NCBI RefSeq assembly: GCF_932294415.1
Contig: NC_065538.1
Location: forward strand, 19,548,667-19,612,666
DNA from: Quercus robur
Taxonomy: Eukaryota > Streptophyta > Magnoliopsida > Fagales > Fagaceae
Direction of reading: 5' to 3'
Length of the DNA stretch: 64,000 nucleotides
In this document: positions 1 to 64,000 of the stretch, in pieces
How the letters are laid out: every line of letters starts with the position of its first letter
Numbering within the stretch: position 1 is the stretch's first letter
The notes under the pieces: model-generated
What the model was told of the DNA's origin: nothing
Seen by the model: the letters and a program-made list of their open reading frames with translations, nothing else
Databases searched by the model: none
Translations under genes and position numbers: made by a program

Positions 1-664
1 CGTGACGACCCCAAGATGATATTGGGCTCGTACGTAAAGAGGGCCCAAACAATATCATTTGTAGAGCGTGGGTTTGAAGGGTTAGGCCTTGGTCATTGGT
101 CGGTGGATAACCATGGTGTTCATACAAAAGTAAGCCATGTTCGCTTCGAGGAGTCTTTCTCCTTGATACGGTCTAGGAGGCTCTGGTTTTTGGCCTTTTT
201 TCCCAGCCTCTCTTCCGGATTGCTTGCTTCTCCTTTTATATTAGCCTGTATCCCTTATCCTACGTTCACGTGTAGGTTCGACTTTCTAGGACTGATACTT
301 GTCCCATCAACCCATACCCAAAGTGGTTGGGAGTGGTTGTAAAAACTGAAGAGCATGACTCTGTTAGGTGCAGAGTATTCAATGGCGGTAATGGCAGCTT
401 TCCCTTTGTCCTTGGTCGTTATACTATCCAGCGTCCCTTTCTCTATTAACATAGATATTTTAGGTTTTTCCCAAAACTGTTCCTATACCGCTCTTGCCCT
501 TTCTTTCAGGAGGACCTCGGATATGCCAAGGACAGAATTATCCTCGGCTATGTCTCAAGACTACTTGGACTTTTATTACATGTCCTCGGCTATACCTCTC
601 CTCGGCTCGGGCCTTGGACCCCAATGTAAAAATAGGCCAGGGCCACAAATTCTTGGGCCCCACA
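1..664 (-). repeat. 3' LTR (incomplete at window start)
   Basis: Matches 3593-4256 base for base in length. It ends on the plus strand in CCCCACA, the complement of the TGTGGGG start of the LTR. Related sequence recurs as solo LTRs at 28174-28825 and 30317-30924, which share the layout of a TATAAAAG box followed by a GA-rich stretch. Confidence 0.85.
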
Positions 665-1796
665 ATAGCCCCTCAAAATCCTGCTGTTCGACCTCTTAGT
701 CGGAGAGGAGGGTTTTGGTGATGTCAAGTCTTTATTACAGCTCGTTTAGCTCTGACCTTCATTAATGTTGGTGTCCCTTCATCTATTTAGGAAATGCGCC
801 GGGTTACGAGACATTCGTCTAGATTTTCACACGGGGCGCTCCTGCCGTTTCAGTGTACGAGGCACATCTTTAATAGATTTACATTACGAGGCCGATCAAA
901 TTTGTCGGTTATAGATGACATTGGGAAGTTGAACAGACGCTACCTCATTTGCAGATCTTCTTGGAAATCTGTACGGATTAAATGCCATTGAACTTACCTT
1001 CCATATAAGAAGCCAGACGAGAGGGTATTCCCTTCGCGTAAAGACCCTTTATCCTTTCTAAAGCCTAAAACCTCAAGCTATGCTCAAAGTTTTCCTTATC
1101 AGCACAGTCAAAGCTTATAGTGTGACACGTTTGAGGTAGAAGCGGGGATGAAAAGATCACATCCTTCTCCGAAGCGTTATGTCCCTCCGAAACTTAAAAT
1201 GGCTCGGTCAGGGCAGGGTTGGCAGAGACTCAAGATACTTCCCACCCTCCTTCAGCCAAAATCCGAAACAGGTGCTAGTTGCATCAAGCTTTTGGTGCGA
1301 TTGAGCTGGGGTTATCCATTATCAGTACCGGCCGCTCTCCTATGAGCATAGCTAATATGGCACCAGCGTGTTAGGAGTCAAGGCTGACGCAGGGACTAAG
1401 TATCCCTACTTCTTCCTCTGTTCCTTCACTGGTGCCTCCTTTTGCCTCCCCTTCTTCTTCTTTCCCATCACCAGATCCATCCTGGTGCTTTTACTTCTTC
1501 CTCTTCTTCTCCTCTTCCATCAAAAGGGGTCCTCCTCTCAATATGGTGGCTACTAGAGCAGAATTTAGAAAGACTTCTTATTGTTGTTTGTTTTGTTGTT
1601 TTCTTTTTTTTTTTATTCTTGTTTTTGTAATTTGTTTCCTATATAGGCTTGTTTAAACCCTTCATTGTACGCTGTACTACTTCTTTACATTAATAAAAGT
1701 TGCCATTGTTTTATTCTATGTATTCTTTCTTTCCTGCAATGGTTATGCCGTGAATGGACGTACTACCGTATGACTTCTTTTCATTTTTATACTCTG

Positions 1797-2145
1797 AACG
1801 ATGCTTAGGGCCGAAATCCCTGTTAATAAAAAGACCTTACTTTGCGCTTATTGAAACTATCCAGCACAATAATGCCGACTTGAACAAATGATACTTAGGG
1901 CAGAAACCCTTACAAAGAAAAAAGATGTTATTATGAACTTGTTAGAGCTGTCTGGCATAATAATGCCGACCTGAGAAAACAATGCTTAGGGCCGAAACCC
2001 TTATAAAAGATGTTATTATGAACTTATTAGAGCTGTCCAGCATAATAATGTCGACCTGAGAAAACGATACTTAGGGCCGAAACCCTTATAAAAGATGTTA
2101 TTATGAACTTATTAGAGCTGTCTTGCACAATAAGGCCGACCTGAA
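1797..2145. repeat. Tandem repeat, four copies of 85-91 bp
   Basis: Copies begin near 1797, 1886, 1977 and 2062, each with ACTTAGGGCCGAAACCCTTA followed by a stretch ending GCCGACCTGA. The array lies inside the LTR element, in the half next to the 3' LTR. It has no coding sense. Confidence 0.8.
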
Positions 2146-2351
2146 AAAGGGTTGTATACCCCAAACTGAACGAGATGATGGCTGAATGCTCGGTGTTGTG
2201 TAGGAGGTAATCATCTAAGGATATGTAACCCAAAATGAATAGCCCACGCGGGTCGCCGAGTACTAAGGTGTTTCGCCATCTTCCTAATGACCTTCATAGC
2301 CTTAGTCTTTTTTGGTATTCGGTCCGAGGACTGAGCGACTTAGAATTCTCC

Positions 2352-3335
2352 TTAAGTGGCTGATTTTTCCATAGGTTTGAGCCAGAGGACCATGCAATAC
2401 CTTGGTTCTGTCCAAAACTTAACTTTTTTAAGTAGTTGGTTTCCCCATAGGTTTGAGTCCGAGGACCATGCAATACCTTGGTTCTGTCCAAAACTTGATT
2501 TTTAAGTAGTTGGTTTCCCTATAGGTTTGAGTCCGAGGACCATGCAATACCTTAGTTCTGTCCAAAACTTAACTTTTTTAAGTAGTTGGTTTCCCCATAG
2601 GTTTGAGTCCGAGGACCATGCAATACCTTGGTTCTGTCCAAAACTTGATTTTTTAAGTAGTTGGTTTCCCCATAGGTTTGAGTCCGAGGACCATGCAATA
2701 CCTTGATTTTGTCTAAGACTTAGCTTTTTTACGTAGTTGGTTTCCCCATAGGTTTGAGTCCGAGGACCATGCAATACCTTGATTCTGTCCAAAACTTAGC
2801 TTTTTTAAGTAGTTGGTTTCCCCATAGGTTTGAGTCCGAGGACCATGCAATACCTTGGTTCTGTCCAAAACTTGATTTTTTAAGTAGTTGGTTTCCCCAT
2901 AGGTTTGAGTTCGAGGACCATGCAATACCTTGGTTCTGTCCAAAACTTGATTTTGAAGTAGTTGGTTTCCCCATAGGTTTGAGTCCGAGGACCATGCAAT
3001 ACCTTGGTTCTGTCCAAAACTTGATTTTTTAAGTAGTTGGTTTCCCCATAGGTTTGAGTCCGAGGACCATGCAATACTTTGGTTCTATTCAAAACTTGAT
3101 TTTTTAAGTAGTTGGTTTCCCCATAGGTTTGAGTCCGAGGACCATGCAATACCTTGGTTCTGTCCAAAACTTGATTTTTAAGTAGTTGGTTTCCCCATAG
3201 GTTTGAGTCCGAGGACCATGCAATACCTTGGTTCTGTCCAAAACTTGATTTTTAAGTAGTTGGTTTTCCCATAGGTTTGAGCCCGAGGACCATGCAATAC
3301 CTTGGTTCTGTCCAAAACTTAGCTTTTTTAAATAG
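2352..3335. repeat. Minisatellite, about 13 copies of 73-79 bp
   Basis: The phrase CCATAGGTTTGAGTCCGAGG recurs about every 75 bp, with copies beginning near 2352, 2431, 2508, 2581 and so on to about 3256. Open frames across it in several phases only read the same repeated peptide, so they are by-products. The array is internal to the LTR element and makes up a third of its interior. Confidence 0.9.
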
Positions 3336-3559
3336 TTGGGGGAATTAACCCCTCAGCTATGGCGTGGGACCCTGGTTTAGGGGGATTAGCTCCTCGGCCA
3401 AGCCCCTAGAACCATCCGCGCTACTGATGCTACGAAGCGTAACCCCTATCGAAGAAACGTAGCCCCTAGTGGAACTTTATGCTAGGACACTACAACCGGC
3501 TGTTGGAAATGATGGGGGGATTGTCTCAACCCATCGCCTGTGCCAACACACAAGCCCTT

Positions 3560-3575
3560 CCCACAGACGGCGCCA
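3560..3575 (-). promoter_or_regulatory. tRNA primer-binding site of the LTR element
   Basis: On the minus strand, two bases inside the 5' LTR, the sequence TGGCGCCGTCTGTGGG starts with TGG, the complement of a tRNA CCA end. This kind of TGGCGCC start is common in plant Ty3-type elements. It fixes the orientation of the element; the exact tRNA is not assigned. Confidence 0.7.
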
Positions 3576-3577
3576 AT

Positions 3578-4256
3578 TGTAGGGATTCAATTCGTGACGA
3601 CCCCAAGATGATATTGGGCTCGTACATAAAGAGGGTCCAAACAATATCATTTGTAGAGCGTGGGTTTGAAGGGCTAGACCTTGGTCACTGGTCGGTGGAT
3701 AACCATGGTGTTCATACAAAAGTAAGCCATGTTCGCTTCAAGGAGTCTTTCTCCTCGATACGGTTTAGGAGGCTCTGATTTTTGGCCTTTTTTCCCAGCC
3801 TCTCTTCCGGATTGCTTGCTTCTCCTTTTATATTAGCCTGTATCCCTTATCCTACGTCCACGTGTAGATTCGACTTTCCAGGACTGATACTTGTCCCATC
3901 AGCCCATACCCAAAGTGGTTGGGAGTGGTTGTAAAAGCTGAAGAGCATGACTCTGTCAGGTGCGGAGTATTCAATGGCAGGAATGACAGCTTTCCCTTTG
4001 TCCTTGGTCGTTATACTATCCAACGTCTCTTTCTCTATTAACATAGATATTTTAGGTTTTTCCCAAAATTGTTCCTATACCGCTCTTGTCCTTTCTTTCA
4101 GGGGGACCTCGGATATGCCGAGGACAAAATTATCCTCGGCTATGTCTCAAGACTACTTGGACTTTTATTATACGTCCTCGGCTATACCCCTCCTCGGCAC
4201 GGGCCTTGGGCCCCAATGTAAAAATGGGTCAGGGCCACAAATTCTTGGGCCCCACA
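3578..4256 (-). repeat. 5' LTR
   Basis: A 679-bp LTR with TG...CA termini, read on the minus strand. A TATAAAAG box near 3824-3831 (minus strand) would be its promoter, and the same box sits at the equivalent place in the solo LTRs further right. CCGAGGA/TCCTCGG motifs are frequent, a feature of this LTR family throughout the window. Confidence 0.88.
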
Positions 4257-4550
4257 AGGGTAATTTTAAAAACTTCTATATTTTTAATTGATAAACAAGG
4301 TATTAAATGATGTTTCCTTAAAAAGTTGGATTTTTTAAACAAAACCTATTTGGGAGAAAGTTAGTACACTTTGTTTTTAAAATTAAAGCAAAATTATATA
4401 CAAATATCAAGAATATCTCATGCAAGTGATGCAACCATAATATATCTGTGGTGAAAATACCATTTTGGTTCTTACGTTTTTGTAGTAGTCAATTTGATCT
4501 ATATTATTTTTAACTTGTCGTTAATTTAGTCTTTACCGTCAACTCACTAA

Positions 4551-5050
4551 CCAAAATTGACTATAAGTTAAAAATAACATGAACCAAATTTACTGTTATC
4601 AAAATGTAGGAACCAAATTGATAGTAACCCTAAAATGTAAGGATCAAAATGATATTCTTTATTATATATGTATGTGCAAACCTATAAACTATTGATAAAT
4701 GTTTCTCATTTTGAGAAATGTGCATTGCAAATTTACAACTCATAATTGAATATTTATTATTTCATAACTTATAAGAGAGTTATTAACAAGATATATATAA
4801 CCAAAATTGACTGCAAGTTGAAAATAACATAGACCAAATTTACAGTTACCAAAATACAGGAATCAAATTGATAGCAACCTTAAAATGTAAGGATCAAAAT
4901 GATATTTTTTATTATATTTGTATGTGCAAACCAATAAACTATTGATAAATGTTTTTCATTTTGAAAAATGTCCATTGCAAATTTACAATTCATAATGAAT
5001 ATTTATTATTTCGTTAACTTAGAAGAAACTTATTAACAAGATATATATAT
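4551..5050. repeat. Tandem duplication of 250 bp in AT-rich DNA
   Basis: 4551-4800 is repeated at 4801-5050, both starting CCAAAATTGACT and ending near a TA run. The first half also carries a partial inverted repeat (4450-4500 against 4600-4660, TTTGGTTCTTACG versus GTAGGAACCAAA), suggesting a fold-back element that was then duplicated. No gene is visible in 4257-5530; a (TA)n run lies at 5041-5062. Confidence 0.75.
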
Positions 5051-5372
5051 ATATATATATATCATAAAATTGAAAATATATCTTACAAATGATTAATTTG
5101 ATTATTACTTAGCAGTTGTTTTTAATAAAATTAACTAAATATATTAAATGAGAATATATTTATAACATCCACATTCAATTATATGGTCCAAATTTTGCAG
5201 GGAGAGAGAAGCAAAAGGCACTGTTAGACATATTATTTATTGGGCTTAACTGTATGGTCCAATAAATTTGTATTGAAAACAAGTGCCACAAAATGTTGGA
5301 CTCAAGTAAAAGCTCAAATATTAGCAAAAACCCCGATACATCTAAGTAATTTGACACAATACGATCTATATA

Positions 5373-5404
<32 letters not shown>

Positions 5405-5541
5405 TATGATTCATAAGCATATTCGATACAGACAATACAAAATTTTTTTGGCTCAATTCAGTACATATTTAATGATACGAATCACCTCGTGTCCAATACT
5501 AACAATAAACAAGCCACCTTCTTGCATAACCTACGGTTTAG

Positions 5542-5880
5542 GGTCCATTTAGATACAGCTGAAAACTGAAAACTGAAACTAAAAACTGAAAAACACTGTA
5601 GCAAAATAATTTTTAAATGTGTGAATAGTATCGTGGGACCAATTTTTAATGAAAAAGTTGCTGAAAAGTGAAATTTGTGGGTCTGTGAACAGTACACGAT
5701 GTGCTGTGATTAGCTGAAACAAATTGAAAAAGTCAAAATTTGCGATTACTGTTCATTGAACAGTACATAAACAGTAACCGCAGCACTCAAAAAGTTCAAA
5801 AACGCGTGAAAAAAAAAAAAGAAAAAAAAGAGGGAAAAATGCAGACGCAAACGCCCTATCCAAACGTAGCCTTAGTTTCC

Positions 5881-5911
<31 letters not shown>
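5542..5911 (+). mobile_element. MITE-like repeat ending in a poly(A) run
   Basis: The left end GGGTCCATTTAGATA is an imperfect inverted match to the right end at about 5857-5871. Internal motifs (CTGTAGCAAAATAATTTTTA, GAACAGTA) recur in reverse at 62873-63131. After the right inverted end comes about 28 A residues, and then an 11-bp direct repeat of the left flank, CTACGGTTTAG (5531-5541 and 5912-5922). The combination of A-tail and direct repeat looks like retroposition rather than simple transposase insertion. Confidence 0.6.
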
Positions 5912-5922
5912 CTACGGTTTAG

Positions 5923-7318
5923 TTTCATGAAGATGGGCTTTCATTTTTATTTTATGTTTTTTTCTTGGAATTCCTGTAGCCAATGATTTCCCGAGAAAGT
6001 ACATTTATACCTATCAAATACTTCTTGATTATTATTGTTATTTTTTTCACATAGAGCACTTAAATCAGTAACTGCAAAATAGAAAAAGTGTTGAGATATG
6101 CATATTTTGATAAAAAAAAAAACACCCACATCAGTGGGTGTAAAATCTACAGTAACTATATGCACCGTTACTATAGCTCGTGCATATAATATTTTAGTAT
6201 TTTTTTTTGGGTAGTGTTGGGTATGTGAGAGAGAGGAGTAGTGAGTGAGGAAATAATAAAAAATTGTAAAAGAATAAATTTTTTATTGAATAAATGTGTA
6301 GAATAGATAGACTGATGTAGGTGTTTTGTAAAAATTGGTGTATAAAATAGAAAAAGTATGTTTTTAGTGTAAAATAGAAGGAAACTTTTACACTTACTGA
6401 TGCAGTTGCTCTAAGGTATTCAAGCACATATGCAACATTTAATCAATCCATAAACAAAAATTTCTCACATAAGATAATTTCCTCTGAAGATTAGCCTTCC
6501 CAGGGAAAATAACAGACAGTACGCTATTTTGATTATTAGACTCCATTTTGATTGTGATGCTTGGAGACTATAGATGGTATGACATCATAAACCTTCAAAG
6601 ATAAATCTCAACACACCTAAATTTAATTGTTTTTTCCCCTCTAGAAAATTACTCTATCAAAAAATTATTTCACATGGTAGACTAAAACACATTTTCTTAC
6701 ACTTAAAATAAAAGTACAACACATTTTCTTACACTATTAGTAAACCTCATATTTGATATTTCAGTTTATTATACAAATGAAATCTCTGGTGGCTGCTAAG
6801 AGTCTTGTGATTTAATGATATTATCCAGTTCTCTCCACGAAAAACACGGATTTAATCTCCCTACCCCACAAATTGTCAGGGGAAAAAGAAAAAAAAGAAA
6901 TTCCTGATTACTGGTGTTTTAAATGCAATCCTAAACAAGTGTGGTCTTCACTTGAGAAGAGTAAGAAAAAAGGAATATTGTAAAATTGCCTCAATCATGA
7001 AATATAGTTGGAATCCTTATTTGTTCTATAGGTCAAGCAATTGGCTAAAGAGAAGTCCAAAGCATATATGTTAAAAAAATTAATTGAGTTTGGATCCTAA
7101 ACGGAAGGGATCCAGCTGAAAATGTATACATAATCAATGTATATAAAAAAAAAAAAAAAAAAAAAAAAGAGTATAGAAATCCCACTCAATTGGAGAAATT
7201 GGGATCGAAGATAGTTCACCCCCACCCCCCCCCCCCCCCAAAAAAAAAGGAAAAAAGAAGAAGCAAATTATTGAAAGAAAATATGTAAGCCAATTTCATA
7301 ATAATTGAGAATTTATTG
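5923..7318. other. AT-rich intergenic region downstream of tRNase Z
   Basis: No gene, RNA or clear element is seen. It holds homopolymer runs (A at 7147-7168, C at 7220-7239) and short uncoded frames. The 3' UTR of the minus-strand tRNase Z gene must lie in the part nearest 7318. Confidence 0.5.
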
Positions 7319-10300
7319 TTATGAACCGACATGTACAGCCTCTACAGCATCATCTACAATATCATCAGACTCATCAACTATCATCTCATTTTTAAAAAGC
7401 AGTTTTAAGTATGGAAGAACCTTTGGAAGTACTGGCAAATCTGCTATATTAACACTCATCATGTCAAACGCAATGCAAGTCTTATGCATGTGTGTCTCAT
7501 CAAATATCGGAATTTTTGGATATCTCTGGCTGAAGTGGGTAAGGATAATGCGGTACGCCCCAGCAGAGTCCCCAACTTCTATTGCTTCCATTGTTGTGCT
7601 ATGGTTTCTTGCTATAGCCTCATCCACCATGCCATCCTCAAAAGTAGCCTGCAACATTGACAAGGACAATTAGTCAATTACAGTCGATAACAGTAATTTT
7701 ACCTTGAACATGCTGATTAATAATTCAACACCTACAAGAAAAGTCAAAATAAGCATGAAAAAGTTCCACATTCATCTGATTTGCCACTGAACAGTGTATA
7801 AACAACTTCATCTATAATGGAAGTATAATTATACCATGCTTCAAAATGCACCTTGTCTGGGATTTTTTTAACAAGTAAAATGTACCATATATGGGAATTT
7901 GATTTAGAATTTATATCTGATGATTGGACTGTGTCTGCTTGGCAACAGTTTTTTCTTTTAATTTTTTAGCTTAATTGCTTATGTATAGCTTTTTAAAGTC
8001 TTACTTCTTCTGGGTACGACTATAACTTACTTTCTGAAAATAAGCAAATAAGCTTTTAGCAAAAAAGTTACATCCAAACGCACTGAAATAACTTAATTTT
8101 AATCCTTTTCATCAATACATTGCCACTGAAAATCTTGGAGCAGACCCATAAAAAATAGTATTAAAAAAAAAAAAAAAAAAAGGGAAAAGGGAGAGAAAAG
8201 GAGGGGGAGGGGGGAAGAGAGAGAGAAACAAAGCATCTTCTCAGGACCTTTCAAACAATTATAATCTTAAATATCATTAAATTTTATTCAATATTATTCT
8301 TATTTTATTTTTGAAGCTTCAACATATCTTTTATTTTTTTATAATTCGATAGTTACAACAAGAGGGGCGAGGGGATTTAAACCTTGATTCTCCTAGTAAA
8401 GGAGGGTAGGTTATTGCCACTAAGCTACAAGACTACAGGCAAAAAGGGAAGAAAATTGGTGTATAACAATCTCAGATTGCATCACGTTATCGAGGGAAGA
8501 AAACAATTTCTGTAAACTATAATGATAAACCAGGAAAAAAATCAAGTGATAACTTGCCTCATGTATAAGAACTGTTGCACCATGGGATGCTTCTATCAAT
8601 TCTGGGCAGGGCCTGGTGTCGCCTGAGTACACAATCTTCCACCCTGGTATCACTTTTCCAACGCTATTGATTCTCTCTGCTGCCTTCAATGCAACACCAA
8701 ATGCCTGTGGACAGTGCACGACGGGAAAACTAACCAAGGCCTCTAAACCAGCTTCACTTAGCGCTTTCTTCAAGGTCTTTAGGATTGGAAAAGCCATCCT
8801 ATTATCAACTGGACTACCTGGTCTCTTCCAATAGCTCTGCATTTGGGATCCTCTAGCAAACAGAGTACAATCAATGTTCTGTCCTGTTGGGCCATCTAAA
8901 ATTTTATTGGTCATATCCTCAACATTAATTGGACTTTCTGGAGAAGAGTGATCTTTATTTGATTCAATGAAACCCTCAAAAGCATCCAATGAAGCCGCTG
9001 TAGTGTGCTTACAATCAAGGAACTGCATATCTAAATCTTCAAGTCTTTGGTATGCATCTAAATATCTCTTAAGCTGCCTTGGGCCTACGACAAGTAATGG
9101 TTCATGAGGCACTGCCTGTAACAGATCACGCCGCAGAGCAAGTATTCTTGCCAAACCCGTGTGGTGATCAGCGTGAATGTGAGAGATCCAAATACACCTT
9201 AGATGTCTCACAGCATCGTCTGCACCCTCTACACCATATCTGTTCTCAAGGTACATTAATCAACATGTTAGACGGGAATTTAAAAGCTCTTTAAGTAATA
9301 GAAGATTTGTATAGCATTACCTCCTTTTCAACTGTCCTAGGGTTCCTTCGCCACAATCTAAGAGCAAACTTCCTTTTGCGAAAAGATTAATGAAGATCGA
9401 ACTAACATTACGGTATTTAGATGGCTGGGATGAACCAGTCCCAAGAAGAACAATCTCTAAGTCATCTCTTCTTATATTCTCCAAACAGCCAGGAAGAGAA
9501 TTCTCATTCAACCATGGCTCTTCAACAAAAACTTTACTATCTTGCAAGGAAGTTGTCTCCTCTGTCTCTCTGGACCCGTGCCAGAACTGACTGACACATT
9601 GGGCAGCATCTACAATCTCTGGAATCTCTGTCACTAACTCATCAATGATTTCTGTGGGAGTCGCTGAATTTGGAATACCAGATCTATCCAACCCAAGGTG
9701 AGCATAAGGACGCAAAGTGAACTGTTCAACATACAGAAGAAAAAATGCCATCATTATATGGCGTGTGTCTATACAAGATCAGAAAAATCAAGTCACTCAT
9801 AAAACTAACCATACTGCAGAACAAGTGAAGCATGGCCTTCGTAGGACAACAAAAAAAAAAAAAAAAAAATTCAAAGAGAAGGCATGACATTCTATATCCA
9901 TGGTGAATATAATGAGTATAGTGTCTACATTTGAGGAAAACTTGGTGTAGATATGCTGGAGCATTTATGTAAATGATCTTCTAAATATCTCGAGTAAATA
10001 GCCACTATCTTAACAACTCCCAAAATTCACTCTCTTGACTATCTCAATTCACATTCATTTCAAACCTCAATGAAAGATAACTTACAGAGTAAAGCTTGTG
10101 AATAAGATATGGTCTACTTTGTAAAGACGAAAGGTTAAACTACATCATATATGTTCTCCTATAAAAATTAGATGGGGCCAGAAGTTTATTATAGATCTCA
10201 ATTCAAACCTTGAGGAGATTTTTGGCAGCAATGCTTTCACACAGCTTTGAAACTGGACCCTGATAAGAAGAAACCAAATCAACTGGTCAGTAGGCCCCAA

Positions 10301-13300
10301 ATATGTCCAAGCTTGCCAATGAACTCCTAACAATCAAATATTATAATAATTATTGCCTTCCTATTATATTGCAACAAACCTCACTTGAAGCACTGGACTC
10401 TGGTGCTGAGTAATTAAGCTGCTGAAGAGACCAAAAACCTGGAGCTGGGAAAAACTGAGGGCACAAGTAATTGAGACGTGCTGCAATTCGTGCACTTGAT
10501 TTAAGAATTGGAATCTCCACATTCTTCCTGTAAAAGCATGAGACCTGTCAATTGAAGTAGCTAGGCACACACCACAAAGACTTGTAAATAAGAAAAGAGA
10601 CCCACATTTCATGTCCAGCTAGGATGTGTTGGGCTGAACCAAATCTTTCCATCCATCTCTGATAATTTGAACCACTTATTACAGATGCAGGACTTAAATG
10701 AATGATACAAGTAACAGTCTTAGCACTCTCTGGTAGATTGCCCAAGGCATCTACATAGTAACTACTGAGAGATTGTATAGACAACAACTCCTGCAAGTGA
10801 GATTCTGTGGGGCAGTCAACAAGGAGTACAATGGGCCCAGGAACAGAAGGACCCATTACATCACTTGGATGAACCTAAAAAAAAGGCAAATAAATCTATA
10901 GATTAAAACCTAGACCACATAACAGACTTCAGAAACAATAAAGCACAGGCAAGAGCCTCATAATATATCTTTAACGCATGCTTCTGGAACCCACCGTGAT
11001 ATTTTGGCGATCTGACTTCACTGAATTTCCGAGTTGCAGCTCACGATACTTTGGGCCAGGTTTAAGACCAAGAGACATAGCTTTGGCTGGGTCAAATTTC
11101 CCCTTAATCTCAGGCAATTCACAGACATATATCACAGACATATCACCAGGCTTCATTATAGACCCTGTTTTTCCATTTGGATCCATTCTCTCATCTAGAC
11201 CCCTTTCTGAAGGATTCTGCATGACAGGTTCTTCATTCAAGTGTGGAGACCTATCCACGCAACTTGGTCGTAGGAGAATGGCTGATATCTTGACAACCTC
11301 ATCATCAATGAGAACAATGGGTTCTTGAAACTGACTTGAATCAGGCATAGAAGCAGTATCAGAACTTAATATGGGCCCAAAGCTCCGAGTGTGAACCATG
11401 GCAGCATTTGGGATGAAAGACTTCATGGCATCAACTAGATACTTGAGATCTGATGGACCCCAAACATTGACCTTCAAAACAACAGAAACTCTTATTAGAA
11501 ATAATATAAGATAGAATTGCAAATCAACATTTTACAAAATTAACTGGAGAGACAATATGTGTATATATTGATCTGATACTCACAGACATTCCTTCGTCTC
11601 CCATGCCAGCCAAAGTCAATAGTAAACCTGTGGAGTTAAATTGAGCAATTCAGTGGCCTGAAGCACTCTCACTTGAATTACTATTCAGACATTAAGACAC
11701 ACTACAGATGTTTATATGCTACAAACTAAAACATTTTCTTTGGTTATAATCCGAAATTGAAATACAGTTAATGATCACAGATACATCATTGCTGATCTAT
11801 CAAGATACAAACCTGGAAGACCACCTGCAGTCTCTGAGCAAACACGAGAGAGAAATATGTGATCTATCTGAAGAAAGATACAAAACATTAATGTCTTCCC
11901 ACATGCAGGAAATATCTGATTAATCATTTTTATTAACAGAAGTTGGAAAAAAAACTTTATATATGGATTTACACAGTAAAGAGTGAAGTTTCCAGACATC
12001 TCATACCTTTGATAACTTAATCTTATGCTCTGTGCAAAATCGTTGCAATCCCTGCAATGAGAATAATAAATTAAGAGAAATAAATAAATTCCATAGGTTT
12101 ACACTTTTTTTTTGGGGGGGGGGGGGGGGGGGGGTGGGGGGGGACTATGCCTTGAATTAGATATAAGCATCAAATTAAGTTCAGTTTCATTTCTAAATTT
12201 TGATTAAAAAATAAAAATTCAGTTTCAATAAACACTTGACAATGACAAACCACTATTTTAGAATCAATGTGTTCATCTTGGATTAGGCATTAACCATTTA
12301 TAGTTCATATTAAAACAGAAAATTCAGTTCCCAATACCAAAAGAGAGACATAAAATATTGAGTTGACAATTAAAATGTCACCCCAGGCTTACCTCTCCAG
12401 CATTGAAAATAAATCTTTGCTTATCAAAGAAAAGCAAGACTGAAGGTGATGTATCCTGAGTATCCATTCCTGTCCCCAATATCTGTAATAAATAGACAAA
12501 GGCACCAATATTAGTCCAATGAGACAACTCAATTTTTCACATATATATGTCATCATTGAACAATCACTTTCTAAACATGCTAGTACTAATTAAACCCCAC
12601 AAAAATACAGATGAAAATTTCTCAACTACTGCTTGCTCAAACACAAAAACTCAGTTCATAGAAGTATGGTTGACAAAATGTTATTATCCAAATAAGCTAG
12701 TATTTTAAATTCCAAAATACCTTTTGCTCATGCTTGGTTGCATGGCCATAAGATCAAAGGTCCCTTGGAAACCCAGGAAAGGTTCCAGAACTAAGTTGCT
12801 TCTCATACTAATTAACCAGGAAATAAATATTACTATCTATTATTCATAAGTTACACATGCACCGATTGGTCTAGAACCCACCATCTCACCCTCTACCTGG
12901 CACGTAGGGAGGAGATGCTAGTTGAGCTAGAGTTCATTGGCAGAAATAAATATTAAATTAAAACCACATTCCCACAAAAATAGGATTCCAAGTTTCTGAC
13001 TTTAAACATATACTTCTGCAAATTACAGGGGACTAAAATTATAAACTCAGACCAGAATCTGTCAATTAAGCACATTATCCGCTCAAAAAAAAAAACCCCA
13101 AGAAACACATTTGACAGATCTCTTTCTCTCTTTTTCACATTACTTAACACCAATAACTAAATCTAGGAACACAATTTAGCATCAGAATCAACAAAAGCTT
13201 ATCCAAATAAATACCAGAACTAACTAAAGTGACAATAAAATAGAGAAAATTTTCACCATTCTAAACAAACCCAATTTGCAAAAACCACTATCAGACAAAA

Positions 13301-13819
13301 GCCAGAAAAATCCAACAACCAATACAATCAATATCATTCCACTCCATCACGTCACAAAAACTAAAACAAACCCATTTCACAAAACCACATAACAAAGAAA
13401 ACCCAGAAGGTCAAAACCCCAAAAAACAGTACCTGCACATAAGAAATGGTATTGACAGGGTTGAGCTTGCGCACTTTCAACTGCAAGTTCTTGTGGGGTT
13501 TATCACTCTTGTCTCTACCTTCAGCCCTTCTCTTATTGAACCCAACAGAAGGCTGAGGCTCAGTTGTTGTTTCCATTGGAGCCACTTTTTGTTGGTCTCT
13601 ACTGCTCAGAGTGCTGGTGTTTCTGCGAGCAAGATTGGGTTTGAGGTGATGAGGAGGAGGAATGTTACGGTGTCGTTTAGAGGAGGCGAGAACGGTGAAG
13701 AGGGAAGAAGAATGGTTGATGGGTTTAAGGTAGGAGAGAGAAGAGGGTTTAAATGGAGAAAGAAGTGGGAAGAGGAGGCGGAGATTGAGGTTGAGGCTTG
13801 AGACTTGGGGCAATGGCAT
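7319..13819 (-). CDS. TRZ4: Long-form tRNase Z (ELAC2 type), organelle-targeted
   Basis: Endonuclease that removes the 3' trailer of precursor tRNAs. Twelve exons on the minus strand: 13819-13433, 12482-12393, 12051-12007, 11867-11813, 11627-11584, 11471-10995, 10874-10606, 10527-10380, 10259-10209, 9721-9321, 9239-8558, 7648-7319. They sum to 2979 bases, 992 codons plus stop, with all phases joining. The C-terminal metallo-beta-lactamase half has LLLDCGEGT, the zinc motif SHIHADH (residues 675-681), GDTRPCPEL and LIHEATFEDGM. The N-terminal half is the degenerate, non-catalytic copy (DHIFLSR...AGGLPG), as usual for long forms. The first about 70 residues are rich in Ser, Leu and basic residues, like a mitochondrial or plastid transit peptide. 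Intron 11 has a GC donor (GAG|GCAAGT). Plants have two such genes, TRZ3 and TRZ4; the neighbour PnsB3 favours TRZ4. Confidence 0.93.
12114..12143. repeat. Poly(G) run in a tRNase Z intron
   Basis: Nearly uninterrupted G (one T at 12135), in the intron between exons 2 and 3 of the minus-strand gene, so poly(C) in the transcript. Such runs are prone to sequencing or assembly length errors. Confidence 0.85.
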
Positions 13820-14109
13820 TGTGTTTGTGTTTCAATTCATTTGCTACTTTTATTTGTAATCCTTTACAAAGGGTTTTAGTTTTAGATAAAACCCTCTCTC
13901 GTTTTGGACCTTTTTGTGTCCCGTTGAAGCCTTGAAGGTTGGTGGTATGGCACTCCAAACTCAAGGAACTTAATAACTAACGGTCCTACAAGGCCATACC
14001 TTTATCCTTTACTCTTTTTTTTTTTTTTTTTTCATAAATAAAAAAGAGGTTTATAGGTGTGGTCACTGCCCAACTCACTTAAACTCGAAGTTGATAATGA
14101 GTGGGAATC

Positions 14110-14932
14110 TAGGAGTGTACATGGGTTGGGTTAGATGGGTGGAGAGTAATATTTTTAACCATCCTGCCAATGGCAAGTTGGAAAATTTTCAATCTGCCTC
14201 CAAGCCACCAATCTATGAATTCAGCGAATCAATAAAAATATAATGGTTTCAATTTGATGGGTTGGGCAGGTTGACAAATTCAATTCATAAATGAAATTAT
14301 TTGAATTAAATTGGATATTTGCTTCCTTAAATAAGAAAAAAAAAAAAAGAAGGAAAAACTGCAATTTTTATTAAAAATAAATGCAAATACTGCATTATTT
14401 TTTATTAGAATGATTAAAATTTTTTATCACATTGAAAAGAAAAACATTTCAGAACCTGAAATTATACATGTACATAGAATAAGAATAATAACAAAATCTT
14501 AAAAAGAATAGCTAGAGTTTAATAAGGAAGAGAAATGAAAAAATGAAAAAATAATAAGAAAGAGCAAGAAATGAGAGAAATAAAGTGGGTGAACATGACA
14601 AAGTACGCGCATGTGTGTGTGTGAGTGTGTGAGTGTGTGTGTGAGTTAGGTTTTAGTGGGTTAGAAATATCTCAAGAATAGCTAGAGTTTAATAAGGAAG
14701 AGAAATGAAAAAATGAAAAATAATATGAAAGAGCAAGAAATGAGAGAAATAAAGTGGGTGAACATGACAAAGTACGTGTGTGCGCGCGCGCGCGCGTATA
14801 GGAGGGCAAATTAGGTTTTAGTGGGTTAGAAATATCTCAACCTGTTATTCAACTCAATCTGCTCACTTAATGGACCCGCATGAGTTGGGTCAAGTGAGTT
14901 GCCGAGTCAAGCAATTTTTTCGCATAGCCCTA
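14110..14932. mobile_element. Possible hAT-like non-autonomous element
   Basis: The left edge TAGGAGTGTACATGGGTTGG and the right edge, complement TAGGGCTATGCG, share only the TAGG start, and flanks GTGGGAAT/GTGGGGTC match loosely, so the call is weak. The GGGT/ACCC-rich ends and coding-free interior resemble other hAT ends in this window (49097, 51482). It contains a 170-bp tandem duplication and GT/CG microsatellites. Confidence 0.35.
14500..14842. repeat. Tandem duplication of about 170 bp with (GT)n and (CG)n
   Basis: 14500-14675 and 14676-14842 both start AGAATAGCTAGAGTTTAATA and end GGGTTAGAAATATCTCAA. The variable part is a purine/pyrimidine alternation: TG-rich at 14600-14645 in the first unit and (CG)n at 14784-14797 in the second, which could adopt Z-DNA. 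The rest of 13820-15613 holds no gene. Confidence 0.8.
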
Positions 14933-15613
14933 GTGGGGTCACTTGAGTAATAGTGAGACTTGTTATTACTCAAAACCACAACTTTGAACTTGTAAGATGA
15001 TAGACACAAGGGGTTCCTATTGCCGAAAAGAAGGGTAAAAAAAAAAGAGTTACCCTAAATTTCCCATTATTTAAATCATTGGGAGGTATCATTAGAGTAT
15101 CAGCAGTGGGCTTCTCAAATGCCAAATTGTAAAGTACATTTGGGCCCAAATTGCTCCAGCAACTAGATGGCTATACCTGGGACTGGCCAAAATTTTTTGG
15201 CATAGCACTATAGTGTGATCTCATATGTGAGATTGCACTGTAGCACTATGCCATCCAAAAAAAATGTATTTTAATGATAAAGTAGAATAAAAAAATATTA
15301 TTTTAATGATAAAGTAGAATAGGAAAATATTATTTTAATGATAAAGTATATTTCATTGTGTAGAAATATTATTTTAATGAGTAGAATAGGAAAATAAAAG
15401 TTGGGATGCTGGGTGTATTGTAAAATGATATGGTATAATTGATAAAGTAGTTTTTTAGGATGGTAAAATAAGATGAGATATGAAAACCGGTTGTGGATGC
15501 TCTTAGGCTAAACACAAAGTCAAAACTGGAACGAAGGTTATTTTTCTCATACATTTAAGTAAAAATAAAATAAATTTTTAATATTAAACTTACTTTTTTG
15601 TGAAGACCAACAA

Positions 15614-15687
15614 GCTGGAGTAGCTCAGTTGGTTAGAGCGTGTGGCTGTTAACCTCAAGGTCGAAGGTTCAAGCCCTTCCTCTAGCG
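15614..15687 (+). tRNA. tRNA-Asn (anticodon GTT)
   Basis: A 74-base cloverleaf. The acceptor stem GCTGGAG pairs with CTCTAGC (one G-T pair) with discriminator G. The D arm is GCTC...GAGC, the anticodon loop CTGTTAA puts GTT at 15648-15650, and the T arm GAAGG/CCTTC encloses TTCAAGC. A and B box promoter elements are present (TAGCTCAGTTGG; GGTTCAAGC). There is no intron and no encoded CCA. The anticodon stem TGTGG/CCTCA has one T-T mismatch where the usual plant sequence pairs, so this may be a diverged but foldable copy. A short T-run downstream is not obvious. Confidence 0.85.
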
Positions 15688-16075
15688 CTCTCTTCCATTT
15701 TGCTTTCCTAATGTTCCATCTGGGCCTGAGTCACTCCGATTAGCTTTCGGGCCTCTTTTGCTTTCCTAATATTCCTTCTGGGCCTGAGTCTCTCTGATTA
15801 GCTTTTAGGCCTCATAATTTTACAGTGTGTGCTGGATTTTGTACTTAAAAGAGTTATGAGGTTTTAGGCTCACTACAAACTTATAAAATTTACTATTATT
15901 GTATTCCATTTTTGGCCCCATTCTCTATCCCATGCTCATAGCCTTAGCACCTACATTAGAACAGATAAGATCAAAAACAAAGAACCACCACACACCATGA
16001 TGAAAACCCCATGCAAATATCCAGCTCACTTTTACAAACTATCCAAGCATAGAATCCCTATTACCTTATCAAAAA
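15688..16075. other. Spacer upstream of PnsB3
   Basis: Between tRNA-Asn and the PnsB3 start codon. An imperfect direct repeat of about 55 bp (CTTTTGCTTTCCTAATRTTCC... at about 15700 and 15756) lies here. The PnsB3 promoter and 5' UTR must be in the right half; no TATA box stands out. Confidence 0.5.
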
Positions 16076-18321
16076 ATGGGTACCCTACAACTGAGTTCAT
16101 ATGCTTTATCTTCTTTCTCAACCTCTTTAAACTTCAACTACATTACGAACTCTCATAAAACACTCAAAACCTCCAAGCAACCCCACCCCAGATTCTCTAG
16201 AGGGAAAATCAGAGCTGTTGGCACAATCCCTGAAAATGAATCCCAATCCACAGACCCAGAGGAGCCACCTTTTGTGGCTTTTGCTTTTGTTAGTGTAAGT
16301 TGAAATATTATATATATGTACAATTTTGCATCATATCTAGCTTGTACATATAAGTAATGGAAATTTTATTAATAATAATTTCTGTTTTATGTTTTTTTAA
16401 GTCTGTGTTACTACCAGATGGAACACCTGATGTACATTTTCGAAAAGCATGTGGTGGACAGAAACTTAGGAACATAATGTTGGATTCAAATATTGAGTTG
16501 TATGGACCATATGTAAGTTTTTTAACTTATAATTCATATGATTTATAAGTTGATTTTATTAATAAGCTTTGTGTGTCTATATATATATTCATTATATTGA
16601 TGTTCATTAATTATGTATTGGTTATCAGGCTAGACCTCTGCTAAATTGTGCTGGAGGTGGAACCTGTGCGACGTGTATGGTGGAGGTGGCCTTACTATCT
16701 TGAAACTAATTAATTAAAACGGAAAAAGGATGTGCATAACAAATTTTCTTTCTTTTTTACTTTTTTATATTTTTTAAATCTTAAACTTAAAGCTTCTGCC
16801 TTCTGGTTCATGATTTCTTTTTTTTTTTTTAAAAAAAATTAACTATACACCATTAATCATTAGTGTATTCGGTTTATCAATAGATATTCTAGATCAAAAG
16901 TAGGATTTTAATCGGAAGTGGCTGTCCATCTTGCTTATGCTATTTAATAATTTTTTTTTTTTTTTAAGTTGAAGCTTAAACTTATGGTTGAAATACAATT
17001 TTTATCCTTGAAATTTGGTTAAGATTTGATCATGATCTCCTAAATTTGAAAGATTTCAATTTTATTCTTTTAAAAAAAAATTGAAAGATATCAATTTTAT
17101 CAGTCTCATGACCTGATTGCTGATGCTTGTCCTGTTGTCTTGGTCTCCTATTCAATTTCGATTATGGGGGGCTAAATAAACCAAGGCAAAACTAACATTT
17201 TTTATTATTTATTTTTATATGAAAATACCCAAAACCCCATGTAGGCTCTTCTAAAATATGGGATTTCTTTGGAATTTTTGAATGTAACACAACCTTTTAG
17301 TATTATTTTACATGAAAATGCAACTCTTATTTGAGATATGTGTCATCACATGAGTAACTCATCATTTATTTTGATTTACTCATAAAACCCATAAAGGGTT
17401 AAGGGATTGCGTATTTTTATATAAACCACAAGGAGTTTTGTATAACTTTCCCTTTATCTTTCAAACATAAATAAAACATACTTTGCAGACAAAAAAAACT
17501 ATAGTATCTATTCTATATAATTTTCTCATGTATTGTTAGATTATTCAAGGGAAGGAGCTTCTAACCCCTCGCACGGACAAAGAGAAGGAAAAACTAAAGA
17601 AGGTATATGCTAGTAAAAGCAAATTCTTAATTTTATTTAGTGGGCATAATGTTATTCAAGTACATGTTAATCCAATCAAAATTACTTTGGATTACATTTT
17701 CCTTGTGTATTATTAGAAAATCTTAATTAATTGCTATTTTTATTTAATTAATTACACCGCCTATGTTTTAGACTAAATACTCGAATAAGATAATCTGTAT
17801 ACACCATTGATATGATGGTTATTTCAAAAGTACAAATTCATGTAGGGATGAAAGGCAAAGGCTAGAGTTTTAAAAAAATACATTAAACTCATCATTTACT
17901 ATGCTGGTATTAAGTATTAATCATAATATGCCACCTCATTAGTTGTGAAAAATTTATATCCCTGAGGCTGTTGTAGTTGTGACCTAACATATATGTTCTG
18001 GGGTATGTTTCAGAAACCAAAAAATTGGAGACTTGCTTGTCAACTTACAGTGGGTAAAAAAGATTCTAGAGGCCTGGTTTGTGATATTTCCATTTCATTT
18101 CTTACATTTCAGCAAACAGGAATTTTTTTTTTCTTTGGGTTATCAAGTAATCGTATTCTATTTCACTATAGGCTGGATTAAATTGTTTCTTTTTTCCTCT
18201 GATGCAGCTTGTTGTCCAACAACTGCCTGAATGGAAAGGGCATGAATGGAATTATGAAAGAATATCGCCTGAAGAATTAGCTTCAGAATTAGAGTTAAAT
18301 TTTGGGTCAGAGTCTTCCTAA
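16076..18321 (+). CDS. PnsB3: Chloroplast NDH subcomplex B subunit 3, ferredoxin-like
   Basis: Subunit of the plastid NADH dehydrogenase-like complex used in cyclic electron flow; a [2Fe-2S] ferredoxin-fold protein. Six exons: 16076-16294, 16402-16512, 16629-16685, 17540-17602, 18014-18076, 18208-18321, giving 208 codons plus stop, all exons in phase 0. Residues 1 to about 55 form a Ser/Thr/Lys/Arg-rich, acid-poor plastid transit peptide. The cluster ligands would be Cys117, Cys123, Cys126 (C-x5-C-x2-C) and Cys159 in WRLACQ. The start is the first ATG of the only frame joining exon 2. Intron 3 has a weak donor (GAG|GTGGCC). The neighbour tRNase Z matches the Arabidopsis order At3g16260-At3g16250 (NDF4), from memory. 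The related FdC2 ferredoxin was considered but fits the context less well. Bases from 16244 onward are duplicated at 26046. Confidence 0.88.
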
Positions 18322-18879
18322 CACAGTTTTGCTAATTAATGTACATTTCAAAGAAAGATCTAAAAACCAATATAACATTATGAGGAAATGATGTAAAAAT
18401 ATTGCCTTCAAAGGCATTCAAGGACACTTTTTGTATTGTAATTAAGTCTAAAATCCAATTTCAGTATGGGAAATTCTCTTATAAATTTTCACGCTAGTAA
18501 GATTTGTAACTCAATTGGTTGATATTTTTTTGTATTTTCAAATGAGGTCATTCTACGGTACCCCCTATTTTTTTAGGGAGATACAGTACCCACACAAATC
18601 ATGACCATAAAATTGGTGAAGTTTTAATCTTGACTGTTCATTTTATTTTAAGGATCCAACGATGAAACCTAGTTTCATTGCCATTGTTTTGTATCCCTTT
18701 TTCTTTGTTGGTTTTCAAGGCTACCCATTTGAAAAGGTAGATATAATTTATTTATTATTATTGTAAATTTTCGCATATAAGGGTATGTGGGTTTCTAGTG
18801 TTTGTGTCTATTTGTTCTTTTGAAGTTGCATGTGTATGTGGGTTTGTGTTGTTTTATTGCTTTGCCAGATTAGGCCACT

Positions 18880-19960
18880 TAGTGAATATCCAAAGTAAGC
18901 ATTTGTTAGTTAAACTCACGAGCAAGACAGAGCTTTATGGGTTGGTTCTTATAAATTTGATTGCGCTGGTATTTGAAATGAAATTAGGAGCAGAGTTAAT
19001 AATATGGAATGGTGGCATTTGCTGTGGTTTAACTTGGCCATTCCCAAACACTCATTTGTTGGTTGGATAGTTATTCTTAGTAAGCTTTCAACCAAAGCTA
19101 GAATCTTGCAACGGGGTCTTCCAAGTTCCAGTGGATGGTTTATGTTTTTTGCAGCTTTGGTATTGAGTTCAAGGACCATTTATTTTTTGGTTCTTCTTTT
19201 ACCAAGAGGGTCTGGGAAATTACAATTAACTTGTTTCTAGTATCTTTTGCTAAGACTGATTGGCAGGATAGTATGAGTTAGGTGGAAATAATCTTAAAGG
19301 AAAAGGCTTAAGAACAACCCTTTGCAAACTAGCTTTGTGGGCTACTGTTTATCATGTATGGAAGCAAAAAATTCTATTCTATTTTCTGGGAAGGTATACA
19401 CTAAAGATCAACTTATTTGCATTATAAAGAAGGATGTTCAAGGGAGACTAGAGAGCAAACTATGCAGTTGTGACTCAATGCTTAATCATATCCTTTGCTA
19501 TTAGTGGGGACTCAAATTTGAAATGCTACTACATTATCAAACTAGTGACTGATCTATCCTATGATGGAGAATTATTGAAAGCTTGGTATTGCTGGATATC
19601 TTGTGGTGCTCTATTATTGTCAAAGCCTGGAGGATCTGTTGTTTCATTACTCAATTGTGACATGTTGCTGCTGTGTTAAAAAGTTGTAATAGCTTGATGA
19701 TGTTAATGTATAAATTTTGTTGTAGATTGTGTTTTAGGAGTGGCCAATTTTAGCTTGATTTGTTGAGATCATGGCACACTGTTAAGGGGTGTAAACAGTC
19801 ATAGCCTACTGTTTTGTTGTAGTGGGTCTGTTATAAACTTTTTTTTTACAGAGACCAGTCTTAGTTTTGCTATGGCTTGGGTGTTTTGCCTTGTATTTTG
19901 GTTGATTTCTTAGTCAATAAAAAAACCTCATTGATTCATCAATAAAAGTGAAAAAGGAGG
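18880..19960 (+). pseudogene. LINE (L1-type) reverse transcriptase 3' relic
   Basis: Around 19004-19110 the translation reads WWHLLWFNLAIPKHSFVGW, close to the zf-RVT segment near the C terminus of plant LINE ORF2 proteins. The following frames (alwatvYHvWkqK) resemble the last part of that ORF but are broken by several stops. It ends near a stretch with TCAATAAAAA (about 19914-19925), as LINE 3' ends often do. It has been non-functional for a long time. A second copy is at 31190-32290. Confidence 0.6.
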
Positions 19961-20819
19961 TGGTGATGCAAGACAAGGATAGGAGAAATTAAATGATAAA
20001 AAGAAGAAAAAATATCACAAAAATGCCAAGGAATTAGAGGTCATATATATTAGTATGTTTCAAATGATGGTATGTGAAAATGAGGAAAATATAAGCTTCC
20101 TAATTGAATTAAATGACGGAATTCTTCAAAGAAGCAGTGACAAAGAAAGTGGACTTGGATTTTTGTTTGATGTTCTCATTGTAGGGTACTTTGTAATTTT
20201 TTTTTCATTAAAAAAAAAAAAGAATTGAAATTTGTGTAACATAAGGCCTATAAATTTTGTTTGATGTTTTGAATCTCAAAACATGACAAGAGTAACTTGA
20301 TGATGACACATATTTTGAGTGCTAGTATGTTCTTTTAAATTTTGTGTAAAAGACACATATTTTGGATACTTTATCATCTCTCTTGATATATAACTTTTTA
20401 GCAGTTAAGAACTTCAAAACAATTTTTTAGTTTGAGATTTTAAATGTTGTGAAAACACTCATGCATTAGGGTTCTCTCTTTCTATTGATATAAAACATTT
20501 TAGTTGTCAATAGTTGGCAAGACATTTTTTAGTTGGTTATGATAACAAATTTTTAGTCATCATCTTGTCAATTGGATTATCAATGGCCTTTTCATTACCT
20601 TATGTATTTATTAAAAAATGTAACTAAAATTAAAATGTAGAAAGTTTAAGAAAATAATAATTGGAAAAAATAGTTTATTGATCTTAAATTCAAATTTAGA
20701 CATCCAAACAATGGAATTTCAAATCAAGGTTTTTAAATCCATTAATTTTAAAATCAATGGGTTTCAAATCAAGCAAATAGAGTGGTTGTATAAAATTTTT
20801 ATAGTCAATTTGGTCTTGC

Positions 20820-21800
20820 AAATAGAGGTTTCAGGGGGCATTTGGTCATTTTCATATTTCAAGAATCCTTAGTCATTTTTTAGGTTTCAGGGATATTTTG
20901 GTAATTTTTTAGGTTTTAGGGGCATAACGGTCATTTTTTAGGTTCCAAGCATATTCCAATAATTTTTTAAGTTACGGGGTCATTTCGGTCATTTTTGAGG
21001 TTTTAGGGATATTTCAGTAATTCTTTTAGGTTTTTTTGGGGGCATTATGGTCATTTTTAGGTTAAAAGGGTATTTTAGTCTTTATTTTAGATTTCAGGGT
21101 TATTTAAGTCATTTTTTAGGTTTCAGGGTCATTTGGTCATTTTTTAGGTTCTATTTTTTGATCATTTTTTAGGTTCTATGGATCTTTTAATAATTTTTTA
21201 GGTTTTAGGGTCATTTTTTCAATTATAAGGTTATTTCGGTCTTTTTATAAGTTTCGGGGATATTTCGATCATTTTTTAGATTCTAACGATATTTCGGTAA
21301 TTGTCGAGGATTCGGGGGTATTTTTGTCATTTGCAAGTTTTATGAGGTATTTTGGTCATTTTATTGGTTTCAAGGGTATTTCAAATTTTTTTTTTAAGTT
21401 TTCAATGTCATTTCAGTCATTTTTAAGGTTTTATGAGTATTTCGGTTATTTTTTAGGTTTAAGGTACACTACGGTCGTTTTTTAGGTTCTAAGGGCATTA
21501 TAGTCACTTTTTAAGTTACAAGGTCATTTTAATCATTTTTTAGGTTGCATGGTCATTTAGGTCTTTTTTTTTTTTTTAAGGTTCTAAGGGTATTTCAATC
21601 ATATTTTTAGGTTTAAAGGGTATTTCAATCATTTTTTAGGTTATAGGGTCATGTCGGTCATTTTTTAGGTTTTAAAGATATCTTAGTAATTTTTATGAGT
21701 TTCGAGGTTATATTGGTTATTTTTAAGTGTTAGGATGCATTTTGGTAATTTTAGTATATTTAAGGGTATTTTGGAAATTTTGAAGGTTTTAAGAGTATGT
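20820..21800. repeat. Degenerate minisatellite 1, copy A
   Basis: A roughly 35-45 bp unit built on TCATTTTTTAGGTTT, an AGGG-rich piece and TATTTCGG repeats more than 20 times with substitutions and length changes. It is strand-asymmetric (T and G rich on plus) and has no coding sense. It recurs at 33230-34215. Confidence 0.85.
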
Positions 21801-21889
21801 TTGTTATATATATTCGTCGATTATTAGGTAATTTGAAGGGGGGTTAAGTTGGGTTGGCTATGCCCATGTGTGATGTTGATACTGATTAG

Positions 21890-22580
21890 TGTGACGATCG
21901 AATAGTAAAATGTGAGTAAAAAAAAAATAAGAAAACAATCTAATGTGACAAAAGTACAGTCACATTTAATTTTGGTACTGCCTAATGTGATGACGGAGTT
22001 GTCAAATGTGAGAAAAAAATAAAGGTAAAACTAAATGTGGCAAAAGTACAGTAATATATGATGTTGGTACTGCCTAATGTGACATTTGAACCATCAAATG
22101 TAAGAAAAAAAAATCATCAAATGTGACAAAAGTATAATCACATGTGATATTAGTATTGTACAATGTGACAATAGAATTGTCAAATGTGTGAAAAAAAAAA
22201 TTAAAATACCATCAAATGTGAGAAAAATACAATTATATGTGATGTTGGTACTGCCTAATGTGATAATGAAACCATCAAATGTGAGAAAAAAAATAAAGGA
22301 ATCACCGAATGTGACAAAAGTATAGTCATATATAATGTTAGTACTGCACAATATAAGGATAGAACCGTTAAATGTGAAAAAAAAAATAAGGAAACTACCA
22401 AATGTGGGAAGAAAGTAGGGGAACTACCGAATTTGACAAAAGAACTGTCACATGTGATGTTAGAATTGCACAATGTAAAGATGGAACCGTCAAATGTGAC
22501 AAAAGAACTATCACATGTGATGTTGGAACTGCACAATGTAAAGATAAAACCGTCAAATGTGAGGAAAAAGTAATCTGGTA
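21890..22580. repeat. Degenerate minisatellite 2, copy A
   Basis: Repeats of about 60-75 bp with the phrases TCAAATGTGA, GACAAAAGTA and CACATGTGATGTTGGTACTG, each with a purine run. CACATGTG is itself a palindrome, and the phrases ANNTGTGA recur about every 20 bases. Frames across it on both strands give low-complexity peptides only. It recurs, longer, at 34300-35450. Confidence 0.85.
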
Positions 22581-22997
22581 TAGCAGGTTACCTACTAATG
22601 GATACCGTACCCTCCTTTTTTTTGGGGTACGGTAGAATTACCCTTTCAAATAAGAAATCTAGAGTTCAAATTTTCTCTCTTCCAATTATCGAAAAAAAAA
22701 AATTAATAATAAATTTTCACAATGACAAGACAAGGCATGCAATTATTTTAGTTAACAAATCACATAATGGCAGTAAAATAAAGATATTTAGGACTAAATA
22801 AAAGTATATATTAGGAAAATTGTGAAATCTTATGTCCACTAATTTGGTTGACATTTAAAGAGGCATTTCATTGTAGACCCTTTTGGTTTCGTGTTGTTAA
22901 TATATATATATATATATTTATATATATACCAGAGTAAAAGCAGTTTACCTTCCGTGATTCCCGCAATCTCCTAAACGGATCCAAGACTTCCTCTAGC

Positions 22998-23005
22998 TAT
23001 AAAAG
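22998..23005 (+). promoter_or_regulatory. TATA box of the viral pregenomic promoter
   Basis: TATAAAAG lies about 250 bases before the primer-binding site, the expected arrangement for a caulimovirid pregenomic RNA promoter. The transcript would run toward unit B. Activity is unknown. Confidence 0.5.
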
Positions 23006-23252
23006 GAACCCTTTGCTTTAGTCTTTAGTAGGTCCAGTTAGACTCACCTTTCACAAGGTTCAGTTTAAGACACTACCCCAGAGTCCAGTTTCACTTTGTA
23101 ATAGAAATACATTGTAAACCTAAATGGCTCTCTTCTCCTCTCCCCTAGTTTACACTTGTACTAGAACTACATTTGTAACCTATTTAAGCTTCCGCACTAA
23201 GCCTGCCCATCTGAACGGCACTCTCCCCCTTTGTCTGTAGCTTACCCCCATT

Positions 23253-23268
23253 TGGTATCAGAGCCAAG
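23253..23268 (+). promoter_or_regulatory. tRNA-Met primer-binding site of the viral fragment
   Basis: TGGTATCAGAGCCAAG matches the complement of the initiator tRNA-Met 3' end used by caulimovirids (and by Copia elements). The absence of flanking LTRs and the movement protein downstream decide for a pararetrovirus. Confidence 0.85.
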
Positions 23269-23935
23269 TTTGTGGCCGATAGTAAGTGTTTGTAAGTTAC
23301 TGTAATTATTTTGAAATTCAATCAAGTTGGCCGGTTCAACCGCCATAGTTATCCATTATTTTGTGGTTATACATTACTTTGAAGTATGTTATCTCTAACA
23401 AACATTATTTTGTTTTACATCTATTTTCTAATAGCACTTCCACTCCCATATGTTGCATTCTTCATCTACTACTTCATCTTAGTCAGTGTTTACTGTTCTT
23501 TCTTTTGGTGGTAGGCTGAGCCTCTCGTTCAGTCTTTCTATTTATTATCTTGTGATTACCTGTTTGAGCTAATCCTTTACTTCCCAGTTATCTTCTTCTT
23601 CTTCTTATCTTTGTTTTTAGCCCAAAGTTTGTTGCAGATGTGTACTATTGAGAAGTGTTTGTCCGGTTCTGTGTCGGTTTGTTGCCCTGTAAGACTAATA
23701 TCCTAAAGTGTGTCAATACTCGCGGCCAAGCAGTAATTCCTGTTAAGCTAGGAGAGCGTTAGGGTTTGCGTACGGTGGGGTTTCAGTACACCAGAATAGG
23801 AGTAAGTGGTAACAAGTGTCACAGAAGGCATCAGTCTCTTTAGAACACCCCTGTTTCAGATCTAAGGTTAGATCCAGAAATTGGAAGATAAAGGTAGTCT
23901 AGGTTGTAATTGATTTCTTAGGCTTTTAATCCAAA

Positions 23936-26029
23936 ATGATAAATAGGATATTTAGAAGGAGTGATTCATCCACCAGCATTAGATCTAGCAGTACAACCCT
24001 CCTTGAGATTCCACAAGAAGATGGAACAATCAACTCGGAGTCGTACCAACTTTCAGATCTAGATTAGAAGTTAGGAGATTGGAACATACCCAAAGTTCCC
24101 ACAACCCAGGTCTATAAGTCATCATCGTGGTCCTTGAAAAAGTCTTTTAGAACAGACTACCATGTTAGGACTATAGAACAAATCTACAGCATCAACAAGG
24201 AGTATGAAACATGCTACTTGTTATCCCCTGCAGCCGTGAAAGCCCACAGGGAAAAAGATCATAAATTCCTCCACATTGGTCTTGTCCAAGTAGGAGTAAA
24301 ACCAATAATCAGAGAAGGGTTGAACAACTCAATCCTTATGGCCCTTAAAGACACTCGTCTTATTAGGTTTAATGACAGTCTTCTAGGCACAATTGAATCC
24401 AGTTTGAGTAACGGACTAGTTCACTTTGACTGTTTCCCCAACCTCACTGTAGCACTGGACGACCCTCACATCTTGAAGGTCCTCACCCTCAACATTAAAA
24501 CCCATGGAACCCTTGTGTTACATGACACCAAACAGCTTGTCCTTATATACAGAGTGTATTATAAATGCATGAGAACAAACATGTCTATTCAAGCAGTAGG
24601 CAAGAGAAAGGCTGGTGAAACCACCCTTATCCAAACCCCAGACGTTAGATCCACAGTTCAGGTACCTAGAACCCTGAAATGATCTCAAGTCACTTTCCCA
24701 GCACATTGGACTATAGATAATGAAAATTATCCTCTACAAGTCCAAAACCCAGTTAGGAACCCAGATCTAGATTTTGTCCAGCAATTAGCCGATGGAACGA
24801 TTAGACTAAGCTTTGACCAGTCTAGATTTCGATCACCTTTAGAATATGATGAACCCAGGCCCAGATCTTCGGTAGATCTGTACCAGGAACCAAGGTCTAG
24901 ATCCGTAGATCTACGCCAACCCTTTAGGCGGCCAACTATCCACTTGAGAGATAGACCTGCATCCCAATGTAATTCGTCTAGAACACGAGCTCCCTTTCCC
25001 ACATCTAGAAGAGACTTAGGTCCACAGTTTCAAGGTGTTAAAGACCATTCCCAGGTTAGTACCCCTTGTTACACAGCCAAGCAAGACTCAGTTACTGATC
25101 TAGAAGAAGACAGCACTAGTCAGGACAGTCTTAAGCCCCCTTCACCATCAGGAACTGATATGAGAAATTCTATTCAGCAGGAAACTGAATATGACTATCA
25201 GCTCTTAATGTTGACAAAAGAGTTCACTCCTGATATGGACACTCTTGAAAAGGATTTTAACTCTGAAAGAAACAGAGCTAAAAGAGAAGCCTATAGAGCC
25301 AACCATACCAGAGAACAATAAGAAGAAGTTTTGGAGAAATGGAAGTTATTCATGAAAGAAGTATCCAGTGATTATCCTTTCTTTGAATACTTTGAGAAAC
25401 ATTTCAAATGGCAGAAAAAGTCTTGTGTCAAAACCAAACTTTCAACCAGCCCTAACCAACCAACAAGTGTTAGGAATCCAGCACAAGAAGTAGAGAAACC
25501 AGTCTCTCCTTCACCAAAAGTTAATGTCTTAGAAGCTCACATATCCTCTAATAGTTCTAGTAGACCCTCCTCAGAAGATGAAAAGGAGAAAGAACAACTA
25601 GACGACCAGCTTGGAGATACACCCCCAATCCCTCCTAAGAAAAGGATATCCAAATATAGAGGAAAAGAAACCTCTAAAGATTTCCATAGGAAGAAAACAG
25701 TTTCCAGACAATATAGAAAGCAGAAGTTCAAGAATGATGATTTCTATAAAAAAGGAAACCCCAACTCCATAGAAAACCTCAAACCTAAAGCAAAAGGAAA
25801 ATGCTTTAAATGTGGGAAGAAAGGACATCTCAAGAATGAATGTCCAGGAAAATCTCCTACCAATTCCCTAATCAGTGAAGATATCTCCAAGGTTCTAGAA
25901 CTGGACCACACAGAAAGTGAGTCTCCCAATAGTTCTATTAACCGAGAAATCTATCAGATTTACCAGTTCTCATCCTCTCCTAGAGTTTCAACTAGCACCT
26001 CTAGTAGTCCAGATGAAGTCATTTATTGA
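23936..26029 (+). pseudogene. Viral polyprotein 5' part: movement protein and coat protein, broken
   Basis: One frame from the ATG at 23936 to the stop at 26027, interrupted by TAG at 24065, TGA at 24680 and TAA at 25319. The segment 24134-24680 is a 30K-type movement protein, which enlarges plasmodesmata for cell-to-cell spread. The segment after 24683 is a hydrophilic Arg/Ser/Pro-rich linker and coat-protein-like region with a CCHC zinc knuckle (C-x2-C-x4-H-x4-C, codons 25802-25843) that binds viral nucleic acid. Ser-rich and acidic sequence follows it. The three stops are the only breaks seen; there are no frameshifts, which suggests modest age or decay mainly by point mutation. The rest of the polyprotein is missing. 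Confidence 0.82.
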
Positions 26030-26042
26030 CAACCCAATCCTG

Positions 26043-29000
26043 ATGCAATCCACAGATCCAGAGGAGCCACCTTTTGTGGCTTTTGCTTTTGTTAGTGTAA
26101 GTTGAAATATTATATATATGTACAATTTTGCATCATATCTAGCTTGTACATATAAGTAATGGAAATTTTATTAATAATAATTTCTGTTTTATGTTTTTTT
26201 AAGTCTGTGTTACTACCAGATGGAACACCTGATGTACATTTTCGAAAAGCATGTGATGGACAGAAACTTAGGAACATAATGTTGGATTCAAATATTGAGT
26301 TGTATGGACCATATGTAAGTTTTTTAACTTATAATTCATATGATTTATAAGTTGATTTTATTAATAAGCTTTGTGTGTCTATATATATATTCATTATATT
26401 GATGTTCATTAATTATTTATTGGTTATCAGGCTAGACCTCTGCTAAATTGTGCTGGAGGTGGAACCTGTGCGACGTGTATGGTGGAGGTGGCCTTACTAT
26501 CTTGAAACTATTTTTTTTTTTTGATTAAAAGACAGTAACTTTATTAAGAAGAAGATAAAAGCAGTATATCTTGAGCCAAGGCGGACTCAATAAAGTCTGG
26601 ATTTTCCTCTATCCAAGTTACATAATTGTCAATATTCTTGGCATGTTGAGCCAATATGTGAGCTGGCCGGTTCCCTGTTCGCTTAACATGTGAAAACTGG
26701 AATGACCTGAATGCCTGTACCTTCTGACCAATGCCTATAATGATGTTATAGATGGATTCTTGAGGACAGCTAGCACCGAGCATAGCATCTACGATCATTT
26801 TTGAATCACATTCAAAAAGAACATCCCTTATACCAACATCCCAAGCGAAGTCCACAGCTTCCTCCAGAGCTTTAGCCTCAGCTTCTAAAGGACCCAAAGG
26901 ACAGAACACCTTCTTGCTCAAGGCTGCTGCTACCAGGCCACCATGGTCTCTGATGATGACCCCCACACCCGATGCCTGTTGGGCCTCAAAAACTGCTCCA
27001 TCGACGTTGACCTTGTACCATGGCGGAGAAGGGTTGGTCCACTGTTCCCTAACATGCATCACCGTCTGTGAAGGTTGGAAGTTGGCAAGCTGAAACTCCT
27101 CAAGCAACAGTCGTGCCTTCTGCAGAATCGTTGCTGCCGTTTGTCGTGCCTTTCCTTGTCGGACTGCATTCCTGTTAAACCACATACTCCAGGCAACTGT
27201 TATTACAAGTTCCAACAATTCATTACCCACCCGCTGATAGAATTGTAGATGCCACAAGAGATCAATGAAGTCTCGTAAGTGTACCCCACAATTATCAAAC
27301 GGAATTCCTGATAACTTCCATACTTCCTGAGCTCGGTCACAACTCCAGAATAGGTGACCATCGGATTCAGCGCCTAACCCACATGCTTCGCAAATCGGAT
27401 CATTAAGGACTTTCCGATGACACAAATTGTCCTTTGTAGGTAAAATATTACGACTCGCTCGCCAAGCAAATGACTTAACTTTATTTGGGACATTTAATCG
27501 CCAGAGATTTTTCCAAAAGCTACTACGATTTCCACTGCTGGAACTGTCAGTTCTCTGATCCGAAGAAGAAGACAAGGCTATCTTGAAACTAATTAATTAA
27601 AACGGAAAAAGCATGTGCATAACAAATTTTCTTTCTTTTTTATTTTTTATATTTTTTAAATCTTAAACTTAAAGCTTCTGCCTCTGGTTCATGATTTTTT
27701 TTTTTTTTTTAAATAACTATACACCATTAATCATTAGTGTATTCGGTTTATCAATTGATATTCTAGATCAAAAGTAGGATTTTAATTGGAAGTGGCTGTC
27801 CATTTTGCTTATGCTGTTTAATAATTTTTTTTTTTTTTTTTTTTAAGTAGAAGCTTAAACTTATGGTTGAAATACAATTTTTATCCTTGAAATTTGGTTA
27901 AGATTTGATCATGATCTCCTAAATTTGAAAGATTTCAATTTTATTCTTGAAAAAAAATTGAAAGATATCAATTTTATCAGTCTCATGACCTGATTGCTGA
28001 TGCTTGTCCTGTTGTCTTGGTCTCCTATTCAATTTCGATTATGAAGGACTAAATAAACCAAGGCAAAACTAACATTTTTTATTTTTATATGAAAATACCC
28101 AAAACCCCATGTAGGCTCTTCTAAAAAATGGGATTTCTTTGGAATTTTTGAATGTAACACAACCTTTTAGTATTGTGGGGGGTATAAAACCCGGGAAGCC
28201 CATGTCAATGTTTGCGCTGGGCCTAGGGCCCGATCCGAGGAAGGCCCACCCCTTGGCCATGAGAAGGATACCCCTTGGCCATGAGAAGGACCCTCCTCGG
28301 CCATAAATGTAGCCGAGGGCAAAAGGGAGCAACTTAGCCCTAGTGATGACATTTCGGGTCATTTCGCCTTACAGGAAAAGTACTAAAACGACAAAGAACA
28401 AGGGAAAGGCTGCCATTACTGCAATTAAGTACTCTGCACTTAATAGAGCCATGCTTTTCAGCTTTTACAACCATCCCAATCACTTTGGGTATGGGCTGAT
28501 AGGACAAGTATCAGCCCTAAAAAGACGAACCTACACGTGGGCGTTCATGGGAGGGGAAAAAGCTAGTATAAAAGGAGGAGGAAGCAGTCCAGAAAAAAGG
28601 GAGGGGATCAGGTCCAAGAACCGGAACCACCCAGGCCGTGCCGAGGAGAAAGTCTTCTTGGATAAGCTCAGTTCACCTTTGTGCGATTGTTATGAACACC
28701 ATGGCTAACGACTGTCCGTTCACCAAGGCCTAGCCTTTTAGCCCACTCTCTACAAATTTATTGTTTGGGCCTTTAACGTTTGAACCCAATACCAATTTGG
28801 GATCGTTACAAATGGAGTCCTTACAAGTATTATTTTACATGAAAATGCAACTCTTATTTGAGATATGTGTCATCACATGAGTAATTCATCATTTATTTTG
28901 GTTTACTCATAAAACCCATAAAGAGTTAAGGGATTGTGAATTTTTATATAAACCACAAGGAGTTTTGTATAACTTTCCCTTTATCTTTTTTTTTTTTTTT

Positions 29001-29895
29001 TTTGAAAACACTTTCCCTTTATCTTTCAAACATAAATAAAACATACTTTGCAGACAACAAAAACTATAGTATCTATTCTATATAATTTTCTCATGTATTC
29101 ATTGTATTGTTAGATTATTCAAGGGAAGGAGCTTCTAACCCCTCGCACGGACAAAGAGAAGGAAAAACTAAAGAAGGTATATGCTAGTAAAAGCAAATTC
29201 TTAATTTTATTTAGTGGGCATAATATTATTCAAGTACACGTTAATCCAATCAAAATTACTCCGGATTACATTTTCCTTGTGTATTATTAGAAAATCTTAA
29301 TTAGTTGCTATTTTTATTTAATTAATTACACTGCCTATGTTTTAGATTAAATACTTGAATAAGATAATTTGTATACACCATTTACGTGACGGTCACTTCA
29401 AAAGTACAAATTCATGTAGGGATGAAAGGCAAAGGCTAGAGTTTTAAAAAAATACATTAAACTCATCATTTACGATGTTGGTATTAAGTATTAATCATAA
29501 TATGCCGCCTTAGTAGTTGTGAAAAATTTATATCCCGGAGGCTATTGTAGTTGTGACCTAACATTTATGTTCTGGGGTATGTTTCAGAAACCAAAAAATT
29601 GGAGACTTGCTTGTCAACTTACAGTGGGTAAAAAAGATTCTAGAGGCCTGGTTTGTGATATTTCTCTTTCATCTCTTATATTTCAGCAAACTGGAATTTT
29701 TTTTTTCTTTGGGTTATCAAGTAATCATATTCTATTTCACTATAGGTTGGATTAAATTATTTCTTTTTTCCTCTGATGCAGCTTGTTGTCCAACAACTGC
29801 CTGAATGGAAAGGGCATGAATGGAATTATGAAAGAATATCGCCTGAAGAATTAGCTTCAGAATTAGAGTTAAATTTTGGGTCAGAGTCTTCCTAA
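26043..29895 (+). CDS. Second, transit-peptide-less PnsB3 copy with a start codon at the viral junction
   Basis: Exons 26043-26096, 26204-26314, 26431-26487, 29114-29176, 29588-29650, 29782-29895, giving 153 codons plus stop. The first three bases (ATG, 26043-26045) come from the viral side; the next base starts codon 57 of PnsB3 in the correct frame. All splice sites of copy A are retained. In the shared coding sequence I find only two changes, one silent (GAT for GAC) and one Gly to Asp next to Cys (ACGGQ to ACDGQ). The four presumed cluster cysteines remain (62, 68, 71, 104). The transit peptide is gone, so the product, if made, would stay in the cytosol. Intron 3 has grown to 2.6 kb by a LINE and a solo LTR. 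It may be an untranscribed pseudogene; the open frame alone cannot tell. Confidence 0.5.
26511..27577 (-). mobile_element. 5'-truncated LINE insertion in intron 3 of the second PnsB3 copy
   Basis: A 1067-bp insertion ending in poly(A) on the minus strand (T-run at 26511-26522). It is flanked by the 14-bp target duplication CTATCTTGAAACTA (26497-26510 and 27578-27591), which occurs once in unit A (16693-16706). 5' truncation, A-tail and a target duplication of this size are hallmarks of L1-type retrotransposition. It sits only about 23 bases after the intron 3 donor site. Confidence 0.93.
26544..27575 (-). pseudogene. LINE ORF2 C-terminal fragment: zf-RVT and RNase H domains
   Basis: An uninterrupted 343-codon frame filling the insertion. 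Residues about 20-85 are the zf-RVT zinc-binding segment (FAWRASRNILPTK, CEACG, GHLFWSC). Residues about 185-320 are an RNase H domain of the plant LINE kind, with the acidic positions in NVDGAV, LEAEAKALEEA and ECDSKMIV, and the late GNRPAHILAQHA. The reverse transcriptase and endonuclease parts are missing through 5' truncation, so it cannot move itself. The absence of stops indicates a young insertion. The first Met is fortuitous. Confidence 0.88.
28174..28825 (+). mobile_element. Solo LTR in intron 3 of the second PnsB3 copy
   Basis: A 652-bp LTR starting TGTGGGGGG and ending CCTTACA, with target duplication AGTAT (28169-28173 and 28826-28830). Unit A has the undisturbed site (TTTTAGTATTATTTTAC, about 17301-17317). 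It has a TATAAAAGG box at about 28567 and is related to the LTRs at 1-664 and 3578-4256. Only one LTR remains, so internal DNA was lost by LTR recombination. Confidence 0.93.
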
Positions 29896-30316
29896 CACAG
29901 TTTTGCTAATTAATGTACATTTCAAAGAAAGATCTAAAAACCAATATAACATTATGAGGAAATGATGTAAAAATATTGCCTTCAAAGGCATTCAAGGACA
30001 CTTCTTGTATTGTAATTAAGTCTAAAATCCAATTTCAATATGGGAAATTCTCTTATAAATTTTGATGCTAGTAAGATTTGTAACTCAATTAGTTGATATT
30101 TTTTGGTATTTTCAAATGAGGTCATTCTACGGTACCCCTTATTTTTTTAGGGAGGTACGGTACCCACACAAATCATAACCATAAAATTGGTGAAGTTTTA
30201 ATCTTGACGGTTCATTTTATTTTAAGGATCCAACGATGAAACCTAGTTTCATTGCCATTGTTTTGTATCCCTTTTTCTTTGTTGGTTTTTCAAGGCTACC
30301 CATTTGAAAAGGTAGA

Positions 30317-30924
30317 TGTGGGGTCAGAGAATTTATGACCCCGGCCCATTTTATATTAAGGCCCAAGGCCCAAGCCGAGAAGAGGCATTGTCGAGGACGT
30401 ACAATGAAAGTCCAAATGGCCTATGGATATAACTGAGGACGATTTTGTCCTCGGCATCCCAAAGCGCTCCTAAAAGAAAGGGCGAGCACAGTGCAGGAGC
30501 GGCCCAAGTAAAAGGCTGCTAGTATTGCAATAAAGCACTCTGCACCTGACAGGACCATATTCTTCAGCTTTTACAACCACCCCCAACCACTCTGGGTATG
30601 GGCTGATGGGACAAGTATTAGTCCTGGAAAGTCGAACTCACACATGGACGTTGGATAAGGGGTATAGGCTAATATAAAAGAAAAAGTAAGCAATCCAGAA
30701 AAGGGGCTGGGAAAAAAGGCCAAGAACCAGAGCCTCCCAAACCGTATCGAGGAGAAAGACTCCTCGAACGAACATGGTTTTATTCTGTATGAACACCATG
30801 ACCAACCACCGTTCGATGACCAAGCCCTAGCCTTTCAAACCCACGCTCTACAAATTATATTGTTTGGGCCCTTAACATACGAACCCAACATCAGTTTGGG
30901 GTCGTTACGAATTGAGTCCTTACA
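30317..30924 (+). mobile_element. Solo LTR inside the copy B element
   Basis: A 608-bp LTR, TGTGGGG...CCTTACA, with target duplication GTAGA (30312-30316 and 30925-30929). Unit A shows the single GTAGA at about 18738-18742. It carries a TATAAAAG box near 30675 and CCGAGGA-like motifs, so it belongs to the same family as the LTR at 28174. Confidence 0.92.
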
Positions 30925-31189
30925 GTAGATATATGCAATTATTTCGAAGGATTAATGTCGATTTTTCTATGGGTGGGGGGGGGGGGGGAATCTTTAATCT
31001 TCTCCATGATTTGTTATATGAGTTGATTAACAGTATCAATATTCATTTGTTATGTTTTATTTATTTATTTATTATTATTATTATTGTAAATTTTCGCATA
31101 TAGGGGTATGTGGGTTTCTAGTGTTTGTGTCTATTTGTTCTTTTGAAGTAGCATGTGTATGTGGGTTTGTGTTGTTTTATTGCTTTGCT

Positions 31190-32290
31190 TGCCAGATTAG
31201 GCGACTTAGTGAATATCCAAAGTAAGCATTTGTTAGTTAAACTCATGAGCAAGACAGAGCTTTATGGGTTGGTTCTCATAAATTTGATTGTGCCGGTATT
31301 TGAAATGAAATTAGGAGCAGAGTTAGTAATATGGAATGGTGGCATTTGCTGTGGTTTAACTTGGCCATTCCCAAACATTCATTTGTTGGTTGGATAGTTA
31401 TTCTTAGTAAGCTTTCAACCAAAGCTAGAATCTTGCAACAGGGTCTTCCAAGTTCTAGTGGATGGTTTGTGTTTTCTGCAGCTCTGGTATTGAGTTCAGG
31501 GACCATTTATTTTTTGGTTCTTCTTTTACCAAGAGGGTCTGGGAAATTACAATTAATTTGTTTCTAGTATCTTTTTCTAAGACTGATTGGCAGGATAGTA
31601 TGAGTTAGGGGGAAATAATCTTAAAGGAAAAGGCTAAGAACAACCCTTTACAAACTAGCTTTGTGGGCTTCTATTTATCATGTATGGAAGCAAAAAATTC
31701 TATTATATTTTCTGGGAAGTTATACATTGAAGATCAACTTATTTGCATTATAAAGAAGGATGTTCAATGGAGACTAGAGAGCAAACTATGCGGTTGTGAC
31801 TCAATGCTTAATCATATCCTTTGCTATTAGTGGGGACTCAAATTTGAAATGCTACTACATTATCAAACTAGTGACTGATCTATCCTATGATGGAGAATTA
31901 TTGAAAGCTTGGTATTGCTAGATATCTTGTGGTGCTCTATTATTGTCAAAGCCTAGAGGATCTGTTGTTTCATTGCTCAATTGGGACATGTTGCTGTTGT
32001 GTTAAAGAGTTGTAATAGATTGATGATGTTAATGTATAAATTTTGTTGTAGATTGTGTTTTAGGAGTGGCTAGTTTTAGCTTGATTTGTTGAGATCATGG
32101 CGCATTGTTAAGGGGTGTCAGTAGTCATAGCCTGCTTTTTTGTTGTAGTGGGTCTATTATAAACTTTTTTTTACAGAGGCTAGTCTTAGTTTTGCTATGG
32201 CTTGGGCTTGGTTGTTTTGCCTTGTATTTTGGTTGATTTCTTAGTCAATAAAAAAACCTCATTGATTCATCAATAAAAGTGAAAAATGAG
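31190..32290 (+). pseudogene. LINE 3' relic, second copy
   Basis: The duplicate of 18880-19960, again with the LWFNLAIPKHSFVGW segment (about 31345-31390) and stops in every frame. Stops are largely shared with copy A, so decay preceded the duplication. Confidence 0.6.
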
Positions 32291-33229
32291 GTGGTGATGC
32301 AAGACAAGGACATGAGAAAATAAATGATAAAGAGAAGAAAAAATATCACAAAAATGCCAAGGAATTAGAGGTCATATACATATACTAGTATGTTTCAAAT
32401 GATGGTATGTGAAAATGAGGAAAATATAAGCTTCCTAATTGAATTGAAAGATGGAATTCTTCAAAGAAGCAGTGACAAAGAAAGTGGACTTGGATTTTTG
32501 TTTGATGTTCCCATTGTAGGGTACTTTGTATTTTTTTTTTTTCAAAAAAAAAAAAGTATTGAAATTTGTGTTACATAAGGCCTATAAATTTTGTTTGATG
32601 TTTTGAATCTCAAAACATGACAGGAGTAACTTGATAATGACACATATTTTGAGTGCTAGTACGTTCTTTTAAATTTTGTGTAAAAGAGACATATTTTGGA
32701 TACTTTATTGTCTCTCTTGATATATAACTTTTTAGTAGTTAAGAACTTCGAAACAATTTTTTAGTTTGTGATTTTAAATGTTGTGAAAAAACTCATGCAA
32801 TAGGGTTCTCTCTTTCTATTGATATAAAACATTTAGTTGTCAATAGTTGGCAAGACATTTTTTTAGTTGGTTATGATGACAAAATTTTAGTCATCATCTT
32901 GTCAATTGGATTATAAATGGCCTTTTCATTACCTTATGTATTTATTAAAAAATGTTACTAAAATTAAAATGTAGAAAGTTTAAGAAAATAATAATTGGAA
33001 AAAATAGTTTATTGATCTTAAATCCAAATCCAAATCCAAATTTAGACATCCAAACAATAGAATTTCAAATCCTTCATTGTATAAAAAGACCCCAACAAGG
33101 AATTTAAAAATCAATGGATTTCAAATCAAGGTTTTTAAATCCATTAATTTTAAAATCAATGGGTTTCAAATCAAGCAAATAGAGTGGTTGTATAAAAATT
33201 TTATTGTCATTTTGATCTTGCAAATAGAT

Positions 33230-34215
33230 GTTTCGGGGGGCATTTTGGTCATTTTAATATTTCAAGAATCCTTAGTCATTTTTTAGGTTTCAGGGATATT
33301 TCGGTAATTTTTTAGGTTTTGGGGCATAACAGTCATTTTTTAGGTTCCAAGCGTATTTCAATAATTTTTTAAGTTACAAGGTCATTTTGGTCATTTTCGA
33401 GGTTTCAGGGGTATTTCAATAATTCTTTTAGGTTTTTTGGGGGCGTTATGGTCATTTTTAGGTTAAAAGGGTATTTTAGTCTTTATCTCAGAATTCAGGG
33501 TTATTTAAGTCATTTTCTAGGTTTTAGGGTCATTTAGTCATTTTTTAGGTTCTATGGGTATTTTGATCATTTTTTAGGTTCTTTGGATCTTTTAATAATT
33601 TTTTAGGTTTTAGGGTCATTTAGTCATTTTTTAGGTTCTATGGATCTTTTAATCATTTTTTGGGTTATAAGGGTATTTCGGTCTTTTTTTAGGTTTCGGG
33701 GGTATTTTGATCATTTTTTAAGTTCTCAGGATATTTCATTAATTGTTGAGGATTTGGGGGTATTTTTGTCATTTTTAATTTTTATGAGGTATTTTGGTCA
33801 TTTTATTGGTTTCAAGGGTATTTCAATTTTTTTTTTTTTTAAGTTTTCAATGTCATTTCAATCATTTTTAAGGTTTTATGAGTATTTCGGTCATTTTTTA
33901 GGTTCTAAGGGCATTATAGTCACTTTTTAAGTTACAAGGTCATTTTAATCATTTTTTAGGTTGCATGGTCATTTAGGTCATTTTTTTAAGGTTCTAAGGG
34001 TATTTCAATCATATTTTTAGGTTTAAAGGGTATTTCAGTCATTTTTTAAGTTATAGGGTCATTTCAGTCATTTTCTAGGTTTTAAGGATATCTTAGTAAA
34101 TTTTATGAATTTCGAGTTTATATTGGTCATTTTTAAGTGTTAGAATGCATTTTGATAATTTTAGTATATTTAAAGGTATTTCGGAAATTTTAAAGGTTTT
34201 AAGAGTATGTTTGTT
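33230..34215. repeat. Degenerate minisatellite 1, copy B
   Basis: Same units as 20820-21800 (TCATTTTTTAGGTT plus TATTTCGG-like pieces), about the same total length but with local gains and losses of single units near 33560-33660. Confidence 0.85.
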
Positions 34216-34299
34216 ATATATATTCATCGATTATTAGGTAATTCGATAGGGGTTGAGTTGGGTTGGCTACGCCCATGTGTGATGTTGATACTGATTAGT

Positions 34300-34887
34300 A
34301 TGACGATTGAATAGTAAAATGCGAAAAAAAAAAAAAAAAAGAACAATTGAATGTGAAAAAAGTACGGTTATATTGATTTTGGTACTGCCCAATGTGATGA
34401 TATAATTGTCAAATGTGAGAAAAAAAATAAGGGTAAAACTAAATGTGGCAAAAGTATAGTCATATATGATGTTGGTACTACCTAATGGGACATTTGAACC
34501 ATCAAATGTAAGAAAAAAAAAGGGAATTATCAAACGTGACAAAAGTATAGTCATATGTGATATTAGTATTGTGTAATGTAACAATAGAATTGTCAAATAT
34601 GAGAAAAAAATTAAAATACCATTAAATGTGAGAAAAATACAATTATATGTGATGTTGGTATTGCCTAATGTGACAATGAAACCATCAAATGTGAGAAAAA
34701 AAATAAAGGAATCACCGAATATGACAAAAGTATAGTCATATGTGATGTTGGTACTGCACAATATAAAGATAGAACCATCAAATGTGAGGAAAAAAAATAA
34801 AGAAACTACCAAATGTGACAAAAGTACTATCAAATGTAATGTTGGTATTGTCGAATGTGACAATAGAACCATCAAATTTGAGAAAAG

Positions 34888-34926
<39 letters not shown>

Positions 34927-35450
34927 AACCACCAAATCTGACAAAAGAACTATCACATGTGATGTTGGAACTGCACAATGTGGGGGATGAAATCGTCAAA
35001 TGTGAGAAGAAAGTAACGGAACCACTGAATGTGACAAAAGAACTGTCACATATGAGGATGGAACCATCAAATGTGAGAAGAAAGTAAGGGAACCGTCGAA
35101 TATGAAAAAAGAACCGTCACATGTGATGAAACCGTCACATGTGAGGATGAAACCGTCAAATGTGAGAAGAAAGTAATGGAACCATTGAATGTGGCAAAAG
35201 AACTGTCACATGTGATGTTGGAACTGCACAATGTGAGGATGAAACCGTTAAATGTGAGAAGAAAGTAAGGAAACCACAGAATGTGACAAAAAAACTGTCA
35301 CATGTGATATTAGAACTACACAATTTGAGAGTGGAACTATCAAATATGATAAAAAGGTAAGGAAACCATCAAATGTCACAAAAGAATTGTCACATGTGAT
35401 GTTGGAATTGCATAATGTAAGAATAAAACCGTCAAATGTGAGAAAAAAGT
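34300..35450. repeat. Degenerate minisatellite 2, copy B (expanded)
   Basis: The counterpart of 21890-22580 but about 460 bp longer. Extra units with GAACCGTCACATGTGA and GAGAAGAAAGTAA lie at 34980-35280. A 40-base A run is at 34885-34924. Confidence 0.85.
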
Positions 35451-35527
35451 AATTTGGTATAAAAGGTTACCTATTAATGGGTACTGTACCCCTTTTTTTG
35501 GGTACCGTAGAATTATCCTTTCAAATA

Positions 35528-35779
35528 AGAAATCTAGAGTTCAAATTTTCTCTCTCCCAATTATCACACTATAAAAAAAAAAAAAATGATAATAAATTTT
35601 CACAATGACAAGACAAGGCATGCAATTATTTTAGTTGACAAATCATATAATGGCAGTAAAATAAAGATATTTAGGACTAAATAAAAGTATATATCAGGAA
35701 AATTGTGAAATCTTATGTCCACTAATTTGGTTGACATTTAAAGAGACATTTCATTGTAGACCCTTTTGGTTTCGTGCTG

Positions 35780-35820
<41 letters not shown>

Positions 35821-36076
35821 TTTAAACATCGTGTAATTGACCTTCAACTTATCAATCAGTGACTTCTTCCAACTGAAGCCTTTACGTTTGGGTAAAGTCC
35901 AATTGAATTGGTTTTCCTATCACGCTAGGCCTCATGGCCGTTTCCATCTTTTGTTTTTTGTGTTACTTATGTTTATTTACAATTTTACATTTATTTCAGA
36001 GATTATATGAGCAGCTATAGTGTTATCAAACAAAAAAAAAGTAATATTTACTTTTAACGGATGTTTTAGGATGTAC
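35528..36076. other. AT-rich spacer after unit B
   Basis: The flank shared with unit A runs to the TA repeat at 35783-35818. After that comes single-copy AT-rich sequence with no gene or element recognised. Confidence 0.5.
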
Positions 36077-36086
36077 CAAGAAACGG

Positions 36087-36535
36087 GGACAAAATTGGCT
36101 TCTGCCCTTTTCGGGCAAATTAATTAGTCTTTTGCCATTCTTCCTAAACTAAATAGGGAAATGCTCCTCTTTTGAAAATCGAGTTTTTCAAAATCGAGTT
36201 AAGCCCTATAATGACGTTTTCAAGGACCTATAGTGACGTTTTTAAAGACTTATAGTGGCGTTTTGTAACTTGATATCCATGAAATCGAGTTATAGGCAAT
36301 AAAATTGCCTATAACTCGATTTCATGGATATCAAGTTATAAAACGTCACTATAGGTTCTTAAATCGTCACTATAGGTCCTTAAAAACGTTACTATAGAAC
36401 TCCAAAATTTTTTTTTTTTTTAACTCGATTTTGAGAAACTCAATTTTCAAAAGAGGGACATTTCCCTATTTTGTTTGGGAAGAAGGGCAAAAGGCTAATT
36501 AATTTGCCCGAAAAGGGCAGAAACCCATTTTGTCC
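36087..36535. mobile_element. Foldback MITE (long hairpin), 449 bp
   Basis: The two halves are inverted copies meeting near 36298 (TATAGGCAATAAAATTGCCTATA), with arms of about 210-220 bases differing at a modest number of positions. Termini are GGACAAAATTGG and CCCATTTTGTCC. The flanking repeat CAAGAAACGG (36077-36086 and 36536-36545) is 9-10 bp, which suits a Mutator-type transposase. It is non-coding. The arms could fold as one hairpin in RNA. Confidence 0.85.
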
Positions 36536-36545
36536 CAAGAAACGG

Positions 36546-37848
36546 TCATTGTCATCTTAAGGGTTTGAGAATTGAGAGATATCTATATATTGGGATCAAG
36601 AAAGTTCTAGATATTCTTGTCCAAGAACCCTAGTGACCACAAAAGTTCTCTAGGAATCATCACTTTCTTTACAATTTAAGGGGGAAAAAACCTACAATTC
36701 AATTGAAATTTTTTCTTTTACAACTCTCATACCTAGGGATGACCATACACTTGACCAAGCCAACCCAACTACCTGACCTAGTTCGATTCGAATGGTTCTA
36801 GGTAGTTTTGCTCATGTTAGTTGGTCGAATAGGATGTCGGTTGGCAAGTTTATTGAAAAAGAAATGTTATGTCCACAAAACTTTCATAATAAATCTTAAG
36901 TAGTAGATTATTATTGCTATTACTAGTAGGCAAAAAATAATTTTAATTATGGGTTCAAATTAGAGCCAATAACAACTTAATAAAATGCTACTTGCTTAAT
37001 TACCAAAAAAAAAAAAAAAAAAAAAACGTAAGCCTTCAACATTGGTCCTTGAGATATTTGTTCCTCATTGTGTTAACAAATGTCCTTTCTTCTTCTTCTT
37101 CTCAAAAAAAGAAAAAAAAAATGTCCTTTCTTCTTATCTTCTACACAATCCACTTATCTCTAATCTGTTTCAATTTTTTTTCACCTTCTTTTATTTTTAA
37201 TTTCCTTATTTTCTTTATCTCTCTCCTCTAATCTCTGTTTACTTTTCGTGATGGTGGACCTCAACAATGACAACAAGGATGAGGGGATGATGAAGTCTCT
37301 TCACTTTCAATCCCAGAACTACTTCGATCATTCTGATCTCTAGGTAGATTTGCAAGTTGTGTGATTCAAGTTTTAGGTAGATATGGTGAGAAAAAAAAAT
37401 TTTAATAGGCAGACTTATGTAGCTTTTTATGTTTTTGACATTTTTTTCCTCTATGGCTAGATGATTGCAGATCTGGTTTGGGTTGTTGGAGACTAAATTT
37501 TGTAGGTTTTTTTTTTGTTTTTTTTGTTTTTGTTTTTGTTTTTGTTTTTTTTTTGTTGTTGTAAATATGTGTTTTTGTGATTTGTGACTCCTGATGACTT
37601 GTTTGAGGCCAATCGTCTATTTGATAGTGGAATATAGGTGGTTTTGCTAGATTTGTTAGATGACAATGGGTGGGAGGGTTTCAAACCCAAGAGGATCGAG
37701 TCGAGTGACGATTTAACACCAAATGCTATTCCACTCAACTCGATATCCACCTTGCAATTTGTAATAGATGCCCTAAAACTTGCTTCGCATAACTTTATTT
37801 TTTTTGTGATGCTAGAAATATTAAAAATTTAAATTAAATATTTTTAGG
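36546..37848. other. Intergenic, AT-rich with homopolymers
   Basis: No gene supported. A stretch around 37250-37800 (GTGATGGTGGACCTCAACAA and following) is less AT-rich and has short frames, but no start-to-stop structure or recognisable motif, so it may be a decayed gene fragment. Confidence 0.4.
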
Positions 37849-37849
37849 C

Positions 37850-38575
37850 GAGTGGTCCTTTGTTTGTGTTCCATGGACTGCAGACTACAAGCCCACTAAA
37901 AAGATAAGGTGATCTGAAGGGCCAAGCTCGGCCCATATCCTTTGAAGGAAAGGGCCTAAACCTAATAAAGGGACCAAGGGCCCACCCTAGGAAGGAATCC
38001 TTTTTCCACCTATGGATGCCAACGAAATGTATCCCCTTAGACAATATCAACCGAGGGTGCCCCGTCAATGACATAGCCAAGGAGAAACCTAAACCCATGA
38101 AAGATGTCTGAGGAGCCTAGGGAGGTAGTTCTTGAATTAAGCAATAGTCACCTCTGTGTTAATTAAAATGTTCTCACCTAACAAAACAACATTTATTACT
38201 GAATGAATGACTTGAACAGTGGGCTCTTGCCCCAAAGGTCCATCTTCATCATCAAAAGGGTGGAGAAGACACCCAATGGGACAAGTATCTCTTGATCCTC
38301 ATCATGACAGCCTACTACTGAGGAGAAGGCTTGGGGCTATAAATAGAGGCTTTATGCACACTTGGTGGGATATACCAAAATTAGAGAGAAAAAAAAGTTG
38401 AGAGAATTTGTACTTGTTTTGGATGTATGTATCCTCAGCAACAATAGTTCATCCTTGTTTATCAATAATAAACTTGTATTATTCAGTTTTTACTCTTGTT
38501 CAGATCTCCTATTGTGGATTGATTGCTTCCCATCCATTACAAATTAGTTGTGATGATCAAGTATTGATTTAGAGC
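37850..38575 (+). mobile_element. Unclassified LTR-like repeat
   Basis: GC-richer than its surroundings, with CCGAGG-type motifs, a TATA box (GGCTATAAATAGAGGC, about 38333-38348) and a downstream stretch ending in AATAATAAACTTGTA, a polyadenylation-like signal. This promoter-plus-terminator layout resembles a solo LTR, but I could not fix TG...CA ends or a target duplication. Confidence 0.4.
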
Positions 38576-40666
38576 CTAGGTTTTTAGTTTTTTATTTTTA
38601 TTTTTTTATTTTTATAAAAAGTAGGTTTTTAGTTAGTTTTAGACTCCCACACTATTTATTATGTTATTGAAGTGACACAAACTACATTTATTGTTATATT
38701 AGTTTGTAATTAAACATTTTGTAATGAAATTAGAAGTAGGTTTTTATTTATTTAAGATCAAAAAAGATCTTAAAAACTTTCCTCCACATTTCTCATCGTT
38801 GCCTTTTAGGTAAAACATTAATTGTCCTTAACATGATCTATGAGGAGAATGAAAGTTATCGAATAGGAAAATGTCAAATCGCAACTAGATGATATTGGTG
38901 TCATATTGTAATTAAGGATTGGTCAATTAATTAATTACAAGATGAAAATTTTCAAAATTACTACCAATTTTATTATAAAAAACACTTACAAACTGACATA
39001 ACAATAAATATTATTGGTGTCATATTTGTATAATAAATAAATTTATTAATTACTTTTTTTGTTATTTATTTAAAACAAATGTTTGTAAGATTGTTGTTGA
39101 TTTCAGCCGGCCGGAGCATTTAGAAAATACTATATCGTTTAGTAAATTGGAACGAGAAATCCCACCATTTAACTTTCAGAAAAATTTTGTTCCAATCATT
39201 CTGGTTTATTCCGGTTTTCCAACAACATTCAAATTTCAATCGGAATGAATTTGCTCCTTAAATTTTTTTTTTTTTTTTTTAAATCATGTGGAAAGTACTC
39301 TCTGAAACAAGAATTTCAATTAAAAATCTTACAACTAGCAAAAGTGATATCATACGCAATATAAACCTTTTGTTTTGTTTTAAAATGAAATGAAAACAAC
39401 TCCTTTTTTATATTTTTTAGAACCCAAAAAAAAAAAAAAAAAAAAACCTCACATTAAATCTTATCCAAACAACGCAGAGAAACAAACAAATCTAAGACAA
39501 CCTAAATTAAGGGACAGTTTCACATGGAAAATTATCCCCCTTTTTAGAGGAAAAATTTCCATATTTAAAATTCCCATATTTTGTAAACGTGGCTATAGGC
39601 CATCCTAAAAAAAAAAAAAAAAAAAAAAGGGCTGAACCTATAGCTGCGTTTAAAAAGGCCCATAAAAAACGCGGCTAAAAACACTTACAAACGCAGCTAT
39701 AGTTCCGCTATAGCTGCATTTTTTGTAGTGGTAAAAGGCAATGGTAATAAGTGGGAGTGGCGTTACACCTATCCTGTTTCACACATAATTTTCACTCAAC
39801 ACAGAGCTATGCAATAACGTGTTTTAACTTAGGACCAAGGTTTTAAATTTCATTTCGTTTCGTTTTGATCGGAATATTCCATTTTGGTGCTTAACCTAGT
39901 GCACTTACCCCCCATGTTCTGTTTTGGTTTAAATTTTGGTCTGTTTTGGTGTTTCAGATGAATTTTGGCAATTCCAGTCTCTCAATTCTAGACTATTCCG
40001 GAGTGTGTTGAATTTTTTTTTTTTTTTTAACATTGAAGTCCAAATTCATCATTTGACTCATTTTATTCGCATATCATATTTTAAATTATGTGTTGGTTAA
40101 TTAGATACAATAAAATATGAAGTTATAAATAAATATTTGTGTGTGCATATATATCTAGTACATAATCCCGAAGCAATGTATTAATACCAAAATATTATGT
40201 TCTAAATGTCAATTCGGAACAAAATTCAAAACCTTAGATAAAAAAATAAAAAATTTAAAAATTAAAAAAAAAAAAAAAAAACCTTGACCAGAAAAAAAAT
40301 AAAAATTGATTTGACCCGAAACCGAAAGTAAAAGGTGTAGTCATAATTTGCATATGTCCAAAGGAGTCGGTTGCATTATTGCAAAAATGGGCCATCCTCC
40401 TCCCCTCCATAACAGACACAAGACGAGAAAGCCAAACCATACAAAACAATGTGTGGTTGGCTGCACACCACCAACTTCATCCATTTTCATAAAGCAACGA
40501 ACGATCTCAACAACTGCATCAAACAAAGCTTTACAAGGATAATAGAAGATGAAACTAATATAAATTAAGAAAGATAAAATAAAAGGAAAGAAGAGCAAAA
40601 ACTGCTTCTCCTCCCCTTTATTACAAGGACATACGGACAAAAGAACACAACAATTTTTCAATCAAA
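38576..40666. other. AT-rich intergenic region downstream of the aquaporin
   Basis: Low-complexity AT DNA with several A and T runs. One partial element end lies at 39590-39732. The aquaporin 3' UTR is expected just left of 40667 (minus strand). No other gene is seen. Confidence 0.5.
39590..39732. mobile_element. CACTA-type transposon end (fragment)
   Basis: The right edge reads TTTTTTGTAGTG, the complement of CACTACAAAAAA, the terminus typical of plant CACTA (En/Spm) elements. Next to it are subterminal repeats around AACGCRGCTATAG in both orientations. No partner CACTA end was found to the left, so it is a remnant. Confidence 0.5.
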
Positions 40667-42334
40667 TCAATACTCATTGGACAGAGGTGCATGTTCATGA
40701 TGCATGAACACGTTGCCATAGACAAGCCCAGCTAAGCCACCACCAATTAGGGGTCCAACCCAGTAGATCCAGTTGTCATGGAAGTCACCGCTAGCCACAG
40801 CCGGCCCAAAGGAGCGAGCCGGGTTCATTGATCCACCGGAGAATGGGCCGGCAGCCAAGATGTTTGCACCAACAATGAAACCAATGGCAATGGGTGCAAT
40901 TATGCCTAGTGAACCCTTCTTGGGGTCAGCTGCTGTTGCATAGACTGTGTAAACCAAAGCAAAGGTAATGATAATCTCCATCACCACTCCTTCAATGGCT
41001 CCAACTCCGGCAGCGAGGCTGTGGATGGGAATTGCCTGAACAAAGAAGTAACATCAATTTGGTGTTAATTTAGCTTTCCTTGAGAAGGAAGGAAGAGATT
41101 AAATTATAGAACATAAAAGGAATTTGATGAATCGTGATCCTCTATCGATGTAAACTTCATTATTTGCTAAATCAACCATATTTTTTACACGTTTTATTTA
41201 TTTATCTTCCTTCTAAAGTAACCATAAGTTAAAGGAAAAAAATCTGTCATATGATATGCTACAATTAATAAAGTATAAAGTGAAGCACTTTTTTTGGAGC
41301 CAGAAGATTTTTTGTTGAAAGTTTGATCAGATAACCACAAACACATGTTTTGGCTCTTGTAACGATAAGGTCATAGTTGCCCTTGTTTTCTTAAGTATTA
41401 ACTATATAGAAAGTGTTTGGGGTGCCAAAAATTGAAAAAATTCTTATCAAACAAAACTTAATTACCAAGCCTCCAGTGACTGCCTTGAGAAGGAAACATG
41501 CTACAATGGAGCCAAGAAGTTGAGCAATCCAGTAGAAGATGCCAGTAAGTACTGTGATTTGGCCACCAAGTGCCAATCCAAAGGTGACAGCAGGGTTAAC
41601 ATGGCCACCTGAGATGTTGGCACCAACTGAGACTGCAACAAATAGAGCAAAGCCATGGCAGATAGCAATGGCTACTAGCCCCTCTGGATCAAGTGCCGCA
41701 TTGGACGTCAACTTATCTGTCAAAACAAAAACAAAAAAAGATGTAAGAATTAATGCAAAAGTGGGGAGAAAAAAAAAGACAAAAATTACTTACTGTTATG
41801 CATCCAAAGCTCTCTCTCTCTCTCTCATGGCTACAGCCTAACCAACAACAATAAGTCTAACAACCAAACCTTAATCTTACAATGAATCATCAACAGACTA
41901 GTCAACATCTACAACATAGCTTACATAAGTAACCCTCCTCGAAGAATATTATGGTTTCTTTTTCCCTCTTTTATTTATGGTTAATATTTGTCATCCTCAT
42001 ATAGGTTTATTTATCCCATAAAAAAATTATAAAGATTTATCATCCAATGATCAACAAGAGTTCGAAATATTTCTATGTTATCAAAAGAACAGAACAAAGA
42101 AATTAAATTGAAATGTTATCTTTAGCTCAAGCAGTGTGCTAGAGGGACAGCCATGTAAATTAAGAAAAGGGAGCTATTATAAGTGAGTGAGTGAGAGGAG
42201 AACTAACTGTATGCTATAGCCGAACCAACACCAGCAAAAACAAAGAGCAAGGTTGAGATGAACTCAGCAATATAGGACCTGAAAGAGCTCAAACTAAACG
42301 AGTCATCAAATCGACCAAAGGCAATCCTGGCCAT
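40667..42334 (-). CDS. TIP2;1: Tonoplast intrinsic protein, TIP2 (delta-TIP) type aquaporin
   Basis: Vacuolar-membrane channel for water, and in this subgroup ammonia. Three exons on the minus strand: 42334-42208, 41716-41466, 41035-40667, giving 248 codons plus stop, the normal TIP length. The N terminus [14 protein letters not shown] and six hydrophobic membrane segments are as in TIP2 proteins. The two NPA boxes are HVNPAVTF (residues 83-85) and SMNPARSF (197-199), with Arg200 of the selectivity filter; His63 fits the TIP histidine. All splice sites are GT-AG. Arabidopsis TIP2;1 is At3g16240, beside NDF4, which supports orthology. Upstream of the start codon (minus strand) an A/T-rich TATTTATA lies about 110 bases away. 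Confidence 0.96.
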
Positions 42335-44150
42335 TTTTTGGTTTAACTAAGTGCTATAGCTATTGGAGACGGAGTACTTGAGAGGATAAGGATAGAGAGA
42401 ATATATGGTTGAGATAGCAAAAATGGCTTTTCTAGGTCACATATAAATACTACAAAGATGTGCAATATAATATAAGCTTTATTAGGGTATAGATCATGAG
42501 TAATTCATACTAAGATTGTGTTACTATTATTGAAAAGTATTGTTTATTAAGAAGATGAAAAAGGAATATGTAAAGTGTACACAATATCCATTCACATCCA
42601 ATCTGGCTATTTTCTGTGGTCTTAGCTGTCACAAACATGCTTTAATGGAAATGTCCGGAAGCACATCAATGATTCTACCATGTGAGACTGATGAGAGTGA
42701 GAGAGAGCAAAAGTTGTGAAATTTTGGTGGGGTTGTTTTTACGAAGAAAATAATGATAAAAGGGAATAGACATGAGGGCATGGCTTGCTTTGGCCCACAT
42801 ATTGCACCGACCAATGGCTCCATGTCCCAAATTAATATGGACAAGAAGTTGTGGCATTTGAAAAATGAGTGGATAGGATTAACATTTTGTATTTTTAATT
42901 TTTTAATTTGTTTGTTTAGGCTTAAGTGGCCTTCTTTAATTGGCTGTGGATAAAGAGGAATCTTAAGCTTTAGCGTGTTTGTTGGTTTATTAGCTTGGAA
43001 TTATTATTATTATTATTATTTTTTTCTTTCAAGAATCAGGAGCTTGGAATAATTTATTAGTTGTGCCTTGATCAACTCTGTTAATTATTTGATGATAACT
43101 TTAAGGGGTTTCTTTTTTCTTTTCTTATGTTTTTGTCTGCATGAGTAAAAGGTGGTTTTGGATATTCACCCACGTGATTCCATTGTCCTATTGGGAAGGC
43201 TCTAGCTCAATGAATTGAATTGTCCATCACTGAAACCGACCTTTTACAGTTTTGGTGCTCCCACAGAATTGTTTAGCTAATCGAAGTGCACCACATCATT
43301 AATGGTGAATTCCGTTTAGTCTTTTACTGGAAAGGCAAATAAATTTTAGTTACCAAATAATCTTCCCCCTCAATTTACGTGATTGAATAATTGAGTTTGG
43401 GTTTGAATTAGTACTAGACTCATTAACACTGAGGCCGCAAGCCAACGAGAGAATCTCGTGATATATCCTACTTGATAGAATTTTTTATTTTTATTTTTAT
43501 AAGATGTGATTTACTTCTATGATCTTATCTTTTTTTTATTCAGCAAAAAGTAATAATAAAAAATGATAATTGATTAAGCTTTTGCGCCCATTTTTCTATT
43601 CTCAAATCAGATTAATTGTGTTGGAGTCACAGGCAAATAGGCAATGCCCTTGAACATGAACTTGAAGCATCACGTGCTCCGTCTTAATTACTTGTTTGAA
43701 CCACTAATCAAATGAGAGTACCAAATAACAAATATTTTGAATTTTAAACATCTCAAACTTCTAGACATTGAGTTAATGTTTCTCTAATTTTTGTCACGTA
43801 TCTATTTATGCAAAACCTAACTTTTGGAACTTCGTACACAATTTTTGTACACAATTTTTTTATTTTCACAATGTTTATGTAGCATGAATACTGCAATAAC
43901 AAACGCAATTGTGATGTCAAATTAAAGTAACTATTGGTATGATATAAACTAATTGTTATCTATGTTATATGTATGCGATGCCACAAAATAAGTTTATGGC
44001 ATGCTGCCGAATGAATTATCTCACACTAGCGTAGTATATAGAGCGCTTCTCATTGTTCGCAATAAATGAGTGATGTACATCATGGAAAGACAATATAATC
44101 GTAGTACTTCGATGGTGAGAGTGACTGATCATGGTGAATTTATATATATA
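42335..44150. other. Aquaporin upstream region and AT-rich intergenic DNA
   Basis: The first few hundred bases should hold the TIP2 promoter. A (TTA)n run lies near 43000. No further gene or element is recognised. Confidence 0.5.
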
Positions 44151-44870
44151 TACAGTAATACTTATTAGAACACATTATAAAATAGTAATATTAGTGTTTT
44201 AAACCGGATTTATAATACATTATTTAACCTAAATTGGATTTATAATGTAAAAGGGTCTAACCTTTGTAGTTATAGACTGAGGTTATAAATAGCGGATACT
44301 AGACACACATAACCAATGTGGGATAAACATCTTTTTTTTTTTTTGAGTAAACAGTAATATTTATTAAAATACACATGATATAATAATATTAGTATTTTAA
44401 AATAGGTTTATAATACATTATTTAATCAGAGTACAACTACAAAAGGGTCTAACCTTTGTAGTTGTAGATTTGGGTTATAAATAGCGGACACTAGACACAC
44501 ACAACCAATGTGGGATAAACATCCTTTCTTTTTTTAGAGTAAACAGTAATATTTATTAAAACACACATGAAAATAGTAATATTAGTGTTTTAAACTGGGT
44601 TTATAATACATTATTTAACCAAAATATAACTACAAAAGGACCTAATCTTTGTAGTTGTAGACTGGGGTTATAAACAGCAGACACTAGACACACACAACTA
44701 ATGTGGGATAAGCATCCTTTTTTTTTAGTAAACAGTGATACTTATTAGAACACATACGAAAATAGTAATATTAGTGTTTTAAACTAGGTTTATAATACAT
44801 TTTTTAACCATAGTACAACTTCAAAAGGGCCTAACATTTGTAGCTGTAGACTGATGAGTTTTTGATTAGG
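44150..44870. repeat. Tandem repeat, four copies of about 190 bp
   Basis: Copies start near 44152, 44351, 44543 and 44731 with ACAGTAATAYTTATTA. Each of the first three has GTCTAACCTTTGTAGTTG or a close form, TTATAAATAGCGGA and CAATGTGGGATAAACATC; the fourth is cut short. The TATA-like TTATAAATA recurs in every full unit. No coding frame. Confidence 0.85.
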
Positions 44871-45225
44871 TTCGATTGGGTAGAATTATTTTTTAATTTT
44901 TTCTTTTTAGGTAGAAAATTGATAGATAGAATTTGGGCACATATTAGTGACTTAGAATGAAGATCAATAATGGGTGTAAAGGCTTAAGTCCACGATGTAA
45001 AGTTATAGAAGGCAAAAGCAAAAGCAAAATTAATTACTTGGTTTGTTTTGATGGCTTATGTCCACGATATAAAGTTTTTAGTGATTACGTCTTTATTAAT
45101 ATTAGTCGCAAATTCACGCGTTGCACTTAATAATATTATTGTTTTAGTTATTATTTATTAACAATTGGTTTTTCATTATCTTTTAAGTTAATAAAAACCA
45201 TACATGTACTTTTTCTTAAACCTTT

Positions 45226-45271
<46 letters not shown>

Positions 45272-45355
45272 TTTAATGTGAATCTTTACATACATAAACT
45301 CTATATATTCCAATTCTTTATATACATAAAAACATAGATGTGTATATATATATAT
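44871..45355. other. AT-rich spacer
   Basis: Contains (CATA)n and (TA)n runs at 45227-45270. The sequence TTAATGTGAATCTTTAYATA with AACTCTATATATTCC after it occurs here (45273-45312) and again at 46182-46220 and 46270-46310. No gene. Confidence 0.5.
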
Positions 45356-46131
45356 TGTAGGGATAAAGGCCTAGGATAATATGTTGGGCCTTGGGCTTTT
45401 GTTTGAGGACACTGAATGGTCCGAGGAGGGGCAAATAGTCATTTAGGGTTCCAATTTAAAGTCTCATGAGTAAAAAACAAATGAAAGGTAATCCAAGGAG
45501 GAATTACTCCTTGAATGTGGCGTGTGCAGCTCAAATATGTATTCCAGCAAGTAGAATAACCCTCCAAGAAGTTGCGATAACAGGAACATACTTCATGAAC
45601 ATACAAGAAGGCAAGAAGCCCAAAAATATCTAGGGGAAAGCTGCTGTCACTGCATTAAATGCATGACAGCTACTTTTCTGGCTATATTTATGTGGAAAAG
45701 ACCTCTGAATAGTGTTACCTTAGTTACCACAACTCACAGAAAGTCAGAGAGGGTGTCTGATGAGATAGGTACTCAAATGGAGGCTCAGATAATCAACAAG
45801 TGTAGAATCAAGATGTTCCAGAAGGAGCTATATAATGTGAGAGACTCTCCCTGAGGAAAAGGGGGGGGGGGAGAAAAAGCAGAGAAAGAAGACTGCAGCA
45901 ATCTAAATTGTCTTTGTATTCAATTGTAATCAATATATACAAGTGTGACTTCCTCGGTTTGAAAATCCACTAATATCAAAATCTCTTCTTTAGTGTTTGA
46001 TTGTCATTTAATTCAGTATTCAACTCATTAGGGTCTAGTTCTTCGACTCACTCTTTACAAATTTATTGTATTGGGCTCATTGGGCCAATATCCCATACGT
46101 TTTGGGCTTGGACTGTAAATCGAGACCCTGC

Positions 46132-46132
<1 letters not shown>
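45356..46132 (+). mobile_element. Solo LTR
   Basis: 777 bp starting TGTAGGGATA and ending ACCCTGCA, flanked by TATAT on both sides (45351-45355 and 46133-46137). The duplication is weak evidence because the site is a TA repeat. The right part has CTCTTTACAAATTTATTGTA and TTGGGCC phrases shared with the LTR at 46640-47431. No second LTR or internal region is present. Confidence 0.75.
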
Positions 46133-46165
<33 letters not shown>

Positions 46166-46639
46166 TATTTATTTATTTATTTAATGTGAATCTTTCCATA
46201 TATAAACTCTATATATTCCATTTCTTTACATACACAAAACCATACACATTAAGTATATATATTATTTACTTAATGTGAATGTTTACATATACAAACTCTA
46301 TCTATTCCATTTCTTTATATACGTAAAACTATAGACTACTATTCCTTAATAATAGTGGCTAATTAGTTTTATCATTTTTTATAATGTAATATGTTGAATA
46401 AAATAATATGAGAAGAAAAAAAAAGTAAAAATAAAATATATAACAATAAACACCAAATTAATTATCTCTATTAATTATATTACAATTTTATTTATTTGAA
46501 TTTAAATAAAATATTATGTGTTTAATTTTAAAAATAAAAAAAAATAAGAAAACATAAATAATTTAATTATATGGAAGATGTGGTTGAGTTTAAATATTGA
46601 ATAAAATAAGATAATATATATATATATATATATAATAAT

Positions 46640-47431
46640 TGTAGGGATGTTAGGCCCAATAGAATATATTGGGCCAGGGGCCCAGTTCGAGGACACCTCA
46701 TAGTCCGAGGATGAATAAACATGTTATAGAGGTTAGCACTAATAAATAAATTAAGAGATCTAGGCGTGATGTTCCAGGGAGGTGATTTGAGGAGAAATGC
46801 TTCCTCGGCTTAGCAAAGCCGAGGTCAGAAGGTGCGGTCTGACATCAAGAGCAACATTTCGGACAATTCCACTGATGAGGATAAGTATCAAGAAGGAATA
46901 GGACAGAGGGAGGCTATGAAATATCTTAAGGGAAAGCTGCTACCACCACATTAAATGCTCTACAGCTAACTCTCTGGCCACATTAATGAAGAAGTGATAC
47001 CTGAACAGTAATTTTCAGCCATACAACTACTCCCTAAAAACTTCAACAAGGTGCTGATGGGACAAGGATCAATATCAACAATCTAATCTACACGTGGAGA
47101 GTAGAGATGAAGGAGGAGGATAGTAAAAAATAGAAAGAAGACCCTAAGAGAAGGGGATCGAAAAATTAAGAGAGAATTACTGTAGCAATAAAAACTGTAT
47201 TTGTAACCAACTTCAAGAATTATATACAAGAGCTGAGCTCCTCAAATTGTGCCGAGGACGATTTTCATGAGATACATCCAGTCTATAATTACTTTATTGT
47301 CACTTGGATCAACGAGAATTGCTACATTAGAGCCTAGTTTTCCAACCCACTCTCTACAAATTCATTGTATTGGGCTATTTGGGCCTAGATCATTTTAACT
47401 TTTGGGCTTAGGTTCAAATCTGGTCCTTACA
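46640..47431 (+). mobile_element. Solo LTR of the same family
   Basis: 792 bp, TGTAGGGATG...GTCCTTACA, with target duplication ATAAT (46635-46639 and 47432-47436). It shares CCGAGGA motifs, the GCTACCACCACATTAAATGC-like phrase and the end region with 45356-46132. Confidence 0.85.
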
Positions 47432-47756
47432 ATAATAAACACCAAATTACCCAAATCATGTTATGTAATAGAATAATATATATTATATTCATATGTATTA
47501 TCTTTAATTTTTTATAACACAATAGGATAACATTTAACAATCAAAGAGAACAAAAAAATTAAAACACAAAACTAAATTGCATCAACCCAAAGTAAAGTTA
47601 TAATGAACACAAAAATTTATCAACTTAAAGTAGAGATGCAGGAAAAATAAAAAAAAATACTCCAAAAAATATTGAGAGAGGGAGAGATAGAGAAATAACA
47701 TTTTCGTGAGGGAAAACTATGCAAAGAATGGAAGAGAGAATGACAAATTTATGGTA

Positions 47757-47945
47757 AGATGAAATGAATATGAAGAGACAAAATAAAGGAAGATAAAGGG
47801 AAAGATGAATAGTGATATTAAGGTTGAGGGTAGTGGGGAGATGAAAAGATAAGGGAGGGAAAGATGAAAAGACAAAATAAAGGAAGATAAAAGGAAAGAT
47901 GAATAGTGATATTAAGATTGAGGGTAGTGGGGACTAGGGAGATGA
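47757..47945. repeat. Tandem duplication of about 100 bp, purine-rich
   Basis: GACAAAATAAAGGAAGATAA to GAGGGTAGTGGGGA occurs twice with few changes (about 47776-47840 and 47870-47933). It lies in an A/G-rich stretch (47640-48060) within a gene-free region, 47437-49096, in which nothing else is recognised. Confidence 0.75.
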
Positions 47946-49096
47946 AAAGGTAAAAGAATGAGAAAGGTTGAAGAAAGTATAATTATTATAAAAAAGAAAA
48001 AGAAAAAAGTAAACATTAAAAAAAATTATAGGAAAATTAGAAAGAAAAAGGATAATGACATGGATACTGATGTGGCTCAACTGAAACGCAGCAACAATTA
48101 ATGCTACGCTTCAACTTTTAAATATATATAGATATGATGAATTATGTACATGTTTCAATGAATTCCACCAATTCCCATTATATAAAAAATATTTAAAAAA
48201 ATTAAAAAATCCAATAATATTAACTAAGTCTAAGCTTATTCTAGATTAATCCTATAGATGATTGCATTGGTTATGGATAACGTCACTTGAGAGTGGGCAA
48301 CATATACATGCATCGAGAAACATGTCGATTGAGGTCATTTACTAAATAAAGACTAAAGAGTAATATTGGTACATGTGAGTTTGCAATTTTTGAGCATGGG
48401 TTGCACAATTTTTAATAAATCAAAAATGAAATAGGTAGAATGAAGCCTATTCTGAGAGAAGGAACAATATATGGATCTCGATATGGGCTTCTCGCATGTC
48501 ATAGGTACCTTTTGAGCTTCTTCCCTCAAGCCCCTGCTGTTTTTACATAGTCTACTCGACATGAATTAGGAGTTAGTTACCGTTGGTGACGATAAACTGT
48601 TTTAACATGTTGTGTTATGGTTGGGGCCATTGGGTTTTGCCATTATATATGGTGTTTCAAGGGCTTAGGCAAGATGAACTTTGACTCTAATTTCATGTCC
48701 TTCTCTTTCAATCGTAATATGGTATTACTCTATTAACAATTTAACTCAACTTCATTTTTTTGTTGCTACATTTTTCTTGTGTCCACATCATTATTTTTGT
48801 TGTTACTCAACTTATTTGATTTTTGTAACTGTTTTTACACTTATTAGTCTTTGTAACTGTATTTTAGGGTGCTCATTTTTATTTATAGTAGACAAAAAAA
48901 AAATTTATATGTAATTTTTTTCAAGATCACTAAACACCCTAACCATAACATGGAGTTGCCATTGCTCACGAGGTTGGAATAACATTTATAGCTCACCGGT
49001 TACCTGCTCGTAGATTCGAATTTAACGGCTAGGATACTATTATGGTAAACATCAAGTAGGGAACCACTGACTCCTAATATGGGAGGAGGGGCGGAG

Positions 49097-49508
49097 TAGG
49101 GGTGTTCGCGGTGTGGTGCAGTGCGGTTTTGGGCCATTTTTAGCACCGCACTTTGCGGTGCGGTTTAGCTAAAACCATAACTGCACCGCACCTTGTTTTT
49201 GCGGTTACATGTGTCGTGTGGTGCGATTTAGAGTTTGGCCAAAACCATAACCGCACCACACCTCATTTTTGCGGTCACATGTGCGATACTATATAAGATG
49301 CGGTTTGAAGTTGATATATTTTTCAAATTTTGGGCTTTTCCTACTTAGCCCAAAACTAATTTTTCCCTTTTTTGGGCCAAGTTTTAAATTATTGAGTTAG
49401 TTTTTCTTTATTTTGAGTTGGCTTTTTTAGTCAATACTTGCTAGGGTTATTAAACTTCTTTTTTTTAAAAAAACTAGGGTTATTAAACTATAATTAATAT
49501 ATTTAATA

Positions 49509-49540
<32 letters not shown>

Positions 49541-49732
49541 TAATATATAGAGATGGTGCGATTTGTGCGGTTTTCTTATTATAAAACTGCAAACCGCATT
49601 GCACCATACGGTGCAGTGTGATGCATTATTACTTGCGGTGCAGTGTGATGCATTATTACTTGCAGTACAGTGCAATTATGCCATTTTGCTGGCGGTTTTG
49701 GTGCGGTTTTTGCGGTTTGGTAAACACCTCTA
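49097..49732. mobile_element. Non-autonomous hAT-like element
   Basis: Ends TAGGGGTGTT and the inverted AACACCTCTA match at 9 of 10 bases. Both arms are rich in GTGCGGT/ACCGCAC motifs facing each other (49110-49290 and 49550-49715), as subterminal repeats of hAT elements often are. The interior is AT-rich and non-coding. An exact 8-bp target duplication was not found. Confidence 0.6.
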
Positions 49733-51473
49733 GGGGGAGTGTTCAAGAGCATACTGATATTTATCCTAAGGCATTTATGATCACACACAATTATTCCCAC
49801 CCCAATTGTTGTAGGTGTTAGCTTGATTGCTTCCATCAGGAGGAGTCCATCTCGAAGAAGAAGGCACATGGGCCCCTCATTACTGGTCTTCAGAAATTCT
49901 TGAGAATTCTTCAAATGATATTGTCTTGGAAGATAGTTTTTGTGGGTGGGTGCAAATCTTCCAAACAATTATACAAGACAAATGATAAGTCTAGGATCAC
50001 CAATTTCACACCCAACTAGTATGTTAACTTATGATTGGATGTATAATAAAAATAGTATTCCTAGTACATTTATGTGACAGTGATGTTGCTCTCATCATAG
50101 GTTAACAACTTAATAGAGTGTGAAATGAGATTGAAGTGCCCATACTTCTTAAAATAAACTACACTAACTAAAACTTGAAATATATATATATATATATATA
50201 TATTTTAAATCTTATGTTTTACTTTAACCCTCCTTTCCAAAAGAAATTCTCATTTTACACTCATTCTTCTTGCTCCTCACTTGGAAGAATATATTGGAAA
50301 CTAAAACAATATAGTAAAAGGGTAGTGTTCATTACACACACGCGTGCATTTCAATTGTTTTGTGTGGTCGCGTGTGGAAGTGTGTGTGTGCAACCATTTT
50401 TACCCATCCCTACTTCTTTTAAGGTCATTGCGGACGTGGAGACTATTATTGACCCTGGCGCTTATTTTGAGCAAGTATCATCGAAAGATCAAAAAATTTT
50501 ACCTTACAAAGCTTCAGTTATCAATGGAGTACTTGAAGTCCCAAAGATGTTTTAATTTGGTTAGGGACATTTTAGGACAATATACACGTGAAAGTGCTTA
50601 CACCATGTTTCGAACAGAACAATTAAATTCCCCCCACGCATGCACAGCCTTTAAAGCAAGCAAGGCAAGAGCGCAACTGTGGTGGAAGCATCTCTAGAAA
50701 CTTTAAAGAGTTGCAAATAAAATTTGAGTTTTTATTCTGAAGAACATGTAAAAATCTGTTGCCTAGATACAAAGACTAACTTATTTAGGCCAGAGATTCT
50801 CTCTAACTTGACCGGTGAATTGAATTGTGATGGACGTGGAGAAGATCAAGAGGATATCACCCAGGTTATATCTATATGTATATATATGGTCTTGCTCCTT
50901 AGCTACCAAGACATGGGAGATAACTTATCTTCTTAAGACGATGATTTTGTCTATTGTGATTGAAAACACTGTAAAGTTGGCTAGGACATGTCAGCTTGTA
51001 AGAAAGATCGCTTAAAAGCAATGATGTGAAAGTTATATCGACAAATTCATAGTTTCAGTATTATTTTACTTTTTCTACACCGGCTTTTACATTTTTTTTT
51101 TTTTTTGGAAAATACTAACGAATGCCTTTAGGGAACTGGTTAAGTTAATTAAAAAAATTTTTTATGGAAAAAGAAAAAAAAATTAATGTTTTGACAACTT
51201 TTTTCATTTCTCATAAAAGTAATGTCAAAATTTTCTTTAACTGAATTCTTAATTAGTGCCCTAAGGACACTTGTTAGCATGATTTTTTTTTTTTTTTTTT
51301 TTTCTTCTTGTAGTAAATATCCTGATATAATCATGGCAGGTTGAACCTATATGTATAATCATTATTATGTAGTTGAGTGGCATAAAGAACATAAAACCAT
51401 GCAATAAGGTATATGGGTGGGTAGGTAGGATGAGTCATTAATCTTAGTTATGGGCTGAAGAAAGATTTTGAGA
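49733..51473. other. Intergenic region
   Basis: Short open frames exist near 50350-50940 but have no recognised motif, start context or splice pattern, so I do not call a gene. A (TA)n run lies at 50178-50203. Confidence 0.4.
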
Positions 51474-52186
51474 GCCATTGGTAGATATGGCAAAACGGGT
51501 GGGTCGGGTCGGGTCACGGGTTAAACGGGTCACGGGTCAAAAACGGGTCATTTTAAGCGGGTTGAAATCGGGTTCGGGTTCGGGTTACGGGTCGGGTCGG
51601 GTTGACCCGTATTTTTCACATGAAATTTTTTATTTTTTTATTTTTTATTTTTTTTATAAAGAAAACAATATGTATTTGCCATTTGGATAGTTATGCAACA
51701 TATTACTTGATATAAAATGCATTATTTTGCATTCACTACTTATATCAAGAATAAACTCAGTTAAACTTATTAATATTTATTCAATAATTTTAAAATTATA
51801 CAAATCCTAACATTGCTATCTAAAACAAAACAACACAAAGATAAGTAAAACAAATATACAAGTTTTATTTTTACACAATATCAACATTCCAAAAAAAAAA
51901 ATTACAAATGACTTATTGGATAACTCATTTGATAAAGAATAAAAACATATAAGAAAGTTATAATTTTAAAAATTAATTTTATAATCTATTATCAATTGTG
52001 GTTGACACTCTATTTCAATTTGAGATATACATTAAAGTTTGATTGCTTACTTATTTATACCTAGTCTCTTTTATGAAGATCATATCATTGTTAAGCAGCA
52101 CACACTCTAGGAAATATCATAATTTATTTTGAAAAGCTGTTTATTTTGAACATAAATTGTTAAAAAATAGATCTAAGCATTCATAA

Positions 52187-53593
52187 TCTATATATATATA
52201 TATAAAACCGAAACCTCTGCTAGCACCACAATTTTCCACGTCAGCACAATATTTAAAAAATAAAAATAAAAACATTATAACACCTCAAAACCCTAGCAAA
52301 CTTACCCTTCTCTCAAGTTAAGAAATATAAAACCACAGTTTCTGCAAACTCTCGCTCTCTCCAAACGTAAATATCAAATTCAACCCCTTTAATTTCTCTT
52401 TATATTTTTGAGGCTTCTATAGAGTTATAGTGAGTTATGCTGATTTTGTTTTTTGTGTGTGTGTGTGTATAGATGGTCATAATACTCCGGTATTCCAAGA
52501 GAAGTTTGTGTTTTCGTTAATTGAAGGCCTTGGAGAGATAAGTGTTGCAGTTTGGAACAGCAATACAAAAAACGATTTCATTAGCAGCGGAAAGTAATTA
52601 CTTTGTCTCATATTTTTGTTTTTTGAATTGATTTTGTGTGCTTTTTAGACCCTTTTAGATCAATTTTGTTAATTGGGTGTTTTTTTTTTTTTTTTTTTTT
52701 TTTGATAGGGTCCAATTGGGGAAGGTTCTTTCAAAGGGTTATGACGACCGCACTTGGTGTCTGTATACTAATAGTGGGGGGTAAGTGCTATAAATTACTA
52801 ACCCTTTTAAGTGTATAATTTATTTCTAAAATTATCTATAATACGATTTCATTGGCAGCGGAAAGTGATTATTTTGTCTCATATTTTTTTTTTTGAATTG
52901 ATTTTGTGTGCTTTTTAGACCCTTTTGGATCAATTTTGTTAATTGGGTGTTTTTTTTTTTTTTTTTTTTTTTTTTTAGGGTCCAATTGGGGAAGGTTCTT
53001 TCAAAGGGTTACGAATACCGCACTTGGTGTCTGTATACTAATAGTGGGGGGTAAGTGCTATAAATTACTAACCCTTTTAAGTATATAATCTGTTTCTAAA
53101 ATTATCTATAATATTTTGTCCTCCGAAAATTTTATCTCTTTAATTTTAGTATATTGTGTTTCTTAAGTTATAGACAGATTTTCTTTGTTTCTTATTTTCA
53201 ATAATAAATCATTTTATTGCAATACCGGTAATTGTTTGAGAAATCCAATATGTTCATATCTCTATAGAATAGAGAATAGTAGAAGCCAATTTTATTACAA
53301 CTTCTTAAATTGAGTTGACTTAATTCCGTACAATTACAAAGTATAGTATGAAAGATAATGGAATTAATTGTTGTAATTTTTATTTTCTTTCCATGTTTTT
53401 ATTGTTGATGAGAAATTAAGGCTCAGTTGCACAATATGTGTAAATTCTTCAGAAGGCTACTTTAAATAGTAAGTCAATGTGTCTCTTACATTTGGGTATT
53501 AGTTAGAATTATTTTCAAATGATTGTACCAATAAAAGTAAATGTGTATAAATTTTGTTTAACTATCCCGTGCATCGCACGGGTTAGCGACTAG
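52187..53593 (+). mobile_element. Non-autonomous Helitron carrying a gene fragment
   Basis: Starts TCTATATATA and ends in the hairpin CCCGTGC-ATC-GCACGGG (53566-53582), followed by 11 bases to the terminal CTAG. It is inserted between A and T (left flank CATAA, right flank TTTATG) with no target duplication. These are the defining features of Helitrons. It has no Rep/helicase frame; inside is part of a C2-domain gene. Confidence 0.93.
52473..53050 (+). pseudogene. Captured C2-domain gene fragment with a duplicated exon
   Basis: Exon 52473-52593 follows an acceptor (GTATAG) and ends at AAA|GTAATT; it reads HNTPVFQEKFVFSLIEGL and then VAVWNS. Exon 52709-52780 reads VQLGKVLSKGYDDRTW to a GTAAGT donor. 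Together they look like the membrane/calcium-binding C2 domain of small plant C2 proteins (elicitor-responsive protein type). A segment of about 280 bp including the second exon is repeated (52574-52854 and 52855 to about 53115), with the second exon copy at 52979-53050 reading KGYEYRTW. The 5' and 3' exons of the gene are absent, so it is a fragment. Confidence 0.75.
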
Positions 53594-54064
53594 TTTATGC
53601 TAATTTGATACTTTGGCTTTATTATTTTCACACTCGTGAATGTGTCTCACACATATCTACAATTTTAAATCTGTTTTTAACTTTACTGTAACCAGATTAT
53701 CTTGGTATGTACTTTGCTATTTGATATCTAAAAATCTGTACTCATTACAGAATGCTCAACCATTTATTTTTCAATTAATTTGCATGCAGTTATGTAAATG
53801 TATCAATTGTTTCCTTAAAGCTCACAATAAACAATTAAACTAATATTGTCTTATTTTCACTATTTTTTTTTACCAAAAAAAAAAGTTTTAAAAAAATGGT
53901 TCGGGTTCGGGTTCGGGTCGGGTCGGGTCGGGTTGACCCGCACAAAACACGGGTCGGGTCACGGGTCAACCCGTTTTGCTTCGTGTCAAAAAAATCGGGT
54001 TTGGGTCGGGTTTTTCGGGTCGGGTCAGAAAATTCTGACCCGTTTTGCCATGTCTAGCCATTGG

Positions 54065-54948
54065 GTCAAAAGTAGCATATCAAAATAGTAGTATGTTCTA
54101 GGCTCTCCCTAATTTGTGTTTAAATATATTGATTTATGGTGATGATGACAAAGAAAAAAACTATAATGACAATTACCATGAACTTTGTATGTATGCGCAG
54201 TGTATAGACTTATCTGATGATTGTATATACATATAGATTTGAGATTTGAGAATTGTGATCTACTCATACATATCAATGATATCATATAGAAGACTGGATA
54301 GTATAACACTGAAAATGTACTCAAAAATGACATCAAACACAATTTTGCACTTGCAATATCATTTTCATTTACTATTCTTGTCTAGGAGTTTGGTTTATTT
54401 ACTATCACTGAGTAGGTGCTTGGACCAACTATCTTAAAAGTTCCGTTTTTATATATGTCGTGCTGACTAGTAGCTCAAAACATTATTCACGAAGTTAATT
54501 AAATTGGAACCATATTCAAACCCAAAATTTCTCTCTCATGAGTTCTTAGATTATTATAGTTATCAATTGTTGTGATTCTTGAGTTTTCATTTATTGTTTG
54601 CTCCTCATAGAAGTATTATTTGCTTTACAAGCCTGACATAAATGAGCTGCATATTCTAGTGGTGTTTGCTTGTGGGGGGTAATAGAAAATTTATTGAATA
54701 TCAAATCACACTGGTCACTAGGCCCACTACTCCTAAATATTACCTGTTTATACTTAGTTTTCCTTCTCTTTCTTTAGTTTTGGCTCTACATTGTTATAGC
54801 AAAGTTCAAATGCTGGTCACTAGGCCCACTACTCCTAAAATGCTGGTCCCCAGACTATCTCAACTAAATATTTAACAGTCCTAACCAGATTTTGAACAAC
54901 CCCCATTCAGTTTTCACAACATAGGACCTTTGTCTATGATCATCTACC
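54065..54948. other. Upstream region of the WD40 gene
   Basis: Holds a direct repeat TGGTCACTAGGCCCACTACT (54713 and 54815, about 100 bp apart). The promoter and 5' UTR of the WD40 gene are expected here; no TATA box is clear. Confidence 0.5.
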
Positions 54949-56298
54949 ATGGAATCTCATGGTGAAGTAGACCTAAGGAGCTTCATGGATGAAGAAAGGA
55001 AGAACATCAATTTACCTAGGAGACTCTCTTTTGGTGCTCATCAAAATTCAGCTGAGCCTAGAATGCTGTTTACTTCTCCAAGGCCATCTTCTGCTTCAGC
55101 AACATCAATCCCAATACGACCAATGAGCCCAGAGACACCATGGACACTCTCCCCGGTGCGAACATCTCCCACTCAACCTCTTCTTTATCATTGCATAGCC
55201 TCTCTCCATCGCCATGAAGGTAACATTTTCTCTATCACACTCACAAAAGATTTTATATTCACTGGCTCTGAAAGTAAACGCATCCATGTCTGGAAGCAAC
55301 CAGACTGCACTGAAATGGGTTACATAAGGGCTAATTCTGGTCAAGTTCGTGCCATCTTGGCTAGTGGAAGAATGCTATTTACCACACATAGTGACTGCAA
55401 AATTCGCGTATGGAATGTGTCGATCACAGACAATTTTCGACCAAAGAAGATCACTACCTTGCCTCAAAGAAAATCATTCTTCTTGTTTCCAAGAAAGAGC
55501 ACACTCCAACACAGAAACATTATTTCTTGCCTAGCATACAACCATGAAGAAAAGCTGTTATATACAGGTTCATGGGACAGAACAGTTAAGGCCTGGAATA
55601 TCTCTGAAAAGCATTGTGTGGATTCATTTGTGGCTCATGATGGTCATGTCAACGCAATTGTTATCAATGAACATGATGGGTGTGTTTTCACCTGCTCCTC
55701 CGATGGTTCAGTGAAGATATGGAGAAGGGTGTTTGGTGAAAGCTCTCATATTCTCACCATGACACTAAAGTTTCAACTTTCACCAGTTAATGCCTTGGCT
55801 TTGAGCCTGTCACAAAGCACTTGCTTGCTCTACTCTGGCTCCTCAGATGGGCTTATAAACTTTTGGGAGAAGGAAAAGATGTCTGGGAGATATAACCATG
55901 GAGGGTTTTTACAAGGTCATCATTTTGCTATTCTTTGCTTAATAGCCATAGGTGACTTAGTCTTTAGTGGTTCCGAGGATTCAACAATCAGGATATGGAG
56001 GAGAGAGGAAGGAAATTGCTTACATTCATGTCTTTCAGTCATTGAAGGACATCATGGGCCAGTGAGATGCTTAGCTGCTTCTTTAGAGTCAGATAATGTG
56101 GTTAAGAGTTTGTTGATTTATAGTGCTAGCTTGGATCAAACTTTTAAGGTATGGAGGGTCAAAATTTATCCCACTGAGAAGGCAAACTTGGAGGACCCAG
56201 TGAAAGATCAGCAAAGAGAAGCTGTGGAGTTTGAGATGAGTCCAGTTCTATCACCATCATGGGTAGAGAAGAAGCTTCAAGGAGATCATTTTCAGTAG
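54949..56298 (+). CDS. WD40-repeat protein, JINGUBANG type
   Basis: A 449-residue, intronless gene, as usual for this plant family. Residues 1-80 are Ser/Pro-rich and probably unstructured (PRPSSAS, SPETPWTLSP). Then come seven WD40 repeats, forming a beta-propeller, with closing motifs near residues 112-115 (IHVW), 152-155 (IRVW), 213-216 (VKAW), 255-258 (VKIW), 303-306 (INFW), 347-350 (IRIW) and 399-402 (FKVW). The family scaffolds protein complexes; Arabidopsis JINGUBANG represses pollen germination in moist conditions, but this gene is one of several paralogues and its role is not shown by the sequence. The ATG (CTACCATGG context) is the first in frame. It is convergent with the KH/LigT gene, whose stop is 1.35 kb away. 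Confidence 0.93.
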   Translation: MESHGEVDLRSFMDEERKNINLPRRLSFGAHQNSAEPRMLFTSPRPSSASATSIPIRPMSPETPWTLSPVRTSPTQPLLYHCIASLHRHEGNIFSITLTKDFIFTGSESKRIHVWKQPDCTEMGYIRANSGQVRAILASGRMLFTTHSDCKIRVWNVSITDNFRPKKITTLPQRKSFFLFPRKSTLQHRNIISCLAYNHEEKLLYTGSWDRTVKAWNISEKHCVDSFVAHDGHVNAIVINEHDGCVFTCSSDGSVKIWRRVFGESSHILTMTLKFQLSPVNALALSLSQSTCLLYSGSSDGLINFWEKEKMSGRYNHGGFLQGHHFAILCLIAIGDLVFSGSEDSTIRIWRREEGNCLHSCLSVIEGHHGPVRCLAASLESDNVVKSLLIYSASLDQTFKVWRVKIYPTEKANLEDPVKDQQREAVEFEMSPVLSPSWVEKKLQGDHFQ

Positions 56299-57648
56299 GA
56301 GAGGCAGTAGCTGGAAACAATCCAGACCATGTAAGGTTTAGTTTAGTATGATTTTGTGGTTAATAAAATTGAATCTAATTTGTTTTCTAGTTACAAAATC
56401 TCCTTTCTATTTAACCCACCAGCCCAGTTTAGCTGTTCCACCCAACTTGTAGTAATGAATTTTGAAGAGGTTCAATTAAGAGGCTTTTAATTCATCATAT
56501 GCATACCTGTGGCACATGTGACTGACTGATGACTTATAAACAGTTATAAGCGTTTATTTCACTGTAGATTCTTTCAAGACTTCCACCAATTGCAATTAAA
56601 GACTTTGTATACACACTTCATCACATTTAACTTCATTTTCTATTAGCTTTTACCTCTTTTTGAAAATTTGTGATTGTTGCAAATTACTTGAAGCAATAAG
56701 GAGTGTGACTTCTGCACTCACCAGAATATAATATGAAATATCAAAAGAAAATAAAACTGGTGGATAGAAACACAGTAGTTGAGCAAAATGGCTGAGAACA
56801 TTCTGTAATAATAGAATACCTCTTTTTTTCGGGTGTTTGTCAGGGGATAGTGTAGGACACTCGCTATAAGGCCGATAATTCTTCAAGGATTGCAGTCAGT
56901 AATTACCACCAACATTTGGGATATTTAGATACTGGGAGCGTGAAAAATATGAGCAAGAAATGCTTTGCATGGTGATACTGGCGGGTTGAATAATTCCAAC
57001 TCTATGATTTAAAAATGAAACGCAAATTTTCTCTTCCTTTTACAATTACAATAGCAGGAAAATGTGCAGACAAAGCAAAGGAAGGGGGAAAAAATCAATA
57101 ACCAAGAATATAGTCTCCATTTGAGCTACTATCAGATGATGAGTTCCAATACACAATCAGCAAAGAATTAAGTCTAATAATCATAATCAGCCTGTAGACA
57201 TCTTATTCAGTTATTTGAGCTACTATAAGATCATGAGTTCCAATACACAATTCAAACAAGATTTATCATGCTGGTACAGATAGAGTTTAGTTTCTACTTT
57301 GACTTGAATTTCTCTCTCAAATTTGGTTGTTTATGCAATGCCCTTTGAGGAGGCCCAGCGCTCAAACACAAGTATTTTATGCAACATAATTCCAAGTTTC
57401 AAATCATTGTATACACTACTTTGGTAACATACTGCAAAAGTTAAAAAAATTTAGTATTTATTAGAGGAAATTGGTATATAGATTCATTGAAGAACTACAA
57501 ATCTGGAACCAGGAGTCTGAAAGCAGTCAAGTAAGAGAGCACATACGAAAAGAATATACTAAAATAATTCCCAAAGAATAACTTAATAACTTTTGCATTC
57601 ATGGTTTGCTACTAAAAAGAAAAGCACATTGACATCTAGGAAAATGGT
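56299..57648. other. Spacer between two convergent genes
   Basis: Contains the 3' UTRs of the WD40 gene (plus; AATAAAATTGAATC at about 56362 is a possible poly(A) signal) and of the KH/LigT gene (minus). No other feature is seen. Confidence 0.5.
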
Positions 57649-60600
57649 TCAGTCCACTTGCATATTTTCAGGAAAAGGTATTGAAGCACAACAATGATAA
57701 TAACCATTTTCATCAAAAGTAAATCTCTGCGAAAGATGAGCTTCACGGATAAGATACTCCCCCCATTCCTCTGATCCAAACTGTTTGAAAATACCACGTG
57801 CATCAAAAGAATCAGCATTTCTAGTCCATTTCTTCCTAAACAGTAAGTTCCATATGTTAGTCACAGCTGTGAGAAAAGAGAAGCCAAACACTACTGCAAC
57901 ACTGGGAGCATCAAATAAGTACCAGGAAAAAGAAAGGAAAAAGGAAAAAGAAATGGTAGTCACACCTTTTTCTATGCCTCGCATTCATCACAGTGGCATG
58001 CAACTGCAATTCAAGGAAACAGAAAACCCATATTATTTGCACTTTCAAGATTCATATGATACTATTACTATTTTAAGTTCTTATAAGGGGGAATTCATAT
58101 GGCCATTAAATTCTAAACAAACTCTAATTCTGCAACAACATACAATTACAATTTACAACACTCTTGAACACCCAAAAAACCAAGTATGCCTTATATATTA
58201 CGGATCCATTTGGGATTCGCTTATTTTGCTAAAATTGATAACTTTTTGCTGAAAGTACTATAGATAAAGGTAAAAATTAGTTGAAATAGTACAGTAAGAC
58301 TCATGAATAGTACCAAAAAGTGCAGTAGGATCCATGAATAGTAGCAAAAATAAGCAAAATTGTAAAATAAGTTGACAAAAATAATCGTTGCCCAACGGAC
58401 ACTAAATATGCAGGAATTATGTAAGGGAGTAAGGCTTTATTAAGGGATCTAGAGCCGACTCCAAGGTTTTGGGACAAAGGCTTTTGTTGTTGCTGTTGTT
58501 GTTGTTCTATGTCAGGAAGTATAAATTGAAGAACATTGCAGTAAAATAATGTAATCCTTCACCAGCAGGTAATAGTTCAAGCTGGTGTTTTTAATTTTTG
58601 AACATAACAAAACTGGTTATTGGGTTTGATTTTGTATCTTACTATACACATATTTTACTCAATACTTTACATTATAATTCAAATTATATGGTAAATATAT
58701 ATATATATATATATTTTTACTTTTCTTTTTGGCATCTCCAATCACCAAAATGGGTCCACAGTTTGGCTCATTTAAATATTGACCCACCACCTGTACAGTT
58801 AAATAACTGGTCTAAATTCAATCTTACAGTGCAAAGTGAACAAACATCAATTAATGCAATGACCAAAAGCAAAACACACGAAGAAAAGTTTTGGTATATG
58901 TCAAGAAAACTTATATGACAAGAAGCTACTTAAAGAGAACTCAGCATGAAAACAAGCTAATGATGGTATATCACAACCTCAAAGGACATCAGCAAATATT
59001 TGTTCATATCACAAAACACGTAGATGGAAACATTTCGTCCAGTAACAAGCTAAGGATTGTATATCAGAATCTCAAAGGACAACGTCATGTTACGTAAATC
59101 TCAGGAAATGTATGAGAATATTTAGAAATCTTAGAAAACAAAGAAGTATTCCCCAAAAATGATATGAGCATTAACAGCAAAAACTGAGGCATAGAAAAAC
59201 TGCATTTTGACCTTAGCAAAACGTTGGGAAATGTCAATAAGTCTTGTTCAGATGATAAGGTCAAATGAATTCATTAAAACTATAGATGAAAACTCTGAAA
59301 CTTCACAGCTGTTTTTTTTTTTTTTTTTTAGAAATTAATAATTAATTTTATATTTCAAGGCCTCCTTACTTTTTATCTCAAAATTTGTATATCCCATAAT
59401 TTCAGAGAGAGAAAAATGCATTAGTTTAACAAAAAACGTTTTAATCCTCTCCTACTCCCCTCGTCACCATGCACCACCCCCTCCCACCCCACACACACGC
59501 ACACACCTCAAAAAAAAAAAAAAAATCCTCTCCTTTGACACTTTCTCTATTTTCCAGGTTATATGTTGACATCAATACATAAGCATAAACGAGCACCCAT
59601 TAACCACCTTCCTAGGCACTTGCACTTTTGGAAAACTTGAATTTGTTTAAGGAAATAGTAGCACTGATGCATGAAGAATAAGTTCTTAATTGGCTGAGAA
59701 AGTTTCAAAAGCTATCATACATGCTTCTCACATTAAGAACTTGAAATTCATGCAGTGACCAAAGTCCAGTCACATATGCATGCATTGTTAAAACTTCAAG
59801 TACAGCAAAAGAATCTTATGGGAAGCACACGTAGCTCAAAAGCATAAAGCATAATTAAAAAAAAAAGGAAGGGAAGGATATAAAAAGGTAATATATTATA
59901 CCTTTAACTTTTGATTAGCATCTTTTTCAAGGACCAGTCCAGCTTCAACATATGCATCAGTAATGACTTCTGAGAAAGTTCAAGAAATTCAAAAATACTT
60001 ATTCCACAGAAACAACTTAAACCTAATTAAAGAAGATAGTATTAGTCTTTCTCATTTGTTAGTACAGACAAAAAATTGGATACGACAAGCACGTAACAGT
60101 CTCTCCTCACTGCCAATTTCTTCCACAGGAGCATAAAGAACACGGGCTTTGGCCAAAGAACCTCTCATGCAATCCTACAAAGACATGAAATGAGTTCGTC
60201 AAGGAAAATATCATCTTCCCTCACCCATTGCAAATATAACAATGAAACCACCTTCCAATGTGCCAAAATCTAGAGGGTTTTTAATCCATGAATGTGATTT
60301 TCAATAAAGAGCTCAAACATTAAACTATTTTCTACTTAATTCAATGAAAAATAAAAAATAAAGTAGATGATTGGTCAGCATATAACACATCTCAACTTAA
60401 ACACACCTCCCAATGCTTAACAAGATCATTCACAATTAAGGTATAAACTGCATATGACACACCTTAACCTAAACAAATTCAGATATACATTAACTATCTA
60501 ACAACTGGTGTACATGTGCTTACACATATCTACGCACTTCAGCTTTGGTGACCACTGTTGTCAAGAAACTTGAAGCATGATATCTTTTCAATGCATAATC

Positions 60601-62509
60601 AAAACATGTATTGGACACAACTATCTTTTTTTATATATATAAGTATTGGACACAACTATCTTACCCTTTGGACATAGAAAAAGATCTTACCAGCCCCTTA
60701 AGCCTTATAGAGACAGGCCGATTATCCAAAGCATCCATCACTTTTGAGGAGATACTCTGGGAACAAATATTACACATTGATGTCAAGCAGTGCCACTTCA
60801 GCCACATCTACCTTATTCAGTATAAAGTTGTTACCTGCAAAACCTCAGCAGCTGCACTAACACGGTCCTTGTTCCACAATTTTAGCATGAGTACAGTCAA
60901 GTGAAACGTTTTTGGTTTAATGAATATGGATTTGTCAATTCCCAAGTCAGCTGAGTGCAACATGCAGCAGTGTTTGTTAGAGGAGGAAGAGGATAAAAGA
61001 AAATAAAAGAATTGATTCTCTGATGATAAAAATGCAAACGGATGATCATCTGTGAGTCTTAAGAAAGATACATACAAATATAATCATGAAAACACACATG
61101 ATAAATAACCAGGTAACATAAATATGATATGGGGGAAAAACATTTGCAGTTGCATTATAAAACCCCATATATGAGCCTTTAAATCAATGCAATCACAAAC
61201 AAAAAATAAATACTTATATAAGTGAAAAAGGATGTTAGGTGGCACCATGACTAGGCAAGTAGTAAGAAAAATATAATATACACATACATACGCACGCACG
61301 CACAATACTAAATCATGCTACAGCTGACCAGCTAAAGAACAAGACCACTGCACAGTCTCTTGATATAAATTTTTTTAGCTCCTTAGGCATCATGTAATAT
61401 ACTTGTTGGCATACCAGATAAAAGAGAAGACTTTGATGCTTTAGGGGCATAACTGACAAGAGGTATTTTACTCCTATTCACTTTAACATGTTCATTGTCA
61501 TCATCAGTTTTGAGTTCAACAGCAACATCAGGTTGTTTATCTAACTGCCGGTGCCCAACTTCATTGTCATTAGCATCTTCATTTGAATCACTATCCCAAT
61601 TCTCATCTAGGCAACCATCACCATTCCCCAATATGGAATTCTGAAAATTCAGAAGCTTATTAACCAGTTCAGGGTGTACAGCCAATGGAAGTGATATGAA
61701 GTGAGAGTAATCGAGATTTGGGCTTTTAACTGCCTGTATTTGAAGGGAGAAAAGAAGAAGAAAAAAAAAAGTTAGTGATTAATACAACATTATGTGTAAA
61801 AAATAAAAAGTTAGTGATTAATACAACATTATGTGTTTGGGTTGAAAATCAAGAAAATAATGCTGAAGAAAACATTTAACAAATAGTGTATAAAATAATT
61901 AAGAATGTGATCTAAAAAAAAAAAAACTCAATTCAAGCCAATGTCATTGGCATGAAATATTCTAGAAGGATAAAAAATATTGCATTCCTCATAACATCTT
62001 TTCGAAAATCATATTAATAGACAACTGACCTCATCAATTATAGTTTGTATCTTTTCTGAAGCACTATTGACACTTTCAATTGAAGGGCCTTCAATGTCTG
62101 CAAGATTATCATGTAAAACTTAATCAAAGGACAATAAAAACATCACATTCACATATTCTAAAAAGTAGTAGAAATTTTACATAATAATCAGCAGTAAATT
62201 ATATATGTTATGATACAATTATGGAAGAAATTTAACACGGTTGAAGGCTTTAAAGCAACAATTTATCATAATGACCATATACAAGATTCACATAGATTAC
62301 AAGAAACCCAAACTCACTAATAGAATCATCCTTCTTGGATGACGGAAATATAATTTTAACTCCCATCTCTTCTTCAATCTTTCTCTGTGTAGATCCTCTG
62401 AGGGAAAAAAAATTATAAGGAAATGAATGTTTTATTGTAGTACAAAATTATTTACATGCTGAATTGTGTACCCTTTTCCTTTTATAAACCGAATTAGAGA
62501 AGCACCAAC
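57649..62509 (-). CDS. KH and LigT-like 2H phosphoesterase protein (ASCC1 type), 5' part unresolved
   Basis: Ten exons on the minus strand join in phase: 62509-62472, 62397-62318, 62097-62030, 61733-61415, 60950-60835, 60756-60691, 60174-60084, 59969-59902, 58003-57966, 57835-57649. The first three give a KH RNA-binding domain (VGASLIRFIKGKGGS, KIEEEMGVKIIFPSS). The fourth begins the AKAP7/LigT-like domain (SPNLDYSHFISLPL) and carries an acidic Asp/Glu/Asn-rich insert. The two HxT motifs of 2H phosphoesterases are FHLTVLML and LHATVMNA. Human ASCC1 has the same order and acts with the ASCC DNA-alkylation-repair and ribosome-rescue complex; the plant role is not established. The N terminus is missing. 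A possible preceding exon, 62718-62668 (minus), ending LDGFHAFGKAA before GTAAGA, keeps phase 0 but is unproven. The start is probably beyond 64000. Confidence 0.88.
58202..58402. mobile_element. MITE-like insertion in an intron
   Basis: Ends GGATCCATTTGGGA and the inverted CCCAACGGACACT are imperfect inverted repeats. The interior has ATGAATAGTA and GCAAAA motifs like the families at 5542 and 62873. It lies in the 1.9 kb intron before exon 58003-57966 of the KH/LigT gene. Confidence 0.5.
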
Positions 62510-62872
62510 CTGCATATCAAATATAGAGCATTAGACCAATTTGAAAAGAATGAAATATTTAAATCTTAAGTTTGGAGCTGGCTATCAAGTATTTCAAAAA
62601 GTGAGAAACAACTGAGCAAAATGGTAACTATATAACCAGCATAAGGTCAATAAAATTTTGATATTATTTCTTACTGCAGCTTTGCCAAAAGCATGAAATC
62701 CATCCAGCATTTCCAATGACAACAACTAAGGAGGGGGGAACACTTCTAAATTGGTTAAAACCATTCCATGCCAAAGTACTAACTTTTCCAAAACCATATT
62801 TTAGAGCATCCATGCAGGATTTCTTGAACCATCAATTTTGGCGTTTAACATTTCCTGGCAAAACTATATATA

Positions 62873-63131
62873 GTACCCGTTTGGATTGGGCTGAAAGTGG
62901 CGTTTTCAGTTCTGCGTTTTCAAGCTTTTTTTTTTTTTTTCCCTGCTAGTGAACAGTAAAATCACATGATTTTACTGTGTAAGGGACAAAAAACACTGTT
63001 CACACACTGTTTATATACTGTTCATGCACTGTTCACGGATCCACGACACTATTCACACTTTTAAAAATTATTTTGCTACAGTATTTTCAGTTTTCAGTTT
63101 CAGCAACAATAAGTTCAATCTAAACGGACCC
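62873..63131 (-). mobile_element. MITE-like repeat, same family as 5542-5911
   Basis: Left GTACCCGTTTGGATTG and inverted right GGGTCCGTTTAGATTG match at most positions. The interior is rich in CTGTTCAC/GAACAG and has the same AAAATTATTTTGCTACAG stretch as 5542-5911 in opposite orientation. ATAGTA flanks both sides (62870-62875 and 63132-63137). This copy has no A-tail. Confidence 0.65.
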
Positions 63132-63289
63132 ATAGTAGAAAATATTCTCAGGGAAAATGATTTGTTTCCTATTGTTTGGTTGAGAATCTGTAAAAAATAT
63201 TTACTCTGATAGTTGCACTGAAAATCTCTATGTTAAAACTCACAAAAAGTTGGTAGACAGTGGTGGTGGAAGGATTTTTTTTTTTTTTT

Positions 63290-63610
63290 TTTTGGGGTTG
63301 GGGAAAAAGGGGGGGGGGGTAGGGGGTGATAGGGGGGGCTCGTGGAAATGAAGGGCAGCAGTGGGAGGGGGGTAAGGAGAGGTGGTAAGGGAGTAAGAGG
63401 GAGAAAGGTGACGGTATCGGCAGGGAGGGGAGAAAGGTTGTAGTTGCAAGGGGAGTGGGTAGTGGAGGGTGGTGTTGGTGATGCAGAGGAATGAACTAAG
63501 CTGGTAATAGCAACATGAGGGAGTGGAAAGTAAGAAGGAGGTAGTGTCAGTGTGGAGGAGGGAGAGGAGGAAGGTGTTGGTGGCAGCAGCAAGGAGGAGG
63601 AGAAAGGTCA
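63290..63610. repeat. G-rich purine tract
   Basis: The plus strand is rich in GGGG, GGAGG and GGTGG runs (for example 63311-63336 and 63363-63376), with several places able to form G-quadruplexes. Frames on the minus strand give only Pro/Ser/Thr-rich low-complexity peptide and are not called. Confidence 0.6.
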
Positions 63611-64000
63611 GGATGACGCCACAGAGGGGACGGAGGTGATAGACATGGCATGGAGAAGTGAGGGCTGGAAAATGTTTCACTTTTTGAAGGCATAAACCAT
63701 TTTACACCATCTTAGTGTAATTTTCTATTGAAAGAATCTCCCATTAACTAGCAATTTTTCGGGAAGTACTTTACACTGCCATAGAGATAAGTATAGAAAG
63801 AAGGATCTGACAACTGTCAGCAATATATATTGCTGCAATTGGAAATGATTTACTTACTAATTCAATTGTTGTCATTGCTTAGAGAGCGCACCCAAAAAAA
63901 AACCTTCCATGAAGAGTTATGAAGGTTAAAATGGGCACATGATAGACTAATATCTTCAAAAATGAGGAAGTTGAAAAACCTTACATATAATTTGCATATA

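Follow-up and report, generated by a model that had tools for sequence, protein, structure and literature searches.

The stretch of Quercus robur DNA analysed here (the window; 64,000 bases, C5:19548667-19612666) carries a tandem duplication of PnsB3, which self-comparison of the window resolved into a unit A followed by a unit B (Table 1). Copy A is an intact gene, and its protein is identical over the full length to P0001, the Quercus robur photosynthetic NDH subunit of subcomplex B 3 isoform X6. Copy B starts at PnsB3 codon 57, behind an endogenous caulimovirid fragment of about 3.1 kb. Genome searches were carried out against the oak assembly (785.7 Mb in 42 contigs). The PnsB3 protein gave 11 matches there, all of them within copies A and B, and the single exon 1 start found by this search belongs to copy A. 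A tRNA-Asn gene lies just 5' of copy A, at 15614-15688. Minisatellite arrays with units of about 29 and about 92 bases are present in both duplication units (20826-22573 and 33225-35453) and differ in copy number between them. A further tandem array at 2352-3339, made of units of about 75 bases that are 90-94% alike, is flanked by two 665-base repeats (1-665 and 3593-4257), which are 95% identical to one another.

Table 1. Features of the PnsB3 duplication and of the caulimovirid junction, in window coordinates
Feature	Position	Strand	Remarks
Copy A, intact PnsB3 gene	16076..18321	+	six coding exons, 208 aa, with transit peptide
Unit A of duplication	16244..22928	+	3' end is TA repeat 22900-22928
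Endogenous caulimovirid fragment	22929..26022	+	truncated promoter, leader, movement-protein piece, coat-protein-region piece with zinc knuckle; left edge +/- few bases
TATA box of truncated viral promoter	22998..23004	+	
Primer-binding-site-like sequence	23253..23265	+	TGGTATCAGAGCC; putative, by pattern match
Viral movement-protein fragment	24134..24682	+	PF01107, E 6.8e-16
Viral coat-protein-region fragment	25331..26029	+	zinc knuckle PF00098; frame closes inside filler
Upstream in-frame ATG in viral sequence	26013..26015	+	start of 163-aa open frame
Junction filler	26023..26045	+	23 bases, holds ATG at 26043
Unit B of duplication	26046..35811	+	3' end is TA repeat 35783-35820
Copy B exon 1, truncated	26046..26096	+	from codon 57
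Copy B exon 2	26204..26314	+	carries Gly91Asp
Copy B exon 3	26431..26487	+	three of four cluster cysteines
LINE fragment in B intron 3	26514..27577	-	direct repeat CTATCTTGAAACTA on both sides
Solo-LTR-like insertion in B intron 3	28175..28825	.	direct repeat AGTAT
Copy B exon 4	29114..29176	+	identical to A
Copy B exon 5	29588..29650	+	identical to A; fourth cysteine
Copy B exon 6	29782..29895	+	with stop codon, identical to A
Third B-specific insertion, 3' of gene	30318..31066	.	partly related to repeats 1-665 and 3593-4257

A sequence-only reading of the locus had described copy B as a PnsB3 duplicate deprived of its transit peptide, with all downstream exons and splice sites intact and one amino-acid change, and in these respects it was accurate. 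Codons 1-56, which encode the N-terminal transit peptide, are missing from copy B, while its five introns are all kept with GT/AG borders and the stop codon is intact, despite an intron divergence of about 3%. The presence of all five introns ruled out a retrocopy. Copies A and B differ at two of their 459 shared coding bases, through a synonymous change (GAC/GAT) and a replacement of Gly91 (GGT in A), beside a Cys, with Asp (GAT in B, within KACDGQK). The residue at this position is Gly in 48 of 48 aligned homologues and in all 120 homologues listed (the best 120 of 434; 117 by pattern and three by reading the sequences). The cluster cysteines, arranged as C-x5-C-x2-C followed by a fourth, are all retained in copy B and are likewise found in each of those 120. 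A domain scan detected a Fer2 domain in the PnsB3/NDF4 duplicate, and the mature ferredoxin-like domain of copy B matched solved PnsB3 chains (9grx_3, E 3.7e-72; 7wff_c, 4.8e-69; 7eu3_8, 1.1e-55), which cover residues 7-137 of the truncated protein. A structure model of copy A, with a mean pLDDT of 46, was too poor for judging the effect of Gly91Asp. As the transit peptide is lost, we class copy B as a PnsB3 paralogue by descent and not as a plastid subunit. No protein more than 84% identical to copy B, other than P0001, was found among the 120 listed of 434 homologues; P0001 represents a cluster of 12 sequences, so that a copy B protein merged into it would stay hidden from such a search.

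At the junction itself, the ATG at 26043-26045 directly precedes codon 57 in frame, giving a reading of 153 residues, as had been proposed. The accompanying proposal that this ATG comes from the viral fragment was not supported. Viral homology extends no further than query base 77, corresponding to window position 26022, in 38 of 38 other viral places (from 40 of 62 candidates scored, minus the window itself and copy A), and beyond that point the viral copies run on differently in six of six aligned. The ATG thus forms the last three bases of the filler, which matches neither the compared viral copies nor copy A, and a search of the assembly for a 28-base pattern spanning these bases, with up to three mismatches allowed, found it a single time. 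A viral origin of the ATG at 26043 was rejected on these grounds, although the filler could still derive from a virus less closely related than the copies compared. Part of the filler, TGACAACCCAATCC, resembles exon 1 at the break over a local stretch of 14 bases, a weak likeness with an uncorrected P of 0.02 by shuffling. The notion that the filler is an eroded extension of exon 1 was discarded, as the anchored alignment did not reach significance under any of three scorings or against either of two controls (P 0.08-0.16).

The viral sequence does contain an in-frame ATG, at 26013, which the sequence-only reading overlooked. It lies 30 bases 5' of the ATG at 26043, with no stop between them and the nearest upstream in-frame stop at 25896, and lengthens the frame to 163 residues, made up of three viral codons, one mixed codon and seven filler codons, followed by PnsB3 from codon 57. 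When positions 23100-26045 were joined in turn to codon 57, an open in-frame ATG was obtained from 26% of them, and from 25% window-wide. An open frame is therefore unremarkable in copy B, and the caution already voiced, that it could be due to chance, proved well placed.

The caulimovirid fragment belongs to a dispersed set of copies in the host genome. Sequences related to its 3' end were found at 38 other places (40 of 62 candidates scored) and to its 5' end at 39 (40 of 235 candidates scored), and each of the 15 viral loci compared with the window matches within 22922-26022. The coat-protein-region fragment has 64 relatives, and one of the three scanned bears a caulimovirus coat domain (PF22909). 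A search of IMG/VR with this fragment gave nine pattern matches and no confirmed one, and no matching solved structure was found for it. No reverse transcriptase was detected in the two open reading frames of the caulimovirid piece that were scanned, which says little in view of its fragmentary state. Several viral matches lie close together at C5:42117349-42134551 (about 17 kb) and at C38:44752352-44898496 (about 146 kb), which suggests local clusters of caulimovirid copies. Three short matches outside the main one, at 36146-36200, 36401-36476 and 58214-58402, came from parts of loci L012 and L018 away from their viral matches. The window has a MITE-like inverted repeat pair at 36086-36536, with 117-base arms that are 91% complementary, and L012 holds stretches related to it about 1 kb from its viral match; positions 58214-58402 are 76% identical to a part of L018 outside the viral match of that locus.

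The proposal of a pararetroviral promoter about 3 kb upstream of copy B survives in reduced form. A TATA box remains, but only about 70 viral bases are left above it. In nine of nine viral copies fetched and read by eye, similar sequence continues upstream of the first bases of the fragment, and the fragment was thus cut about 70 bases above the TATA box at 22998. For an unspliced transcript starting near 23028, 37 ATGs precede position 26013 (between 23028 and 26012), and the three frames of 23020-26045 contain 101, 24 and 55 stops. Simple scanning would therefore not reach the chimera, which could be translated only after splicing, by internal initiation or from a different start site. Donor-like GTAAG/GTATG motifs are present at 23282, 23292, 23384, 23689, 23802 and 24202, by which splicing within the viral leader may be possible. 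The base at -3 is C at both the ATG at 26013 and that at 26043, and A at the start of copy A.

Divergence between the two copies was used to ask whether copy B has been under selection. Counted pairwise, and not polarised by an outgroup, they differ at 2 of 459 exon positions, 50 of 1601 intron positions (3.1%) and 90 of 2445 flanking positions. Constraint on copy A alone accounts for part of the contrast between exons and introns (Fisher P 0.0003). Since such constraint on A is to be presumed, the proper test is whether copy B, taken by itself, was free to change. A plain half-rate model, with A constrained and B neutral, expects 7.2 exon differences (P 0.026), and a model that allows synonymous change in A, with B neutral, expects 9.5-10.6 (P 0.0017-0.0042). 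When the exon mask was slid along the differences, P was 0.013 for the gene and 0.0035 for a longer region. With both copies constrained, 4.7-6.8 exon differences are expected against the two seen (P 0.03-0.16), and the likelihood of two differences is about 18-30 times higher than with B neutral. All of these tests draw on the same A/B data, and differences in mutation rate between exons and introns lie outside the models. Along the gene, exons 4-6 show no difference in 240 bases and introns 3-5 show 49 in 1378. Introns 1 and 2, at one in 223, are as low as the exons, and the first 468 bases of copy B are 99% identical to copy A, introns included, which points to conversion or chance in this 5' block. 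The longest identical run between the copies comprises exon 6 and its 3' side, and divergence by segment ranges from 0 to 6%. These comparisons lean slightly towards constraint or homogenisation of copy B, and its sole replacement, falling at an invariant residue, counts against selection. Unit B carries three insertions; the section of unit A that was compared (16244-20800) has none. The earlier suggestion of a credible new chimeric gene fared unevenly, with the exon/intron contrast leaning in its favour, and the invariant-Gly change, the three insertions in B and the want of a separately listed B protein leaning against it.

We consider that copy B is probably a truncated duplicate that arose through end joining, and that its frame, though intact, gives rise to little protein or none. 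It would have arisen as a 5'-truncated tandem duplicate of PnsB3 by illegitimate end joining, in which a caulimovirid fragment starting at a TA repeat became joined, through the 23 filler bases seen between them, to a second copy whose exon 1 had been broken behind the transit-peptide codons. The open frame would be a matter of ordinary luck, at about one join in four as computed above. A transcript from the truncated viral promoter, or one reading through, could be spliced normally, and with 37 AUGs upstream it would then give little B protein or none. The low exon divergence may owe more to a low local mutation rate, to gene conversion or to chance than to function. The join could have been reached by end joining of a chromosome carrying a viral insert in the TA repeat to exon 1 of an insert-free chromosome, or in one step, by template switching in which replication left the TA repeat for viral DNA and then returned to the gene at exon 1. 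Either route yields the order A, virus, B with no virus after unit B, and the data do not separate them.

Against this stands a working chimeric gene, translated from the ATG at 26013 or 26043 into 163 or 153 residues, and kept by selection as a ferredoxin-like PnsB3 without plastid targeting, its transcript starting in the viral region or at a cryptic site. The depletion of exon differences, with the likelihood ratio given above for constraint on both copies over neutrality of B, speaks for such a gene, as do the intact frame and splice sites and a truncated protein that spans the region of the solved PnsB3 chains with its four cluster cysteines. We nevertheless regard it as unlikely, given the cut promoter, the many upstream ATGs, the C at -3 of both candidate starts and the lack of a separate B entry among the best 120 of 434 proteins. 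The divergence data themselves cut the other way in part, since the 5' block looks converted and not selected, constraint on both copies predicts more exon differences than were seen, and the one replacement strikes a Gly invariant among the homologues listed. The fullest form of this idea is quite unlikely, namely that a duplicate of a plastid NDH subunit was freed from the organelle through end joining to caulimovirid DNA and became a cytosolic 2Fe-2S ferredoxin-like protein, its frame opening with the viral, mixed and filler codons described above, under purifying selection in oaks and possibly driven by the reduced viral promoter.

The exons of copy B might instead be used by copy A, if A exon 1 with its transit peptide were spliced over about 10 kb to B exon 2, which would give a plastid PnsB3 with Asp91. 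The phases at such a junction match (the end of A exon 1 and the start of B exon 2 are both phase 0), the low exon divergence fits, and exon sharing would explain why the B exons were kept with no start of their own; the name 'isoform X6' moreover hints that several transcript models exist for this gene in oak. When the A and B parts were joined into one query and the 7991 candidates sharing most words were scored, the search nevertheless returned no Quercus protein except P0001 among those named in the best 120 of 321 matches, although an A+B product would share the 90% cluster of copy A. On balance we hold exon sharing to be less probable still. Assemblies of heterozygous trees are known to contain false tandem near-copies, and the two copies could in principle be haplotypes or mis-joined contigs. 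The window, however, contains no Ns, the copies differ by segment and over their introns to the extent given above, several distinct insertions set them apart, and the base-level junction with its filler occurs once. An artefact is accordingly very improbable. Our preferred reading thus remains that of a truncated, end-joined duplicate, and the locus is interesting but probably a silent by-product of DNA repair.

No report of this PnsB3-caulimovirid locus was found in the literature listings searched, and several described systems resemble it in part. The florendovirus report (PMC4241990) describes viral DNA in TA dinucleotide repeats, with bases gained at the join, and proposes that viral DNA serves as filler at breaks. 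The oak locus shares the TA repeat, the gained bases and the proposed filler role, but its element is classed to the caulimovirid level only and lies where tandemly duplicated gene units meet. In eggplant, the VR1 co-transcripts presented in PMC8346255 likewise link a host gene to endogenous caulimovirid DNA that may provide a viral promoter. The eggplant RNA was observed directly, and the host gene is disrupted. The oak case is known from DNA alone; its host portion is a duplicate with the frame preserved, and the original gene next to the junction is undamaged. Neither Quercus nor any other Fagaceae appears in Table 1 of PMC8346255. AtMP of Arabidopsis, in the account given in a passage of PMC10377300, is also a caulimovirid-plant gene fusion. 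It is fused with a viral movement-protein gene, while the oak frame has just 10 viral and 23 filler bases and would encode a protein that is nearly all host. Loss of organelle targeting after gene duplication, in the portion of PMC7086175 that treats it, also yields a duplicate without a transit peptide; in oak, by comparison, a rearrangement break removed the transit peptide, and viral DNA forms part of the resulting join.

According to the part of a 2023 review that deals with the question (PMC10377300), there is little evidence for plants having taken over caulimovirid genes or regulatory elements. A frame-preserving join of virus and host next to an intact parent gene offers a cheap and clear test case for such takeover, and even if silent, the locus shows viral DNA and filler bordering a gene duplication in oak.
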